Below, in pieces: positions 1 to 64,000 of a DNA stretch of 64,000 bases. The position numbers and the translations under genes are program-made. The DNA comes from Psychroflexus lacisalsi (GTDB lineage Bacteria; Bacteroidota; Bacteroidia; Flavobacteriales; Flavobacteriaceae), in the NCBI RefSeq assembly GCF_020164495.1, contig NZ_JAIQYZ010000001.1:310001-374000 (forward strand), read 5' to 3'. Under the pieces are notes generated by a model. The model ran no database searches. It was not told the DNA's origin and saw nothing but the letters and a program-made list of their open reading frames with translations. The stretch's first letter is position 1, and each line of letters opens with the position of its first letter.

Positions 1-761
1 CGATTGGTGCACTGCTTATTCTGGCACTGTTTTCTATTGTGAGGAGTGCAATTCGTCACTCCAAACGCGTTAGATACGAACGGAATCACAAGAAGTTCAA
101 CAAAACCGATATCATTACCATTAATGAAATCACTAAAGAATCCTCTGAAAATATTGTAAAGATTATTTCTGGAATTAATCATCTATTACTCGATGTGGTG
201 AATAACCTGGGGTATCATGATTTGAGTCGTTTCAAAAAGAGTTTAAAAACTCAGGAAGAACTTGAGCTGATCATCGATGAACTAAAGGACAATATTTTTT
301 ATTACATCAAGTCACTGGAAGATACCAATGTGGAGGCGTCAAAATTCTATGTATTGACGCTGGATTATCTCCAGGATATGGTGCAGTCCTTAGCTTATAT
401 CACCAGGAGTAGCCATACCCACGTGAGCAATAATCATAAAAATCTAAAGTTTAGTCAGATTCGCGATCTTAAGAGTGTTCAGCGGGATTTAGATGAGGTG
501 TATAATGAATTGGTAAAAGCCTTTCAGAATTCAGAATTTGATAGCATTCAGGCCTTAATCACCAATGAAAAGAAGGTCTTAGATAAAATATCGGACTTGC
601 TTCAAAAGCAAATTGAAAGAATCCGTGACACCGAAAATAGTCCTAAAAATTCAAAACTTTACTTCGGAATTCTACTCGAGACCAAAAACTTAACCAAAAC
701 CTCTATTGCTTTATTGGAGTTGTTTAAGGATTATTACGAAGAAGCCCGGCAGGAGTTTTGA
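1..761 (+). CDS. PiT-family inorganic phosphate transporter, C-terminal part (5' end outside window)
   Basis: The reading frame is open from the first bases of the window. It begins with a hydrophobic stretch (IGALLILALFSIV, read from base 3), the end of a transmembrane helix, so the true start lies to the left. The remaining roughly 240 residues are soluble and largely helical, resembling the long cytoplasmic PhoU-like tail on flavobacterial PiT-type phosphate permeases (family resemblance from memory, including a stretch like SNNHKNLKFSQIRDLKS). The protein would import phosphate across the inner membrane, with the tail as a regulatory domain. The GTG at 39 is only the first start-like codon in the window, not the real start. 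A Na/Pi cotransporter with a PhoU tail is the main alternative. Confidence 0.68.
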   Translation, partial: IGALLILALFSIVRSAIRHSKRVRYERNHKKFNKTDIITINEITKESSENIVKIISGINHLLLDVVNNLGYHDLSRFKKSLKTQEELELIIDELKDNIFYYIKSLEDTNVEASKFYVLTLDYLQDMVQSLAYITRSSHTHVSNNHKNLKFSQIRDLKSVQRDLDEVYNELVKAFQNSEFDSIQALITNEKKVLDKISDLLQKQIERIRDTENSPKNSKLYFGILLETKNLTKTSIALLELFKDYYEEARQEF

Positions 762-1081
762 GTTGGTGGACTGTTCACGGTTATCTGTTTTTTGTTCAGT
801 CTTGAACTGTGTTGCCGTTATGTTTAAGACTTTTTGACTCAAGACTATTCGACTACACGATAAACCTTTGTCACCTCGAGCGAAACGCTGTGGCGAGAGA
901 TCTTACCATTCATTGAGAAATGAAGATTCTTCACTCCGCTGCGCTGCATTCAGAATGATAGAAAACTTTTGACCCTTGACTCACGACCCAAGAACTAAGA
1001 CTCTTTGACCTACGAGTTACGACTATACGATTATACGGCTATACGATAAAATGTAAACTAGTGAACCAGTAAACCAGTTAA
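762..1081. other. Intergenic region with degenerate short repeats
   Basis: These 320 bp carry no convincing gene. The stretch is built of short recurring words: gact/gactc (about 830-860 and 970-1030), three near-copies of ctatacgat (about 1022-1048), and aaccagt words at about 1062-1078 that resemble the TTGACCAG unit of the arrays further right. A central part (about 870-960) looks like the dispersed non-coding repeat common between flavobacterial genes (words such as cctcgagcg and cactccgctgcgctgcattcagaatga). That family identification is from memory. Confidence 0.5.
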
Positions 1082-1448
1082 CTAGCCCTTGTTCTTATTC
1101 TCAAAATGGCGTATCAAATTAATAAGTTGCTTGCCTATCAATTGATTATGTTTTTCTAGATCTTGAAATTGATTACCAGTCAAATACTTTAGATTTTTAG
1201 CTATGATAAGCTGTGTTTCTATTTCCGTATTACTCCCTAATGCTATATACAAAAACCTTATTTTTTTCTTTAATTCCTTTTCTAGCAAAGCCTTCTGAAA
1301 TATTAGATGGTACAGAGACAGCAGCTCTTCTTATCTGACTTGTTAGCCCATATTGTTCTGTTTTCGGAAACTCATTAGTCTCTTTATAAAGTTCTGTAAC
1401 AAAACCAATTGACTCCTTCCAAACCTCCAAATCTTTGTGTGTTTTCAT
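1082..1448 (-). pseudogene. Four-helix-bundle protein (23S rRNA intervening-sequence protein family), frameshifted
   Basis: Two overlapping minus-strand frames together make one protein of about 120 residues. The N-terminal half (from ATG at 1448) reads HKDLEVWKESI, SQIRRAAVSVPSNISEGFARK. The C-terminal half, in another frame, reads FLYIALGSNTEIETQLIIAKNL. This is the conserved order of the S23/four-helix-bundle family (Pfam 05635). The break falls at a run of seven T (1261-1267; A on the coding strand), and removing one base restores GIKEKIRFLYIALGS. So it is either a recent one-base insertion in a homopolymer or a sequencing error. The family is often found inserted in rRNA genes or free in genomes; its role here is unknown. 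Confidence 0.8.
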
Positions 1449-1468
1449 AGCTCTATATTTAATGCCTA

Positions 1469-1621
1469 AAACTTGTGTATTAATTCTGGAAAATTTAAAT
1501 TTTGACCAGTTGACCAGTTGACCAGTTGACCAGTTGACCAGTTGACCAGTTGACCAGTTGACCAGTTGACCAGTTGACCAGTTGACCAGTTGACCAGTTG
1601 ACCAGTTGACCAGTTGACCAG
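1469..1621. repeat. Leader plus 15 tandem copies of TTGACCAG (array 1)
   Basis: Bases 1502-1621 are 15 perfect head-to-tail copies of the 8-mer TTGACCAG. They are preceded by a 33-bp leader (1469-1501) that recurs identically at 2293-2325 in front of a second array. The leader ends in the palindrome AAATTTAAATTT. The array lies between the broken four-helix-bundle gene and the adenosyltransferase gene. Confidence 0.97.
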
Positions 1622-1679
1622 CTACAATTTACTCAAAAATTGCCATCATTTATAACCTTCCACTTACTTTCGATATCAT

Positions 1680-1687
1680 TATATTTG
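1680..1687 (+). promoter_or_regulatory. Candidate -7 promoter element TATATTTG for the adenosyltransferase gene
   Basis: TATATTTG matches the Bacteroidota -7 consensus TAnnTTTG and ends 14 bp before the ATG at 1702. I see no clear -33 TTTG at the usual distance, so the support is the -7 box and its position only. Confidence 0.4.
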
Positions 1688-1701
1688 AAAAAAGAAAACG
1701 C

Positions 1702-2262
1702 ATGAAAATATATACCAAAACAGGCGACAAAGGGACCACTTCCTTATTTGGAGGAAAGCGAGTGGCAAAACATAACATAAGAATAGATAGCTACGGAACA
1801 GTAGACGAGTTGAATGCCAACTTAGGCTTGGTGAGAGATCAGGATTTGGATAAAGACTCTAAAGAGGGCTTGATCACAATTCAGGAGAAATTGTTTACAG
1901 TGGGAGCAATTTTAGCCTCAGATCCTGGCAAATCATCGAATGCATCAAAAATCCCTGAACTCAAAGCCGACGACATTAGGTTTCTGGAAAAAGAAATCGA
2001 CAGAATGAATGAAGAGCTGCTGGAGATGACGCATTTTGTTCTTCCTGGCGGACATCCTGCCGTTTCGCATTGCCATGTGGCAAGAACAGTTTGTAGACGT
2101 GCAGAACGCATTTGTGCCGCCTTATTCAATTTAGAACCTTTTGATGAAAAAGTACTTCAGTACCTTAACCGGCTTTCAGATTATCTTTTCGTGTTGGCAA
2201 GATCCATAGCTAAGCAGAAAGATGCAGATGAGGTGAAGTGGATTCCCGATACGAGTCACTAG
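1702..2262 (+). CDS. Cob(I)alamin adenosyltransferase, PduO/MMAB type
   Basis: The 186-residue protein transfers the adenosyl group of ATP to cob(I)alamin or cob(I)yrinic acid diamide, making the coenzyme form of B12 in the cytoplasm. The N-terminus MKIYTKTGDKGTTSLFGG is the ATP-binding signature of the PduO family. SYGTVDELNANLG and the later CHVARTVCRRAER segment (about residues 124-136) are also family hallmarks, and the length is normal. ATG at 1702 is preceded by a -7-like box. The gene stands alone, bracketed by the two TTGACCAG arrays. No other B12 gene is nearby, so it probably serves salvage of imported cobalamin. Confidence 0.93.
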   Translation: MKIYTKTGDKGTTSLFGGKRVAKHNIRIDSYGTVDELNANLGLVRDQDLDKDSKEGLITIQEKLFTVGAILASDPGKSSNASKIPELKADDIRFLEKEIDRMNEELLEMTHFVLPGGHPAVSHCHVARTVCRRAERICAALFNLEPFDEKVLQYLNRLSDYLFVLARSIAKQKDADEVKWIPDTSH

Positions 2263-2292
2263 ATTAATTTTTGTTTTAATTAAAAACACAAT

Positions 2293-2459
2293 AAACTTGT
2301 GTATTAATTCTGGAAAATTTAAATTTTGACCAGTTGACCAGTTGACCAGTTGACCAGTTGACCAGTTGACCAGTTGACCAGTTGACCAGTTGACCAGTTG
2401 ACCAGTTGACCAGTTGACCAGTTGACCAGTTGACCAGTTGACCAGTTGACCAGTTGACC
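2293..2459. repeat. Leader plus 16 tandem copies of TTGACCAG (array 2)
   Basis: The same 33-bp leader as in array 1 (2293-2325) is followed by 16 perfect copies of TTGACCAG (2326-2453) and a partial TTGACC (2454-2459). Orientation is the same as array 1, so the adenosyltransferase gene sits between two direct copies of one element. Sequence outside the leader and array is not shared. Confidence 0.97.
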
Positions 2460-2518
2460 GACTTAATTTGAAATCAGAGCCTTAGCAAAATTTTACTACC
2501 AAATAAATCTGAAAAATG

Positions 2519-2548
2519 TTGGCTGTTATGCTAAAAAAATTACATTTG
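2519..2548 (+). promoter_or_regulatory. Candidate Bacteroidota promoter for the DUF2795 gene
   Basis: TACATTTG at 2541-2548 fits the -7 consensus TAnnTTTG, and a TTG at 2519-2521 lies 19 bp upstream, where the -33 element is expected. Transcription would start near 2553, about 18 bp before the ATG at 2571. Confidence 0.55.
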
Positions 2549-2570
2549 CAAAAATTAAAATATCCTTACA

Positions 2571-2792
2571 ATGTATTGGACTTTAGAACTTGCTTCCTAC
2601 CTGAGTGATGCGCCTTGGCCAGCAACCAAAGATGAATTGATAGATTATGCGATACGAACTGGTGCGCCGCTTGAGGTTGTAGAAAATTTACAATCCATAG
2701 AAGATGAAGGTGATACTTACGACTCCATAGAAGAAATCTGGCCGGATTATCCAACAGACGATGACTATTTATGGAATGAAGACGAATATTAA
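2571..2792 (+). CDS. DUF2795 domain protein
   Basis: This small acidic protein of 73 residues matches the DUF2795 family seen in Bacteroidota. The order is MYWTLELASYLSDAPWPATK, then DELIDYAIRTGAP, then a helix leading to an Asp/Glu-rich tail (EEIWPDYPTDDDYLWNEDEY). It has no signal peptide or membrane segment, so it is cytoplasmic. The family's function is not established. The gene has its own promoter-like element and is followed by a terminator, so it is probably monocistronic. It is conserved beside secA in related genomes as far as I recall, but I cannot verify that here. Confidence 0.85.
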   Translation: MYWTLELASYLSDAPWPATKDELIDYAIRTGAPLEVVENLQSIEDEGDTYDSIEEIWPDYPTDDDYLWNEDEY

Positions 2793-2820
2793 CGTCCATC
2801 CTCTTATTAAAATCACACAA

Positions 2821-2848
2821 AAAGTCTCCTTATGAGACTTTTTTTTTT
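2821..2848 (+). terminator. Rho-independent terminator after the DUF2795 gene
   Basis: An 8-bp perfect stem, AAAGTCTC (2821-2828) with GAGACTTT (2834-2841), encloses a 5-base loop and is followed by a T run to 2848. Confidence 0.88.
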
Positions 2849-2851
2849 CGT

Positions 2852-2859
2852 TACCTTTG
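2852..2859 (+). promoter_or_regulatory. Candidate -7 element TACCTTTG of the secA promoter
   Basis: TACCTTTG fits TAnnTTTG and lies 24 bp before the secA ATG, right after the terminator of the preceding gene. No clear -33 TTTG is visible because that region is taken up by the terminator stem. Confidence 0.42.
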
Positions 2860-2883
2860 AATCACTAATTAATAAAGCCACTT

Positions 2884-5800
2884 ATGGGTGTTTTAGATTC
2901 CGTATTAAAAGTATTTGTAGGCGATAAGACCAAGAAGGATCTTAAAGCCATAACTCCAATAGTTGACCAGATCAAAAGCTTCGAAAGTCAGTTTGAAGCC
3001 CAAAGCATAGATGAACTTCGTGAAAATACAGTCCGTTTTAAAGCTAAGATCAAAGAAGCTACGGCAGACCTTCAGACTCAGATTGATGAGCTAAAAGAGA
3101 AAGCTGAAAACGAACTCGATATCGACGTTAAAGAAAACTTCTATACTGAAATTGATGAGCTTAACGAGCAGGTTTATCAAACAACTGAAGAAGTTCTTAA
3201 CGACATTCTGCCTGAAGCTTTTGCTACTGTGAAAGAGACGGCCAAACGCTTTTTTCATAACACCACACTTGAAGTTACAGCAACTGAATTTGATAGAACG
3301 CTTTCTGCAGATAAGGACTATGTGACTCTTGATGGTGAAAAGGCCATCTGGAACAACTCCTGGGATGCTGCTGGAAAGCCAGTGACCTGGGATATGATTC
3401 ATTACGACGTCCAGCTTATTGGTGGTATTGCAATGCACCAGGGAAAGATTGCCGAAATGCAAACTGGTGAGGGTAAAACCCTTGTGGCTACTTTACCGAT
3501 GTATCTCAACGCACTTAGCGGAAAAGGAGTGCATTTGGTCACGGTAAACGATTACTTAGCCAAGCGTGATAGCGCCTGGATGGCTCCTATTTTCCAGTTT
3601 CATGGGATGAGCGTCGACTGTGTAGACTACTATAAACCTAACTCGGCTGCCAGACGTAAAGCTTACAACAGCGACATCATTTACGGCACCAATAATGAAT
3701 TTGGTTTTGACTATTTACGTGATAACATGAGCCACTCGCCAGAGGATTTGGTGCAACGTCCACACCATTTCGCGATCGTGGATGAGGTAGATTCTGTGTT
3801 GATTGATGATGCGAGAACACCATTGATTATTTCTGGTCCTGTGCCAAAAGGCGATGTCCATGAATTTGAAAACCTGAAACCTCAGATTTCTAAAATCGTT
3901 GAAGTTCAGCGTAAACATTTAACTGGAGTTTTGGCGGAAGCCAAAAAACTTATTAAAGAAGGCGATACTAAAGAAGGAGGCTTTCAATTGTTGAGAGTTT
4001 ATAGAGGTTTACCAAAAAACAAAGCGCTAATTAAGTTTTTGAGTGAAGAAGGTGTGAAGCAATTGCTTCAGAAGACCGAAAATCACTACATGCAGGACAA
4101 CAATAGGGAAATGCATAAGGTGGATGCCGAACTGTATTTTACTATTGAAGAAAAAAGCAATCAAATCGATTTAACCGATAAAGGAATTGATTTCCTTTCT
4201 GGTGACGATAACAAAGACTTTTTTGTCATGCCGGAAATCGGGATGGAAATTGCCCAGATTGAAAAAGAAAACCTTCCTAAAGAAGAAGAGGCAGAAAGAA
4301 AAGAAGAACTATACAGAGACTTTAGCGTCAAGAGTGAGCGTATTCATACCTTGAGACAATTGCTGAAAGCCTATACTTTATTCGAAAAAGACACCGAGTA
4401 TGTGGTCATGGACAATAAAGTAAAAATTGTCGATGAGCAGACCGGTCGAATCATGGATGGTCGTCGTTACTCTGACGGACTTCATCAGGCGATTGAAGCT
4501 AAGGAAAATGTAAAGATTGAAGATGCTACGCAGACCTTTGCTACGGTAACGCTTCAGAATTACTTCAGAATGTACAACAAGCTGGCGGGAATGACCGGTA
4601 CGGCCATGACGGAAGCTGGCGAATTCCTGGAGATTTACAAGTTGGATGTAATGGAAATTCCAACCAATAAACCCATTGCCAGAGACGATAAGCAAGACAA
4701 GGTCTATAAAACCAAAAGAGAAAAATACAATGCTATAATCGAAGAGGTAGCTCAGCTTTCTGCTCAGGGAAGACCGATTTTGATTGGTACAACTTCCGTT
4801 GAAATATCAGAGCTTTTGAGTCGTATGTTGAAATTGCGCTCAGTTCCTCACAACGTACTGAATGCCAAATTGCACAAGCGTGAAGCAGATATTGTCGCTG
4901 AAGCTGGTAAAGGCGGTATTGTGACCATTGCTACAAACATGGCTGGTCGTGGTACGGACATTAAGCTGTCCAAGGAAGTAAAAGATGCTGGTGGTCTAGC
5001 TATTATCGGTACAGAACGACATGATTCCAGGCGAGTCGACAGACAGCTGAGAGGTCGTGCCGGTCGTCAGGGAGATCCGGGAAGTTCACAGTTTTATGTG
5101 TCTTTGGAAGACAACCTGATGCGTCTTTTTGGTAGTGAGAAAATTGCCAAACTGATGGATAGAATGGGACTTGAGGAAGGTGAAGTTATTCAGCATTCCA
5201 TGATTTCCAAATCCATCGAGCGGGCGCAGAAGAAAGTCGAGGAAAATAACTTCGGAATTAGAAAACGTTTGCTTGAATATGACGATGTCATGAACGCACA
5301 GCGAGAGGTGATTTACAAACGTCGTTATAATGCTTTGTACGGTGAGCGCTTAAGAATTGACATTGCCAATATGATTTTTGATACGGCTGAAGTGATTACC
5401 GCTTCAAATAACGCCACCAACGACTTTGAAAACTTTGAGTTTGAATTGATTCGATTTTTCTCTATGAATTCACCTGTGACAAAGGGTGAATTCGAAAAGC
5501 AACCTGTTCAAAAAACAGCGGGGAAAGTTTATAAAGAAGCTTACGATAACTACAAAAATAAGATGATCAATAATGCTGAAGAAGCATTCCCGGTCATTAA
5601 GAAAGTTTACGAAAAACAAGGTGAAAAGTTCGAACGCATTGCGGTTCCTTTTACTGATGGTCAAAAGACCTTGCAGGTGGTCACCAACTTAAAGAAAGCT
5701 TACGAAAGTGAAGGAAAAGAGCTGATTACAGATTTTGAGAAGAACATTTCACTTGCCATCATTGATGAAGCTTGGAAAAATCACTTGCGTAAGATGGACG

Positions 5801-6243
5801 AGTTGAAACAAAGCGTTCAGCTGGCTGTTCACGAGCAAAAAGATCCCCTCTTGATCTACAAGTTCGAAGCTTTTGAATTGTTTAAAGTGATGATCGAAGA
5901 GGTGAACAAGGATGTGATTTCATTCCTATTTAAAGGGGAACTACCACAGCGTGAACCAGAGCAAATCACAGAAGCTAAGCAAAGCCGACCTAAAGAAGAT
6001 TTGAAAACTCAGAAGGACGAGATTCAAAATCTTGATGAACGTGCAGCACAATCCAGAAAGGCAGGAGCGCAGGCTAGTCAACAACAACAGGTTGTTGAAA
6101 CCATCGTTAGAGATCAGCCAAAAATTGGTAGAAACGATAAAGTGACCATAAAGCATGTGGGTTCTGGTGAAGAAAAATCCATGAAGTACAAGCAAGCGAT
6201 CCCTTTAATTGATAAAGGAGAGTGGGTACTTATGAACCATTAA
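2884..6243 (+). CDS. secA: Preprotein translocase ATPase SecA
   Basis: This is the motor ATPase that pushes unfolded precursors through SecYEG at the inner membrane. The 1119 residues match the long Bacteroidota SecA. Walker A MQTGEGKT is at 192-199, the DEVDSVLIDDARTPLIISG Walker B/DEAD region begins at 300, and MTGTAMTEAGEF and TNMAGRGTDIKL follow in the second motor domain. RQLRGRAGRQGDPG lies near 720. Relative to E. coli SecA there is an acidic insertion near residues 60-105 and a charged linker (about 1018-1075). The extreme C-terminus (KYKQAIPLIDKGEWVLMNH) replaces the zinc-binding SecB-docking tail. It is probably cotranscribed with the DUF4199 gene 15 bp downstream. Confidence 0.98.
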   Translation: MGVLDSVLKVFVGDKTKKDLKAITPIVDQIKSFESQFEAQSIDELRENTVRFKAKIKEATADLQTQIDELKEKAENELDIDVKENFYTEIDELNEQVYQTTEEVLNDILPEAFATVKETAKRFFHNTTLEVTATEFDRTLSADKDYVTLDGEKAIWNNSWDAAGKPVTWDMIHYDVQLIGGIAMHQGKIAEMQTGEGKTLVATLPMYLNALSGKGVHLVTVNDYLAKRDSAWMAPIFQFHGMSVDCVDYYKPNSAARRKAYNSDIIYGTNNEFGFDYLRDNMSHSPEDLVQRPHHFAIVDEVDSVLIDDARTPLIISGPVPKGDVHEFENLKPQISKIVEVQRKHLTGVLAEAKKLIKEGDTKEGGFQLLRVYRGLPKNKALIKFLSEEGVKQLLQKTENHYMQDNNREMHKVDAELYFTIEEKSNQIDLTDKGIDFLSGDDNKDFFVMPEIGMEIAQIEKENLPKEEEAERKEELYRDFSVKSERIHTLRQLLKAYTLFEKDTEYVVMDNKVKIVDEQTGRIMDGRRYSDGLHQAIEAKENVKIEDATQTFATVTLQNYFRMYNKLAGMTGTAMTEAGEFLEIYKLDVMEIPTNKPIARDDKQDKVYKTKREKYNAIIEEVAQLSAQGRPILIGTTSVEISELLSRMLKLRSVPHNVLNAKLHKREADIVAEAGKGGIVTIATNMAGRGTDIKLSKEVKDAGGLAIIGTERHDSRRVDRQLRGRAGRQGDPGSSQFYVSLEDNLMRLFGSEKIAKLMDRMGLEEGEVIQHSMISKSIERAQKKVEENNFGIRKRLLEYDDVMNAQREVIYKRRYNALYGERLRIDIANMIFDTAEVITASNNATNDFENFEFELIRFFSMNSPVTKGEFEKQPVQKTAGKVYKEAYDNYKNKMINNAEEAFPVIKKVYEKQGEKFERIAVPFTDGQKTLQVVTNLKKAYESEGKELITDFEKNISLAIIDEAWKNHLRKMDELKQSVQLAVHEQKDPLLIYKFEAFELFKVMIEEVNKDVISFLFKGELPQREPEQITEAKQSRPKEDLKTQKDEIQNLDERAAQSRKAGAQASQQQQVVETIVRDQPKIGRNDKVTIKHVGSGEEKSMKYKQAIPLIDKGEWVLMNH

Positions 6244-6258
6244 CATCAAGATTCAAGG

Positions 6259-6738
6259 ATGAAGAAATTTGAAACTGAATTAAAGTGGGCTTCCGCATAT
6301 ACAGCTATCAGCATCGCTTGGGTCTATTTTGAAAAATACTTAGGCTACCACGATGAACACGTGAGTAGCCAAGCTATATTTTCGTTTTGGCTCATGATCC
6401 CTCAAATTTTGGTGTATGTGTTAGCAATTCGAGAAAAACGAGAGCGTTACTACAAAGGTGAAATCACTTGGCAAAAAGCCTTTATTTCTGGAGTAGTTCT
6501 TTCAGCAGTAATTGGAGGCTTGTCTCCAGCAGCCATTTACATCATGGCAGAATTTGTGACTCCAGAATTCTTTTCAAATATTGTGGAGGTAAGAGCAGCA
6601 CAAGGCATTCCTAGGGAAGGCTTAGAACAGATTTATAATCTCAACAGCTATATCAGTCAAGCGATTTTTAATAACCTAGGATCTGGAGTTTTCTTTTCGG
6701 CAATCATCGCGTTAGTTCTAAAGAATAAAAACCCTTGA
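6259..6738 (+). CDS. DUF4199 family inner-membrane protein
   Basis: The 159-residue protein has about four hydrophobic helices (around 12-30, 42-58, 75-98 and 135-155), the layout of the DUF4199 family in Bacteroidota. Typical features are the KKFETELKWA start and the ISGVVLSAVIGGLSPAAIYI segment. Function is unknown. It follows secA after 15 bp on the same strand, so it is likely read from the same transcript. Its stop is 4 bp from the end of the convergent beta-barrel gene. Confidence 0.78.
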   Translation: MKKFETELKWASAYTAISIAWVYFEKYLGYHDEHVSSQAIFSFWLMIPQILVYVLAIREKRERYYKGEITWQKAFISGVVLSAVIGGLSPAAIYIMAEFVTPEFFSNIVEVRAAQGIPREGLEQIYNLNSYISQAIFNNLGSGVFFSAIIALVLKNKNP

Positions 6739-6742
6739 TGTA

Positions 6743-7429
6743 TCAGAATGGAAAGATTGCTTGAAACCTGAATCGGTTTCCGGTTTCTTCAATGCTATTA
6801 GATAGTCTGGCATAGTCAGAATCCCAGTTATTAGTGAAGATGTTTATGTCGTAACTTAGTTGAAATCTAACAAATTCCTCATTCTCATCAGACGTGAATA
6901 TAGAATAACCAATGCTTGGGCCAATATGGAATTGATAAAGGTCGAGCTTTGCAACATCTCCAAAACTTCCTGGTTCATTTAAATCGATTGTTTCATTTTT
7001 ATTGAAAAACTCTAGCTCTGATGTCATGTAATTAATGGCTAAACCAGCATAAATTCGATCTTCATTTTCAAACTGTAGAACATTCCTAAGATATCTCAGT
7101 GAAAGCGTACCTGAGGTTAATTGATGTTCGAAATTATCACGTTCTCGCTCTTGATTGTAAAACCCGAAATCTAGATCAATTCGATTTTTACCAAAATCAC
7201 CTACCAGACCAAACGAAAATTCAAAAGGAAATCTCCTTACTGTCGGAACATTACTTTCGCTTAGAAAAGGATTGATGTTGAGAGCATCTGAGTAAATCAT
7301 TCCAAAGCCGATGTAATAATTAACGTCAAAAATAGTCTTATCCGTAGGTGTGATCTGGTCTTCTTGAGCAAAACTTATTTCTGTAAACAGTATTAAACAG
7401 AGACTTAAGATCAAATATATTTTTTTCAT
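6743..7429 (-). CDS. Putative outer-membrane beta-barrel protein, unknown function
   Basis: The 228 residues begin with a clear signal peptide (MKKIYLILSLCLILFTEISFAQ, cleavage near residue 21). The rest is alternating hydrophobic and polar strands such as FPFEFSFGLVGDFGKNRIDLDF and VRFQLSYDINIF, ending in FRFQAIFPF, a terminal aromatic typical of outer-membrane barrels. I do not recognise a named family. Its start is 15 bp from the stop of the yebC gene, which is transcribed in the same direction, so the two may share a transcript. Confidence 0.6.
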   Translation of the reverse strand: MKKIYLILSLCLILFTEISFAQEDQITPTDKTIFDVNYYIGFGMIYSDALNINPFLSESNVPTVRRFPFEFSFGLVGDFGKNRIDLDFGFYNQERERDNFEHQLTSGTLSLRYLRNVLQFENEDRIYAGLAINYMTSELEFFNKNETIDLNEPGSFGDVAKLDLYQFHIGPSIGYSIFTSDENEEFVRFQLSYDINIFTNNWDSDYARLSNSIEETGNRFRFQAIFPF

Positions 7430-7444
7430 TTTATTAGGTTTTAA

Positions 7445-8203
7445 TTATTTGTTTTCAATTTCGGAAATCAATTCATCGGTAATCTTTAAGGTATGATAGA
7501 CGTTTTGGACGTCGTCATCCTCTTCAAACTTATCGATGAGATTCAAGATTTGCATCGCCTCTTCCAAAGGGAGCTCAGTTGTGTTTAAAGGAATACGTTG
7601 GACTTCCGCGTTTTTAGGTTCGATATGGAGCGTTTCAAGTTTTGACGCCATTTTACCAAAATCAGTGAATTCTGTATAGACGGTTACGAGGTCTTCCTCT
7701 TTTTCCAGATCCAAAGCTCCTCCGTCTATCAATTCTAGTTCGAAGTCTTCAGAATTGAGTTCTACGTGGTCTTGGTCCAGAATAAACACTCCTTTTCTAT
7801 CAAAGAGAAATTCCAAGGAGCCATTGGTGCCTAAACTTCCTCCGTTTTTACTAAAAATAGAACGGATGGAAGCGACAGTTCTGTTGGTATTATCGGTAGT
7901 GCATTCCACGTAAATGGCAATGCCATGAGGACCATAACCTTCAAAAGTGACCATCTCATAAGTATCCGCATCGGCGCCAGAAGCTTTCTTGACGGCTCTT
8001 TCTATGGTATCTTTCGGCATGTTTACGCCTTTTGCGTTTGAAATCGCATTGCGTAGAGTGGAATTAGTTTCTGGATCATCTCCGCCGCCTTCCTTCACCG
8101 CTACTGTAATTTCCTTGATCGCTCTGGTAAATTGCTTAGCTCGCTTTTTATCTTGAGCCCCTTTTCTGTGTTTAATATTTGCCCATTTGCTATGTCCAGC
8201 CAT
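7445..8203 (-). CDS. yebC: YebC/PmpR family protein (TACO1-like)
   Basis: The start MAGHSKWANIKHRKGAQD is the family signature, and further conserved segments include NMPKDTIERAVKKA and FEGYGPHGIAIYVE. The 252-residue length is normal apart from a slightly extended acidic end. Members were first described as DNA-binding regulators; more recent work links YebC to translation of proline-rich or stalling sequences, like mitochondrial TACO1. The protein is cytoplasmic. The ATG at 8203 is unambiguous. Confidence 0.95.
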   Translation of the reverse strand: MAGHSKWANIKHRKGAQDKKRAKQFTRAIKEITVAVKEGGGDDPETNSTLRNAISNAKGVNMPKDTIERAVKKASGADADTYEMVTFEGYGPHGIAIYVECTTDNTNRTVASIRSIFSKNGGSLGTNGSLEFLFDRKGVFILDQDHVELNSEDFELELIDGGALDLEKEEDLVTVYTEFTDFGKMASKLETLHIEPKNAEVQRIPLNTTELPLEEAMQILNLIDKFEEDDDVQNVYHTLKITDELISEIENK

Positions 8204-8267
8204 ACGTTTACTATATTAAAAACTTAGCGTTAATATAATGAAATAGGAAGTCATTGTCAACTCTTCC

Positions 8268-9005
8268 TTACCAGTAAAGTTCGGAGGCGATAGCAGCAGC
8301 AGTTTCCCGCTTAAGACGCTTACGGTTTTCGAAAGTGAGTTCAAGGCCTTTGGTATGGATTAAAGGGTGAACAACAGCTCTCAAAACCCCTGGACTTCCT
8401 GAGGTGAAGCCATAACGAAATCTTTTTTTGCTATCTGGAAATGAAATGGGCACAATAGGTATGTGATGTTCTATGGAGAGTCGAAAGGCTCCATCTTTAA
8501 ATTCATCCAAAACCTTTGTGATATCGTTGGGGACGCCGCCTTCAGGAAAAATACAAATACTGACGCCATTTTTTAAGCGTCTTTGGGCTTCCATAAAAGC
8601 ATTTTTTCTACTTTTTGCATTCCTTCTGTCTACCAAAATACAAGAGCGTCTATAAATTAATCCAAAAACAGGAAGTTTGGCTAGCTCCCGTTTCCCGATG
8701 AATACAAAAGGGGTTTTGGAGACATAAATCATCATCATAATATCGATCATACTCGAGTGGTTGGCGGTTAGCATATAGCTTTTTCGCTTATCGAGATGCG
8801 TGTTGTAAGTGACTTTCGGAAAAAAGCCCATACCGTATAAAACTATGGATGCCCAAAGTTTACCAATACGGAAAGTACCGGGATACCATTTTTCTTTGGA
8901 CGTGGTGATGAGTAAAAAGGGCAATAGAATGACAAGAGGAGTAATGACAATGATGTAAAACCAAATTCTCCAAACAACTATCAAAATGTTCTTAATCCAT
9001 ACCAT
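8268..9005 (-). CDS. plsC: 1-acyl-sn-glycerol-3-phosphate acyltransferase, PlsC-like
   Basis: This is a membrane-bound lysophosphatidate acyltransferase that adds the second acyl chain in phospholipid synthesis. The catalytic HX4D motif is NHSSMID (His83, Asp88 counted from the ATG). FPEGGVPND supplies the glycerol-phosphate binding motif, and ILVDRR lies between them. An N-terminal membrane helix covers about residues 5-36. I take the ATG at 9005; a TTG three codons upstream (9014) is possible but less likely. Its 5' end faces trpS, so the two genes are divergent with about 80 bp between them. Confidence 0.88.
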   Translation of the reverse strand: MVWIKNILIVVWRIWFYIIVITPLVILLPFLLITTSKEKWYPGTFRIGKLWASIVLYGMGFFPKVTYNTHLDKRKSYMLTANHSSMIDIMMMIYVSKTPFVFIGKRELAKLPVFGLIYRRSCILVDRRNAKSRKNAFMEAQRRLKNGVSICIFPEGGVPNDITKVLDEFKDGAFRLSIEHHIPIVPISFPDSKKRFRYGFTSGSPGVLRAVVHPLIHTKGLELTFENRKRLKRETAAAIASELYW

Positions 9006-9052
9006 AGGCGGCAAATTTAATAAATTGAATGGGTTCGGTTGAACAAAACATT

Positions 9053-9060
9053 TATCTTTG
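9053..9060 (+). promoter_or_regulatory. Candidate -7 element TATCTTTG of the trpS promoter
   Basis: TATCTTTG fits TAnnTTTG and ends 26 bp before the ATG at 9087. If real, it excludes the in-frame TTG at 9039 as a start, because transcription would begin downstream of it. Confidence 0.42.
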
Positions 9061-9086
9061 ACTCAATTTGTAATATATCCATTTTT

Positions 9087-10055
9087 ATGTCTAGAATATT
9101 AACGGGTGTCCAGAGCACTGGGACTCCACATTTGGGAAATTTATTAGGGGCAATTATCCCTGCTATCGAATTGGCTAATTCTCCAAAGAATGAGTCGTTT
9201 CTATTTATTGCTAATCTACATTCTCTTACCCAAATAAAGGACGCTGAAGTCTTAAAAGAAAATACCTACGCCACTGCTGCCACCTGGCTTGCTTTTGGGT
9301 TAGATGTCGAAAAATCGACCTTTTATAGACAAAGTGATGTCCCACAAGTAACTGAACTGATGTGGTACTTAAGCTGTATGTTTCCATACCAACGTCTAAC
9401 TTTAGCCCATTCGTTTAAAGATAAAGCAGACCGGTTGAGCGATGTTAATGCGGGCTTATTTAGCTATCCTATGTTGATGGCCGCGGATATTTTGCTCTAT
9501 GATGCTGAATTTATTCCCGTTGGTAAAGATCAATTACAACATATTGAAATGACCAGGGATGTGGCCGAACGCTTCCACGCTCAATATGGCGACACCTTTG
9601 TGCTGCCTGAAGCCAAATTATCTGAATCTTCCAAATACGTCCCAGGAACCGATGGTGCTAAAATGAGTAAGTCTAAAGGCAATACGATAAATATTTTCCA
9701 GACCGATAAGAAATTGCGCAAGCAAATTATGCAAATCGAAACGGACAGTACGCCCTTAGAAGATCCTAAAGATCCTGAAACCTGTAATGTATTTCAGATT
9801 TATAAATTGATTGGCTCTAAAACTCAAGTTGAAGCCTTAAAGTCAAATTACCTAGCTGGAGGGTTTGGGTATGGTCATGCGAAGCAAGCCTTGTTTGAAT
9901 TGATTCGCGATACTTATAAAGAGGAGCGAGAGAAGTTTGACTATTTCATGAAAAACAAACCAGAAATCGACAGGCTTTTGGGTATCGGTGCTGAAAAGGC
10001 AAAAGATGTAGCCGATGCAGTGCTGACTAGAGTGAGGACAAAGCTGGGGTATTGA
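9087..10055 (+). CDS. trpS: Tryptophan--tRNA ligase
   Basis: This class I aminoacyl-tRNA synthetase charges tRNA-Trp. Counting from ATG 9087 (MSRILTGVQSTGTPHLGN), the HIGH-equivalent motif is TPHLGN at residues 13-18 and the KMSKS loop is at 192-196. FSYPMLMAADILLYDA and PVGKDQLQHIEMTRD are further family blocks. The length of 322 residues is normal. The frame is open upstream to a TTG at 9039, but the extra 16 residues match nothing in the family and overlap a likely promoter, so I use 9087. Confidence 0.96.
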   Translation: MSRILTGVQSTGTPHLGNLLGAIIPAIELANSPKNESFLFIANLHSLTQIKDAEVLKENTYATAATWLAFGLDVEKSTFYRQSDVPQVTELMWYLSCMFPYQRLTLAHSFKDKADRLSDVNAGLFSYPMLMAADILLYDAEFIPVGKDQLQHIEMTRDVAERFHAQYGDTFVLPEAKLSESSKYVPGTDGAKMSKSKGNTINIFQTDKKLRKQIMQIETDSTPLEDPKDPETCNVFQIYKLIGSKTQVEALKSNYLAGGFGYGHAKQALFELIRDTYKEEREKFDYFMKNKPEIDRLLGIGAEKAKDVADAVLTRVRTKLGY

Positions 10056-10250
10056 TTGATATATTGACGTTTATTTATATTCGAAGTTGGTTTTATGTGG
10101 GCTTCAGATGAACTGCGATCTTAATTCTAACTTTAGATTTCAAGTATCTGAAATCCCGGCTTCTTAATCAAGCGATTTCATGGCTTTTAAGCCTGCTAGC
10201 TTTCTCATTAATTCTTAAATTACGTCAAAATCAGAAGTAAAAAAAAGACT

Positions 10251-10610
10251 ATGAAAAATGTATTGGGCACCGAATTAAAAGCTTGTTCTTACGATCCGAT
10301 GACGGGCGTATTTCGCGATGGATTCTGTAAATATGCGGAGCAGGATCGAGGATTGCATATCGTTGCGGCTAAAGTTACTGAAGGCTTTTTGGAGTGGAAT
10401 AAAGCGCGAGGAAATGATTTGGTAACGCCTAAACCTCAGTGGAGTTTTCCTGGCTTAAAGCCCGGCGACTGGTGGTGCGTGTGTATGGGCGTTTGGTTGA
10501 AAAGTAAAGAGGCAGGACATCCTCTATACCTGAAACTGGAATCTTGCCACGAGAAAATGCTGGACTACGTCTCTATGGATACTTTGAAAGAATGGGAATA
10601 CAAGGACTAA
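10251..10610 (+). CDS. DUF2237 family protein
   Basis: The 119 residues follow the DUF2237 pattern: NVLGTELKACSYDPMTGVFRDG, then LHIVAAKVTEGFLEW, then PGDWWCVCMGVWLKSKEAG, APV-like linkers and LESCHEKMLDYV. The conserved Cys residues and the WWCVC segment are typical. It is soluble and cytoplasmic, and the family's function is not known. It is monocistronic, closed by a strong terminator. The 195 bp upstream (10056-10250) hold nothing I can identify. Confidence 0.88.
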   Translation: MKNVLGTELKACSYDPMTGVFRDGFCKYAEQDRGLHIVAAKVTEGFLEWNKARGNDLVTPKPQWSFPGLKPGDWWCVCMGVWLKSKEAGHPLYLKLESCHEKMLDYVSMDTLKEWEYKD

Positions 10611-10611
10611 A

Positions 10612-10649
10612 AAAACTCCCTTTCGAAATTGATTTCGGAAGGGAGTTTT
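10612..10649. terminator. Strong hairpin terminator after the DUF2237 gene
   Basis: An 18-bp stem (10612-10629 with 10632-10649, one G-U pair) has A-rich and T-rich ends, so it can act in both directions between the convergent DUF2237 and alcohol dehydrogenase genes. The dehydrogenase stop is about 120 bp further right. Confidence 0.85.
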
Positions 10650-10772
10650 GAATTTAAATCCATAATAGGATTTTTTCTCAAAGGTTTTAAATTCGAGCCT
10701 TTAGTCAATGCTCAAGATAAACTCAGTCGAGAATATTCAGAATGATATATTGAATATCCTTTTTAACTAAAT

Positions 10773-11822
10773 TTAATTCTTCAATGACTGCATGTCGATG
10801 ACAAATCTGTACTTGACGTCAGAATTAACTACTCTTTCGAAAGCGGTATTGATGTTCTGCATATCGATCATTTCTATATCAGAAACGATATCGTGTTCTC
10901 CACAGAAATCAAGCATTTCCTGAGTTTCTTCAATTCCACCGATAAGCGAACCGGCTAATCGCTTTCTTTTCACGATTAATGCGCCACCGTTGACTCCTTT
11001 TAAAGGCTCAATAGCTCCAACCAAACACATGGTTTTGTCGCGCTTAAGCAGATTTAAATAGGGATTAACATCGTGACCGACAGGAACGGTATTCAATATA
11101 AAATCGAATGAGTTGGCGTGTTGTTTCATTTGCTCAGCGTCTTTAGAAATTAAAACTTCATCAGCGCCAAGACGCTCTGCATCTTTGCTTTTTTCTGGAG
11201 ATGTGGTAATCATGACCACGTGTGCGCCTAGGGCGTGAGCGAATTTGATGCCCATATGTCCAAGACCGCCAAGACCAACAACACCTACTTTGTCTCCTTT
11301 TTGTACGTTCCATTGTCTAAGTGGTGACCAGGTGGTTATTCCTGCACAAAGTAACGGTGGGACAGCTTTTATATCTAGATTTTCTGGAACATTCAGGACA
11401 AATTTTTCGTCGACTACAATTTCCTCAGAGTAACCACCGTAGGTATGACCACCTAGATGCTGATCTGGACTATTATAGGTTGCCGTCATGCCATTTTCAC
11501 AAAATTGCTCGAGACCTTCCTTACAAGAATTACATTCCTGGCAGGAATCTACCATACAGCCTACACCTACTTTTTGTCCTTTTTTGAAGTTGGTGACTTT
11601 GCTCCCTACAGCAACAACATGACCTATAATTTCATGTCCTGGAATGACTGGGTATTTTGAATTTTTCCAGTCGTTTCTCACTTGGTGTATATCACTGTGA
11701 CATACTCCACAGTATTCTATTTCTATATGAACATCGGTTGGAAGTAAGTCTCTTCTTTTGATGTCTAATTGTTCTAAATTGGCGTCGCTTGCTTTGGCGC
11801 CATATGCTTTTACTTCACTCAT
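10773..11822 (-). CDS. Zinc-dependent NAD(P)+ alcohol dehydrogenase, YahK/CAD type
   Basis: This medium-chain dehydrogenase/reductase has 349 residues and interconverts alcohols and aldehydes. Catalytic zinc ligands are in YCGVCHSD (Cys41) and GHE (His63). The structural zinc is held by Cys94, Cys97, Cys100 and Cys108 (SCQECNSCKEGLEQFC). The dinucleotide loop GLGGLGHMGIKFA is near residue 185. The sequence is closest to the broad-specificity NADPH aldehyde reductases such as YahK and plant cinnamyl alcohol dehydrogenase. It stands alone, and the 220 bp between it and the divergent yceI gene hold both promoters. Confidence 0.93.
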   Translation of the reverse strand: MSEVKAYGAKASDANLEQLDIKRRDLLPTDVHIEIEYCGVCHSDIHQVRNDWKNSKYPVIPGHEIIGHVVAVGSKVTNFKKGQKVGVGCMVDSCQECNSCKEGLEQFCENGMTATYNSPDQHLGGHTYGGYSEEIVVDEKFVLNVPENLDIKAVPPLLCAGITTWSPLRQWNVQKGDKVGVVGLGGLGHMGIKFAHALGAHVVMITTSPEKSKDAERLGADEVLISKDAEQMKQHANSFDFILNTVPVGHDVNPYLNLLKRDKTMCLVGAIEPLKGVNGGALIVKRKRLAGSLIGGIEETQEMLDFCGEHDIVSDIEMIDMQNINTAFERVVNSDVKYRFVIDMQSLKN

Positions 11823-12044
11823 AATTTCAATTTTTTTAAAAATAAGATTTGATTGTGGATTGACAGGAGAATTGACTTCACTTTAACCAAAAAGCTTTAC
11901 TCGAAAATTTTTATCCTTACTTAATGTAACATTTGTTACTCGAATTCACTTTTTATGATATTGCTCATATTCTAAGGATACCTTGTTTCTCAACTTTGCA
12001 TTAACAAATAATTTATAATTGATGAACCATTTAAATTTACATAT

Positions 12045-12629
12045 ATGATACATTTTAAAAGCATTTCGGTTTTGCTTTTGCTTTTTGTTTTCTCGGTAGG
12101 ACAATCTCAGGCAAAATACAATGCAACTCCTAGTAGCGAGAATTTTATATTGATAGAAGGGACATCCAACATTCACGATTGGGAAATCCTCGCTAAAAAT
12201 TTTACTAGTCAAATCGATCTGTCTGTAACTGAAGGTGAGCTCAAAAAAGTCAATTCTATGGATCTATCTATACCGGTGAAAGGCTTCGATAGTGGAAAAA
12301 GTAAAATGGATAAAAATACTTACGAGGCTCTGAATGAAGATGAGTATAAGCAAGTTTCCTTTACTTCTTCTATACCAGTTCAATTAGTAGAAACATCAAC
12401 AGGAGTTTACAAGGCTATGGTTCAAGGGGAACTAACTATATCAGGCACTACCAAAACCGTCGAAATCCCTGTAGAGTTTTATAAAACCAACGCTGGATTC
12501 ACCCTCAAAGCAGCTCAAGGTCTTGACATGAAAAACTATGGAATAGAACCACCTACTGCTTTGTTTGGAACAATCACTACAGGTGATACAGTCAACATAA
12601 TTTTCAATTTAACACATTATAAATCCTAA
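12045..12629 (+). CDS. YceI family periplasmic protein
   Basis: A signal peptide (residues 1-23, ending GQSQA) is followed by the YceI lipocalin-like barrel: NFILIEGTSNIHDWEI, MDLSIPVKGFDSGKSKMDKNTYEALN, YKQVSFTS, QGELTISGTTKTVEIPVEF. These are the usual YceI landmarks, and members bind polyisoprenoid or other lipophilic molecules in the periplasm. The 194-residue length is normal. It lies 11 bp before a porin-like gene and has a distant paralogue after that gene. The trio looks like one functional group, possibly concerned with lipophilic or quinone-like cargo (inference). Confidence 0.87.
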   Translation: MIHFKSISVLLLLFVFSVGQSQAKYNATPSSENFILIEGTSNIHDWEILAKNFTSQIDLSVTEGELKKVNSMDLSIPVKGFDSGKSKMDKNTYEALNEDEYKQVSFTSSIPVQLVETSTGVYKAMVQGELTISGTTKTVEIPVEFYKTNAGFTLKAAQGLDMKNYGIEPPTALFGTITTGDTVNIIFNLTHYKS

Positions 12630-12640
12630 AACTAATAACG

Positions 12641-13897
12641 ATGAGAACACTAAAATTAACTTTAATGATTTGCCTTACAATGGCATTTTCTTTCAACTCT
12701 TTTGCGCAAAAGCGTGATTTGGATAACTTCAGGCCTAGAGACCAAAGAGGTATTAACGTTTTTGAAGCACCAAAAGACACAGTTACAACCTTTGATGGTT
12801 TGAAAGTCAGAATCGGTGGTGCATCCACATTACAGTTTCAATCTATTGATCACGAGAATAATGGAGCTGTACCTTTAATAGCTTTGGGGGATAATTTTAA
12901 CCTGGCGACAGCTAACTTAGATTTAGATGTAGCTCTTTATGATGGTGTGCGTATGCACTTAAGAACCTATCTCTCATCACGTCATCACCCTGAGCCTTAC
13001 GTAAAAGGAGGTTATTTACTAGTAGATAAACTTGAATTTGTTGGTGAAGGCTTTATGGCTGAAACCATGAAATACTTAACCTTTAAGTTTGGACACATGG
13101 AAATTAATTATGGTGATGCGCACTTTAGACGTTCTGATAATGCAGCTACCATATACAATCCTTTTATTGGAAACTATCTGATGGACTCTTTTACCACAGA
13201 AGTTGGTTTTGAAGCTTATTATCGAAATAATGGGTGGTTAGCTATGCTTGGTGTAACCAATGGTAAATTGAATCAATCTGTTGAGGAGACCAATACCAAA
13301 CCTTCTTTCTTAGCTAAATTTGGTTACGATAAGCAATTTAATGACGATTTCAGATTCAGAATGACAGGATCTCTTTATACTACAAAAGAGTCTTCTAAAA
13401 CTTGGTTGTACGATGGTGACCGTGCCGGCTCAAGATACTATTTGGTTATGGAAGAAGTAGGAGCATCATCTTCTGGAAACTTCAGATCTGGTCGCATCAA
13501 CCCGGGATTATCTACTGAGTTAACTTCTGTAATGATCAACCCTTTCGTTAGGTATAAAGGTTTAGAGTTCTTTGGTCTGTATGAAAATGCTTCAGGTAAA
13601 GGATTTGGTCCTAACCCTCCAAGCAGAACTTACAATCATTATGCGGCAGACTTAATTTACAGATTTGGAGCTAGTGAAGATTTTTATGTAGGAGGTAGAT
13701 ATAGCTACATCGATGGGGAACAAGCTTCAGGACAAGATATAAGTGTGGATAGACTACAACTTGGCGCAGGTTGGTTTATGACCAAAAATATTCTTGCAAA
13801 ATTGGAATATGTGAATCAATCTTATTCTGATGCTGCAAGTATTCTTGCTGACGGACAGTTTGATGGACTTATGCTCGAAGCAGTAATTAGCTTTTAA
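12641..13897 (+). CDS. Outer-membrane porin-like beta-barrel
   Basis: The 418 residues start with a signal peptide cleaved near AQ (residues 22-23). Then come many alternating amphipathic strands: VRMHLRTYLSSRH, MKYLTFKFGHMEINYGDAHFRRSDN, FEAYYRNNGWLAMLGV, FYVGGRYSYIDGEQ, and the C-terminal strand DGLMLEAVISF ending in Phe. FKFGHMEINYGDAHFRR resembles the strand/constriction region of phosphate-selective porin O/P types, but I am not sure of the subfamily. It is cotranscribed with the upstream yceI gene and followed by a hairpin terminator before the second yceI gene. Confidence 0.72.
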   Translation: MRTLKLTLMICLTMAFSFNSFAQKRDLDNFRPRDQRGINVFEAPKDTVTTFDGLKVRIGGASTLQFQSIDHENNGAVPLIALGDNFNLATANLDLDVALYDGVRMHLRTYLSSRHHPEPYVKGGYLLVDKLEFVGEGFMAETMKYLTFKFGHMEINYGDAHFRRSDNAATIYNPFIGNYLMDSFTTEVGFEAYYRNNGWLAMLGVTNGKLNQSVEETNTKPSFLAKFGYDKQFNDDFRFRMTGSLYTTKESSKTWLYDGDRAGSRYYLVMEEVGASSSGNFRSGRINPGLSTELTSVMINPFVRYKGLEFFGLYENASGKGFGPNPPSRTYNHYAADLIYRFGASEDFYVGGRYSYIDGEQASGQDISVDRLQLGAGWFMTKNILAKLEYVNQSYSDAASILADGQFDGLMLEAVISF

Positions 13898-13910
13898 ATT
13901 AGCCAAGCCT

Positions 13911-13946
13911 GTTAGACTCACTCTTTTGGAGTGAGTCTAACTTTTT
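13911..13946 (+). terminator. Hairpin terminator between porin and second YceI gene
   Basis: A 13-bp perfect stem (13911-13923 with 13929-13941), a 5-base loop and five T. It lies 12 bp before the next gene's ATG, so read-through must be partial, or that gene has a promoter hidden in this short gap. Confidence 0.88.
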
Positions 13947-13957
13947 AAACCTATAAG

Positions 13958-14536
13958 ATGAAATTAATTAGTATAATAGTTTTAAGTCTTTTTTCAATGC
14001 TCCTTAATAGGGATGTAGAAAATAAAGTTGAGGTAAAAATCTTGGAAGGAAGTCATCTTTATATTAATGGCACTTCCAATGTAAATGAATTCACTTGTGA
14101 TTATTTGAAACCAATTCAACCTAAAACCTTCACTTTGTCTTATGAAAATATTGAAAATGGATGGCTTATAGAAGATGCACAACTGCAACTGGAATCTGGT
14201 TCTTTTGATTGTGGTGGACGTCGGATAAATAAGGATTTTGATGAACTTGTAAAATCTAATAAATTTCCTGTCATTCAAATTGAGGTTTATGAAATTATGC
14301 CTAAAAGGGCAAATTTTCAAGCTAAGATTGTAATGACCATAGCAGGAGTGAAAAAATCACTTCCTGTGCTTATATCATTACAAGAAGGCAAGGAAATCAA
14401 CTATAATGCTACTTTAAACTTAAATATTGAAGATTTTAATCTGGATGCACCTACCAAAGCGATGGGACTAATAAAGGTTCACGAAGAGATATCAATTCAT
14501 GTAAATCTTCGCTTAGGCCTCTCTATTGAGAGCTGA
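13958..14536 (+). CDS. Divergent YceI-like protein
   Basis: The 192-residue protein has a short N-terminal hydrophobic segment (MKLISIIVLSLFSMLL), probably an export signal without an obvious cleavage site. YceI-like landmarks follow: LYINGTSNVNEFTCDY, SFDCGGRRINKDFDELVKSNKFPVIQIEV, IVMTIAGVKKSLPV, and a Cys pair at the positions of TCDY and FDCGG. It is much diverged from the first YceI protein upstream. Placement after the porin suggests a shared role, but a strong terminator separates the two. Confidence 0.72.
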   Translation: MKLISIIVLSLFSMLLNRDVENKVEVKILEGSHLYINGTSNVNEFTCDYLKPIQPKTFTLSYENIENGWLIEDAQLQLESGSFDCGGRRINKDFDELVKSNKFPVIQIEVYEIMPKRANFQAKIVMTIAGVKKSLPVLISLQEGKEINYNATLNLNIEDFNLDAPTKAMGLIKVHEEISIHVNLRLGLSIES

Positions 14537-14573
14537 GAGTGTCTAGCTTTTAGTTATAACCATCATTACATTT

Positions 14574-14612
14574 AAAATCCTACTCCTCTAATTTCTATAG
14601 AAGTGGGATTTT
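14574..14612 (+). terminator. Probable terminator after the YceI/porin group
   Basis: An 11-bp stem (14574-14584 with 14602-14612, one G-U pair), a 17-base loop and T-rich 3' side mark the end of the YceI/porin group before the PUL. Confidence 0.6.
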
Positions 14613-14717
14613 ATTACTAGATAGCATTCTTCAAAATTCAGGCAAGAAAAAAATCTCTTTACATTTAGTATTACTTATTTAAAATATCTTTTCTATTTTG
14701 CCTTTTTAAATACTTTT

Positions 14718-16094
14718 ATGAAGCCTAGAACATTTTTACTGCTTATCACTTCTGTATCCGCTCTTGGCGGTTTTTTGTTTGGTTACGACACTGGAGTAAT
14801 AAATGGCGCACAATACTTTCTAAGTCAATATTTTTCACTCGATCCAGTTATGAAGGGCTGGGTGGTAGGATCTGCTCTGATAGGCTGTCTGGTAGGTGCG
14901 ATAAGCGCTGGATACTTGAGTATGAAATTTGGTCGTAAAAATTCTTTAATTGTTTCTGCCATGTTATTTACGATCTCAGCCTGGGGTTCCGGACTGCCTT
15001 CATTCCTTCCAGAGTCTGTTTCGCTTTTGGTTATGTTTAGAATTCTTGGCGGACTTGGTATAGGCATTGCATCTATGAGTGCTCCCATGTATATTGCAGA
15101 AATTGCCCCATCTCATAAACGTGGTAGTTTGGTTACTTTTTACCAACTGGCTATCGTTATAGGTTTCTTTCTTGTGTTTTTAGCAACCTATTTTATAGGG
15201 AAAAACCTAAGTGTTGAAGAAAATATTGCCTTTGGCTGGAGAAGAATGTTTTGGTCCGAACTCATTCCAAGTGGGTTATTTCTAATACTCTTGTTTTTTG
15301 TTCCAAAAAGTCCGCGCTGGTTATACCTGATGCAAAGACCAGAGGAGGGTTTTGGTACGTTGGTTAAGATTCATGGAAAGGATTTGGCCAAGAAAGAAGC
15401 TTCTCAAATTCAAGACTCTATAGATCAAAATACAGAAAAACCGAAAATCAATTTCTTTTCCAAAGCTATATTAGGGATTATTATTATTGGTACCGTCTTT
15501 TCTATGCTTCAACAATTCACGGGTATTAATGCAGTGCTTTATTATGGATCCGACATTTTTGAAAAAGCTTTAGGTTTTGGCAAAGATGATGTTTTGGAAC
15601 AGCAAATATTGCTCGCTTTTATCAATTTGATTTTTACTTTCATTGCCATGTTCTCTGTAGATAAATTCGGTAGAAAACCTCTTGTCTATATTGGTTGTGT
15701 TGGAATGGTAGTGGGTTTTGCCTTGCTTGGTGTCACTCTTCAAATGGAAAGTGTCGGAATCTTGTCACTGATAGGTGTGTTATTATTTATCGCTTCTTTT
15801 GCTATGTCTATGGGGCCAGTAGTATGGGTTTTACTTTCTGAAATGTTCCCAAACCGCATACGAAGTGCTGCTATGTCCATTGCGGTTGCTGCTCAATGGG
15901 CTTCCAATTATTTGGTGTCCCAATTCTTTCCGGTGGTTTCTGAAAGCGAAACAAACATGAATGACTTCTGGAATGGCTCACTGCCTTATTATATTTTTAT
16001 TGGGTTTATAATCATAATTATAATTTTTACTTATAAATTTATTCCCGAAACCAAAAATAAATCCCTTGAAGAACTTGAGGACATTTGGGACTAA
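14718..16094 (+). CDS. MFS sugar porter (XylE/GLUT family)
   Basis: This 12-helix inner-membrane sugar:proton symporter of 458 residues is probably for glucose or a small glucoside. Family signatures seen are GGFLFGYDTGVINGA in helix 1, the GRK loop, SPRWLYL after helix 6, QQFTGINAVLYYG in helix 7, DKFGRKPL, and the C-terminal PETKNKSLEELE. It opens the beta-glucan PUL, immediately upstream of and overlapping the sensor-regulator, which fits uptake of the glucose released by periplasmic GH3. A terminator lies 105 bp upstream. Confidence 0.92.
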   Translation: MKPRTFLLLITSVSALGGFLFGYDTGVINGAQYFLSQYFSLDPVMKGWVVGSALIGCLVGAISAGYLSMKFGRKNSLIVSAMLFTISAWGSGLPSFLPESVSLLVMFRILGGLGIGIASMSAPMYIAEIAPSHKRGSLVTFYQLAIVIGFFLVFLATYFIGKNLSVEENIAFGWRRMFWSELIPSGLFLILLFFVPKSPRWLYLMQRPEEGFGTLVKIHGKDLAKKEASQIQDSIDQNTEKPKINFFSKAILGIIIIGTVFSMLQQFTGINAVLYYGSDIFEKALGFGKDDVLEQQILLAFINLIFTFIAMFSVDKFGRKPLVYIGCVGMVVGFALLGVTLQMESVGILSLIGVLLFIASFAMSMGPVVWVLLSEMFPNRIRSAAMSIAVAAQWASNYLVSQFFPVVSESETNMNDFWNGSLPYYIFIGFIIIIIIFTYKFIPETKNKSLEELEDIWD

Positions 16095-18921
16095 AATCCC
16101 TTCCCTAGTTATTATTCTTAATGTGTTGTTTTTTTTCGCATGGGGTTTACCCGTGACTTCATTTTCTCAGGAATTACCTCCGGTTCTTACCTTTTCACCT
16201 AAAGCTTATCAAGCAGATAATCAAAACTGGTCCATTACTCAAGGTGGCAATAAGCATATATATGTGGCCAACAACAAAGGGCTTTTAGAATATGACGGTG
16301 AAGCTTGGAATTTATATCCTTCGCCTAATCAAAGTATTTTGAGGTCTGTCTTTTATCACGACAATAAGATTTATAGCGGAAGTTATCGTGAGTTTGGATT
16401 TTGGGAAAGTTTACCTACAGGAGAATTAGAATATCATTCGTTATCCAATCCTATTATTGATTCTATAGGACCCGATGAGCAGTTTTGGAAAATTGATCGT
16501 CTAGAAGATTGGATTATATTTCAGTCTTTAGATCACATTTATACATATCATTTAAAAGAAAAAAGTCTTAAAAAAGTTCTGATTGACGGGTCTATTACAA
16601 AAATGTATAAGCTTGAAAATGACTTATTTTTTCAAATCGCAAATAAAGGTCTTTATAAAATACAGGACGGGAATTCACTCTTAGTTTCAGATCATCCAAT
16701 ATTTCAAGAAAGTTTAATAATCAATATTTATAAGCAGGATTCTGAACTATTAGTTCAAACTGACATCAATGGTATTTTCACTTTAGAACCCTTTCCAAAG
16801 CAATGGCCTTCACCTGATAATAAGCTTCAAGATTTTTCGGTTTATACAAGTCTTCAAACAAAATCAGGTGCATTTGTTTTAGGTACAATATCGCAAGGAG
16901 TTGTTTTTCTGAACAAAGATGGAACTATTGATAAACAAATTTCTCAACAAGAAGGTTTATACAACAATACAGTTCTATCTATTTTTGAGGATTCAGATAA
17001 AAACATATGGCTTGGTTTAGACAATGGAATCAACAGTGTGAATGTTGACTCACCAATTTCCGTTTACACTGGGGATAAAGGGATTTTAGGTACCGTTTAC
17101 GCTTCTGCAATTTTTGAGGGTAAACTTTTTTTGGGGACCAATCAAGGACTATTCTATAGACCCTTAGAGGACACAAAAGAAAACTTCACTCTTGTTCAAG
17201 GGTCTAGTGGTCAGGTTTGGTCACTCAATGTGATAGATGGTGATTTATTGTGTGGACATAATAACGGAACCTTCAGTTATAGCGACAATCAGTTTAATCA
17301 GATATCAGATCAGACAGGAACTTGGTGCTTTAAGCCGGTTCCCAATCATCCTAATTTAATTCTGCAGGGGAATTATAAGGGAATGAGCATTTTAGAAAAG
17401 GATCTTGGCACTTGGAGTTTTCGGAATCTAATTAAAGGATTTGATGTCTCATCAAAATTTATCGAATTTATATCCCCAACCGAAATTTTAATAGATCATG
17501 AGTACAAAGGTGTTTATAAAGTCAGTTTGAACACTAATTACACAGATGTTGAAAATGTTTATCAGTTTGAAGGTTTCGATTTAGGGTTATATTCAAGTCT
17601 AATTAAATTCAAGAATACTGTTTACTATGCGCAAAGCTCTGGAGTATGGAAATATGAAAATGATGAAAATAAATTCTCTCGGGATTCATTACTAAGTAAA
17701 ATGTATACTCCTCTCACTTATTCTTCAGGCAAGCTGGTAAATACAGAAGGAGAAATTGGCCTATGGAGTTTCAATAAAACTAGCATCGATTTTACGCTTC
17801 AGGGTAAATTCGAAAAAGAATTCAGGATTGCCTCAGTTCCTATTACTTCTGACTTTAGGGAGACGATGGCAGGATATGAAAACATCTATCAGCTAAAAGA
17901 TGAAAACCAATATTTAGTGGGAACCACACAGGGCTATCTTGTTGTTGATGTTGATAAATTTTTTAAAACCAAAATTGATAAATCTTTAAAAATAAATTCG
18001 ATTCAATTTAAAAAGAATGGGGGAGTATATCAAGCTGCAGAATTTGATGCTTCTCCAACACTTAAGAATAAATTCAATAATCTTTATTTCAACTTTAGTA
18101 TTCCTTACTTCCAAAAATATTTCGCTTCTGAGTATCAGTACAAGTTGAAAGGATTCTTAGACGAATGGTCCGATTGGAGTCAAGTTTATGAAACCTCATT
18201 TAGTAATCTTCCTCCGGGAGATTATGAATTTCAGGTAAGAGCCCGCGTAGGCGAACTTTATGAATCTGAAATCCAGTCTTATCACTTCTCCATAAAACAG
18301 CCATTTATTTTTTCTACTAGTATGATAGCACTTTACGTCCTACTACTTGTAATTATTATTATCATTACTCATAACGCTTATAAAAGATATTATAAAAAGC
18401 AAAAACATGAATTAAAGCGGCAAGCCAATAGGGAGCTAGAGTTAAAAGAACTTGAAAGCCAAAAGCAACTCATAAATATTAAAAACGAAAAACTCGAGCA
18501 AGATATTAATAGCAAGAGTCGAGAACTCGCGGTTTCTACTATGAGCTTAATTAAGAAAAATGAATTTTTAGGATCAATTAAGGATGAGCTTCAGAAAGAG
18601 AAGCCCCTGTCAAAGTCATCTCAGAATGTAATTCGAATCATCAATAAAAACATAAATAATACAGATGACTGGAAAATGTTTAAGGAAGCGTTTAATAATT
18701 TAGACAAAGATTTCTTAAAGACAATCAAATCTAAACATCCTTCTTTAACTCCAAACGATTTAAAATTATGTGCTTACCTTAGGCTTAACTTATCTTCAAA
18801 AGAGATTGCGCCTCTTTTTAATATTTCAACCAAAAGTGTAGAAGTCAAGCGATATCGTTTGCGTAAAAAGATGGATTTAAATAGAGAAATAGGCTTGACA
18901 GATTATATTCTAGAAATCTAG
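16066..18921 (+). CDS. Propeller/Y_Y_Y sensor with LuxR-type HTH (PUL regulator)
   Basis: This one-component transmembrane regulator has 951 residues. It has an N-terminal hydrophobic segment (about 12-33) and a periplasmic sensor built of two-component-regulator propeller repeats (about 40-640; e.g. IWLGLDNGINSVN). A Y_Y_Y domain (about 675-743, LKGFLDEWSDWSQ, LPPGDYEFQVRA), one membrane helix (about 748-772), a coiled coil (773-830) and a C-terminal LuxR-type HTH (891-951, LTPNDLKLCAYLRLNLSSKEI) follow. There is no ATG near the start; TTG at 16066 or 16075 is needed, so the gene overlaps the sugar porter by 20-29 bp. It probably senses imported beta-glucan oligomers and controls the PUL. 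Confidence 0.88.
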   Translation: MKNLRTFGTKIPSLVIILNVLFFFAWGLPVTSFSQELPPVLTFSPKAYQADNQNWSITQGGNKHIYVANNKGLLEYDGEAWNLYPSPNQSILRSVFYHDNKIYSGSYREFGFWESLPTGELEYHSLSNPIIDSIGPDEQFWKIDRLEDWIIFQSLDHIYTYHLKEKSLKKVLIDGSITKMYKLENDLFFQIANKGLYKIQDGNSLLVSDHPIFQESLIINIYKQDSELLVQTDINGIFTLEPFPKQWPSPDNKLQDFSVYTSLQTKSGAFVLGTISQGVVFLNKDGTIDKQISQQEGLYNNTVLSIFEDSDKNIWLGLDNGINSVNVDSPISVYTGDKGILGTVYASAIFEGKLFLGTNQGLFYRPLEDTKENFTLVQGSSGQVWSLNVIDGDLLCGHNNGTFSYSDNQFNQISDQTGTWCFKPVPNHPNLILQGNYKGMSILEKDLGTWSFRNLIKGFDVSSKFIEFISPTEILIDHEYKGVYKVSLNTNYTDVENVYQFEGFDLGLYSSLIKFKNTVYYAQSSGVWKYENDENKFSRDSLLSKMYTPLTYSSGKLVNTEGEIGLWSFNKTSIDFTLQGKFEKEFRIASVPITSDFRETMAGYENIYQLKDENQYLVGTTQGYLVVDVDKFFKTKIDKSLKINSIQFKKNGGVYQAAEFDASPTLKNKFNNLYFNFSIPYFQKYFASEYQYKLKGFLDEWSDWSQVYETSFSNLPPGDYEFQVRARVGELYESEIQSYHFSIKQPFIFSTSMIALYVLLLVIIIIITHNAYKRYYKKQKHELKRQANRELELKELESQKQLINIKNEKLEQDINSKSRELAVSTMSLIKKNEFLGSIKDELQKEKPLSKSSQNVIRIINKNINNTDDWKMFKEAFNNLDKDFLKTIKSKHPSLTPNDLKLCAYLRLNLSSKEIAPLFNISTKSVEVKRYRLRKKMDLNREIGLTDYILEI

Positions 18922-18925
18922 CACC

Positions 18926-18977
18926 AATACATTAGCTATATTTTTCCATACATTACCTATACATTAACCCGTTTTAG
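18926..18977 (+). promoter_or_regulatory. Candidate operator upstream of susC: phased TATAC-like half-sites
   Basis: Half-sites aatac (18926), tatat (18937), catac (18947) and tatac (18958) follow one another at 11, 10 and 11 bp, so they sit on one face of the helix. The core ATACATTaCCTATACA, with a TTTTAG at 18972-18977, recurs with the same spacing at 28930-28959. A role as regulator binding site is inference. Confidence 0.5.
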
Positions 18978-18983
18978 CGAGTT

Positions 18984-18997
18984 CTACATCGATGTAG
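18984..18997. promoter_or_regulatory. Perfect palindrome CTACATCGATGTAG upstream of susC
   Basis: This 14-bp perfect palindrome has CG at its centre, the form typical of LacI-family operators. It lies 160 bp before the susC ATG, and a LacI-family gene closes the same locus at 46714. Assignment to that regulator is inference. Confidence 0.45.
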
Positions 18998-19157
18998 TTA
19001 TAATTTTAACATCTCTTGAGGTGTCAATAAAATCAATATATACGAGTGTTTAATTCCAATTATATTTAGGTTTTTAGACCCTTGTAGTTTTTTTGTAACG
19101 TCAAAATCTGTTTATAGAGTCCATGAAAAATTAGATTTACGTTAAATAATTTATGAT

Positions 19158-22100
19158 ATGGTTAAAAACTTTTTGATAGCGACAATTTGTTTGTTTTCTA
19201 TGTGGACGTATTCACAAGAAAAAGACATTGAAGGAAATGTTTCAGACGACGAATCTGGAATGCCCTTATTAGGAGTCAACGTAATTGTTGAAGGAACTTC
19301 TACAGGAACCACAACCGATTTTGACGGTAATTTTACTTTAAAGTCAGTTCCAAACGATGCCACTTTAATTTTTTCTTACCTAGGATTTAAAACTTTAAAG
19401 TTGAAAGTTGCAGAAGCCTCAGACTTTAATGTCAAATTGGCTTCGGATACTCAAGCTTTAGATGATGTGGTTGTTATTGGTTACGGTAAAAGTAGCAAGC
19501 GGAAAGTGACAGGTGCTGTATCTACCGTAAACTCCGAATCTATTCAAGATTTAGAGCCTGTCAATGCAGCAACTGCTTTACAAGGTACTTCTGCCGGTGT
19601 CAATGTAACCCCACAATCTGGATCCCCGGGTGCTGAATCTAACATTAGAATTAGAGGTGTTTCCACCAACGGTAACAGTTCTCCACTTATTATTCTTAAC
19701 GGTTTTCAATACGACGGTGGTCTTAATTCCATAAACCCACAAGATATTGAGACTATTACGGTCTTGAAAGATGCTCAGGCTGCTATTTATGGTTCTATCG
19801 GTGCAAATGGTGTTGTTCTTATTGAAACCAAAAAAGGTAGCAAAAATACTGCTCCAGAAATTACTTACAACACCTACGTAGGTTTACAAGAAACAACAAG
19901 AAAGCTTCCTTTGCTAAACAGCAATGAGTATGCACTTCTTATCAATGAAAAATATGCTAATGCAGGACAATCTTTGCCTTTTTCAAATCTAAACAATATT
20001 GAAAACGATACAGATTGGCAAGATGCTGTTTTAGAGACCAGCGCTGTGGTAAGTAATAACTTTGCCATAAGAGGTGGTTCTGAAAAAACAAATTACTCGT
20101 TTAGTGCTTCTCACTTAGATCAGAAAGGTATTGTAGCTCCAGATAAATCAAATTTTAAACGGACTACGGCAAACTTATCGATAAACACCGAAGTAAAAGA
20201 CTACCTTAATATTCAGGCAAATGTTATTTTTACGAATAACAGATCTCAGGGTATAAATTCATTTGGTTTGGGTTCGGTTTTATTTAATGCTCTAAACATT
20301 GCTCCTACAATTAATCAAAATAGAAATAATTTAGATGGGACTATAGACTTAGGAAATGAAGTAGTAAACCCACTTACTCAAATCAATAATACTTTTAATG
20401 ATTTTGAGAGTAACCGTTTAAGTGGTAATGTGGTAGCTGAGTTAGAGTACATTCAAGATTTTGAATTAACTGCCCGTTATGGTTTTAATTCCTCAAAACT
20501 TAACAACAGACAATTTTTCCCTGAATTTAATTTTGGAACGGGAAAAGTATTTAATAGACCTGTCAATCAAGTCGATCTGGATCAGCAAGATTTTTATGAT
20601 TACACATTTGACTTGTTCAATACCATAGAAAAAACATTTTTTGGTGAATTGGACGTCACAAACACAACAGGTTTAACCGTGTTTAGGTCTCATGGAGAAG
20701 GTTTATTTGGTTCTAGAACAGGCGTTCTAAGGAATAGCTATGACTTTGCTGACTTAGGTTCTGCTACTGGTGTTGGAGAAGGAAATCAAACTAATGGATC
20801 ATTTGTAAGCGAGTTTAGAAGATTATCTTACTTCACAAGATTTGAATTTGATTATCAAGATAAATATTTGTTTTCGGCCATATTAAGAAGGGATACTTCA
20901 TCTCGATTTGGACCTAATAATTCTACTGGATGGTTTCCTTCAGTAACAGCCGGATGGTTATTGACTGAAGAGGATTTTATTGGAACTAATGATATTTTAA
21001 ATTTTGCTAAGCTAAGAGCAAGTTACGGTGAACTTGGAAATGACCAGATTGGAGATTTTCTCTTTTTATCTGTTCTGAGTGGTGAAGCAGAGTACTTATT
21101 TGGTCCAGACCAAGGTCTGACTACTGGACAAGCTCTAGGTCCCTTAGCTAATCCAAGCGTGAAGTGGGAAACCGCTAAGAAATTGGATATAGGTCTAGAT
21201 CTTCAATTATTCAATAATGACCTGGACATAACATTAGATTATTACGATAACACAAGGGAAGATCTACTGATACCAGGAATACCAACCTCAGGTATATTTG
21301 GAATAGCAGCTCCAGGGAGCTCTGCTCCAACCATCAACGCAGGTACAGTTAAAAACACTGGTTTTGAAGCCACATTGGGATATAGTAAAGATTTTAGTGA
21401 TGACTTTTCATTCTCTATCAATTATAACGTAAGTACTATCGATAACGAGGTTACTCAAATTAACGGTGCAGAGTTCCTAGAAGGTGGCCAGTTTAGTGTA
21501 GGTCAGCAACCTCCATCCAGAATGGAAGTAGGATTACCTTTAGGATATTTTTACGGTCTTAAGACTGATGGAATATTCCAGTCTCAAGCTGAAGTAGAGG
21601 CACATCCTTCTCAATCTCAACTTGCAGGTGTTGAAGCTAGTCCTGGTGATTTAAGGTTTGTAGATACGAACGGAGATGGTGTTATAAGTCAAGATGATAG
21701 AACGTATATTGGTGACCCAATACCAGATGTAACCATGGGTCTGAATTTATCTTTTACTTACAAAAACTTCGACTTTAGCGCTTATTCTTTTGCTAACTTA
21801 GGCAATGAAATTGTAAGAAATTTTGAAAGAGATCAGATCAACGTTAATATGTTAAGTAGACGATTAAATCGTTGGACAGGTCCTGGGACCTCTTCTACAG
21901 AGCCTCGAGTGACAACTGGAGCTACAGCCAATAAATTATTTTCAGACTATTTTGTTGAGGACGGTTCCTTTTTAAGAATACAAACCATTTCTCTGGGTTA
22001 TAATGTTCCCGTTGAAAACTTAAAGGCTTTTGGTATCAATGGAGTTAAAATTTATGCTAAAGTTGATAACGCATTTACCTTTACAGAATACTCCGGATAC

Positions 22101-22202
22101 GATCCTACAGCCTCCACAGGAGCTCCAATTGGAGGAGGAATTGATCTTGGATTCTATCCGCTGCCAAGAACCTATACACTTGGACTAAATGTTAAACTTT
22201 AA
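19158..22202 (+). CDS. susC: SusC/RagA-family TonB-linked outer-membrane transporter
   Basis: The importer takes glycan oligomers across the outer membrane with its SusD lid. Its 1014 residues show a signal peptide (to about residue 20), then a carboxypeptidase-regulatory-like domain (22-105, IEGNVSDDESGMPLLGVNV, TTTDFDGNFTL). A plug domain follows (about 105-235, DDVVVIGYG, IRIRGVSTNG, ITVLKDAQAAIYGSIGANGVVLIETKKG), then a long barrel ending PRTYTLGLNVKL. These are the SusC hallmarks. It is the first gene after the regulator, with 236 bp of control region. Expected substrate is a beta-1,3-glucan, from the neighbouring enzymes. Confidence 0.97.
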   Translation: MVKNFLIATICLFSMWTYSQEKDIEGNVSDDESGMPLLGVNVIVEGTSTGTTTDFDGNFTLKSVPNDATLIFSYLGFKTLKLKVAEASDFNVKLASDTQALDDVVVIGYGKSSKRKVTGAVSTVNSESIQDLEPVNAATALQGTSAGVNVTPQSGSPGAESNIRIRGVSTNGNSSPLIILNGFQYDGGLNSINPQDIETITVLKDAQAAIYGSIGANGVVLIETKKGSKNTAPEITYNTYVGLQETTRKLPLLNSNEYALLINEKYANAGQSLPFSNLNNIENDTDWQDAVLETSAVVSNNFAIRGGSEKTNYSFSASHLDQKGIVAPDKSNFKRTTANLSINTEVKDYLNIQANVIFTNNRSQGINSFGLGSVLFNALNIAPTINQNRNNLDGTIDLGNEVVNPLTQINNTFNDFESNRLSGNVVAELEYIQDFELTARYGFNSSKLNNRQFFPEFNFGTGKVFNRPVNQVDLDQQDFYDYTFDLFNTIEKTFFGELDVTNTTGLTVFRSHGEGLFGSRTGVLRNSYDFADLGSATGVGEGNQTNGSFVSEFRRLSYFTRFEFDYQDKYLFSAILRRDTSSRFGPNNSTGWFPSVTAGWLLTEEDFIGTNDILNFAKLRASYGELGNDQIGDFLFLSVLSGEAEYLFGPDQGLTTGQALGPLANPSVKWETAKKLDIGLDLQLFNNDLDITLDYYDNTREDLLIPGIPTSGIFGIAAPGSSAPTINAGTVKNTGFEATLGYSKDFSDDFSFSINYNVSTIDNEVTQINGAEFLEGGQFSVGQQPPSRMEVGLPLGYFYGLKTDGIFQSQAEVEAHPSQSQLAGVEASPGDLRFVDTNGDGVISQDDRTYIGDPIPDVTMGLNLSFTYKNFDFSAYSFANLGNEIVRNFERDQINVNMLSRRLNRWTGPGTSSTEPRVTTGATANKLFSDYFVEDGSFLRIQTISLGYNVPVENLKAFGINGVKIYAKVDNAFTFTEYSGYDPTASTGAPIGGGIDLGFYPLPRTYTLGLNVKL

Positions 22203-22206
22203 ACGA

Positions 22207-23706
22207 ATGAAAATGGCAAAGACAATATATAACCAATGGTTCATGATTTTAATGGCATTAGCCTTAGTATCATGCTCAGACGATTTTGTGGAACTAGAAC
22301 CACCTTACCGACTTACCTCAGAAAACTTTTTTGAGGATGAAGAAGACTTTCAAAACGCATTGATTGGCTCCTATGATATTTTGCAGTCTACTTATGTTAA
22401 TGTTATTCTTGGAGAAATTGCTTCAGACAATACGCATGCCGGAGGAGAAAGTGCAACCGACGTTGTAGGATGGCAGCAGGTAGATAGAATGGCTCATACC
22501 CCAGATAACAATAATCTGGATGATATTTGGGATTTCAATTTCGCTGGTGTTTACAGAGCATCTTATATCATTGAAAATGCTGATAAGATAGATTTTGAAG
22601 GTAAGGAGCAAATTATTGCTGAAGCACGTTTTTTAAGAGCTTATTTCAATTTTGAACTAGTAAAATGGTTCGGGGCTATACCTATTAAGCCAGAAGGTAA
22701 ATTTGAACTAGGTGAAGAAACATCTCTGCCCAGAACATCGATTGATTTAGTATACCAATATATCGAGAATGATCTTTCTCTGGCCATACCGAATATGTCT
22801 TCCCAGGCTTTAGAAATAGGACGAGCTTCCAAAGCTTCTGCCCAGGCACTTCTTGGTAAGGTGCACTTGTACCAAGATGAATTTAATCTAGCGGCCCCTT
22901 TGTTTGATGCTGTTATTGGTTCACAACAGTTTCATTTGTATGGAACAGAAGGCGATGAAGAATACGAAGACCTTTTTGAATTTGAAGCTGAAAATAGTGC
23001 AGAATCTGTTTTTGAAATTCAATATTCCGGTCAAGCCCAAGGAGCTAGTTTTGATTGTTTACAATGTAGTGAAGGTAATGTCATGGTAGGATTTAGTGGT
23101 GTAAGAGGCTACAACGGTCCTGTCTTTGAATCTGGATTTGGCTTTAATTTACCTACTGAAGAAACTTATAATGCCTTTGATTTAGACGACTTAAGAAGAG
23201 ATGTTTCTATCTTGAACATTGAAGCTTGGGCTGCAGACACAGGAGCAACTTTTACCATAGGAAACCAAGACCCTACAACAGGTCATACCGGGTATTACAA
23301 TAGAAAGTATATCCCTAGACAAAATGATAATTTAGGGGATGCTAATTTGACACAGCCAAACAATTACAGAGCTATCCGTTATGCTGATGTTCTATTGATG
23401 GCAGCTGAAGCTTTAAATAGAGGAGGTATCAACGATCAATTAGCATTAGATTATGTGAACGAAGTTCGTGAAAGAGCAGGATTAGATGATGTGAATTTAT
23501 CAGGAGGCCAGTTAACTGAAGAGATATATACTCAAAGACGACTAGAGCTTGTAGGTGAAGGACACCGTTTCTTTGATTTAGTGAGAACTGGAAGAGCAGC
23601 CAACGTGATTGATGGATTTACTCCAAACAAAAATGAAGTTTTCCCTGTACCACTTGAAGAAATTCAATTTTCTCAAGGAAATTGGGAACAAAACGCAAAC
23701 TACTAA
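22207..23706 (+). CDS. susD: SusD/RagB-family surface glycan-binding lipoprotein
   Basis: This is the lid of the SusCD importer at the cell surface. From ATG 22207 the signal ends at a lipobox (ALVSC, Cys23). Conserved SusD blocks follow: TSENFFEDEEDFQNALIGSYD, EARFLRAYFNFELVKWFGAIPI, RASKASAQALLGKVHLY, NNYRAIRYADVLLMAAEALNR, YTQRRLELVGEGHRFFDLVRTG, and NEVFPVPLEEI near the end. The length of 500 residues is normal. The start at 22207 is 4 bp after the susC stop; the open frame reaches back to 22189 within susC, but the signal peptide supports the internal ATG. Confidence 0.96.
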   Translation: MKMAKTIYNQWFMILMALALVSCSDDFVELEPPYRLTSENFFEDEEDFQNALIGSYDILQSTYVNVILGEIASDNTHAGGESATDVVGWQQVDRMAHTPDNNNLDDIWDFNFAGVYRASYIIENADKIDFEGKEQIIAEARFLRAYFNFELVKWFGAIPIKPEGKFELGEETSLPRTSIDLVYQYIENDLSLAIPNMSSQALEIGRASKASAQALLGKVHLYQDEFNLAAPLFDAVIGSQQFHLYGTEGDEEYEDLFEFEAENSAESVFEIQYSGQAQGASFDCLQCSEGNVMVGFSGVRGYNGPVFESGFGFNLPTEETYNAFDLDDLRRDVSILNIEAWAADTGATFTIGNQDPTTGHTGYYNRKYIPRQNDNLGDANLTQPNNYRAIRYADVLLMAAEALNRGGINDQLALDYVNEVRERAGLDDVNLSGGQLTEEIYTQRRLELVGEGHRFFDLVRTGRAANVIDGFTPNKNEVFPVPLEEIQFSQGNWEQNANY

Positions 23707-23718
23707 TACATAACAGAG

Positions 23719-25296
23719 ATGAAAAAGCAATTTTTAATATTATACCTACTCATGATTGCAGTGTTTACTGTATCATGTTCTGATGATGAGGGTCTTCAAG
23801 ATATACCAATTGGGGCTCCTTCCAATATTGATGCTAAGATCAGTTTTACTCAAGATAATTCAGGACTGGTGACTATCCTGCCTAAAGCTGAAAATGTGAA
23901 CCTTTTTTATGCTGATTTTGGCGATGGAAGTGAACTTTCAGATACCATCAGTGTTGGAGAATCACTTTCGCACATTTATGCGGAAGGCACTTTTGATTTA
24001 ACTCTTGTAGCCATGAATGCGGCTGATAAGCAAACAGAGTCAGTTCAACCTATAGAAGTGTCCTTCAATGCACCCGAAAATCTTGAAGTTACCATCGAAA
24101 ATGATGGAGTTGAATCCAATACTGTAAATGTTTCTGTAACTGCTGACTTTGCGACAAGCTTTGAAGTTGATTTTGGTGAAGAGGGTGTTGAGTCTGTAGT
24201 TAGTGGTTCAATCGAAGAAACATTATCTTACACGTATCAACAATCTGGAGCATATACGATTTCAGTTGAAGTTATGGGTGCTGCATCACAAACCACAACT
24301 TATGTAGAAGAAGACTTTTTTGTAGAAGAGATTTTAGTGCCAGTTGTTGCTGCACCAAGACCAGCGGAACCTTCTCCAAATGTTATTGCTATCTATAGTG
24401 ATAGATATACACCAATCACGGTTACGGAATTACCAACAGAGTGGTCGGACACTAACTTTGAAGAAGTTATAATTGAGGGTGATAATACTATTAAGTATTC
24501 TAATCTTGCTTTTACCGGTATTGTAACGGACTATGGAAATCCAACTGACTTAACTGATATGGACTATGTGCATTTTGACTACTGGACTCCCGATGCTTCT
24601 GCACTAGGTTTTAAATTAGTTAATACTGTCATTGGTGAAGAAGATATAGAATTTGTAGAACCTATTACTTCAGGCCAGTGGGTGAGCGTAAAATTTCCTC
24701 TAGCAGATTATGCTATGGATAGATCCCAAGTGACTCAGTTATTGTTTGATACCGCAGGAAACCCTGCTACTGTTTATATCGATAACTTATACTTTTCAAA
24801 AGATGTAGCACAACAGCCAACTGCATCAGCTCCAGTTCCTACGCAAGACGCTTCAAACGTAATTTCAATCTATAGTGATGCATATACATCCATTACTGTA
24901 AGTGAACTACCAACTGTATGGTCTGGTTCAGGCTATGAGGAGGTTGCAGTAGATGGAAATAATGCCATGTTATTTACAAACTTTGATTTCTTAGGAATTG
25001 TTACAGATTATGGTAATCCTACTGATTTAACAAGTATGACACATGTCCATTTTGACTATTGGTCCCCAAATGCAGAAAGTTTAGGACTTAAGCTAGTGAA
25101 TACTGCTTTAGACCCAGTACAGGAGGACTTAGCAAATGCTGGAGCTTTAACTTTAGGAGAATGGGTAAGTGTGGATATCCCACTTGCGGATTTTGATATG
25201 GATCTTTCTGCTGTTACTCAGTTAATTTTTGATAACCTAGTTGAAGCAGATGCAGACGATACAGTGTATATCGATAACTTCTATTTTTACAATTAA
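23719..25296 (+). CDS. Surface glycan-binding lipoprotein with two PKD-like and two tandem CBM-like modules
   Basis: The position after susD and the architecture fit a SusE/F-like surface glycan-binding protein of 525 residues. Lipobox Cys20 (FTVSC) is followed by two PKD/Ig-like domains (about 38-115 and 118-205; YADFGDG, LSYTYQQSGAYTISVEV). Two homologous modules of about 150 residues come next, at 211-362 and 370-525. Each begins NVIxIYSD.YT and contains GIVTDYGNPTDLT, VHFDYW and WVSV, and ends TVYIDN.YF. The same module occurs in the gene products at 32326 and 45253. Beta-glucan binding is inferred from the locus, not shown. Confidence 0.82.
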   Translation: MKKQFLILYLLMIAVFTVSCSDDEGLQDIPIGAPSNIDAKISFTQDNSGLVTILPKAENVNLFYADFGDGSELSDTISVGESLSHIYAEGTFDLTLVAMNAADKQTESVQPIEVSFNAPENLEVTIENDGVESNTVNVSVTADFATSFEVDFGEEGVESVVSGSIEETLSYTYQQSGAYTISVEVMGAASQTTTYVEEDFFVEEILVPVVAAPRPAEPSPNVIAIYSDRYTPITVTELPTEWSDTNFEEVIIEGDNTIKYSNLAFTGIVTDYGNPTDLTDMDYVHFDYWTPDASALGFKLVNTVIGEEDIEFVEPITSGQWVSVKFPLADYAMDRSQVTQLLFDTAGNPATVYIDNLYFSKDVAQQPTASAPVPTQDASNVISIYSDAYTSITVSELPTVWSGSGYEEVAVDGNNAMLFTNFDFLGIVTDYGNPTDLTSMTHVHFDYWSPNAESLGLKLVNTALDPVQEDLANAGALTLGEWVSVDIPLADFDMDLSAVTQLIFDNLVEADADDTVYIDNFYFYN

Positions 25297-25307
25297 ATTT
25301 TTAGACA

Positions 25308-26234
25308 ATGAAAAAATATAATCACATAATTCTAAGTCTTCTTGTACTGCTTGTTATAGTAAGTTGCCAGGATGATGATCAACAATTTGGGGAAATTAAT
25401 GCCCCATCAAATATTGATATTACTGCAGAAATCATTGGTGCCGATAGCGAAAATCCTAATGGCGATGGCTCTGGAGAAGTTATTTTTACAGCCAAAGCAG
25501 ACAATGCAATCTCTTATGGTTTTGTTTACCAATCCAATAAAAAGAATGCCCCATCAGGATCAGCATCTTTTATATTTTCCACTTTAGGTGTTAATTCTTA
25601 TACTATTTCCGTTATAGCTTACGGTAAAGGTGGTGTTTCTTCATCTGAAACATTTGATGTTGAGGTTTTAGCAACTTATGAACCGCCTGTAGAATTAAAG
25701 GCTAAGCTCTATGATTTTGATCCCAATAATCCTGATGCTGTCACTTCAAAAACATGGAGAATTAAATCTTCAGTGCCAGGTCATTTTGGTCTAGGTCCTG
25801 TTGGTGGGAATATACCTGTTGAATTTTTCGGTGTAGCTCCTGAAGAAAAAGTTGGTGTAGGAATGTATGATGATCGCTATATTTTTGATTCAGACGGAAC
25901 CTTCAAGCTTATTACAAACGTCAATAACGATGATACTTCAGGGACTGTATTTGGACGAGGTGCTTATGTAGATCAATTGGGCAGCTCCGGCGGAACGCCT
26001 AATGGTGATGATATAGAAAATTTACCTCTTGAAGATTTTCAAACTACCTGGCAACTCATCAATCCTGGTGGTGCAGAAACTATTAGTCTATCAGGACTAG
26101 GGTTTATAGGTTACTATACGGGTACACACAATTATCAAATATTTGATCGTTCTGAGCCTAATGAAATGACTTTAAAGATAACTGATGGTAATTCTGAGTT
26201 TGACTGGTGGTTTATAATTACTTCAGAAGAATAG
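25308..26234 (+). CDS. Putative surface lipoprotein of the PUL, unknown family
   Basis: The 308-residue protein has lipobox Cys20 (VIVSC) followed by an Asp-rich stretch (QDDDQQ) like a surface-export signal for flavobacterial lipoproteins. An Ig/PKD-like domain comes next (about 35-125, APSNIDITAEI, AISYGFVY). The C-terminal domain (about 145-305) starts TSKTWRIKSSVPGHFGLGP and ends EFDWWFIIT; it is rich in Trp, Gly and Asp, as in glycan-binding folds, but I do not recognise it by name. It is 11 bp after the previous SGBP and is the last gene before a strong terminator, so susC-susD-SGBP-SGBP form one operon. Confidence 0.65.
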   Translation: MKKYNHIILSLLVLLVIVSCQDDDQQFGEINAPSNIDITAEIIGADSENPNGDGSGEVIFTAKADNAISYGFVYQSNKKNAPSGSASFIFSTLGVNSYTISVIAYGKGGVSSSETFDVEVLATYEPPVELKAKLYDFDPNNPDAVTSKTWRIKSSVPGHFGLGPVGGNIPVEFFGVAPEEKVGVGMYDDRYIFDSDGTFKLITNVNNDDTSGTVFGRGAYVDQLGSSGGTPNGDDIENLPLEDFQTTWQLINPGGAETISLSGLGFIGYYTGTHNYQIFDRSEPNEMTLKITDGNSEFDWWFIITSEE

Positions 26235-26258
26235 GCATAATATCATAAGTTTCTTATC

Positions 26259-26300
26259 AATATCAAAAAAGAGGATTCAAACATCCTCTTTTTTGATATT
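26259..26300. terminator. Very strong terminator closing the susCD operon
   Basis: An 18-bp perfect stem (26259-26276 with 26283-26300) with a 6-base loop; the A run on one side and T run on the other are part of the stem. It separates the susCD-SGBP operon from the GH3 gene, which must have its own promoter in 26301-26420. I see no clear motif in that gap. Confidence 0.92.
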
Positions 26301-26420
26301 ATTGCTTTAAATAAGTCTGATTTGATTTGTCAAACGTTCTTTTATGAATACTATTTTTAAACAAGTATTTGTAAAATCTAATTAATCATTCGAATAAGTA
26401 AACCGCACAATAAACAACAC

Positions 26421-28694
26421 ATGAATTTTAAACATTTTATTTATATGAGTATTGCTATACTCATTTTATCTTGTCAGCAAAACCCTGCAAATATAAATTC
26501 CTCCAAAACTATCGACGCCCAAGTGCAAGAGCTTTTGGCTAAAATGACTCTGGAAGAGAAAATTGGCCAGATGAACCAGTACAGTGGGTTTATGGATTTT
26601 ACAGGTCCTGAGCCCGACAAAGGTCAAGCTGCAACCAAATTGGATCACATCAAAAAAGGCTGGGTCGGGTCAATGCTAAATGTTCATGGAGTCGAAAATG
26701 TAAGAGCTGTTCAAAAAATAGCCGTCGAAGAGTCGAGGCTCGGGATTCCTCTTGTGTTCGGTTTTGATGTTATTCATGGTTATAAAACGATTAGTCCTAT
26801 TCCTCTTGCCGAAGCCGCCAGTTGGAATTTGGAAGCTATAAAGCGTTCTGCAGAAATTGCTGCAGAAGAAGCATCAGCTGCGGGAATTAATTGGACATTT
26901 GCCCCTATGGTAGATATCTCCAGAGATGCCCGTTGGGGTAGGGTGATGGAAGGTGCCGGAGAAGATCCTTTTCTAGGGAGTCAAATTGCTAAAGCTAGAA
27001 TAAATGGATTTCAAGGTGAGGATTTAGCTGCTTCTCATACTATTGCCGCAACTGCCAAGCACTTTGCAGGATATGGTTTTGCAGAAGCTGGTCGAGACTA
27101 CAACACTGTGGATGTGGGGACTACTACTTTATACAATGTGATACTTCCACCGTTTGAAGCTTCACTAGAAGCCGATGTCAAAAGTGTAATGAGTGCTTTT
27201 AACGTTCTTAATGGTATTCCTGCCACAGGTGATCAATTTTTACTCAGGAATATTTTAAAAGACCAATGGGATTTTCAGGGTTTTGTGGTATCCGATTGGG
27301 ACTCTGTTGGAGAAATGGTAAACCACGGTTATGCAGAAGATGGCCGAGATGCGGCTAAAAAGTCTGTTTTAGCTGGAACTGACATGGATATGGAATCTTA
27401 TCATTTCATTGAAGAATTGGCAAGCCTTGTAGAAGCTGGAGAAGTGGATGAGGATTTAATTGATGATGCAGCTAGACGTGTTTTAAAAGTTAAATTTGAA
27501 CTTGGTCTTTTTGAAGACCCTTACAAATATTTATCCAAAGATCGTGAAAACGAATTAGTGTACAGTCCGAAATTTAAAGATGAGGTTTCAGATATTGCAA
27601 GACGATCTATTGTTTTACTCAAAAACGATAACAATATTTTACCACTTAAAAAATCAAATCGAAAGATTGCTATAATTGGCGATCTCGCTCAGGATAAAAC
27701 TTCACCACTAGGAAGCTGGAGAATAGCTGCTGACGACGGAACAGCTGAGCCTTTGGTGGAAGCTATGCAAGCCTATGAAGCTAATAATACAATCAATTAC
27801 ACAGCTGGTCCCCAGCTTATTATAGGAGAAACCAAATTTGTAAAAGAACTTAAGGTTAACACAACAGATAGATCAGGTTTTGATGAAGCGGTGAAAAGCT
27901 CTAAAAATGCCGATGTTGTAATTATGAACCTTGGCGAACATGGTTTGCAAAGTGGAGAAGCAAGGAGCAGAACAAGACTTGGATTACCTGGATTACAACA
28001 GGAGTTATTAGAAGCGGTTTATAAAGTAAATCCCAACATCGTTTTAGTACTTCAGAATGGTCGACCGCTTACCCTCAATTGGGCAGAAAAAAATATCCCA
28101 GCTATTGTAGAGGCCTGGCAACTTGGTTCATTTAGTGGTTCAGCAATTGCTCAGGTGCTTTATGGTGATTATAATCCTAGCGGTAAGTTGCCAATGAGTT
28201 TTCCTCGCCATGTGGGGCAACTCCCTTTGTATTACAATCATTTATCTACTGGAAGACCAAATGATCCTAATCAAAATGATGTCTTCAGGTCTCATTACAC
28301 AGACGAATTGAATACACCACTCTATCCTTTTGGTTTTGGATTAAGCTATACTAACTTTACTTACAACAATTTTAAGGTGACTACGCAAACCTCCTCAAAC
28401 GCTATCGAAGTCACTGTAAATGTTGAAAACAGCGGAGATATGGACGGCACAGAAACTGTACAGGTCTACATCAGAGATTTGGTTGCTCAAATTTCAAGAC
28501 CGGTAAAAGAGCTCAAAGCCTTTCAACAGGTAAAGATCAAGGCTGGTGAGAAAGTAAACTTAACGTTTACTCTAACTGAAGAAGATCTTGGATACTATTT
28601 GCCCAACGGCGATTGGATTTTTGAAAGCGGTGAATTTGAAATATTTCTAGGAAGCAATTCACAGGATACTAGCTCGAAGCTTATAGAATTATAA
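26421..28694 (+). CDS. bglX: GH3 beta-glucosidase, BglX type, lipoprotein
   Basis: This enzyme would remove terminal glucose from beta-linked oligosaccharides in the periplasm. Its 757 residues begin with a lipobox (ILILSC, Cys18). The N-terminal GH3 barrel contains LLAKMTLEEKIGQM, KHFAGYG (about 213-219) and the nucleophile in GFVVSDWD (Asp292). The C-terminal GH3 domain includes the LGEHGLQSGEARSR loop and GKLPMSFPR. A fibronectin III-like domain ends the protein (about 655-757). In this locus it would finish laminarin oligomers to glucose for the sugar porter at 14718. It stands as its own unit after a strong terminator. Confidence 0.95.
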   Translation: MNFKHFIYMSIAILILSCQQNPANINSSKTIDAQVQELLAKMTLEEKIGQMNQYSGFMDFTGPEPDKGQAATKLDHIKKGWVGSMLNVHGVENVRAVQKIAVEESRLGIPLVFGFDVIHGYKTISPIPLAEAASWNLEAIKRSAEIAAEEASAAGINWTFAPMVDISRDARWGRVMEGAGEDPFLGSQIAKARINGFQGEDLAASHTIAATAKHFAGYGFAEAGRDYNTVDVGTTTLYNVILPPFEASLEADVKSVMSAFNVLNGIPATGDQFLLRNILKDQWDFQGFVVSDWDSVGEMVNHGYAEDGRDAAKKSVLAGTDMDMESYHFIEELASLVEAGEVDEDLIDDAARRVLKVKFELGLFEDPYKYLSKDRENELVYSPKFKDEVSDIARRSIVLLKNDNNILPLKKSNRKIAIIGDLAQDKTSPLGSWRIAADDGTAEPLVEAMQAYEANNTINYTAGPQLIIGETKFVKELKVNTTDRSGFDEAVKSSKNADVVIMNLGEHGLQSGEARSRTRLGLPGLQQELLEAVYKVNPNIVLVLQNGRPLTLNWAEKNIPAIVEAWQLGSFSGSAIAQVLYGDYNPSGKLPMSFPRHVGQLPLYYNHLSTGRPNDPNQNDVFRSHYTDELNTPLYPFGFGLSYTNFTYNNFKVTTQTSSNAIEVTVNVENSGDMDGTETVQVYIRDLVAQISRPVKELKAFQQVKIKAGEKVNLTFTLTEEDLGYYLPNGDWIFESGEFEIFLGSNSQDTSSKLIEL

Positions 28695-28928
28695 TAATCA
28701 AGATGTATAGTTGAAAAAAAGAATAAAATCTTCATTTTTAAAATTGATTTGATAATCTTTTTCATTCAAACTACTACTTGTGTATATTTTATAAGCTATT
28801 TATAATTAAATGTTATTTATTTAATATAATAAGTACGGAATAAACAATGTATTGATTAGGTGATGACTAAAATCTTTGTTTTTTGATTGTAGTAATTTCA
28901 AATTCTCTTTTTTTAAACAGTTTGCATC

Positions 28929-28959
28929 TATACATTTCCTATACAAAACATCTTTTTAG
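28929..28959 (+). promoter_or_regulatory. Candidate operator: TATAC-N6-TATAC direct repeat plus TTTTAG
   Basis: TATAC at 28929-28933 and 28940-28944 are 11 bp apart, and TTTTAG follows at 28954-28959. The element matches the one upstream of susC in the core (ATACATTnCCTATACA), in the TTTTAG spacing and in distance to the start codon (about 200 bp in both). Confidence 0.5.
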
Positions 28960-29109
28960 TCCAAATCAAAACCCTCGTTAAAAACCCTTTCTTAATATAA
29001 AGTTAAGGGTTTTAAGGGGGTCTACTCATTTTTTGGATTCAAAAAAATCATAGCGAGTGTGTATATTTTTTGTAGTGTGTTAAATCAAATGTTTAACAGC
29101 GAAAACCTT

Positions 29110-29117
29110 TAAGTTTG
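29110..29117 (+). promoter_or_regulatory. Candidate -7 element TAAGTTTG for the second PUL operon
   Basis: TAAGTTTG fits TAnnTTTG and ends 29 bp before the ATG at 29147. No good -33 element is visible, as often for activator-dependent promoters. Confidence 0.38.
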
Positions 29118-29146
29118 ATAATAACGAATTTTTTAGATTCTTTAAT

Positions 29147-32100
29147 ATGAAAAAATTTCTAACTGCAATCGCTTTTTTACTTCTTACGAACTTTAGTTTT
29201 TCTCAGGCTCATGAGGTAAAGGTCAGCTCTAATGAGCAAGGAATGAAGCTTCAAGTAGATGGTGAAGATTTTATGGTAAATGGTATGAACTGGGATTATT
29301 TTCCAAGAGGAACAAATTTCAGCTATAGCCTTTGGGAACAATCCGATGATATAATCCAAGCAGCGCTCGACGCGGAGATGGGTTTGCTAAAAAATATGGG
29401 GGTTAATACGGTAAGACTTTACACTGGCATCCAGCCAAAATGGATCACTTACATTTATGAAAATTATGGGATCTATACCATGCTCAACCATTCTTTTGGT
29501 CGGTATGGATTGACGATAAACGGATTGTGGACACCTGTAACTAAATACGATGATCCAGACACTAAAGAATTGCTGCTTTCAGAAGTTAATGAACTAGCTG
29601 AAAATTACAAAGATACTCCAGGGCTTCTGCTATTCCTGTTAGGTAACGAAAACAATTACGGGTTATTTTGGGCAGGTGCCGAAACTGAGGATTTTCCCGA
29701 CGAGGAAGATCAAATCAATGCTGTTGGTGAAGTTAGAGGTCGTCCGATGTATCGCCTCATGAATGAAGCAGCAGTAAACATGAAGGAAATCAATAGCAAT
29801 ATTCCAGTTGCAATTTGTAATGGCGACGTTCTCTTTCTTGATATTATCGCTGAAGAATGCCCTGATGTAGATATTTATGGAACCAATATGTACAGAGGAG
29901 CCTCATTCGGAGATGCTTTTCAAAAAGTAAAAGAGGTCTACGGTAAACCTATTTTATTTACAGAATTTGGAGCAGATGCTTTTAACGCCATTGAAATGCA
30001 AGAAGACCAGAAATCTCAGGCTTATTATATGGTGAATAACTGGAAAGACATCTACGCAAATGCCGCAGGACTTGGAAAAGCTGAAAATTCTATTGGAGGA
30101 TTTACTTTCCAATTTAGTGATGGTTGGTGGAAATTTGGACAGACAGATAATTTGGATGTTCACGATTCAAATGCCTCTTGGGAAAACGGAGGATATGACA
30201 GAGATCATAAAGAAGGTAAAAATAATATGAATGAAGAGTGGTTTGGAGTGTGTGCCAAAGGTCCAACTAATGCAAGAGGTTTGTATGACTTATATCCTAG
30301 GGCTGCTTATTACGCTTTAAAAGAAGCGCATGAACTCAATCCTTACGATGAAAATGCCAATGGACTAACCGTGAACAAACATTTTGAGGACATCTCTTTA
30401 ATGGATGCTGTATTAAGGGCTAGAGGGGACAAAGCCGCTTTAGGTGGCGGGGAAACTCAAAAGGTTGGAATTAGCAGAGTAGCAGCTCATTTATCTACCT
30501 TTTATACAGGGGGTAGTTTAATTACAACACCAGACAATCCAGATCCAAACTCCACTTCTTATCCCAATCAATTGGGTTTTGACCAGATGCAATCCTATTT
30601 TATTGGTGTGGGTGGTAAACCTGCAGCTAATGTCACTTTCAATGTGGACTTCAACATTGTTGGAGATGTCGCTGAAAACCCAATCAACGAAATTTTTTAC
30701 GAAAATAGGGCGAGACCCATTCGAGTCCAAACTCCAGATGGAGAAACGATAATTCAAGACAATAATAATTTACAGGTTTACCAAGCTGAGTTTGAATGGA
30801 ACAACGATCTATTCGACTTAAGAGGATTTTACAGAACAGGTCACTATCATTGGGGTTACGAAGGTGATTTTTTTGGTTTATATCCTGAAGCTAACTATGG
30901 TCCAAACTTAGATATCTATGGAGGTATAATTTCGGGAATAGAGATTGACGCCAAAGGAGAACTTGATGGTTTAAAAGCCGCTATTGGACCTCAATTGTGG
31001 TGGGGTGCCAATCCTACCATGCTTTATAAATATACCAAGACCATTCAAAAATGGGATGTGACAGGAATTTACCATAGAGACTTAGAAACAGAATTAGAGT
31101 TTGACGATAACGGACGTAGGATATTAGATCAGAATCAGGTGCGAAGTGGTGTGATTCCACCATGGCCTCAGGAAAGAGCTACATTGGCTCTAGAAAGAGA
31201 TTTTGGAAAATTTGGATTGACAGTAGGTGGTATATGGGCAGGAAGCCCGCTGAACGGAAGTACTTATCAAGATATCGATGATAACGGCAACGTAGTAGTT
31301 GATAATGTTAAAGCGTCCGATAATTGGGGAGGTAAAGCTAAACTGACTTACGAAGGTGGTAAATTTAACTGGTATGCACAAGGAGGTGTCTCAGGGCTTG
31401 TAGCCAATGGGGGATTCGATCCCACATTAACTTTCACAGGTTGGAAATTAAAAGATAATGGAAGTGGTAACCAATCCAATTTTTTATCTGGTTTCACTTA
31501 TAATATAGGGAAATGGCAAATTGCCCCAAATTTTTTATGGCAAAAGCCTTTGGTAGATGCTATGCCGGACAATGGTGATGCGCCAGGTCGATTAAGAAAT
31601 TTTATCGATGATCCATTTGCTGTTCGTTTTAATAGAGAAACTACAGCCGGTGAAATTCTCTTCACCTTCGACCCTACTCCTGGAACTTACATGTATGACT
31701 GGGATAACAATAGATCTGAGGATGCAGAATTTGCAATGAGTGCAGGTTTTGTATTTAGACACTTACCGACGACAATGGATGCACATATTGGTTTCCTCGA
31801 TACTCGTGAGTTTTTTCCTTTTGCTAACACTGTCCCAGCTCAGGATTTATGGGAAGCTCACGCTAGAATGGTTTCAAGTTTAGGGCCTGATCTTAGTATC
31901 GTGGGTACATTTTATTATGGAAACGGTCAGGCTAATGGAGATTCTGATCGATTAGTGACCGATAGGTTTGGAGCCAATCTCGACGTGAGGTATAAAAAAT
32001 ATTGGATTAGAGGGGATGTGAAAATCAACGATTGGGGACCTTACGATTACCACAGGGATTTCAACTTAACTTTCCCAATCCAAACCATGATTGATTTGTC

Positions 32101-32317
32101 AACTACATTAGGGAAACCAGAATGGTATATTTTGCCCACCACACAAGTTGGTATAAGAGGAATATGGCGGTCATTAAATGAATTTTCTCCCAGATATTCA
32201 CCCAATGCAACACCGATTGGTTCCTTCGATACTAATCCAGCAATTAGTCCAGTAGGCTTTCCTGATGGTTCTGAATGGGAAATCATGACTTATGTAAGAT
32301 TTAATATAGGTAAATAA
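29147..32317 (+). CDS. Clan GH-A glycosidase fused to a putative outer-membrane beta-barrel
   Basis: The 1056-residue protein has a signal peptide (1-19, FSFSQ). The N-terminal part (about 30-400) is a TIM-barrel glycosidase of clan GH-A, like GH2/GH5/GH72. FMVNGMNWDYFP is at 42-53, GVNTVRLYTG at 85-94, the acid/base is in LLGNEN (Glu168), and the nucleophile is in LFTEFGAD (Glu273). From about residue 440 to the end the sequence changes to alternating amphipathic strands (QAEFEWNNDLFDLRGFYRTG, FGLTVGGIWAG, LDVRYKKYWIRGDVKIND), ending MTYVRFNIGK, as in outer-membrane barrels. I infer an enzyme tethered by its own barrel. It heads the second PUL operon; beta-glucan activity is inferred from context. 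Confidence 0.75.
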   Translation: MKKFLTAIAFLLLTNFSFSQAHEVKVSSNEQGMKLQVDGEDFMVNGMNWDYFPRGTNFSYSLWEQSDDIIQAALDAEMGLLKNMGVNTVRLYTGIQPKWITYIYENYGIYTMLNHSFGRYGLTINGLWTPVTKYDDPDTKELLLSEVNELAENYKDTPGLLLFLLGNENNYGLFWAGAETEDFPDEEDQINAVGEVRGRPMYRLMNEAAVNMKEINSNIPVAICNGDVLFLDIIAEECPDVDIYGTNMYRGASFGDAFQKVKEVYGKPILFTEFGADAFNAIEMQEDQKSQAYYMVNNWKDIYANAAGLGKAENSIGGFTFQFSDGWWKFGQTDNLDVHDSNASWENGGYDRDHKEGKNNMNEEWFGVCAKGPTNARGLYDLYPRAAYYALKEAHELNPYDENANGLTVNKHFEDISLMDAVLRARGDKAALGGGETQKVGISRVAAHLSTFYTGGSLITTPDNPDPNSTSYPNQLGFDQMQSYFIGVGGKPAANVTFNVDFNIVGDVAENPINEIFYENRARPIRVQTPDGETIIQDNNNLQVYQAEFEWNNDLFDLRGFYRTGHYHWGYEGDFFGLYPEANYGPNLDIYGGIISGIEIDAKGELDGLKAAIGPQLWWGANPTMLYKYTKTIQKWDVTGIYHRDLETELEFDDNGRRILDQNQVRSGVIPPWPQERATLALERDFGKFGLTVGGIWAGSPLNGSTYQDIDDNGNVVVDNVKASDNWGGKAKLTYEGGKFNWYAQGGVSGLVANGGFDPTLTFTGWKLKDNGSGNQSNFLSGFTYNIGKWQIAPNFLWQKPLVDAMPDNGDAPGRLRNFIDDPFAVRFNRETTAGEILFTFDPTPGTYMYDWDNNRSEDAEFAMSAGFVFRHLPTTMDAHIGFLDTREFFPFANTVPAQDLWEAHARMVSSLGPDLSIVGTFYYGNGQANGDSDRLVTDRFGANLDVRYKKYWIRGDVKINDWGPYDYHRDFNLTFPIQTMIDLSTTLGKPEWYILPTTQVGIRGIWRSLNEFSPRYSPNATPIGSFDTNPAISPVGFPDGSEWEIMTYVRFNIGK

Positions 32318-32325
32318 TATTCAAG

Positions 32326-33768
32326 ATGATACAGAAAAAATATATTCAATTTATAGCACTTGTTGTCCTTTCTATGATAGTGACTACAAGTTGTGAACGA
32401 GACGTATCCGACGATGCGGTATTGGCCACTTTTCCTTCTAATGCAGACGTTTATTCTGATAATCCTGAAGGATTAACAGATGAGTTTTTCATCTCCTTTA
32501 ATCCTGTCGATGGGGCAAACCCTGAAGGTTTTGGAACTGATCAAAATGAAGCTTACATGGGGACTTCTTCAATAAGACTAGATATCCCTGCACCAAATGA
32601 TCCTGATGGTGGTTTTATTGGTGGTATTTTTAAAGATAGAGGTGAAGGAAGAAATTTGACAGAGTATGATGCTTTAACCTTTTGGGTAAAGGCTTCAAGA
32701 ACCGCACTTTTTGATGAAGTTGGTTTTGGGTTCGACTTTGAATTGGACAAATACACAGTGGCGAGGGCAGGTATACCATTATCAACAGATTGGAGAAAAG
32801 TAACCATACCAATCCCAGACCCATCAAAATTGGTTCAAGAAAAAGGAATGTTTTTCTTTTCAACAGGTACCTCAAGTACAGATGGTGTTGGATTTACAAT
32901 TTGGATAGATGAGATAAGATTCGAAAATCTAGGAACAATAGCCCAACCTCAACCAAGAATTTTAAACGGTCAGAATGTTTCGCAACAAGGCTTTCTTAAT
33001 GTGCCTTTTCAACTCACTGGACTTACTCAAACATTCAATGTGGAAACCGGTAGAAATGTAAGAGTTAATGCAGCCCCTTCTTTTTTTGATTTTGCGTCTT
33101 CAAACCCTGGAGTTGCTACAGTTGACGAATTTGGCCTGGTTTCAGTTATAGGTGTAGGCGAAGTGACAATATCTGCCTCTTTGGATGGTGTTGGAGCTCA
33201 AGGCTCATTGTCGCTCAATGTAGAGGGGGGATTCAATTTTGCTCCGGTTCCAACACGGCCCGAAGAAAATGTTGTTTCTATATTTAGTGATGCCTATCAG
33301 GATATACCAGTTTCAAGATACAATTCATTTTTTGAGCCCTTTCAAAACACGCTTGGCGGTGTTGTCCCGGTTGGACCAGAATCTATAATAAGTTATTCAG
33401 ATCTAAATTTTGTAGGCATTGTCTTTAATGATGTCACCTTCCCATCAGAAGCAGTTCAACCTGTTAATGCTGCTAATTTGACTCATTTACATGTAGATAT
33501 TAATGTTCAAGAAGCTATTCAAGCCAACGACAGATTATTGTTACAGCTTACAAATTATGGTGCTTCAGAAACAGTGGGCTCTTTTTTAATATCTGGAAAT
33601 CAATTAGTCGAAGACCAATGGGTCAGTTTTGATATTCCTTTATTGGACTTTTCGGGACTTGGGGATAAAAACAGAATTGGTTTACTGCTTTTTAACTCTG
33701 AAAATGGGCCTGATAATCCAACGATATCCAACTTATTTTTAGATAACATTTATTTCTATACTGAATAA
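32326..33768 (+). CDS. Lipoprotein with CBM-like, bacterial Ig-like and shared glycan-binding modules
   Basis: The 480-residue protein has lipobox Cys23 (VTTSC). Residues about 40-202 look like a jelly-roll binding domain (DALTFWVKASR, DEVGFGFDF, WRKVTIPIPD, IWIDEIRFENLG). Residues about 215-300 are a Big_2-like Ig domain (SSNPGVATVDEFGLVSVIG). Residues about 305-480 are a copy of the module found twice in the 23719 product (NVVSIFSDAYQDIPVS, LTHLHVDI, WVSFDIPLLDF, LDNIYFY). No catalytic signature is seen. It is probably a surface binding protein partnering the GH-A/barrel enzyme (8 bp upstream) and the GH16 enzyme downstream. Confidence 0.75.
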   Translation: MIQKKYIQFIALVVLSMIVTTSCERDVSDDAVLATFPSNADVYSDNPEGLTDEFFISFNPVDGANPEGFGTDQNEAYMGTSSIRLDIPAPNDPDGGFIGGIFKDRGEGRNLTEYDALTFWVKASRTALFDEVGFGFDFELDKYTVARAGIPLSTDWRKVTIPIPDPSKLVQEKGMFFFSTGTSSTDGVGFTIWIDEIRFENLGTIAQPQPRILNGQNVSQQGFLNVPFQLTGLTQTFNVETGRNVRVNAAPSFFDFASSNPGVATVDEFGLVSVIGVGEVTISASLDGVGAQGSLSLNVEGGFNFAPVPTRPEENVVSIFSDAYQDIPVSRYNSFFEPFQNTLGGVVPVGPESIISYSDLNFVGIVFNDVTFPSEAVQPVNAANLTHLHVDINVQEAIQANDRLLLQLTNYGASETVGSFLISGNQLVEDQWVSFDIPLLDFSGLGDKNRIGLLLFNSENGPDNPTISNLFLDNIYFYTE

Positions 33769-33785
33769 ATATAAACCTATTGACT

Positions 33786-34646
33786 ATGAAAATAAATAAA
33801 GATAGTAAACTCAATATGGTGAAATATCCACCAATTTTTCTATTAATATTAATATGCGTATTGAGTTGCGATTTAGATGAAACCCAAGAAGTGGTTACAC
33901 TTGACAACTTGGTGTGGGCTGATGAGTTTGACACCGATGGTGCTCCAAATCCAGAACATTGGAACTTTGAAATTGGCGATGGTACAAAACAAGGCATACC
34001 GGGTTGGGGTAATAATGAATTACAATATTACACCGATAGACCACAAAATGTGAAAGTTGAAAATGGCGTATTGCTCATCACTGCCAGACAAGAATCCTTT
34101 GAAGGCAATAATTATACTTCTGCGCGATTGACCACTCAAAATCTGTTTGAACAAAAATATGGTCGATATGAAGCGCGGATCAAAGTACCTTATGGAAAAG
34201 GTTACTGGCCTGCATTTTGGTTATTGGGTAATGACTGCGATGTTAATCCATGGCCTGCTTGCGGAGAAATCGATATTATGGAATACTTAGGCGATGAGCC
34301 AACTTCAGTTTTTAGTACAATTCATGGGCCTCAATATTCTGGAGCTGAATCTATTTCTAAAGAATTTAGTTTAGAAAATGGCAGATTTGATACTGATTTT
34401 CATGTTTATGGAATGGAATGGTCACCAAATCGCATCAATTTTTATGTAGATGACGTTTTATATCATTCACTAACGCCAGAAGATGTAGATGAAGAAACTA
34501 ATGGCACCGGAAACTGGATTTTCAATGATAGAGCATTTTACATCATTCTCAATGTAGCCGTAGGTGGTAATTTGCCAGGAAACCCGAATTCAGAAACCGT
34601 TTTCCCTCAAAGCATGGTTGTGGATTATGTAAGAGTTTACAATTAA
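33786..34646 (+). CDS. GH16 endo-beta-1,3-glucanase (laminarinase), lipoprotein
   Basis: This endo-enzyme cuts internal beta-1,3 bonds of laminarin. From ATG 33786 the product has 286 residues. The hydrophobic signal ends at lipobox Cys28 (CVLSC). The GH16 catalytic signature EIDIMEYLG gives Glu161, Asp163 and Glu166. Substrate-cleft blocks are PGWGNNELQYYTDRPQNV, GRYEARIKVPYGKGYWPAFWLLG, FHVYGMEWSPNRINFYVDD and ILNVAVGGNLPGNP. These are typical of GH16_3 laminarinases. An in-frame TTG two codons upstream (33780) is a less likely start. It is anchored by lipid, probably at the cell surface. Confidence 0.94.
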   Translation: MKINKDSKLNMVKYPPIFLLILICVLSCDLDETQEVVTLDNLVWADEFDTDGAPNPEHWNFEIGDGTKQGIPGWGNNELQYYTDRPQNVKVENGVLLITARQESFEGNNYTSARLTTQNLFEQKYGRYEARIKVPYGKGYWPAFWLLGNDCDVNPWPACGEIDIMEYLGDEPTSVFSTIHGPQYSGAESISKEFSLENGRFDTDFHVYGMEWSPNRINFYVDDVLYHSLTPEDVDEETNGTGNWIFNDRAFYIILNVAVGGNLPGNPNSETVFPQSMVVDYVRVYN

Positions 34647-34661
34647 CTAAAATTTATTAAA

Positions 34662-35420
34662 ATGAAATTATCAAATAGAAGCTTAATAGTTGTACCTCTC
34701 ATGGTTTTGACCATGTTTCAATTCTCATGTGAAGAGAATGATAGTGGTATCGATTTTGTAGATTTTGAAGCCAGGTTTGTCAGTGAGATAAATAACAGAA
34801 CCGCTAGCTTTAATAATCTATCCAATGAAGCGACAAGTTTTGTATGGGATTTCGGAGATGCTACGAGTTCGACTTTGATTAATCCTGTCAAAACTTATGA
34901 TGAGGATGGTACTTATACAGTGTCGCTCACTGCAATCAATGATAATGGCGATATAGATACATTTCAAGATGATGTTGAGGTAGAATTGATTTTGATAGTA
35001 AATGGTAATTTTGAGAATGGTTCCCAAGGTTGGATTATAGGAGTTAATGATAATGCACTAGCGCCTGTAGTTACTGAAAATGGCAATTCATTTTACGAAG
35101 TTGATATCACCAACCCCAACCCTGATCAACCATTCCTCGTTAATCTCAGTCAAAAATTACCAATTACCCAAGGAGAAACCTATGTTTTGACCTTTGACGC
35201 CTGGTCTGATAGGAACAGGACCATCATTGCAGGAATAGGCTTAAGTGGTGGTGATTTTTCCAACGATACTCAAACTGTAAACCTGACGGATACACCACAA
35301 ACGTTTGAGTTAACCTTAAGCTCTCAAGAGTTTGGTGCGCCAGATGCTAGAGTTTTGTTTGATAATAACGGCGAAGCTGGCCTGGTAAGGATAGATAACG
35401 TATCCTTAAATTTGCAATAG
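34662..35420 (+). CDS. PKD plus CBM4/9-like binding lipoprotein
   Basis: The 252-residue protein has a lipobox Cys at about 24 (FQFSC). A PKD domain follows (about 30-105, TSFVWDFGDATSSTLINPVKTYDEDGTYTV, quoted in parts: FVWDFGDA, NPVKTY, GTYTVSLTA). A CBM4/9-like domain (about 108-252) contains IVNGNFENGSQGWIIG, YVLTFDAWSD and RIDNVSL. CBM4 members are known to bind beta-1,3-glucan, which fits this locus. It has no catalytic domain. It follows the GH16 gene by 15 bp and probably works with that enzyme on the cell surface. Confidence 0.8.
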   Translation: MKLSNRSLIVVPLMVLTMFQFSCEENDSGIDFVDFEARFVSEINNRTASFNNLSNEATSFVWDFGDATSSTLINPVKTYDEDGTYTVSLTAINDNGDIDTFQDDVEVELILIVNGNFENGSQGWIIGVNDNALAPVVTENGNSFYEVDITNPNPDQPFLVNLSQKLPITQGETYVLTFDAWSDRNRTIIAGIGLSGGDFSNDTQTVNLTDTPQTFELTLSSQEFGAPDARVLFDNNGEAGLVRIDNVSLNLQ

Positions 35421-35459
35421 CTTTATAATAGAACCTTAAGTAGAACCAATTAATAAAGA

Positions 35460-38400
35460 ATGATTCAAGAAGACAACAAGACTCAACAATCAACTAAAGA
35501 AAGTGCATTGGAACAAGTGAGATTAAATGGTGAGAAGTTCTTAAAAATCACCAATAATGATTCACTACGCCCATTTTTTATGAGTATAGTAAGCGATTCC
35601 AACCACTGGATGTTTATATCGAGTAATGGAGGACTTACAGCAGGACGACGTAATGCAGATTTTGCACTTTTCCCATATTACACAGATGATAAAATTACTG
35701 AATCTGCCCATTACACTGGTAGTAAGACCATTTTCAAGGTACATAGTAATGCTGGCTTTCAGATATGGGAGCCCTTCTCCAACAGGTTTTTAGAGCAATA
35801 TCAGATTACAAGACATTTGTACAAAAATATCTATGGTAATAAACTGATGTTTGAAGAAATCAACCATAGTTTAAACTTGAGCTTTACCTATAGGTGGTCT
35901 TCGAGCGATAAGTATGGTTTTGTAAAAACTTCTGAAGTGATCAACCATAATCCATCTTCCGTCAAAATTGAAGTTTTAGATGGTCTTCAAAATGTATTGC
36001 CTGCTGGCGTAGTCAGCGATTTACAAAATCAGAGCAGCAATCTTGTTGATGCGTATAAACGTAACGAGCTCGACCAAAACACGGGCTTAGGTATTTTTGC
36101 CCTAAGTGCTGTACCAGTAGACAAAGCTGAACCCAGTGAAGCCTTAAAAGCAAATGTAGTTTGGCAATTGGGTCTCGAACAACCATCCTATCTGTTGTCC
36201 TCTCTACAGCTTGAAAAATTTAGAACTGGACAGGACATTCACCAAGAAACTGATGTCAAAGCTGAAAAAGGCGCTTATTTTGTTCACAAAACCCTTCAGC
36301 TAGAGCCTGATGAGAAAAAGACATGGCTTATTGTCGCCGATGTCAATTATAATCATGCTTCAGTGGTTAAACTTCAACAGGATTTACACCATGAAAATCT
36401 TTTCGACACCATTAAAGAGGATATTTTAGCGGGTACCGAAAAATTGATTCGACTCAATGCTGCAGCTGATGGACTCCAACGTTCTAATGATAACTTAAGA
36501 GACATTCGTCATTATGCCAATACCATGTTTAATATTATGCGTGGTGGAATCTTTGATAATAATTACCAAATAGAAGGATGGGACTTTAGAGATTATTTGT
36601 CTAAAGCCAATGAGCCTCTAGCTAAAAAACTGGAATCCAAGTTAAAAGCTTTACCAGTGGAATTTCCTTTAAGCCAATTGAAAGCACTTGCACATTCTAT
36701 TAATAATGAAGATCTTACAAGGCTTTGTACAGAGTATTTACCATTGAAATTTAGCCGTAGACACGGGGATCCGAGTCGACCTTGGAATCAATTCTCCATT
36801 AATACCAAAGATGAACAAGGCCATAAAATTTTAAATTACGAAGGTAATTGGCGTGATATTTTTCAGAATTGGGAAAGTCTCGCACATTCCTACCCGGAGT
36901 TTATCGAAAGCATGATCTATAAATTCCTGAACGCAACTACATTTGATGGGTATAACCCTTATCGGGTAACCAAAGATGGCTTCGATTGGGAAACTATAGA
37001 ACCAGACGACCCATGGTCTTATATTGGTTATTGGGGAGATCATCAGATCATTTATTTGTTGAAATTTTTAGAGTTTTATGAAGATTATCAGCCTCAAAGC
37101 TTAGCCAAGCTATTTAAAAAATCTGAATTCGTTTATGCGAATGTTCCCTACAGAATTAAATCTTACCAGGATATTTTAAACGATCCAAAGGATACCATAG
37201 ATTTTGACCATAAGGCGGATTCAAAAATCAGAGATAAACGTGAAAAAATTGGAGCAGATGGGGCTTTACTTCAAACCAAAAGAGGTAAAATAATCCACGT
37301 CAATTTCGTTGAAAAGATATTAGCAACAACTTTGGCTAAGCTATCCAACTTTATTCCAGAAGCTGGTATTTGGATGAACACCCAACGTCCGGAATGGAAC
37401 GATGCTAACAATGCTTTAGTAGGAAACGGTGTGTCTATGGTAACACTATCCTATTTGAGACGATTTTTAGATTTCTTCAAAACGATTTTTGAAAATGCTG
37501 AGGCCGATGAAGTTTATTCAATTTCAGAAGAATTGGCACAGCTTTTTACAAAAATGAAAAATACCTTCATTACTCATTATGATCTTACAAAATCTGGTTT
37601 TAATGATGCTCAGCGTAAAGTTATTTTAGATGAATTAGGTGAGGCTGCCAGTCATTACCGAACTCAGGTGTATTCCAAAGGATTTTCAGGAGATAAAACT
37701 GAGCTTTCTGTGAAAGAAATTATAGGATTTATTAAAACAAGTATAGATTATTTAGAGCATTCTATCCAAGCCAATAAGCGAACTGACAATTTATACCATG
37801 CCTATAATTTAATGACAGTTGAAGACGATAAAGTCTCTGTCGATTATCTTTCAGAAATGCTTGAAGGTCAAGTGGCTGTTTTAAGTTCAGGTTACTTAGA
37901 TTCAGCTCAGTCTTTGAAATTGCTGGACGCTTTAAAGCAAAGTGACTTATTTAGACCAGACCAATTTAGTTATTTGCTTTACCCATTCAAAAACTTAAAA
38001 GGCTTTTTGGAACGTAATCATGTTCCTGAAGCTTCAGTAAAATCTTCTGAATTGCTTCAAAAATTAGTTGAAGATGGCGACAGACGAATTATTGAAAAAG
38101 ACATTAAAAGTCAGTATCACTTCAATGGTAATTTCAATAACGCTAAGAAGTTAAAACAAGCATTGCTTACACTTAAAGGTGAAGCAGCTTACTCAGGTTT
38201 AGTTGAAAAAGAATTGAATTTGATTCTGAAAATTTACGAAGAGGTCTTCAATCATAAATCTTTCACGGGACGTTCGGGAACATTTTACGGCTATGAAGGT
38301 TTAGGCTCCATCTATTGGCATATGGTTTCAAAACTGCAATTGGCGGTTCTAGAAACTTGTTTAGATGCTATAAATCATGAAGCATCGGCAGAAGTAGTTG

Positions 38401-38915
38401 GCCGTTTACTGGAGCATTACTATGAAATCAACGAAGGTATTGGCGTACATAAATCTCCAAAACTTTATGGTGCTTTTTCCACAGATCCATACTCACATAC
38501 CCCTATCGGGAAAGGCGCACAACAACCCGGTATGACAGGTCAGGTGAAAGAAGATATTCTAAGCCGCTTTGGTGAATTGGGTGTTCAGGTCAAAAAGGGA
38601 AGACTCCAGTTTCAACCCTATCTCCTAAGAAAAACTGAGTTTTTGGATGAAGTGCATGTTTTTAGATATGTGGATTTAAATAATGATAAGCATAAAATGG
38701 ACTTACATCCTGGTTCATTAGGATTTACCTTTTGTCAGGTGCCAATTGTTTATATCATGTCTGCCGAAAGCAAAATAAAAATCGAAATGAGCGATGGTTC
38801 ATCTGAAACCACTAATGGCCTTGGGCTTTCTAAGGCAATTAGCCACGATATTTTCCAAAGATCTGGTCAGGTGAAATTGATCACAGTTTACGTAGAAACC
38901 TCCATTTTAAAATAA
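35460..38915 (+). CDS. GH149-like beta-1,3-oligoglucan phosphorylase
   Basis: This large soluble protein of 1151 residues has no signal peptide, so it is cytoplasmic. Length, Trp-rich blocks and context fit GH149, the GH94-related phosphorylases that turn beta-1,3-gluco-oligosaccharides plus phosphate into glucose-1-phosphate. Landmarks are MSNSNHWMF-like N-terminal blocks (SDSNHWMFISSNGGLTAGRRN), YEGNWRDIFQNW (about 460-471, Asp466 a candidate catalytic acid), DPWSYIGYWGDHQIIYLL and GRSGTFYGYEGLGSIYWHM. A GH94-type or uncharacterised phosphorylase is the alternative. It saves ATP by yielding Glc-1-P from imported oligomers. It is 40 bp after the CBM gene and 8 bp before the GH17 gene. Confidence 0.75.
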   Translation: MIQEDNKTQQSTKESALEQVRLNGEKFLKITNNDSLRPFFMSIVSDSNHWMFISSNGGLTAGRRNADFALFPYYTDDKITESAHYTGSKTIFKVHSNAGFQIWEPFSNRFLEQYQITRHLYKNIYGNKLMFEEINHSLNLSFTYRWSSSDKYGFVKTSEVINHNPSSVKIEVLDGLQNVLPAGVVSDLQNQSSNLVDAYKRNELDQNTGLGIFALSAVPVDKAEPSEALKANVVWQLGLEQPSYLLSSLQLEKFRTGQDIHQETDVKAEKGAYFVHKTLQLEPDEKKTWLIVADVNYNHASVVKLQQDLHHENLFDTIKEDILAGTEKLIRLNAAADGLQRSNDNLRDIRHYANTMFNIMRGGIFDNNYQIEGWDFRDYLSKANEPLAKKLESKLKALPVEFPLSQLKALAHSINNEDLTRLCTEYLPLKFSRRHGDPSRPWNQFSINTKDEQGHKILNYEGNWRDIFQNWESLAHSYPEFIESMIYKFLNATTFDGYNPYRVTKDGFDWETIEPDDPWSYIGYWGDHQIIYLLKFLEFYEDYQPQSLAKLFKKSEFVYANVPYRIKSYQDILNDPKDTIDFDHKADSKIRDKREKIGADGALLQTKRGKIIHVNFVEKILATTLAKLSNFIPEAGIWMNTQRPEWNDANNALVGNGVSMVTLSYLRRFLDFFKTIFENAEADEVYSISEELAQLFTKMKNTFITHYDLTKSGFNDAQRKVILDELGEAASHYRTQVYSKGFSGDKTELSVKEIIGFIKTSIDYLEHSIQANKRTDNLYHAYNLMTVEDDKVSVDYLSEMLEGQVAVLSSGYLDSAQSLKLLDALKQSDLFRPDQFSYLLYPFKNLKGFLERNHVPEASVKSSELLQKLVEDGDRRIIEKDIKSQYHFNGNFNNAKKLKQALLTLKGEAAYSGLVEKELNLILKIYEEVFNHKSFTGRSGTFYGYEGLGSIYWHMVSKLQLAVLETCLDAINHEASAEVVGRLLEHYYEINEGIGVHKSPKLYGAFSTDPYSHTPIGKGAQQPGMTGQVKEDILSRFGELGVQVKKGRLQFQPYLLRKTEFLDEVHVFRYVDLNNDKHKMDLHPGSLGFTFCQVPIVYIMSAESKIKIEMSDGSSETTNGLGLSKAISHDIFQRSGQVKLITVYVETSILK

Positions 38916-38922
38916 ATAAGTC

Positions 38923-40206
38923 ATGAAGTCAGCTATACAAAGCTTTTTAGCTTTAAGTTTAGTTCTACTGGCTTCTTGCCAACAATCTCAAAAAGAGCCT
39001 GAATCAATGCAAAAAGATAAAAATTTAACTGCAAAAGAGATTTTCAATAAACCAGAATACCTAGCCATTTCTTATGGGGGTTACCGTGAAAATACTCGAA
39101 ATATACAACCTGAGATAAGTGAACTTAAGGAAGACTTAAGGATTTTACACGCAATGGACATTAAGGTATTAAGAACTTACAATGTTCGTTTACCCCATGC
39201 AGCCAACGTTCTTCAGGCCATTAAGGAACTTAAAAAAGAACATCCCGATTTTGAAATGTATGTCATGCTAGGTGCATGGATAGATTGTAAAAATGCGTGG
39301 ACCGAGTTACCACTCAACCATAACGAAGAAAGTGTGCATAATGCAACTGAAATCGAAAGAGCTGTAGAACTGGCCAATCAATTTCCGGATATTGTAAAAA
39401 TTATTGCTGTAGGAAATGAAGCTATGGTGAAATGGGCGGAAGCTTACTACGTTCAACCTCACATTATTTTAAAATGGGTCAAACATCTTCAGGCTCTTAA
39501 GGAGGAAGGTAATCTCAATAAAGATCTCTGGATTACAAGTTCAGATAACTTTGCGTCTTGGGGAGGTGGTGAAAGTGAATACCATACTCCAGAACTGGAA
39601 GAGCTTATTAAAAGTGTAGATTACCTCTCTATCCACACGTACCCGATGCACGACACACATTACAATCCGGTATTTTGGGGAACTTTACATAAGGAAAGTG
39701 AGCTAAGCAATACCGAAAAGATTGATAAAGCGATGAATCGTGCCTTGAGTTATGCAATTTCACAATATGACAGTGTTGCCAGCTATATGAAAACTTTGGG
39801 GGTAAACAAACCTATTCATATTGGAGAAACAGGCTGGGCAAGCTTCTCAAATGGGCATTATGGTCCTGAAGGATCTAAAGCTACAGATGAATACAAACAA
39901 GCATTGTATTATGATAAAATGCGGGAATGGGCCACCAAAAACAAAATAAAGTGCTTTTATTTTCAAGCATTTGATGAGCCATGGAAAGATGCGCAAAACC
40001 CAAGAGGATCAGAGAATTATTTTGGCATATTTACCGTAGAAGGCAAAGCCAAATATGTGCTCTGGGATACAGTAGATGAGAGTGTTTTTGAAGGATTGGA
40101 AAGAGGTGACCAACCCATTATTAAAACCTATGATGGTAAAATCGAGGACTTACTCTTAGATGTTAGTATGCCTCCGGTTAAAAAAGAAATTAATGTGAAC
40201 CATTAG
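38923..40206 (+). CDS. GH17 beta-1,3-glucanase-like lipoprotein
   Basis: The 427-residue protein has lipobox Cys19 (LLASC). The GH17 TIM barrel shows LAISYGGYREN near 47-57, the acid/base in IAVGNEAMV (Glu166), SIHTYPMHD, and the nucleophile in HIGETGWASF (Glu302); FYFQAFDEPWK is near 360. GH17 enzymes hydrolyse or transglycosylate beta-1,3-glucan. It is lipid-anchored in the periplasm or on the surface. It belongs to a run of tightly spaced genes from 29147 to 45157. It is distinct in sequence from the two cytoplasmic-side GH17 domains further right. Confidence 0.88.
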   Translation: MKSAIQSFLALSLVLLASCQQSQKEPESMQKDKNLTAKEIFNKPEYLAISYGGYRENTRNIQPEISELKEDLRILHAMDIKVLRTYNVRLPHAANVLQAIKELKKEHPDFEMYVMLGAWIDCKNAWTELPLNHNEESVHNATEIERAVELANQFPDIVKIIAVGNEAMVKWAEAYYVQPHIILKWVKHLQALKEEGNLNKDLWITSSDNFASWGGGESEYHTPELEELIKSVDYLSIHTYPMHDTHYNPVFWGTLHKESELSNTEKIDKAMNRALSYAISQYDSVASYMKTLGVNKPIHIGETGWASFSNGHYGPEGSKATDEYKQALYYDKMREWATKNKIKCFYFQAFDEPWKDAQNPRGSENYFGIFTVEGKAKYVLWDTVDESVFEGLERGDQPIIKTYDGKIEDLLLDVSMPPVKKEINVNH

Positions 40207-40229
40207 TTGAATGATTAAAAATCCATATT

Positions 40230-41723
40230 ATGAAGTCTTTAAAATTTTCATCAATCGTCTTAATAACACTTATGATCGCTAGTTCTTGTGCTGAGAAGAC
40301 TGAAGTTTCAGAAGTTGAAGTTTTTGAAACTTCCAGAAGTGGAAATCAATTATCAAAAATAGAAACGTTTAGTCAGGCTAAATCCACTTCAAAAATCAGC
40401 TTGAATCCTAAAAAAACCTTTCAGACTTTTACTGGTTTTGGAGGCTCTTTTACAGAAGCTTCTGCTTCATTACTGAATCGTTTGAGTAAAGAAAATCGAG
40501 AAAAAATCATCGATGCTTATTTTGCAGATTCTGGAGCACGTTATTCTTTAACCAGAACTCATATGAATTCCTGCGATTTTTCTTTGAGTCAATATTCTTA
40601 TGCCCCTATTGAAGGCGATACGCTTTTAAAAAGTTTTAGCATAGAGGAAGATAAAGAAGATTTGATCCCTATGATTAAAGATGCAATGAGCGCTTCAAAA
40701 GATGGCTTCAAAATCATTTCTTCACCGTGGACAGCACCGCCTTGGATGAAAGATAACAACAAATGGGTTGGAGGGAAGTTAAAGCCAGAATATTATGACA
40801 CCTGGGCACTTTTCTTTTCCAAATATGCAGATGCTTACAAAGCTGAAGGTATTGATATTTGGGGGTTTACCGTCGAAAATGAGCCTTTAGGAAATGATAG
40901 CAACTGGGAGAGTATGCACTTCTCGCCCAAAGAAATGACAGATTTTGTAGTTAATCATCTTGGTCCTCAGCTGGAACAAGACGGCAAAAGTGATCTAGTA
41001 ATTTTGGGTTACGATCAAAATAGAGAACATCTAGATGAATGGGTTGACGAAATGTACAGAGATGAAACGTCTAGAAAATATTTCGATGGTACTGCTGTAC
41101 ACTGGTACGCTAGCACTTACAAAATATTTGAAGATCAATTAAAATATGCTAAAAATAAAGCACCAGATAAATTCTTAATTGAAACCGAGGGTTGCATTGA
41201 CGCTGAGGTACCTGTTTGGCAAGATGATGACTGGTACTGGCAAAAAGAAGCGACTGACTGGGGTTACGATTGGGCTAGTGAGGAGAATAAACACCTTCAT
41301 CCCAAATATAGACCAGTGTATAGATATGCGCGTGATATTATAGGTTGCATGAACAACGAAGTAGATGGCTGGATAGATTGGAATATGGTTCTGGATCGCC
41401 AAGGTGGACCGAATTGGTTTGAAAACTGGTGTATAGCGCCGGTGATTGTCGATCCAGATCAGGATGAGGTGTATTTCACACCTCTGTATTACACCATGTC
41501 TCACTTTAGTAGATATATAAGACCTGGAGCCAAACGTATCGCTTTTGAATCGACGGATGCTAATCTACAAGTCAGTGCTGCCACCAACCCAGACGGCAGC
41601 CATGTAGTGATTGTATTTAATCCTTCAGAAGAAGAAAAGGTATTTGATCTTAATTTGAATGATGTTTCCAGAGCTATTTCTATAAGCTCCCAAGCTATTC
41701 AAACAATAACTATCGCTAATTAA
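40230..41723 (+). CDS. GH30 glucanase, probably endo-beta-1,6-glucanase, lipoprotein
   Basis: The 497-residue protein has lipobox Cys20 (IASSC). The GH30 fold shows TFTGFGGSFTEASA (67-80), SLTRTHMNSCDFS (106-118), SSPWTAPPWMKDN (164-176), acid/base in FTVENEP (Glu218) and nucleophile in LIETEGC (Glu320), and ends with a beta-sandwich. Subfamilies GH30_1 and GH30_3 look alike here. In a laminarin locus the beta-1,6-glucanase activity of GH30_3 is the best fit, clipping the beta-1,6 side chains that GH16 and GH17 cannot handle. That choice is inference. Confidence 0.9.
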   Translation: MKSLKFSSIVLITLMIASSCAEKTEVSEVEVFETSRSGNQLSKIETFSQAKSTSKISLNPKKTFQTFTGFGGSFTEASASLLNRLSKENREKIIDAYFADSGARYSLTRTHMNSCDFSLSQYSYAPIEGDTLLKSFSIEEDKEDLIPMIKDAMSASKDGFKIISSPWTAPPWMKDNNKWVGGKLKPEYYDTWALFFSKYADAYKAEGIDIWGFTVENEPLGNDSNWESMHFSPKEMTDFVVNHLGPQLEQDGKSDLVILGYDQNREHLDEWVDEMYRDETSRKYFDGTAVHWYASTYKIFEDQLKYAKNKAPDKFLIETEGCIDAEVPVWQDDDWYWQKEATDWGYDWASEENKHLHPKYRPVYRYARDIIGCMNNEVDGWIDWNMVLDRQGGPNWFENWCIAPVIVDPDQDEVYFTPLYYTMSHFSRYIRPGAKRIAFESTDANLQVSAATNPDGSHVVIVFNPSEEEKVFDLNLNDVSRAISISSQAIQTITIAN

Positions 41724-41734
41724 ATTGAGATTGT

Positions 41735-44227
41735 ATGTCTGAAATAAAAACACCAGAAGAAGATAAAGTTCCAGTAGGTCAAAAGGCAGCTTTTGGTGCA
41801 GGTCATTTTGTTTTAAACCTGTTACCGGGAGTCCTAGGGGTCTATTTGCAGGTATTCATCCTTACGGCTTTTGGAATGGACCCAGTTTGGGCCGGACTTT
41901 TAGGTGGCTTGCCTAGAATTTTTGATGCGCTTACAGACCCAGTTATGGGGTTTATTTCTGATAATACAAAATCAAGATACGGAAGACGAAGACCTTATAT
42001 TTTTTCAGGTGCAATTATAAGTGGAATACTATTCATTTTAATGTGGCAATTGGATGAAAATGCATCAATGACCTATAATTTTTGGTATGTGATGATTTTG
42101 CAAATCTTATTCCTGGTAGGGAATACAATGTTTGCTACACCACTTGTTGGCTTAGGCTATGAAATGTCTCCAGACTATAATGAAAGGACTCGTTTAATGA
42201 GTCTTGCCAATTCTATGGGTCAAATAGCATGGATTATAGTGCCTTGGCTTTATGTGATTATCCCAGATGTTAACACCTTTGATAATCCAGCAGAGGGCGT
42301 TAGAACCATGGCCTTTATAGTAGGTGGAGTCTGTATAGTTTTTGGAATATTACCTGCTCTTTTCTGTAAAGGTGTTGATGCTGGTGATATGGAAGATAGG
42401 GAAAGAATCAATTTGAAAACATTGGGATCTAACCTAAGAGAATTATACAAAGGAATTGTTCAAGTTTCCAAGAACAAACCTTTTATGAAGCTTTGTGGAG
42501 CTACTTTTTTAGTTTTTAATGGCTTTCAGTTAGTAGCAGCCTTTTCTGTGTTTATAATTGTGTTTTATATGTTTCAAGGAAGCTGGGAAGTGGCAGGTAC
42601 TTGGCCTGCCTGGTTTAATTCACTTAATGCAGTAATTACGGCCTTGATTGTTATTCCTATAGTTTCTAAAATGGCAACCAAAATTGGAAAACGAAAGGCT
42701 TTTCTCATTGCCACATTTTTATCTATTGTAGGGTACATTCTAAAATGGTGGGGGTTTGATGTTGAACTGAATGAGCAATTTAATGAAACCTCACTTGGCG
42801 AAGGGATGACAAGCGCTCTAGGTTCCGTTTTTAATTCCCTTAATCCTTATCTGGAAAGCATTGGCGCGAGCTGGTTTACTATTGATGTAGAAAACGGAGT
42901 GCCTTGGTTAATCTTCTTACCAATTCCTTTTTTTGCATTTGGAATGGGTGGTCTGTTCACTTTAATGATGTCCATGACAGCAGATGTTTGCGATTTGGAC
43001 GAACTTGAAAATGGCTTGCCCCGTAAAGAAGGAACCTTTGGAGCTATCTACTGGTGGATGGTTAAAGTTGGCCAGGCTTTGGCGATCATACTAAGTGGTG
43101 TTATTCTTAAAATTGTTGGCTTTGACCAGAATATCACAGATCAAACTGTGGAGACTATGACCAACCTAAGGATTGCAGACATCATCGTTCCGGCTTCCAC
43201 GGCAGCCCTAGCTTTTATTGTGATGTGGAAATATGACCTTGATGAGAAACGAGTGAGAGAAATAGGTTCAGAACTCAAGAAAAGAAAAGCCTTGCCAAAA
43301 AGAATAAGTTCTTCTCACCATGGTCAAAGCCTTCTTTCTTTGACTTCTTCTAAACTTGCTCCCGATGAAAAATACGATATTGATTTTTCATCAAAATCGA
43401 TGAAAGAAATACAAGGGCTTTTTTCAACTATGCTCAATAAAGGAATGCATGGATTATGTTTCAGTCCATATGAAGAAGGGCAGGATATTAACGATGAATT
43501 ATCCGAAGATCAAATCAGGCGACGTATTGAAATTGTTAAACCATATACAAGTTGGTTAAGATCTTTTTCATGCACAGGAGGTAATGAGCACATTCCCAAA
43601 ATTGCACATCAAAACGGTTTAAAATCTATGGTTGGAGCATGGATTAGCGAAGATAAATCTCAGAATAGAAAGGAGCTTGACGAATTGATAAAATTAGGAA
43701 AAGCTGGTCATGTTGACATCGCCGTAGTAGGTAATGAAGTATTGCTTCGTAAAGAACTTTCCGAAGCAGAACTCGTAGAATACATCCAGGAGGTTAAAAC
43801 TGCATTGCCAAATATTCCTGTCGGGTATGTAGACGCTTATTCCGTCTTCTATGAACGACCTTCACTTATTGATGCCTGCGATGTGATTTTGATCAATTGC
43901 TATCCTTTCTGGGAAGGTACTGAGATCGAAATTTCTACAGCCTATTTACGTGAAATGTATTCTTTAGTAGAAACTAAGGCTAAAGGCAAACCAGTCATCA
44001 TTGCTGAGACTGGCTGGCCAAGTCGAGGGGAGGCAACTGAAAAAGCAGTGCCAACTCAAATTAATGCAATGAAGTATTTCATCAATGTGAATAATTGGGC
44101 AAATCAAAAACAGATAAAATCATTTTATTTCTCATCGTTTGATGAATCCTGGAAAACACGCCACGAAGGTGATGTCGGGCAACGTTGGGGAATATGGGAT
44201 AAAAAAGAAGAATTAAAATTTAAGTAA
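41735..44227 (+). CDS. MFS (GPH/MelB-type) transporter fused to a GH17 domain
   Basis: The 830-residue protein has two parts. Residues about 15-502 are a 12-helix glycoside-pentoside-hexuronide type carrier (ALTDPVMGFISDNTKSRYGRRRPYIF at 65-90, quoted in parts: TDPVMGFISD, SRYGRRRPY; MTADVCDLDELENG at 414-427; RKEGTFGAIYWW). After a linker (about 503-544) comes a full GH17 barrel (545-830) with acid/base in VVGNEVL (Glu668) and nucleophile in IAETGWPSRGE (Glu758). In MFS carriers the C-terminus faces the cytoplasm, so the hydrolase would act on oligomers as they enter. It is followed after 3 bp by a free paralogue of its GH17 domain. Confidence 0.9.
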   Translation: MSEIKTPEEDKVPVGQKAAFGAGHFVLNLLPGVLGVYLQVFILTAFGMDPVWAGLLGGLPRIFDALTDPVMGFISDNTKSRYGRRRPYIFSGAIISGILFILMWQLDENASMTYNFWYVMILQILFLVGNTMFATPLVGLGYEMSPDYNERTRLMSLANSMGQIAWIIVPWLYVIIPDVNTFDNPAEGVRTMAFIVGGVCIVFGILPALFCKGVDAGDMEDRERINLKTLGSNLRELYKGIVQVSKNKPFMKLCGATFLVFNGFQLVAAFSVFIIVFYMFQGSWEVAGTWPAWFNSLNAVITALIVIPIVSKMATKIGKRKAFLIATFLSIVGYILKWWGFDVELNEQFNETSLGEGMTSALGSVFNSLNPYLESIGASWFTIDVENGVPWLIFLPIPFFAFGMGGLFTLMMSMTADVCDLDELENGLPRKEGTFGAIYWWMVKVGQALAIILSGVILKIVGFDQNITDQTVETMTNLRIADIIVPASTAALAFIVMWKYDLDEKRVREIGSELKKRKALPKRISSSHHGQSLLSLTSSKLAPDEKYDIDFSSKSMKEIQGLFSTMLNKGMHGLCFSPYEEGQDINDELSEDQIRRRIEIVKPYTSWLRSFSCTGGNEHIPKIAHQNGLKSMVGAWISEDKSQNRKELDELIKLGKAGHVDIAVVGNEVLLRKELSEAELVEYIQEVKTALPNIPVGYVDAYSVFYERPSLIDACDVILINCYPFWEGTEIEISTAYLREMYSLVETKAKGKPVIIAETGWPSRGEATEKAVPTQINAMKYFINVNNWANQKQIKSFYFSSFDESWKTRHEGDVGQRWGIWDKKEELKFK

Positions 44228-44230
44228 ATT

Positions 44231-45157
44231 ATGTCATACAGAGAAGAACAGGTAATAACTAAACAGCAAGAACAATTTTTAGCTTCCATGCAAAATATAG
44301 ATTTTGTACCGGAAGTTCCCGTTGAAGAATTACAAGATTTATTCGACTCCATCATGAAAGAGGGTTTTCATGGAATTTGCTTCAGTATGTATGAAGATGG
44401 TCAAAAGCCAGGAGATCATATCACAGAAGAGCAGGTGCGTCGTCGCATGACTATTTTAAAACCACACATTAAGTGGGTTCGCTCGTTCTCGTGTATTGAG
44501 GGTAATGAATTTGTTCCAAAAGTTGCGAAGGAATTGGGTATTAAAACTTTGGTTGGAGCCTGGATAAGTGACGATAAGGAAAAAAACAGAGAAGAGTTGG
44601 AGGCACTCATAGAAATGGCAAATAATGGGCTTGTAGATATCGCCGCAGTTGGTAATGAGGTTTTATACAGAGATGATATTCCTCTTGAAGAATTAAAGGA
44701 ACATATCCAGGAAGTTAAGGACTCTATTCCATCAGGTATTCCTGTTGGCTACGTGGACGCCTATTATGAATTCTCCATACACCCCGATTTAACAGACATG
44801 TGCGATGTTATTTTATCTAATTGTTATCCGTTTTGGGAGAAATGTCATCATGACTATGCATTAACGCATATGCAGCAAATGTTTGGCCAGGCCATGAATG
44901 CTGGAAGGGGTAAAAAAGTAATTATTACCGAAACAGGTTGGCCAAGTAAAGGCGAAAGCCTAGGCGGCGCAGAACCGTCTTATGAAAATGCGCTTAAATA
45001 TTTCATTAACACACAGTTGTGGTGTAAAAAAGCAGGGATTGAAAGTTTCTATTTTTCATCTTTTGACGAGTCCTGGAAGGTTGGAGCAGAGGGAGTCGTT
45101 GGCGCCTACTGGGGTTTGTGGGATAAAGACGAAAAAATAAAGTATGCAAGCAAGTAG
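44231..45157 (+). CDS. Cytoplasmic GH17-family enzyme, paralogue of the fused GH17 domain
   Basis: The 308-residue protein has no signal peptide. It aligns along its length with residues 545-830 of the preceding fusion (GFHGICFSMYEDGQ / GMHGLCFSPYEEGQ; VGAWISDDK / VGAWISEDK; VGYVDAYYEF / VGYVDAYSVF). The GH17 pair is Glu143 (AVGNEVL) and Glu234 (ITETGWPSKGE); SFYFSSFDESWK is near the end. It probably hydrolyses or transfers beta-1,3-gluco-oligomers inside the cell next to the phosphorylase. Tandem duplication is the simplest origin. It is the last gene of the second PUL operon. Confidence 0.88.
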   Translation: MSYREEQVITKQQEQFLASMQNIDFVPEVPVEELQDLFDSIMKEGFHGICFSMYEDGQKPGDHITEEQVRRRMTILKPHIKWVRSFSCIEGNEFVPKVAKELGIKTLVGAWISDDKEKNREELEALIEMANNGLVDIAAVGNEVLYRDDIPLEELKEHIQEVKDSIPSGIPVGYVDAYYEFSIHPDLTDMCDVILSNCYPFWEKCHHDYALTHMQQMFGQAMNAGRGKKVIITETGWPSKGESLGGAEPSYENALKYFINTQLWCKKAGIESFYFSSFDESWKVGAEGVVGAYWGLWDKDEKIKYASK

Positions 45158-45162
45158 TACAT

Positions 45163-45178
45163 GTATAGTTTTTGTATA
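45163..45178 (-). promoter_or_regulatory. Candidate operator: TATAC-N6-TATAC on the minus strand
   Basis: GTATA at 45163-45167 and 45174-45178 is the same 11-bp-spaced TATAC direct repeat, read on the minus strand, 75 bp before the ATG at 45253. It lacks the TTTTAG of the other two sites, and orientation is reversed, so support is weaker. Confidence 0.35.
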
Positions 45179-45252
45179 GGTCTATTTAACACTATCGCGT
45201 TGTAGTAATGGGTATATTTATTGAATAATTATTAATTCTTAAATTTTTAAAC

Positions 45253-46644
45253 ATGAAAAAAATTACAATTTTTTTAATGATGTTGCTTATGGTAACATTT
45301 GGATTTTCTCAGCAAGAAGTCATACAAGATTTTGAAGATGGAGGTCTTGGAGCTACATTTGGAGATGGAGCTCTAGCAGCGCTTGTTCCTGACCCTGAAA
45401 CTGGAGGGACTAGAGGTCAAGTCGCACAGTTAACTTCTAGCTCAACTGGTATTTTTTTCCAGGGAGTTAATATTTCTTTTTTTGCAGGTATTCAGGTAGA
45501 CTTAACTACAGATAAAAGCATGGAAATGGATGTATATTCTTTGTCTCCAATTACTATTGCCCCTAAAGTAATTAATGGAGCCGATGGTGCTCCAGATTCA
45601 ACTACTTCCGCAAGTCATAATGGTAGTGGTTGGGAAACACTTACATTTACTTTCAATGATGGTTTTGACGGCACAGTTACTGCGAATGGAATTTATTCTG
45701 CTTTTGTGATTTATTTTAATTGGGATTCGAATATTGATAATTTTGGAGATCCACAAGATAGAGTTTTTTATGTTGATAATATTTCAGGGATTTCTTTTGT
45801 GGATACTTGTAGCAATGGTGTACAAGATGGTGATGAGACTGGAGTAGATTGTGGTGGATCATGTGGTCCATGCCCTCCTTCAATTACAGCACCAACGCCA
45901 CCAGCTAGATCAGCTGAAGATGTATTTTCTGTTTACAGTAATGCTTACACAGGAGAGCCGTCAGACTTAGGTGCTTTTGGTGGTGGATCTTTGCAAACTT
46001 TTGACATCGATGGTAATGATTTTATTCGTTTGTCTGGTGCGCCAGGAGCTAATTTACAGTGGTTTTTTGGAATTCCTAGTGGTGTAGATTTAAGCAGCTT
46101 CACGCATTACCATATGGATTTCTATTTTGAAGGTGATGTACCTGGAGAAGGGGCTATTTTTCAAACTATAATTCAAGGTTTTGATGAAAATTCTAATTTT
46201 ACTGGAAATACACTTCATAATGTAACTCCCACGGAAACAGGTGCATGGTTGTCGTTAGATATACCAATATCAACATTCAACGGCGGTACTAGTGTAAGAA
46301 CTAATATTGGACAGATGCAACTAGCAATGGCAGGTCCGGCATTTGGACCGACATATGTAGACAATGTTTATTTTCACAAAAACACTACATTAAGTAATAA
46401 CACATTCAGCAAAGCTGAATTTAAAGTGTATCCTAATCCTTCTAAAGGAGATTGGAACATCAGAACAACTGAGACTATTAAAAGTATTCAAGTCTATAAT
46501 ATTACAGGACGTTTAGTAAGAGAGGTAAATGTAAATGCTTCAGAAGCTGTTATAAACACGTTGGGTTTATCTAGCGGAGTGTATTTAGCTAAAGTTTCGA
46601 ATGAGTTAGATCAAACGAAAACTATAAAATTAATAAAAGAATAA
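45253..46644 (+). CDS. T9SS-secreted glycan-binding protein
   Basis: The 463-residue protein has a signal peptide (1-20, FGFSQ). An N-terminal jelly-roll-like domain (about 22-185) starts EVIQDFEDGG and ends VFYVDNISG. A Cys-rich linker follows (CSNGVQDGDETGVDCGGSC, about 186-204). The PUL-specific module (212-376, VFSVYSNAYTG, THYHMDFYF, WLSLDIPISTF, TYVDNVYFH) comes next. A type IX secretion sorting domain closes the protein (about 388-463, KVYPNPSKGDW, YNITGRLV, GVYLAKVSN). No catalytic residues are recognised. It would be exported by the T9SS to the surface or medium as a beta-glucan binder (substrate inferred). Confidence 0.85.
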   Translation: MKKITIFLMMLLMVTFGFSQQEVIQDFEDGGLGATFGDGALAALVPDPETGGTRGQVAQLTSSSTGIFFQGVNISFFAGIQVDLTTDKSMEMDVYSLSPITIAPKVINGADGAPDSTTSASHNGSGWETLTFTFNDGFDGTVTANGIYSAFVIYFNWDSNIDNFGDPQDRVFYVDNISGISFVDTCSNGVQDGDETGVDCGGSCGPCPPSITAPTPPARSAEDVFSVYSNAYTGEPSDLGAFGGGSLQTFDIDGNDFIRLSGAPGANLQWFFGIPSGVDLSSFTHYHMDFYFEGDVPGEGAIFQTIIQGFDENSNFTGNTLHNVTPTETGAWLSLDIPISTFNGGTSVRTNIGQMQLAMAGPAFGPTYVDNVYFHKNTTLSNNTFSKAEFKVYPNPSKGDWNIRTTETIKSIQVYNITGRLVREVNVNASEAVINTLGLSSGVYLAKVSNELDQTKTIKLIKE

Positions 46645-46660
46645 ATTCAATAAATTAGCC

Positions 46661-46701
46661 AAAAAGCGTATGTTTGATTTCATCGAGCATACGCTTTTTT
46701 T
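46661..46701 (+). terminator. Terminator closing the T9SS gene
   Basis: A 12-bp stem, aaaaagcgtatg (46661-46672) with catacgcttttt (46688-46699), is followed by more T. The lacI-family ATG follows 12 bp later. Confidence 0.85.
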
Positions 46702-46713
46702 ATTATTTTCAAT

Positions 46714-47709
46714 ATGATAACTTTAAAAGAACTTGCCAAACAGCTTAATGTTTCTGTCTCTACAGTCTCAAAAGCACTCCATGATGCTAAAGATATTGGT
46801 GAGGAAACCAAAAAGAGAATCAAAGAAGCGGCAGAACTTTATAACTACAGACCCAATAAAACTGCACTCGCACTCAAGGTAAATAAAACCAATACCATAG
46901 GTGTTGTTGTCCCAGATATCCTAAATCCTTTTTTTGCGAAAGTCCTTCACGGTATAGAAGAATATGCAACCATTAAAGGATATGATACGATTATCTGCGT
47001 AAGTCATGAGCAGCTTAAGAAAGAAGTGAAAAGCGTAGAATTAATGCTCCAAGGAAGAGTGGATGGCTTTATAATTTCACTTTCTACAGAAACCCTTTCT
47101 AAACAAGATTTTCTTCACTTGGACCAAATCAGTCTCAATAAAAAGAACTTGGTCTTATTCGATAGAACAACGTCTGAAATCGACTGCGATAAAGTAGTTA
47201 TCAACGATCAAAAGTCTATTTATGATGCTACAAGAATTTTGATTTCAAAACACAAAACCAAAATTGCCTTTGTGAGCTCTATTGAAAATTTACCTATTGG
47301 TTTACTAAGAAAAGGCGGCTACCAAAAAGCACTAGTAGATCATGGTTTGGAGCCAGATCCAAATTTAGAACTGGACCTTACAGGATCTTCACAACCACAT
47401 AGTCTGATCAAATCTTTTCTTTCATTGCATGATTTTGACGCTGTCATTTCAGCAGATAATACATCATCTCTTATGTTTCAAAGCATCGTTCAATCAGAAC
47501 AACCAGAGCTGATGAATAAAATCATGTTGATAGGATTTTCTGACGAAAAGAATGCTTTACTGAGTTATCCTAAAATCAATTACATCGACCAGAAAGCCAT
47601 GAAGATTGGTGAAAAGGCTGCTGAACTGCTCATCAAGCGTATTGAGTCCAAAGAAATTGATGCCAAGCCGGTAACTTTTGAAATGCCTTTTGAAATTCAT
47701 ATTTCCTAA
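46714..47709 (+). CDS. LacI-family transcriptional regulator
   Basis: The 331-residue cytoplasmic repressor or activator has an N-terminal LacI HTH (ITLKELAKQLNVSVSTVSKALH, quoted in part: VSVSTVSKALH, then YRPNKTALALK). A periplasmic-binding-protein-like sensor domain follows (TIGVVVPDILNPFFAKVLHGIE, GRVDGFIISLS, DRTTSEIDCDKVVIND, YIDQKAMKIGEKAAELL). It closes the PUL, just after the terminator of the T9SS gene. It probably answers to a sugar or sugar phosphate from glucan breakdown. The CG-centred palindrome at 18984 is a possible operator. Confidence 0.9.
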   Translation: MITLKELAKQLNVSVSTVSKALHDAKDIGEETKKRIKEAAELYNYRPNKTALALKVNKTNTIGVVVPDILNPFFAKVLHGIEEYATIKGYDTIICVSHEQLKKEVKSVELMLQGRVDGFIISLSTETLSKQDFLHLDQISLNKKNLVLFDRTTSEIDCDKVVINDQKSIYDATRILISKHKTKIAFVSSIENLPIGLLRKGGYQKALVDHGLEPDPNLELDLTGSSQPHSLIKSFLSLHDFDAVISADNTSSLMFQSIVQSEQPELMNKIMLIGFSDEKNALLSYPKINYIDQKAMKIGEKAAELLIKRIESKEIDAKPVTFEMPFEIHIS

Positions 47710-47738
47710 AACTGATTTTTAGCTCAAACTCATTTAAA

Positions 47739-48164
47739 ATGAAAATCTTAAAAGAATTCAAAGAATTTGCCATTAAAGGCAACATGTTCGACATGGCTAT
47801 TGGTATCATCATTGGTGCAGCATTTAGCAAAATAGTGACCTCCTTGGTAAATGACCTCATTATGCCTTTGCTCGGCGTGGTATTAGGTAATATCAATTTT
47901 AAAGAATTGAGTGTTGTCTTGAAAGAAGAAGTCATTCAGGACGAAATTTTGATTCAGCCCGCTTTAAAGCTAACTTATGGTAACTTTATTCAAACCTCTA
48001 TAGATTTTTTGATCATTGCGCTTTGCATTTTTCTTGTGATTAAAGGTTTTAACCGACTCAGAACCAAAGCTCAGGATGAAACCAATCCTGTTGTCTCAAC
48101 CCCAAAAGATATTCAGCTTTTAGCTGAGATTCGGGATTTATTGAAAGAAAAAAACAAGTCTTAG
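47739..48164 (+). CDS. mscL: Large-conductance mechanosensitive channel MscL
   Basis: The 141-residue inner-membrane channel releases solutes on hypo-osmotic shock. The N-terminal helix and first membrane helix read FKEFAIKGNMFDMAIGIIIGAAFSKIVTSLVNDLIMP (seen here as EFAIKGNMFDMAIGIIIG and VNDLIMPLLGV), the MscL signature. The second helix is near residues 78-103 (YGNFIQTSIDFLIIALCIFLVIKG, in part), and a cytoplasmic helix with EIRDLLKEK ends the protein. Length is normal. Its stop overlaps the end of the convergent TonB-dependent receptor gene by 4 bp. It is not part of the PUL. Confidence 0.96.
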   Translation: MKILKEFKEFAIKGNMFDMAIGIIIGAAFSKIVTSLVNDLIMPLLGVVLGNINFKELSVVLKEEVIQDEILIQPALKLTYGNFIQTSIDFLIIALCIFLVIKGFNRLRTKAQDETNPVVSTPKDIQLLAEIRDLLKEKNKS

Positions 48165-50890
48165 AATTTAAAGTTGGCATTAAGCATTATAATCCGCGGT
48201 AATAACCTATAACTAGTTGTACTTGTAGAAATATCACTTATAGAGAAGTTGGTAAAGGTTTCCGTATTGAATAGGTTTTTTGCACTTAACCCGAAATTTA
48301 GTTGTTTATTTTTTGTGGTGTACATGGCTGAAAAGTCTGAAAAGTAATACGTATTCTTGTCAGAATTCAGATTTCCGAAGTAATAACGCTCTGTATTTAA
48401 GGTCATATTCAACCGGTCTGAAAAGACATAACTCAAATCCAAAAAGGAAAAATTATCAGTATTGCTAAACTTGTTGCTGAAATTACTTTGAGTGGTTTTG
48501 ACTTCTGAAGTCCTAAATTCAGTTCCCAAATGATAATTAACACCCGACAAAAAACCAGACCTTAACTCGAGTCCGTACACAAAACTTTGGTTGTTGATTT
48601 CCCTGGCTCCTGAGGCATTGACAAAGTTGATAAAATCGGTTTGACTATAATTGAGTTTTAGTTTTAAGTTGGAAGAGATGGATTTGAGATACCTGTCTAC
48701 AGTTGTACTTACCGAAAGTAACTCCTGATCTTCAATCAAAACTTGTTCACTAATCTGATAATCTTGTTGAATAATGGAACGGGTAGTGAAAAAATCGTGA
48801 TTCTTAGAATAATTGACGGTAGCATTAGCAAAAAACTTATCTCCAAAATTCCCTAATCTGTACATCAACAAATAATTGCTGGCGTTAAGCTGTGTTGGCT
48901 CACCAAAACCCTGGCTAAATCCTCTGAAATTTGTCAATATATTGTTTTCATACACTTCTATGATCGAAGTATTATTGGTAGAGTAGGTATAACTTCCCAG
49001 TAAACTATTGTCATCATTGAATTTCCATCGAGCGCCCAATTGGGGTTGAATGTAAAATAAATCCTGTTGCTGTTTGACTTCATTGCTGTTTTGCAATGTA
49101 TTCAGTAATTGATGAGCTTCTAAATTCCCGGTAATATTTAATTGGTCCCCAACTTTATAAAGGTATTTTCCTTTAGCATAAATATCGGTGACTCTGTATT
49201 CAGTGAGGTTTTGAAATCCGTCGGGCCTTAAACGGTTGTCATTTTCTTCTGTGAGCTCAAAAACAGAATTTAGTCTGTCTTGGCGATGAGTGGCTCCTAT
49301 CACGCCTTCAATTAAGTCTTTATTGGCTTTGCGGTTTTTGTATTCAGCCTCTGTGCCCAAAAAGTCCATGGTGTTTTGACTGGATTGATTGACTTGTTCA
49401 ACATTACCTGCGTCTGGGAAAAGCTCTTCAAACAAAAACTGATTGTTCCTGTAGGCTTGAGGACTTTTATCGTTAATGTATCTGCCGCTCAATAAGAATA
49501 CTTCCTTTTCATTCAGTTTATGAGTGTAAAGCAATTTTTGATCAATTTGTTGATTATCATCCTGAAGATTCTCTATGGTGGAATTTGTATTAAAAATCAA
49601 GTTACTTCTAGAACTGATATCACTATTATTGAAGCTTCCTGTATACTCTAGCATTTTAGAATCCGATATGTCGTAGGTATAATCGATTTTACCAAAACCC
49701 AGGAATTTTGTTTTATTCATGGAAAAATCTTCCACATTGGTAAAGCTATCATCATCAAGAACAAATTGAGTGGTAGTATTTCTAAAAAATTCATTCTCAT
49801 CCCAGTTAAAAAAGCCAAGCGTTCGAATTTTCATGTTGTCATTAAGATTATGAATCGCATTTAAGGACACCAAGCGGGCGTTATTAAAATTGGTTCGCTC
49901 TCGCTTGAGTTGAGGGACATCCGTATAAAGACTCAGTAATGAGGACGCACGTTCACCATCGCCAACACTGCCAGGCTGATTAAAACGCATAGGGCGTATC
50001 ATTTGGCTGACGTCTCCTACGGCATCCACGCCTATATTATTAGAATTCCCAAGAAAATAGTATTTATTTTTTTTACCAAAAGACATCAGGTTCACTCGGT
50101 TTTTATGGTAAAATTGATCGAAGCCACCTGCGCCTAGATCTGCATTACCAAACCACTGTTGCTTATAGTCGTCTTTAAGCTGGATGTTCATGGCGACACG
50201 GTCGCTTTCTTCAATGCCTTTTAGTAGTTTATTGAGGGAATAATTATCGTAAATTTCAATTTTATCCACGGCATCTGCAGTCATGTTTTTACTTAAGACT
50301 TTGTAGCCTTTTTCGAACAAATCATCTCCATCTACCATAAGGCGTTCGATTTCACGATCCCCAACTTTTATGGTGCCATCACTTTCTACATTAACACCGG
50401 GGAGGTTTTTAAGCAAATCTTCCACTACCACCTCGGTCCCTCGCCGAAAGCTATCGGCGTCAAACACTATGGTGTCTTTCTTTACAGTGATGGGACGATC
50501 ACCTTGAATAGTTACGTTTTCAAGGAGCATTTCTTCTTCGAGCAAAACGGCATTTACTTCTATAGAGTTCTGGCTCTTCAGGGTAATTTTAACCTCTTTT
50601 TTGGCATAGCCTAAGGAAGCAAAAACAACCTGAAACTCTCCTGTTCGGTCTGTTTTGAGGTTATAACTTCCATCCTGCTGACTTGAGGTGTACGCTAGAA
50701 TTCGTGGACTATCTAAAGGTTGAAGCAGCACATTAGCATAACTAATGGGGTTCCCAATACTATCTTTTACTTTTCCAGTGATTTCGGTTTGGGAATAACA
50801 AAACATTCCTAACCAAAGGGATAGGAATGTGAAAATGTAATTTAGGTTGTTTTGTTTTTTCAAGTTTGGGCTAATTTTCTTCCCATTCAA
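48161..50890 (-). CDS. TonB-dependent receptor-like outer-membrane protein with carboxypeptidase-regulatory domain
   Basis: The 909-residue protein has a signal peptide (about 15-34, MFCYSQ). A carboxypeptidase-regulatory-like domain follows (36-115, ITGKVKDSIGNPISYANVLL), then a plug-like domain (about 125-235, VEDLLKNLPGVNVESDGTIKVG, VDGDDLFEKGYKVLSKNMTADAVDKIEIYDNYS, in parts) and a long barrel ending RIIMLNANFKF. The lack of a classic TonB box and the NLPGV plug suit the outer-membrane family paired with GLPGLI proteins. Its start lies 20 bp inside the upstream GLPGLI gene, so the two are translationally coupled. Substrate unknown; peptide or metal handling is possible. Confidence 0.85.
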   Translation of the reverse strand: MNGKKISPNLKKQNNLNYIFTFLSLWLGMFCYSQTEITGKVKDSIGNPISYANVLLQPLDSPRILAYTSSQQDGSYNLKTDRTGEFQVVFASLGYAKKEVKITLKSQNSIEVNAVLLEEEMLLENVTIQGDRPITVKKDTIVFDADSFRRGTEVVVEDLLKNLPGVNVESDGTIKVGDREIERLMVDGDDLFEKGYKVLSKNMTADAVDKIEIYDNYSLNKLLKGIEESDRVAMNIQLKDDYKQQWFGNADLGAGGFDQFYHKNRVNLMSFGKKNKYYFLGNSNNIGVDAVGDVSQMIRPMRFNQPGSVGDGERASSLLSLYTDVPQLKRERTNFNNARLVSLNAIHNLNDNMKIRTLGFFNWDENEFFRNTTTQFVLDDDSFTNVEDFSMNKTKFLGFGKIDYTYDISDSKMLEYTGSFNNSDISSRSNLIFNTNSTIENLQDDNQQIDQKLLYTHKLNEKEVFLLSGRYINDKSPQAYRNNQFLFEELFPDAGNVEQVNQSSQNTMDFLGTEAEYKNRKANKDLIEGVIGATHRQDRLNSVFELTEENDNRLRPDGFQNLTEYRVTDIYAKGKYLYKVGDQLNITGNLEAHQLLNTLQNSNEVKQQQDLFYIQPQLGARWKFNDDNSLLGSYTYSTNNTSIIEVYENNILTNFRGFSQGFGEPTQLNASNYLLMYRLGNFGDKFFANATVNYSKNHDFFTTRSIIQQDYQISEQVLIEDQELLSVSTTVDRYLKSISSNLKLKLNYSQTDFINFVNASGAREINNQSFVYGLELRSGFLSGVNYHLGTEFRTSEVKTTQSNFSNKFSNTDNFSFLDLSYVFSDRLNMTLNTERYYFGNLNSDKNTYYFSDFSAMYTTKNKQLNFGLSAKNLFNTETFTNFSISDISTSTTSYRLLPRIIMLNANFKF

Positions 50891-51647
50891 ATTCTCTTTC
50901 CAGTTCTTGCTCCCTATGCCTTACAGTTTTAAAACTAGTACCTCTTCCACCTAACTTAGTATTTCTTATTCTAGATTTTTCATTTCGTAATTTGTCGGAA
51001 AGCTCAAGTCCTTCTCGGTAAGTCATTCCTTCTGCATCTTCACTAATTGTAGGCTTAAGAGCATCTTCAGTAAATTCTGCATTAAGATTAATCTTCCTAA
51101 CTGACCAGGTGTATTTTTGTTCTTGATCATACATTTTGAGTATTAATCCTGGCAGTCCTTTTAGCTTCCAAGGGCCAAAACTGATGGGGATTGCAGGAGC
51201 AAACCAAGCGGTAAAAGTTCTCCCTCTAAAATTGGTCAAAGCCTTTACCACCTGATAATTCCCTATACTATCAATTTCATCCTTAATCTCCCAATTATAG
51301 TCTAAACCTGTATCATAAACAATAAAATCTGATTTAGGGTTTTTGACAGATTTTATAACATCATTAGTCGAAGCCTTATAAAACCAAACGTTATTATAGT
51401 CAGAAGGTTCTTCTATGATTGTTATACTACCATCATTATTTAAGCTAGCGCCATACTCATTTCCATCATTTATTTGAGATTTAGAATGGATTTGTTTAGC
51501 TCGCTCATTGTTAGCGTACAAAACTATACTTTTAGATTTTTCAATATTTGAAGTTGGGGAAGTGTGTGAGTATTCAGCTACAATAGCATTTTGACTGAAT
51601 GTCAAAAACGGTAAAATGATTAAAAGATGAGATAAAATTGATTTCAT
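50871..51647 (-). CDS. GLPGLI family protein
   Basis: The 258-residue exported protein has a signal peptide (1-18, FLTFSQ). The family motif is FGPWKLKGLPGLILKM (about residues 160-175), preceded by YQVVKALTNFRGRTFTAWFAPAIPISFGP. GLPGLI proteins are Bacteroidota-specific, of unknown biochemical role, and commonly sit next to TonB-dependent outer-membrane proteins, as here. The last 20 bp overlap the start of that gene. The C-terminal 60 residues are highly charged (LEREFEWEEN). Confidence 0.93.
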   Translation of the reverse strand: MKSILSHLLIILPFLTFSQNAIVAEYSHTSPTSNIEKSKSIVLYANNERAKQIHSKSQINDGNEYGASLNNDGSITIIEEPSDYNNVWFYKASTNDVIKSVKNPKSDFIVYDTGLDYNWEIKDEIDSIGNYQVVKALTNFRGRTFTAWFAPAIPISFGPWKLKGLPGLILKMYDQEQKYTWSVRKINLNAEFTEDALKPTISEDAEGMTYREGLELSDKLRNEKSRIRNTKLGGRGTSFKTVRHREQELEREFEWEEN

Positions 51648-51947
51648 AATTTAGCGATTGTATATTTAAATAAACTGATATATAGGGGTAAAACTACGAA
51701 GAGATTTTTATAATCTTTTACGGTTCGACCGTACTTATATCAACATAAAATTAGTTTTAATATTTATTCGTTCATTTTTTCAAATGTCGATTTTCATCAA
51801 ATCTATTTTTCTATCTGATTCATATTCAACAAAAGAGAAAACCACACAAAAACTATTCAATACCATAATGCATTATTCATGTTCTATCTCAATCATTCCT
51901 AAACAAAATCTTAAACTTTAGTATATTTACGTCAAACTAAAATATCT
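51648..51947. other. Divergent intergenic region, no gene seen
   Basis: A 300-bp AT-rich gap between two divergent genes. It must hold both promoters; TATATTTA at about 51920 is one mismatch from a -7 box for the rightward acyltransferase gene. No repeat, hairpin or small ORF stands out. Confidence 0.4.
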
Positions 51948-53750
51948 ATGGGATTCATAACCGCTGCTGAAATCGCCACCGGGCTCAACTTGTCAAAGTT
52001 TGGGATTCTGGGGAATGTCATGGGCAACTTCATCATGCAAACGACGAGAATTTCAGAGCTGAATGCCATCTATGATCAATATGCTCATTTGGAAGGTGTC
52101 GAGTTTATAGATGCGGTGCTATTGCATCTGGATGTGCAGTTTGAAATCCCCGAAAAGGACCTAAAACGTATCCCTAAAACAGGTCCGTTTGTAACGGTGT
52201 CCAACCACCCGCTAGGAGCTGTTGATGGTTTAATTTTACTCAAGTTGATGCTGGAGCAGCGTCCAGACTATAAAGTCGTGGCCAACTTTCTTTTGCATCG
52301 GCTCGTGCCGTTTAAGCCTTATGTTATGCCCGTGAATCCTTTTGAAACCCATAAAGAGGCAAAATCTAGTGTGGCTGGCATTAAACAGGCGTTAACGCAT
52401 ATCAAGTCCGAAAGTCCTTTTGGGTTGTTTCCGGCAGGCGAAGTTTCTACCCATATGGAAGGAAGAAAAGTTGTAGACAAACCCTGGTCCAATGAAGCTA
52501 TTCGGCTCATCAAAAAAGTCAAGGTTCCTGTGATTCCGGTATATTTTCACGCTCGGAATTCAGCTTCTTTTTATCGCTTAGCCAAGCTCAACGATAGCTT
52601 AAGGACGGCTAAATTACCAGGGGAAATGCTGAAGCAAAGCCATAGACCCATTCGTGTAAGAATTGGAAATTCTATTTCTGTTCAGGATCAAAGTGCCTTT
52701 GAAGATCTTACGGAATACTCCAATTTTTTAAGACGTAAAACCTACTTTTTGGCGAACTCCTTTGAGAAGAAAAATTTGTTGGAGAACTTCCCTAAACAAA
52801 TTAAATTTCCCTTGAAGCGTCCACCAAAGTCTATTGCTGAAGAAATGACGACTGAAGCACTGGAGAAAGAAGTGCAAGCTTGCAGAGATGATTCCCGACG
52901 GCTTTTGGTCAGTAATAATTATGAGGTCTTTATTTCTGAACGGAAACATATTCCCAAGATTGTTATGGAGTTGGGACGGTTGAGGGAAATCACCTTTAGG
53001 CAAGTGGGCGAGGGCACCAATAAATCTCTGGATCTGGATAAATATGATAATTACTATCAGCACATGTTTTTGTGGGACAACCAGTGTAAAAAAATAGCGG
53101 GAGCCTACAGAATGGGTCTGGGTCAGGACATTTATAAAAACCACGGTATAGATGGGTTTTATTTGAATGAACTCTTTCGCTTTGAGCCTGAATTGCAAAA
53201 GATGTTGAGTGAGTCTATAGAAATGGGTCGCGCGTTTATTACTGCAGAATATCAACAAAAACCTATGCCCTTGTTCTTACTCTGGAAAGGCATAGTGCAT
53301 TGCACGTTGAGGTTTCCAGAACATAAATACTTGATTGGTGGGGTAAGCATAAGCAACAAGTTTTCCAATTTCTCAAAATCCATGATGATTGAGTTTATGA
53401 AATCCAATTATTATGATCCCTATGTGGCACAATACGTTAGGCCTAAGAAGGAATTTAAAGTCAAACTCAAGGACGCCGATAAGGATTTTGTTTTTGATTC
53501 TACTCAAGCCAATTTGAATAAGTTTGATAAAATCATTGAAGAAATAGAACCTGGCAACTTAAGATTACCCGTATTGATTAAAAAATACATTAAACAAAAT
53601 GCAAAAGTGGTAGCCTTTAATGTGGACCCGCTTTTTAATAATTCAGTTGACGGCCTCATGTATATTCGTATCGAAGATATTCCTGAAAGCACAGTGAAGC
53701 CAGTCATGGAAGAATTTCAGGCAGAATTGGAAAAACAAAATAAAATTTAA
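51948..53750 (+). CDS. olsF: OlsF-like bifunctional acyltransferase (PlsC-like plus GNAT-like)
   Basis: The 600-residue protein joins two acyltransferase halves. The N-terminal half (about 75-285) has the O-acyltransferase motif SNHPLGAVDG (85-94) and FGLFPAGEVST. The C-terminal half (about 310-510) resembles the OlsB/hemolysin-like N-acyltransferase fold (LGRLREITFRQVGEG, FLWDNQCKKIAGAYRMG, YLNELFRFEP, ELGRAFI-like segment, IGGVSISN). This is the architecture of OlsF, which makes ornithine lipid and is known in Flavobacterium. Amino-acid specificity (ornithine or glycine) cannot be read from sequence. The HIT and CYTH genes follow within 4 bp. Confidence 0.75.
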   Translation: MGFITAAEIATGLNLSKFGILGNVMGNFIMQTTRISELNAIYDQYAHLEGVEFIDAVLLHLDVQFEIPEKDLKRIPKTGPFVTVSNHPLGAVDGLILLKLMLEQRPDYKVVANFLLHRLVPFKPYVMPVNPFETHKEAKSSVAGIKQALTHIKSESPFGLFPAGEVSTHMEGRKVVDKPWSNEAIRLIKKVKVPVIPVYFHARNSASFYRLAKLNDSLRTAKLPGEMLKQSHRPIRVRIGNSISVQDQSAFEDLTEYSNFLRRKTYFLANSFEKKNLLENFPKQIKFPLKRPPKSIAEEMTTEALEKEVQACRDDSRRLLVSNNYEVFISERKHIPKIVMELGRLREITFRQVGEGTNKSLDLDKYDNYYQHMFLWDNQCKKIAGAYRMGLGQDIYKNHGIDGFYLNELFRFEPELQKMLSESIEMGRAFITAEYQQKPMPLFLLWKGIVHCTLRFPEHKYLIGGVSISNKFSNFSKSMMIEFMKSNYYDPYVAQYVRPKKEFKVKLKDADKDFVFDSTQANLNKFDKIIEEIEPGNLRLPVLIKKYIKQNAKVVAFNVDPLFNNSVDGLMYIRIEDIPESTVKPVMEEFQAELEKQNKI

Positions 53751-53754
53751 TACT

Positions 53755-54150
53755 ATGTCAACTATATTTTCAAAAATTATTTCAGGTGAAATCCCTTCTT
53801 ATAAAGTCGCAGAAACGGAAGATTTTCTTGCTTTTTTAGATATTAATCCTAATTCTAAAGGGCATACGCTTTGCATTCCCAAAAAAGAAGTCAATAAGAT
53901 TTACGACTTGGACGACAAAACATATTTGGACCTTATGTTATTTTCTAAAAAGGTAGCCCATGCCCTAGAAGCTACAATCGATTGTAAGCGAGTAGGTATG
54001 GCTGTAGTTGGCCTGGAAGTGCCTCACGTTCATGTGCACTTGATCCCTTTGCAAACAATGGATGATATACGTTTTGAGAAGAAAGATTCTTTTACAGAAG
54101 AAGAATTCAAAGAAATTGCTAGATCTATCAGTGAAAACGTAAAGTTATAG
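53755..54150 (+). CDS. HIT family nucleotide hydrolase/transferase
   Basis: The 131-residue cytoplasmic protein has the histidine triad HVHVHLIP (His91, His93, His95), the usual start STIFSKIISGEIPSYKV, and SKGHTLCIPKKEV. Family members (HinT/Fhit-like) cleave nucleoside phosphoramidates or dinucleotides; the exact substrate is not evident. It lies 4 bp after the acyltransferase gene, and the next gene starts at the base after its stop, so the three form one transcript. Confidence 0.93.
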   Translation: MSTIFSKIISGEIPSYKVAETEDFLAFLDINPNSKGHTLCIPKKEVNKIYDLDDKTYLDLMLFSKKVAHALEATIDCKRVGMAVVGLEVPHVHVHLIPLQTMDDIRFEKKDSFTEEEFKEIARSISENVKL

Positions 54151-54618
54151 ATGCAGGAAATTGAACGTAAATTCTTAGTAAATTCTAATGCTTATAAAAG
54201 TGAAGCATCTAAAAGTAAACGAATTTCTCAGGGTTTTTTGAATTCGCATAAAGAGAGGACTGTAAGAGTTAGAATTATTGATGACAAAGGTTTTATAACC
54301 ATCAAAGGTAAAAGTTCTGAATCCGGGCTTTCAAGATTCGAATGGGAAACTGAAATCCCTTACGAAGAAGCCAAAACTCTTTTAAAACTTTGTGAGCCCG
54401 GACGAATAGAAAAGACACGGTACTACATCAACGTGGGTCAACATATTTTTGAAGTTGATGAGTTTTATGGAGATAACCAAGGTCTTATTGTGGCAGAAAT
54501 AGAATTAGCTAACGAAGACGAGGCCTTCGAAAAACCAAATTGGTTGGGTCAGGAAGTGACAGGAGAGGTGAAGTACTACAACTCCATGCTTTCAACTCAT
54601 CCTTATCAAAGTTGGTAG
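54151..54618 (+). CDS. CYTH domain protein (triphosphate tunnel metalloenzyme)
   Basis: The 155-residue protein starts MQEIERKFLVNS, the ExExK motif (Glu3, Glu5, Lys7) of the CYTH superfamily. RTVRVRIIDDKGFITIKGKS, LSRFEWETEIPYEEA and FEVDEFYGDNQGLIVAEIEL give further tunnel strands. Small bacterial members like this one usually hydrolyse inorganic triphosphate. It directly abuts the HIT gene (no gap). It is cytoplasmic. Confidence 0.92.
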   Translation: MQEIERKFLVNSNAYKSEASKSKRISQGFLNSHKERTVRVRIIDDKGFITIKGKSSESGLSRFEWETEIPYEEAKTLLKLCEPGRIEKTRYYINVGQHIFEVDEFYGDNQGLIVAEIELANEDEAFEKPNWLGQEVTGEVKYYNSMLSTHPYQSW

Positions 54619-54634
54619 TTATATTACCGACTCT

Positions 54635-55564
54635 CTATTCCGGACTTGCAATAACCGTCATAATGCCCAAAGACAGCTTTCTTTGTAAAAGCTTTTTTGG
54701 CATAAAACCAATCATATCTGCGACAAAAGGTACGATTTCATCTTCCATACTTTTATCCCATGCAATACCTTTTTCTTCCATTTTACTCATCCAGTGTAGT
54801 AGGTAAGGATCCATGGTCCCATAATTAAACAGGTGTTCTATTTTCCACCCATTTTTATTGAGCAAAAGGTCAATATTTTTTGGAGAAAAAAGTGAAGTAT
54901 GTCGAGGTGTATGCCATCCAGCCCAGTCTTTACCGAATTTTTTCCTGCTAGACGAATCAAAATTGGGGACTTCGATGATGAGCTTTGTAGTAGATTTTGA
55001 AATCGATTTTAAATAGTTGAGATGATCTGAAGGTGTATAATCATGTTCCAGATAATGCCACATGGTAATAACGTCTGGTTTGAGGCTTTTAGGCAAATCA
55101 TTTACCTGACCTATGCGTAAATCAAGACCCTCATATTCGCTTTCCTGGTTTTTCCATCCTTCGTTTGAAAAATCAATTCCAAGGGCCTTACAGCTTGTTT
55201 TTTCTTTGCACATTTTCAAGAAGCTGGGCTTTCCACAACCAATGTCGAGGACAAGAGAAGCTGGGTTCAATTCGTGAACTTGTTGTACACGTTTTAATTT
55301 TCTGAGGTCTAGTTTTTTAAAACTATTCTCGACTAATTTTCCGAATTTTCCCCAGGCTTCAGACCCCCGGTAGGGGAGATAAAATTTGGTATAATAATTT
55401 TTCAGTTGACTCTCAGGAACTCTTGGATTTAAAAACACAAAGTTGCAATTTCTGCATTGATCAAAATTGAACATCTCTTTGTTAGAGTGCATTTGTGCTG
55501 ACGTTGAGGTGTAATGATGAATATTCCCTGAATTGCAAACGGGACAATTTTCAATTTTTTGCAT
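54635..55564 (-). CDS. Class I SAM-dependent methyltransferase with N-terminal zinc-ribbon
   Basis: The 309-residue protein begins with a likely zinc ribbon, CPVCNSGNI (Cys7, Cys10) and FDQCRNCNF (about 37-40). The SAM-binding motif I is LVLDIGCGKPSFLKMC (about 103-118), followed by ALGIDFSNEGW and PDVITMWHYLEHDYTP. The pattern is that of small-molecule or glycan methyltransferases (Methyltransf_23); substrate is unknown. A -7-like TAAATTTG (minus strand, 55570-55577) ends only 5 bp from the ATG, suggesting a leaderless mRNA. The 190 bp beyond it (55565-55754) hold nothing else I can name. Confidence 0.87.
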   Translation of the reverse strand: MQKIENCPVCNSGNIHHYTSTSAQMHSNKEMFNFDQCRNCNFVFLNPRVPESQLKNYYTKFYLPYRGSEAWGKFGKLVENSFKKLDLRKLKRVQQVHELNPASLVLDIGCGKPSFLKMCKEKTSCKALGIDFSNEGWKNQESEYEGLDLRIGQVNDLPKSLKPDVITMWHYLEHDYTPSDHLNYLKSISKSTTKLIIEVPNFDSSSRKKFGKDWAGWHTPRHTSLFSPKNIDLLLNKNGWKIEHLFNYGTMDPYLLHWMSKMEEKGIAWDKSMEDEIVPFVADMIGFMPKKLLQRKLSLGIMTVIASPE

Positions 55565-55754
55565 GGTTGCAAATTTACACCAAACTAGTTATAAGACATT
55601 CTAGACAGTTGATAAAAAACTTCTTAAAGAAATGATTTTTTTCTAAATAATTCCCAATCTAAAAGATTCATAAAAAGATATTTCAATCGGACTTAGATCT
55701 GCATAAGTCTTTAGTTTTAGTCTGAATAAACATTTTATTGAATGTGATACTTTT

Positions 55755-56162
55755 TTATTTCTTCTCTTTATTTAGATTCAACCTTGTAATTTCTATTCCA
55801 TACGGTAAACAGGTACTTTCTTCATCTTCTGCTGTAATGAATATTTCGACAGGTTGGTATGGGAAAGAGGCTTTGAAAGTTGAAGTTGATTCATTTTTAG
55901 GGTTAAAATGACCAGTATTTCTTACCGTCCCTTTTTCTGATACTACCCAGATCACATAAATATTTTTTGGATTTTGGAGTCTTTCTGGTGCCGCTAGATT
56001 TTTTGCTTCCAGAGTGACTAGGTAATTTGGGTCATCTTGTTCTTTAATTTCTGCAGTAATATCTGCTCCAGGTGTTACTTTAGAAACAGGGAACTCGAGA
56101 GTTTCACTACAGGAACTTAGAATCACCATTAAAAGCATTATGAATTTAAGTTTTGTATTCAT
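55755..56162 (-). CDS. Small lipoprotein of unknown function
   Basis: The 135-residue protein has a signal and lipobox (VILSSC, Cys18). An Ig-like beta-sandwich seems likely after that: DPNYLVTLEAKNLAAPERLQNP, NIYVIWVVSEKGTVRNTGHF, STFKASFPYQPVEIFITAE (read in parts). I do not recognise the family. It is 17 bp downstream of the mscS stop in the same direction, so the two may share a transcript. Confidence 0.65.
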   Translation of the reverse strand: MNTKLKFIMLLMVILSSCSETLEFPVSKVTPGADITAEIKEQDDPNYLVTLEAKNLAAPERLQNPKNIYVIWVVSEKGTVRNTGHFNPKNESTSTFKASFPYQPVEIFITAEDEESTCLPYGIEITRLNLNKEKK

Positions 56163-56179
56163 TTTATGGGGTTTTGTTT

Positions 56180-57073
56180 TTAATTAGAATTTTTTATTTC
56201 TTCTTTTTTAAAGTCAATTTTTAGCGATTTTGACGAATCGTAATTCTTCAATTCAATAATAGATGCCGGTAAGCTAAAGCCTTCAGATATTAACGCGGTT
56301 ACTACTTGATCCATCACCTCAGAGCGAACGCTTTCATGAACAGATCGTTTTGTTGATTTATATGTATCTATCCAAAATCTAACTTTCAAATTTATGGTGT
56401 TGGTTGCTAGGTCATCAATAGAAATGCTTGGTTTTTTTTCTCCTTTCAAGACACCTTCTACCTTACTAAGCGTTTTTTTGATTATCTCAAAGGCCTTTAT
56501 TGGGCTGTTCTCATAAGCTATTCCTACGACAAATTCATAGCGTAAGAACCCATCTAGGGTATAATTGAATAATGGATTTTTAATGATGATGGAATTTGGA
56601 AGAAACACATCTTTACCATCTGGTGTTTTTACTAAGGTTTCGCGAATACTTATGTCTTTGACGTGTCCTATAATTCCATTTACCTCAATTAAATCATCCA
56701 GCCTAAAAGGACTTTTAAAAGCTAGGACGATTCCCGCTAAAAAGTTTTCGCCAATATCTTTAAGCGCAAAACCAATTACAAAAGTCAACAAGCCTGCTCC
56801 TGCTAGAACTTTGTTTGTAAATGAATCCAATCCAAGTAAGTAAAGTGCGATTAAGACTACGATAGTTTTTATCGCAAAGCTTATGATTTGTGATATAAAA
56901 GTTGCCGTGATGTGGTTTGGAGACTTTTTAACTAAACGCACCCTCACCCTTTGCTCTACGAAATTAGCTATCAAAAATCCTACAATCAGGAAAAGCAAAG
57001 TCAAACCTAGGTTGATATAATTCGTCTCAAAATATTGAATTAGATTATCATAAAATACCTCAGACCTATTCAT
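56180..57073 (-). CDS. mscS: MscS-family mechanosensitive channel
   Basis: The 297-residue protein is a small-conductance mechanosensitive channel. Three membrane helices lie near 17-35, 60-82 and 88-115. The pore helix and MscS signature are VLAGAGLLTFVIGFALKDIGENFLAG (seen as AGAGLLTFVIGFAL). The following beta domain has FRLDDLIEVNGIIGHVKDISIRET and FLPNSIIIKNPLFNYT. Length is normal. It sits in a minus-strand cluster of envelope genes, 73 bp from the coiled-coil lipoprotein gene, which fits an osmotic or envelope-stress set (inference). Confidence 0.94.
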   Translation of the reverse strand: MNRSEVFYDNLIQYFETNYINLGLTLLFLIVGFLIANFVEQRVRVRLVKKSPNHITATFISQIISFAIKTIVVLIALYLLGLDSFTNKVLAGAGLLTFVIGFALKDIGENFLAGIVLAFKSPFRLDDLIEVNGIIGHVKDISIRETLVKTPDGKDVFLPNSIIIKNPLFNYTLDGFLRYEFVVGIAYENSPIKAFEIIKKTLSKVEGVLKGEKKPSISIDDLATNTINLKVRFWIDTYKSTKRSVHESVRSEVMDQVVTALISEGFSLPASIIELKNYDSSKSLKIDFKKEEIKNSN

Positions 57074-57146
57074 AGAATCAGTTTTTTTAAAGCCAAAATC
57101 ATTTAATCATTTTAAAACTTCTGAAAATAATTTAGTTTGAAAGATG

Positions 57147-57698
57147 TTAATTCCTACTTTCTTCCATTTCCTTTTCAAATGCATTTATGCTTTTGTCCAA
57201 GGCAGTTTTGAGTTGAATGACTTCAGATTTTAATTCTTCTTTTTTCTCACCACTTGCTTTTTCAAACTCGTTTAGTTTCTTTCTTAACTCTGCTTGGCGT
57301 TGAGTCATTTTTTGTTTTTCTTCTAGGTATTTGTCTTGAAGATCATCGCTAAGATTATTGTAATTTCTTTCAGCTTCTTCAGTCTTCACCTCAATGTCAC
57401 TTCTTAATTCTTCTATTCTGTCACTTAGGTTTTTCCATTTTTCAGCTCCATATTCCTTTGACACTTTCATGACATCATTCATTTCTTTTTGAAGATCTTC
57501 GGATGTTGTTTCTCCATCTTTGTTGGATGAATTACAGCCAACCATTAAGGATAAAACGACTAAAATTGTGACAAGCAAATTCAATTTATTGCTCTTGATA
57601 TTATGCGAGCTTTTAGTAATTGATAAAGTTTCTTCTTTATCAAAATAACGATTTCCCAGATCAGATTCTTTATTTGTTTTGTAATCTTGTTCGTTCAT
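57147..57698 (-). CDS. Coiled-coil lipoprotein, unknown family
   Basis: The 183-residue protein has an unusual 38-residue charged N-terminus before a hydrophobic segment (NLLVTILVVLSLMVGC) with a lipobox-like Cys at about 55. From about residue 65 on it is a continuous charged coiled coil (EKWKNLSDRIEELRSDIEV, QRQAELRKKLNEFEKAS and similar). No shorter start codon in frame precedes the hydrophobic segment closely. The long pre-signal stretch may mean an anchored inner-membrane form instead of a lipoprotein. Function unknown; position suggests envelope stress. Confidence 0.6.
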   Translation of the reverse strand: MNEQDYKTNKESDLGNRYFDKEETLSITKSSHNIKSNKLNLLVTILVVLSLMVGCNSSNKDGETTSEDLQKEMNDVMKVSKEYGAEKWKNLSDRIEELRSDIEVKTEEAERNYNNLSDDLQDKYLEEKQKMTQRQAELRKKLNEFEKASGEKKEELKSEVIQLKTALDKSINAFEKEMEESRN

Positions 57699-57763
57699 TT
57701 TTCAACAATTTATTTGTTGGTATATTTTAAATCTTAAGCTAGCAATTGTTTTATCTAATATTT

Positions 57764-58423
57764 TTAATCGTCTTCATAGTCTTTGACCTCTACATCATAA
57801 CTGGAGCCAGCAATATCTTCTTTGCTGATTAAGTATTTGGAAGTCAGAATCTGATACTTATTTTTTTCTTCAGTATTCACAGTCCAAATGAATTTGTGCG
57901 CATCTTCAAATTTCTTATTTCCCTCAAGTTGATCTGCAAACAATCGCTTTACCAAGCTGCTATCTTTTAAGCCTCCGGCAATGATTTTAGCCAGTGTTTC
58001 TCTATCTTCTCCGATGTCAACTCCATCGTCTTCCAGCACTTCAAACTTAAGTAAAGTCGCTTCAGTATTCGGGAACGTTCCGTTGTAAGCTTTGTATAAT
58101 AGCTGGTTGATGTTGAACAAATCGTAATGCAAATTCGGTTCAGGATATTCTTCTGCGACTTTATCATTTGTCATTTCGTGAGAAATAGAATGAATTTGAC
58201 CTTCGTTAAGTTGGTCACTCAACTTGTAGGTCAAAACTATACTGGCAGCTTCATTTGGTTCGAAATCTGAAATTGCCATAAATAGCATCTCTCTCAAATT
58301 TTCATCTTTTACATCATCAGCTTCAGGAAAATCAAATTCTTTAAGCAAGGCTGAATAGTCTTCATTCGACCAGTAAGAGTCGAGTTCGTTTAAGGTCTTG
58401 GCTTCTAAAACTTTTACTTTCAT
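57764..58423 (-). CDS. Hypothetical cytoplasmic protein in the OmpA-like operon
   Basis: The 219-residue acidic protein has no signal peptide or membrane helix. Segments such as SIVLTYKLSDQLNEGQIHSISHEM and NINQLLYKAYNGTFPNTEATLL suggest a helical globular fold; I recognise no family. It starts 3 bp after the stop of the OmpA-like gene, so it is cotranscribed with a two-protein outer-membrane set despite looking cytoplasmic, which is its only functional clue. Confidence 0.6.
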   Translation of the reverse strand: MKVKVLEAKTLNELDSYWSNEDYSALLKEFDFPEADDVKDENLREMLFMAISDFEPNEAASIVLTYKLSDQLNEGQIHSISHEMTNDKVAEEYPEPNLHYDLFNINQLLYKAYNGTFPNTEATLLKFEVLEDDGVDIGEDRETLAKIIAGGLKDSSLVKRLFADQLEGNKKFEDAHKFIWTVNTEEKNKYQILTSKYLISKEDIAGSSYDVEVKDYEDD

Positions 58424-58426
58424 ATC

Positions 58427-59869
58427 TTATTTTTCAATTTTACTTTGTTCGTTATTTGGTTTGCTGTACACTGTAATTACAACTCTACGTTCTTTTGGGA
58501 TGATCTTACTTGACGCAAATGCATCTCCAAAATTTTGTACATAAATTTTATTGAGGAGCACAAACTTTGATACAAATTCCTTTAAGTAATCTAGTCTCTT
58601 GTCCGTCAAAGCTTTATTGATGCTTTGATTACCAGAAGCATCCGTATAACCCGAAAGCATGACTTTTTCAACCGGTCTGCTTTGAAGAATTTCTTTCAAT
58701 TCATCCAAAACATTGTTTGCGGGCACTATTTTACCAATTTCATAAAATGTAGTGACACTTACCGAGTCTACCTCTTTCGTTTTATAAACAAGCACTTCAT
58801 TAATCTTATAAACCGTGTCTGTTTTTCGTTGCAGAAGCTCCTTCTGAGTAAGTCGATTTTTAAGTTGTTCGATCGTATCATTTTGAGAATTTAATTTCTC
58901 GTAAAATGCTTCTTCGCTTCTATTTTCTAAAACAATAGTTTCTCTTACCGGTACTTCCTTTTCAACATAAACTGTATCAACCTGTTTGGAGTTAGAAACT
59001 ACGGTTGGTTGCACGTTAGTTTGTCTTTGAGCTGGTTCATACCTCACGATTTCTCTGTAAGTAGACTCCACTTTTTGATCACTTGTTCTTTCTATCTGTT
59101 TCGCAGGAGCTTCGTTTTGGATGTAAATAGGCTCTCTTTTTTCTTGATCATCCTGGCTAGATTCTAAACGCTCAACTCTCTTTTTTAAACCAGTATTTTC
59201 AGCCTTGGAATCTTCTTTCCTTTGTGAGCTGTCATCTTGTTTTTCAACATTTTTGTTGATCTCCCTTATCACAAAAACCGTGTCTGTCTTTTGAATTTTA
59301 TCTTTTTCAGAATTTACTTTAGTTGCATTTATCGAGTCATTTTCAGTGTTGCTTTTTCCTGATATAATCTGAAGTTTCTGAGCTTTGGTCAAAGTAAAGA
59401 CGCTATCAGGAAGATACCTGGACTTGTCATCTTCATTGATCTGCTTCTGAAATTCTTTGAGCTTCTTATCCTGAGCCTTTAGACTCGTTTTGATTATTGA
59501 ATCTTTAGCTTGTGAAGCATTTTTACTAATTTCCGATTTTTTACTTCCTTCTGAATCTTTTATCTGGGATTGATTTCTAATTAAAGAAGATTTGTTTTCA
59601 TAAATAAGTTTCTGTGAATAAGCACTATCAGAAGAAATAATGATAATGTTTTTCCGATCCTGAGGACTTATCACAGAGTCATTTCGCTTCATTTGGGTTT
59701 TATCCGTCATTCCCGATTCAACCCTTTCAGTTTCCATAGAAACTTTTAGAGCTGTCTCACTATCGATATATAATCCAGTATAGCTCGTGTTTTTAGTACT
59801 GCAGGCAACAATTGAAACGACCAGAGCAACCGAATAAATAAGTGTTTTTATTTTTTTATTCCCATCCAT
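58427..59869 (-). CDS. OmpA-domain lipoprotein with long charged/coiled-coil middle
   Basis: The 480-residue protein has a lipobox Cys23 (SIVACS). Residues about 40-350 are low-complexity, charged and helical, rich in Lys, Asp, Glu, Ser and Gln, with recurring DTVY/DTVF words (KTDTVFVIREINK, VDTVYVEKEVPV, KTDTVYKINEVLV). The C-terminal OmpA/peptidoglycan-binding domain (about 365-472) has FYEIGKIVPANNVLDELKEIL, VMLSGYTDASGNQSINKALTDKRLDYL (in parts). It would tie the outer membrane to peptidoglycan. It overlaps the upstream barrel gene by 22 bp, so the pair is translationally coupled. Confidence 0.82.
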   Translation of the reverse strand: MDGNKKIKTLIYSVALVVSIVACSTKNTSYTGLYIDSETALKVSMETERVESGMTDKTQMKRNDSVISPQDRKNIIIISSDSAYSQKLIYENKSSLIRNQSQIKDSEGSKKSEISKNASQAKDSIIKTSLKAQDKKLKEFQKQINEDDKSRYLPDSVFTLTKAQKLQIISGKSNTENDSINATKVNSEKDKIQKTDTVFVIREINKNVEKQDDSSQRKEDSKAENTGLKKRVERLESSQDDQEKREPIYIQNEAPAKQIERTSDQKVESTYREIVRYEPAQRQTNVQPTVVSNSKQVDTVYVEKEVPVRETIVLENRSEEAFYEKLNSQNDTIEQLKNRLTQKELLQRKTDTVYKINEVLVYKTKEVDSVSVTTFYEIGKIVPANNVLDELKEILQSRPVEKVMLSGYTDASGNQSINKALTDKRLDYLKEFVSKFVLLNKIYVQNFGDAFASSKIIPKERRVVITVYSKPNNEQSKIEK

Positions 59870-61014
59870 AAATCAAGTTCTAAGGCCAATCCAGCCGTTG
59901 GTATAATAGATAATTTTTCCAGATTTTCTGTTCCTTTTTCTCCAAGTATAAGGATGCCAGCGTTAAAACGAACAACTTTAAACATCCTAAAACCAAGGCC
60001 AGTGTAGATCGGTAAATCTACTCCTGGAGTCACATATTCTGTACCTTCAGCATCTTCTATTGGTTCGAACAACACTCCGACAGAAAACCCAAATGAATCG
60101 AAAATGCGTGACTTCATGGCGAGTTTGCTTTTGTTATTGAAAGGAATGGTTATACCAACTCCAGGGGTAAAATCGATATTATCTACAGATGAATTATCGA
60201 TATCCACAGATTTACTCCAGGCGTACATTCCTACATTTACAGGTAGCGTAAAGCGTTCCTTGTCTGTTTGTACAGACTTTATATTTACCTTTTTATAATG
60301 TTGTACAATATCACTATTGATAAAGGGAGTAAGTTCAGAACTCATCAACTCCACAAGGTGGTCCACCTTTTCCTGTATCAATTCATTGGCTTTCTCGCTT
60401 TCTTCATCTCTGGTAGTTTTCTTGAAAAATCTACTGAATTTAAAATCATCCTGATTTTTCAGCTCTTGAAGTACAAGAGACGAAGGTGCTTCAGCCGGAA
60501 TCATGTTTTTAGATTCATGGTATTTTAAAGATTCTTTTATTAGTTTTTCTAGCTCTTCATAAACGTTTTTAGACTTGTTGACATTTACATTTTTTCCATC
60601 ATAGTAAATGTTATTCATCAAGAGAAAGCGAATCCTGCTTTCAAGGTTTTCTAGCAATTCCTTTTTTTGAGTGTTCGACATTATCTTGTATGTGATGATT
60701 TCAAAATCATATTTTGTATTTGATCTCAAAACTGGCGGAACAATAATGTTGAACGTTTCAGAAGAGTTATTTTCAATTCTATTCCATAGATAAGAATGCA
60801 GGATGAAATCTTTATCATCGTAAGAGATGTTGACTTTCACCATTTCTATATCCTTGCCAGCTTCTCCAACTATAGTCAAGGTTTCATCAAATGGTATTCT
60901 TGGCGTATTATAAAATGTACCAGATTCAAAATCTATTTTAACGCTTCTCTCCTGTGCGAAACAAGCAGTAACTGAAATGAGAGCTAAAAGCTGCATGAGT
61001 AATTTTCTATTCAT
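59848..61014 (-). CDS. Exported protein with C-terminal beta-barrel-like region, partner of the OmpA lipoprotein
   Basis: The 388-residue protein has a signal peptide (1-20, TACFAQ). An N-terminal beta domain (about 22-115, MVKVNISYDDKDFILHSY) is followed by a helical middle (about 118-235). A C-terminal part (about 255-388) is made of amphipathic strands (FGFSVGVLFEPIE, YTGLGFRMFKVVRFNAGILILG, AGLALELDLWMGIKK). I do not recognise the family. Its last 22 bp overlap the OmpA-like gene. First gene of the minus-strand cluster. Confidence 0.65.
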   Translation of the reverse strand: MNRKLLMQLLALISVTACFAQERSVKIDFESGTFYNTPRIPFDETLTIVGEAGKDIEMVKVNISYDDKDFILHSYLWNRIENNSSETFNIIVPPVLRSNTKYDFEIITYKIMSNTQKKELLENLESRIRFLLMNNIYYDGKNVNVNKSKNVYEELEKLIKESLKYHESKNMIPAEAPSSLVLQELKNQDDFKFSRFFKKTTRDEESEKANELIQEKVDHLVELMSSELTPFINSDIVQHYKKVNIKSVQTDKERFTLPVNVGMYAWSKSVDIDNSSVDNIDFTPGVGITIPFNNKSKLAMKSRIFDSFGFSVGVLFEPIEDAEGTEYVTPGVDLPIYTGLGFRMFKVVRFNAGILILGEKGTENLEKLSIIPTAGLALELDLWMGIKK

Positions 61015-61107
61015 GTTTATATTTTTTTAATGTGTTTTATAAATTATTAAATGTGAAAACTTATTTTAAAAATCGAGAGGAAATTAATGTGATCAATTAG
61101 AACTGAT

Positions 61108-61329
61108 TTACTTTTTCCTTTTCTCTTCGAGAGTTAGTTTCTTCAACATCGAAAAAATCAAACCTCCAGAAATCGCCCCAAGTATATACAATAAAGCACT
61201 TGCTGCAGATAATGGAATTTGCAGTTTCCAATTGAAAAATTTTAGATTAACGGTTTCCATGTTTTGAAAGGCAAAAATAATTGCAGCCAAAACTATTATA
61301 AGAAGTAAGATGGATTTGAGGGTGCGCAT
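61108..61329 (-). CDS. LapA family (DUF1049) small inner-membrane protein
   Basis: The 73-residue protein has two hydrophobic helices (about 6-22 and 42-62) separated by QNMETVNLKFFNWKLQIPLS, the LapA/DUF1049 pattern of a helix pair around an NxxxVxxxF segment, and a basic C-terminus (LEEKRKK). LapA of E. coli (YciS) helps regulate lipopolysaccharide synthesis through FtsH; the same role here is only possible. It lies about 93 bp upstream of the OmpA cluster and may head it. Confidence 0.8.
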   Translation of the reverse strand: MRTLKSILLLIIVLAAIIFAFQNMETVNLKFFNWKLQIPLSAASALLYILGAISGGLIFSMLKKLTLEEKRKK

Positions 61330-61675
61330 CGTAATTGAGTTTTAGAAAGTGAATTTTATATATTCTGAAACTAAAAATATTTTAGACCATCTCAATTTTT
61401 ATAAGAAGTTCTAGGAGAAAAAAACCTACATACCTATGATTTTTCAGCCATGTTTAATTGGCTTTTACCTTTATGGTAAAGATACGATAGAAACTTATCA
61501 TTTTAGATAATTAATTAAGTTTAATCAATAAAGAGTCTTAAAATTATGTTGATGTAATTTTTAAGTTCTGCTTACATTCAGAATTGTAAATTATCGAGCT
61601 ATGAGTCTCAGAAATTACCTGCTTTCTTTCAACCGAGTTCTCCTTCTTGTCTGTTTTGGTTTGCGACAGGTATAT
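61330..61675. other. Intergenic region, no gene seen
   Basis: AT-rich sequence between the LapA gene start and the terminator of the dksA-like gene. I see no coding frame longer than about 30 codons and no repeat. It must hold the promoter for the minus-strand LapA gene. Confidence 0.4.
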
Positions 61676-61718
61676 AAACCATAAAAGCACAGAATTAAAC
61701 TCTGTGCTTTTATGGTTT
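61676..61718. terminator. Strong terminator after the ileS/dksA-like pair
   Basis: An 18-bp perfect stem (61676-61693 with 61701-61718) and 7-base loop. It lies 16 bp beyond the stop of the minus-strand TraR/DksA-like gene; A- and T-rich stem ends would let it act in both directions. Confidence 0.9.
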
Positions 61719-61733
61719 TAGGACTTTATAGGT

Positions 61734-62117
61734 TTACTGTTTATTTTTAGCTTCAATGCTTAGTGTTGCATGTGGTACTAAAATCAAACGCTCTTTACGG
61801 ATTAGTTTTCCAGTTTCACGGCAAATACCATAAGTCTTATTCTCAATACGAATTAAGGCATTTTGAAGATCACGGATAAATTTCCCTTGTCTTATGGCCA
61901 ATTGAGAATTTGCTTCCTTGCTCAAAGTGTTGCTGCCTTCGTCGAAGGACTTAAAGGTAGGAGCAGTATCTTCAGTATCGTTACTGCTACCGTTTTTATA
62001 CGCGTCTTCGTAGAGGTTAAGTTGATTTTTAGCTTTTTCAATTTTTTCTAAAATCAACTTTTTAAACTCTGCTAATTCCTTGTCAGAATAGCGCTCTTTA
62101 TTCTTTTGTTCACTCAT
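61734..62117 (-). CDS. TraR/DksA-family protein
   Basis: From ATG 62117 the product has 127 residues and starts MSEQKNKERYSDKELAEFKKLI. A helical hairpin with DTEDTAPTFKSFDEGSNTLSKE is followed by the DksA-like LQNALIRIENKTYGICRETGKLI and LILVPHATLSIEA. The zinc finger keeps only one Cys (ICRETG); the CxxC pairs are gone, common in Bacteroidota members. It would bind the RNA polymerase secondary channel. The start at 62117 lies 1 bp after the ileS stop; an in-frame ATG at 62135 overlapping ileS is less likely. Cotranscribed with ileS. Confidence 0.88.
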   Translation of the reverse strand: MSEQKNKERYSDKELAEFKKLILEKIEKAKNQLNLYEDAYKNGSSNDTEDTAPTFKSFDEGSNTLSKEANSQLAIRQGKFIRDLQNALIRIENKTYGICRETGKLIRKERLILVPHATLSIEAKNKQ

Positions 62118-62118
62118 T

Positions 62119-64000
62119 TTAATTCTGTTTTTCAATTGCTAAAACGGTCTTGACATCGTCAAACTCTATCTCTAGACCGTTTTTTACGTTTGGAGTTAAG
62201 TTAATAGTGTTAGTTAGTGTTTCAGTTTTTATATAGTCAAGATTTTGGTTAACAGCTTCTGCAAGTTTTCCGCTCTCTTGTAGTTGAATTGCAATTCTGT
62301 CGGTCACCTCCAATCCAGAGTCTTTCCTTAAGTTCTGAATTCTATTGACCAGTTCTCTGGCAATACCTTCGTTAACCAATTCCTCATTAAGTGTTACATC
62401 AAGCGCTACCGTCAATCCATTTCCGCTTGCGACAAGCCAGCCTTCAATGTCCTGAGAAAGTATTTCAACTTCATCAAGGCTTATAGAAGTCTTTTCGCCA
62501 TTCACTTCAAGTTCTATCGTCTTGTTCTTTTCTAAATCAGCAATGTCTTTAGCTTCCATCTTTTGGATAGCTTGTGCTACATGCTTCATCTCTTTTCCAA
62601 ACCTTGGTCCTAAAACCTTAAAGTTAGGCTTAATATCTTTCACCAAAATTCCAGAGGTATCGTCAATAAATTCGATCGTTTTGACATTGATTTCTGATTT
62701 TATCAACTCTGAAACTTCTGCAATTTGCTCTTTGACTGTTGGATCCAAAACCGGAATCATAATGCGCTCTAAAGGCTGTCTCACTTTGATCATTTCCTTT
62801 TTTCTTAAGGATAAAGCTAAAGACGATATGCTCTGTGCCATCTGCATTTTGTGCTCCAAATCTTTATCAATCAACTCAGGATTTTGCTTTGGAAAATCAG
62901 CCAAATGTACGCTCTCTTTGTGATCTCCAATACTCGTTGATGTTAAATCTTTATACAGCCTATCCGAGAAAAATGGAGCCACTGGAGCAGAGAGTTGAGC
63001 TATGGTTTTCAAACACGTAAACAGAGTTTGGTAAGCCGAAATTTTATCGGTTTTGTAGTCTCCTTTCCAGAAACGTCTCCTGCTCAACCGGACGTACCAG
63101 TTACTCATATTTTCCTGAACGAATTCTGAAATCGCTCGCGTTGCTTTAGTTGGCTCGTAGTTGGCATAAAAGTCATCCACAGTTTGGATGAGTGTATTCA
63201 ATTCTGATAAAATCCAGCGATCAATTTCAGGTCGGTCTTTTCTGTCAATGTCTTTTTCTTCATACTGAAAATTGTCCAGGTTTGCATACATGGAAAAGAA
63301 CGAATAGGTGTTGTATAGCGTTCCAAAGAATTTACGCTGAATTTCTCCAATACCTTCCAGATCGAATTTCAAATTGTCCCAGGGATTAGCATTTGAAATC
63401 ATATACCAACGTGTGGCATCAGGCCCATAGGTTTTCAAAGTTTCAAATGGATCTGCGGCATTACCCAAACGTTTAGACATTTTCTGTCCGTTTTTGTCTA
63501 AAACCAAACCATTAGACACTACATTTTTGTAAGCCACATCGTCAAAAATCATCGTAGCGATAGCATGCAAAGTGTAAAACCAACCCCGGGTCTGATCAAC
63601 ACCTTCAGCAATGAAATCGGCTGACCTCCAAGTGTTTTCCACTTTTTCCTTATTTTCAAAAGGATAATGCCATTGGGAATAAGGCATGGAACCAGAGTCG
63701 AACCACACATCGATCAAGTCGGCTTCGCGTTTCATGGCCTGACCAGAATCAGATACTAAAGTGATCTGATCAACGGTGTTTTTATGCAAATCAATTTTCT
63801 CGTAATTTTCTTCACTGAAATTGTCGACTTCAAAGCCTTCAAATGGGTCTTTGTCCATAACGCCAGCTTTGACTGCTTTTGCTATTTCTGCCTTAAGTTC
63901 TTTTACAGAACCTATTATTTTTTCTTGTTTGCCATCTTCCGTTCTCCAGATGGGCAAAGGAATTCCCCAATACCGCGATCTGGATAAGTTCCAGTCGTTA
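62119..64000 (-). CDS. ileS: Isoleucine--tRNA ligase, C-terminal part (5' end outside window)
   Basis: The frame stays open to the right edge, where it reads NDWNLSRSRYWGIPLPIW, a conserved IleRS block, so the gene's 5' part is outside. The window holds about 627 residues. Landmarks are DVWFDSGSMPYSQWHYPF, GVDQTRGWFYTLH, GQKMSKRLGN (the KMSKS loop as KMSKR) and PWDNLKFD; the anticodon-binding region begins at about residue 265 of this part (SNWYVRLSRRRFW). It charges tRNA-Ile. It forms a pair with the downstream TraR/DksA-like gene and ends in a shared terminator. Confidence 0.97.
   Translation of the reverse strand, partial: NDWNLSRSRYWGIPLPIWRTEDGKQEKIIGSVKELKAEIAKAVKAGVMDKDPFEGFEVDNFSEENYEKIDLHKNTVDQITLVSDSGQAMKREADLIDVWFDSGSMPYSQWHYPFENKEKVENTWRSADFIAEGVDQTRGWFYTLHAIATMIFDDVAYKNVVSNGLVLDKNGQKMSKRLGNAADPFETLKTYGPDATRWYMISNANPWDNLKFDLEGIGEIQRKFFGTLYNTYSFFSMYANLDNFQYEEKDIDRKDRPEIDRWILSELNTLIQTVDDFYANYEPTKATRAISEFVQENMSNWYVRLSRRRFWKGDYKTDKISAYQTLFTCLKTIAQLSAPVAPFFSDRLYKDLTSTSIGDHKESVHLADFPKQNPELIDKDLEHKMQMAQSISSLALSLRKKEMIKVRQPLERIMIPVLDPTVKEQIAEVSELIKSEINVKTIEFIDDTSGILVKDIKPNFKVLGPRFGKEMKHVAQAIQKMEAKDIADLEKNKTIELEVNGEKTSISLDEVEILSQDIEGWLVASGNGLTVALDVTLNEELVNEGIARELVNRIQNLRKDSGLEVTDRIAIQLQESGKLAEAVNQNLDYIKTETLTNTINLTPNVKNGLEIEFDDVKTVLAIEKQN

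Follow-up and report, generated by a model that had tools for sequence, protein, structure and literature searches.

Among the closest described systems, the SusC/SusD importer shares with the locus reported here an outer-membrane barrel and an adjacent lipoprotein in a glucan locus. The protein that we describe differs, however, in having neither a plug nor a carboxypeptidase-regulatory-like domain and in carrying an enzyme in the same chain, and its partner lipoprotein matches no Pfam SusD family. According to PMC11345257, more than 10% of the CO2 fixed each year is accounted for by laminarin, SusC/D proteins are induced on laminarin in Maribacter proteomes, and the transport of laminarin by SusC/D still lacks a direct biochemical assay. 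Clusters that contain GH149 and lack susCD pairs are described in a section of PMC5827456, as is a laminarin locus without susCD in one of PMC10108472.

The joining of a glycosidase to a membrane protein has already been published, as an inner-membrane parallel. In the section of PMC6246565 that concerns the MFS-GH17 fusion of marine Flavobacteriia (FORMB_24740), a glycosidase is likewise combined with a membrane protein proposed as a sugar carrier in the laminarin pathway. That protein is an inner-membrane 12-helix transporter, whereas the fusion described here has a predicted outer-membrane barrel and an unrelated enzyme domain. The GH158/GH157 endo-beta-1,3-glucanases (BuGH158 6pal, GH158(Pro) and LaGH157) share with our protein the catalytic Glu motifs and an occurrence in beta-1,3-glucan loci, but the solved proteins have no barrel. 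A search of titles and abstract openings in the open-access literature turned up no glycosidase-barrel or porin fusion apart from the MFS-GH17 paper. The barrel family, its fusion and its pairing with a lipoprotein appear undescribed in that literature, the ideas of an enzyme-transporter fusion and of a barrel paired with a lipoprotein being already known.

The window analysed here is the whole stretch of 64,000 nucleotides from Psychroflexus lacisalsi. The gene of interest, referred to as the fusion, encodes in order a signal peptide, a clan GH-A TIM barrel and a C-terminal predicted outer-membrane barrel (Table 1).

Table 1. Coordinates of the fusion, its parts and the surrounding genes in the window
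Feature	Position	Strand	Basis
Regulator with Y_Y_Y domain, Reg_prop and LuxR-type HTH matches	16066..18921	+	
SusC and SusD genes, same locus as the fusion	19158..23706	+	
GH3	26421..28694	+	
Direct repeat CTATACA-N3-CTATACA, candidate regulator site	28928..28945	+	
Whole fusion gene, 1056 aa	29147..32317	+	single match in own genome
Signal peptide, residues 1-19, type I-like, without lipobox; mature start Gln20	29147..29203	+	sequence by eye
Clan GH-A TIM-barrel glycosidase domain, residues 24-400	29216..30346	+	models, structural and profile matches
Glu168 codon, predicted acid/base	29648..29650	+	invariant in 41 aligned sequences
Glu273 codon, predicted nucleophile	29963..29965	+	invariant in 41 aligned sequences
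Helical segment, residues 406-432, C-terminal end of many barrel-less relatives	30362..30442	+	models and relatives
Predicted outer-membrane beta-barrel, about 24 strands, residues 441-1056	30467..32314	+	models, structural matches, strand pattern
Partner lipoprotein, mature start CERDVSDD, Big_2 domain and weak CBM30-like match	32326..33768	+	
GH16, lipoprotein-like start, third member of conserved triad	33780..34646	+	
GH149 beta-1,3-glucan phosphorylase	35460..38915	+	NF058639, 1796 bits
GH17 and GH30	38923..41723	+	
MFS transporter fused to GH17, inner-membrane counterpart	41735..44227	+	

The preliminary description of this DNA had placed a clan GH-A active site at Glu168 and Glu273, and this was borne out, as a GH-A TIM barrel was predicted and both residues proved invariant, together with Gln20, in the same alignment. 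By Foldseek and sequence profile the nearest enzymes were GH158/GH157 beta-1,3-glucanases, with 13-20% identity in structural alignments of the enzyme domain. The domain combines the clan GH-A fold with Glu residues within GNE and TE[FW]G, as required for GH158. Its sequence-profile match to 6pal (GH158) was weak (E 2.1e-6), the best phmmer match of the whole fusion among PDB sequences, GH158(Pro), had an E no lower than 0.12, and NCBIfam returned a single weak match, over residues 25-173. The GH2 TIM-barrel model PF02836 scored around its cut-off of 21 (18.6 bits with the full protein, 22.4 with the domain alone). Membership of GH2 was rejected, none of the flanking GH2 sandwich domains being listed for the fusion by Pfam up to E 1. 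The fusion would be a glucanase with beta-1,3-glucan (laminarin) as its putative substrate.

From residue 441 on, both the full-length and the C-terminal models contained about 24 strands. These have the properties of an outer-membrane barrel, namely an even count of amphipathic strands with short turns on one side and long loops on the opposite one; the C-terminal model has gaps of 7-36 residues (median 27) following odd strands and of 2-20 (median 2) following even strands. The alternation of hydrophobicity along the strands exceeded that of within-strand shuffles (0/2000) and of random windows (1/2000). With each of two structural aligners, Foldseek and VIA, all 50 of the 50 best listed matches were outer-membrane barrels by title, including cobalamin transporters, chitoporin, maltoporin, AlgE, LptD and ushers, the last holding the top seven places by Z among those listed. 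Ushers have 24 strands. The strand count and the pore state are uncertain, since the pTM of 0.68 denotes moderate confidence and the Foldseek alignments in the list reached a TM of just 0.19-0.40 at an rmsd of 12-22.

Could the C-terminal half be a soluble beta-rich module instead? The moderate model confidence and the lack of a Pfam family are compatible with this, but the two models, the structural matches from both aligners, the strand alternation and the loop pattern make it highly improbable, and both models gave a membrane-type barrel rather than a soluble beta-sandwich or propeller. Enzyme and outer-membrane barrel are very probably joined in one chain, as the preliminary description had proposed, and structure prediction of the full protein and of the C-terminal part supports this well. 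On the predicted models the protein is a candidate transporter-CAZyme fusion, in which the barrel would serve transport.

A Pfam scan of 19 barrel domains gave no consistent family, and a profile of the C-terminal part had no match below E 1.4. The plug of TonB-dependent transporters (PF07715) and PF13715 were absent from the fusion up to E 1 and present in the SusC encoded at 19158, and neither an usher nor an autotransporter barrel match was obtained from Pfam for the fusion or its barrel up to E 1. With the required domains missing at this threshold, membership of the SusC, usher and autotransporter families was rejected. The chaperone-usher pores PapC and FimD differ further, no pilus genes being found among those examined here.

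An even number of strands, with the short turns on the same side as both termini, would place the enzyme in the periplasm, provided that the model is correct. The opposite arrangement, in which the barrel brings the N-terminal domain out to the cell surface and glucan is cut there, would resemble autotransporter export. In type V autotransporters the order is enzyme, helix and C-terminal barrel, and the fusion has the same order and the same placement of enzyme and barrel. Their barrel is, however, about half the size of that of the fusion (12 strands in type Va, against about 24), the helix is common to many barrel-less enzymes, and the linker is short for a chain that would have to thread a pore, only about 8 residues separating helix end and strand 1 in the full-length model and 13 in the C-terminal model. 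Together with the lack of a Pfam autotransporter match, these features make such export quite unlikely. The preliminary description had suggested that product would be released at, or through, the enzyme's own channel; strand parity, the short-turn side and the short linker point instead to a periplasmic enzyme, which would more likely cut incoming glucan than release product outside.

Outer loops of outer-membrane proteins are usually variable. Across 19 distant sequences, conservation was 0.77 for lumen-facing positions, 0.75 for outer loops, 0.70 for turns and 0.66 for lipid-facing positions, and the invariant positions numbered 41/140, 89/279, 9/52 and 21/142, respectively. The outer loops thus hold 89 of the 160 invariant positions, yet they also make up 279 of the 613 positions, and in a closer alignment of 61 sequences (A4) they were less conserved (0.79) than lumen and turns (0.83 each). 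This conservation, together with co-inheritance with the lipoprotein described below, suggests that the barrel may be an open channel; an unplugged 24-strand pore would be leaky.

The fusion heads an operon in the order fusion, partner, GH16, PKD-CBM, GH149, GH17, GH30, MFS-GH17 and GH17, with gaps of 3-39 bp. One operon therefore carries both a predicted outer-membrane (29147..32317) and an inner-membrane (41735-44227) enzyme fusion. AlgE and BcsC systems are exopolysaccharide export ports with a trimming hydrolase, and AlgE itself appears in the match lists of the barrel from both Foldseek and VIA. A port of that kind is nonetheless scarcely credible here, as the neighbours are degradative (GH149 phosphorylase, GH16, GH17, GH30 and MFS) and no synthase was found among the locus genes compared with Pfam or NCBIfam.

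The candidate regulator repeat occurs in three intergenic regions, at 18946, 28928 and 45162(-), with 0-2 mismatches; with 1-2 mismatches it precedes the SusC gene and the gene at 45253, and with 3 it lies inside an unrelated ORF. Two other candidate operators were dropped: TGTTTAACAGCGAAAACC, upstream of the fusion, occurs once in the window, and CCTATACAWWAA occurs twice, neither copy preceding the fusion gene. In seven Flavobacterium loci, genes lying upstream of the fusion share 31-36% identity with the protein encoded beside the operon at 45253-46644, perhaps solely through the type IX secretion sorting domain that this protein carries.

The partner lipoprotein has weak profile matches to CBM30 structures (E about 0.006), which suggest that it may bind sugar. 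Its mature start was Cys-Glu-Arg in 22 of 22 aligned rows, rows chosen by the pattern Cys, Glu/Gln/Ser/Thr, Arg/Thr; in other loci it is CQR, CSR or CTR. We compared the neighbourhoods of 141 loci, made up of the 80 best relatives of a genome scan and 61 others; the same species may be present in both sets and, the loci being related, the counts are not independent. L173, L176 and L226 (two partial frames each) and L174 (a partial barrel, lipoprotein present) were dropped before counting. Draft genomes contribute some of the barrel-less rows, and in one barrel-less row, L209, a stop interrupts the enzyme.

For the partner, loci with at least 1.5 kb downstream were taken, which leaves out 8 of the 112 fused and 4 of the 25 barrel-less loci. 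The partner was the next gene in 103 of the 104 intact fused loci, and in the remaining one, L185, a weaker partner match (176 bits) lies directly upstream. None of the 21 barrel-less loci had the partner as next gene, and in 10 of them the GH149 gene directly follows. L195, which is barrel-less and 11 bases short of the limit, matches the partner weakly (97 bits) at a distant upstream site on the opposite strand. Where at least 5.5 kb was available downstream, a GH16 gene lay within 6 kb in 86/88 barrel loci versus 1/12 barrel-less loci.

SusC was found in 22/79 barrel loci versus 0/9 barrel-less loci with at least 6 kb on both sides, and barrel-less loci with shorter downstream stretches carry SusC and SusD (L195, L198) or SusD (L194). 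Since SusCD is present in the window locus and SusC in 22 of 79 barrel loci, the proposed port does not simply replace SusCD, and the barrel-less loci give no mirror image of such a replacement. The earlier idea that an enzyme with its own channel offers an alternative to SusCD is supported by gene neighbourhood only, 57 of the 79 barrel loci having no SusC in the stretch examined (at least 6 kb on both sides), but the window locus has both SusC and SusD.

Relatives are widespread in Bacteroidota, with 281 coding stretches in one genome scan, the best 80 of which were all fused and 62-98% identical over near-whole protein length. In 18 relatives spread over the phylum the barrel retains 49-86% identity. 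A barrel sequence search matched 23/198 phylum genomes (own included), every one in a frame of 1046-1084 aa, and within the family 34/149 genomes gave matches at E <= 10, of which two were traces only (E 0.4 and 0.8). The barrel profile matched 30/296 genomes, with short or cut pieces in three draft genomes (G119, G204, G235), and the enzyme profile 40/296, several as barrel-less proteins. No free-standing barrel gene was found in the genome samples searched. Barrel pieces without a whole in-frame enzyme occurred only at contig ends or in broken frames among those inspected (L173, L174, L176, L177 and L226 by reading; G436 and G355 judged from coordinates). In L173 (G354), a single-contig genome, enzyme and barrel lie in two frames and the partner gene adjoins. 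The draft genome G496 has fused and barrel-less enzyme copies (L205, L214), and the partner lipoprotein adjoins the fused one only.

An IMG/VR scan with the barrel alignment gave 23 pattern matches and no relative, and tblastn of plasmids gave two records, both fused. The triad of fusion, partner and GH16 is present in Bacteroides finegoldii, a human gut species, and in Persicobacter, with no SusC/SusD match in the 29-30 kb around it; in the 29 kb stretch of B. finegoldii neither the 18 listed features nor profiles revealed one. The B. finegoldii annotation reads, in a row, "glycoside hydrolase family 2 TIM barrel-domain containing protein", hypothetical protein and GH16, so that the only annotated relative seen carries a GH2 enzyme label. 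The record of this species that is labelled a plasmid (L234, NZ_OY725931.1) carries the triad together with rpsA and valine--tRNA ligase genes and may be a piece of chromosome. According to a section of PMC13188888, the Muricauda lutaonensis laminarin locus has a GH2 upstream of its GH17 genes; from gene order, it is plausible that this GH2, or the GH0 gene of the laminarin loci in the corresponding section of PMC10108472, is a relative of the fusion.

A tree of 76 enzyme domains required 7 gains or losses of the barrel (7-8 in bootstraps), a number as low as this arising in 0/500 shuffles, and at least 3 of the 7 changes are forced by starred branches. With a midpoint root, barrel-less proteins stand at the base and several barrel losses come later; no star marks the branch above the nearest barrel-less clade. 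The tree hints at repeated joint loss of barrel and partner; transfer of the barrel between lineages is another possible source of the pattern.

The usual end of the signal peptide in barrel forms is a small residue with Gln after it (AQ, SQ, GQ). A lipobox pattern was found in 15/24 barrel-less proteins (one, L213, doubtful), some others, such as L205-L208, retaining the type I form. The pattern also occurred in 8/112 barrel forms, matches which we read as false because the Cys lies inside the hydrophobic stretch of the signal peptide with no acidic residue after it; in one of the signal-peptide scans, 9 of 102 rows, without the motif for cutting the N-terminus, were left unscored. Many barrel-less proteins stop just after the helix that ends near residue 432 in the fusion, and by their sequences many look like lipoproteins themselves. 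Since many barrel-less forms match a lipobox pattern and many share this helix end, a role of the barrel as membrane element is supported and threading of the helix through the pore is disfavoured.

The same exchange of lipobox for barrel is what would be expected if the barrel were mainly an anchor, holding a periplasmic glucanase at the outer membrane in place of lipid while SusCD or other porins perform transport, and the SusCD genes of the window locus and of relatives' barrel loci are also in line with this. A mere anchor, however, need not keep the barrel identity seen across the phylum or so many invariant outer-loop positions, nor need it be co-inherited with a lipoprotein partner, and we consider this explanation unlikely.

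We regard it as fairly probable that the fusion is instead a SusCD-like entry port for glucan, with a built-in enzyme on the periplasmic side and a surface glucan-binding lipoprotein. The GH16 lipoprotein would cleave the polymer outside the cell, and the partner lipoprotein (32326-33768), located on the surface and in contact with the fusion, would bind glucan as SusD does for SusC. Laminarin (beta-1,3-glucan) fragments would then pass through the barrel of about 24 strands, and the N-terminal GH-A domain at its periplasmic mouth would cleave the incoming chains, trapping them and supplying the GH17, GH30, MFS-GH17 and GH149 steps.

More tentatively, and at something short of an even chance, the fusion would represent a third way in which Bacteroidota import glycans across the outer membrane, in addition to SusCD and ordinary porins: a barrel family not yet modelled in Pfam, having its own periplasmic glucanase and a dedicated surface lipoprotein and serving laminarin uptake in loci without SusCD. 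The fusion is a concrete candidate for the outer-membrane step in laminarin or GH149 loci that lack susCD, and it may be an overlooked bacterial route for the uptake of the algal storage sugar laminarin.
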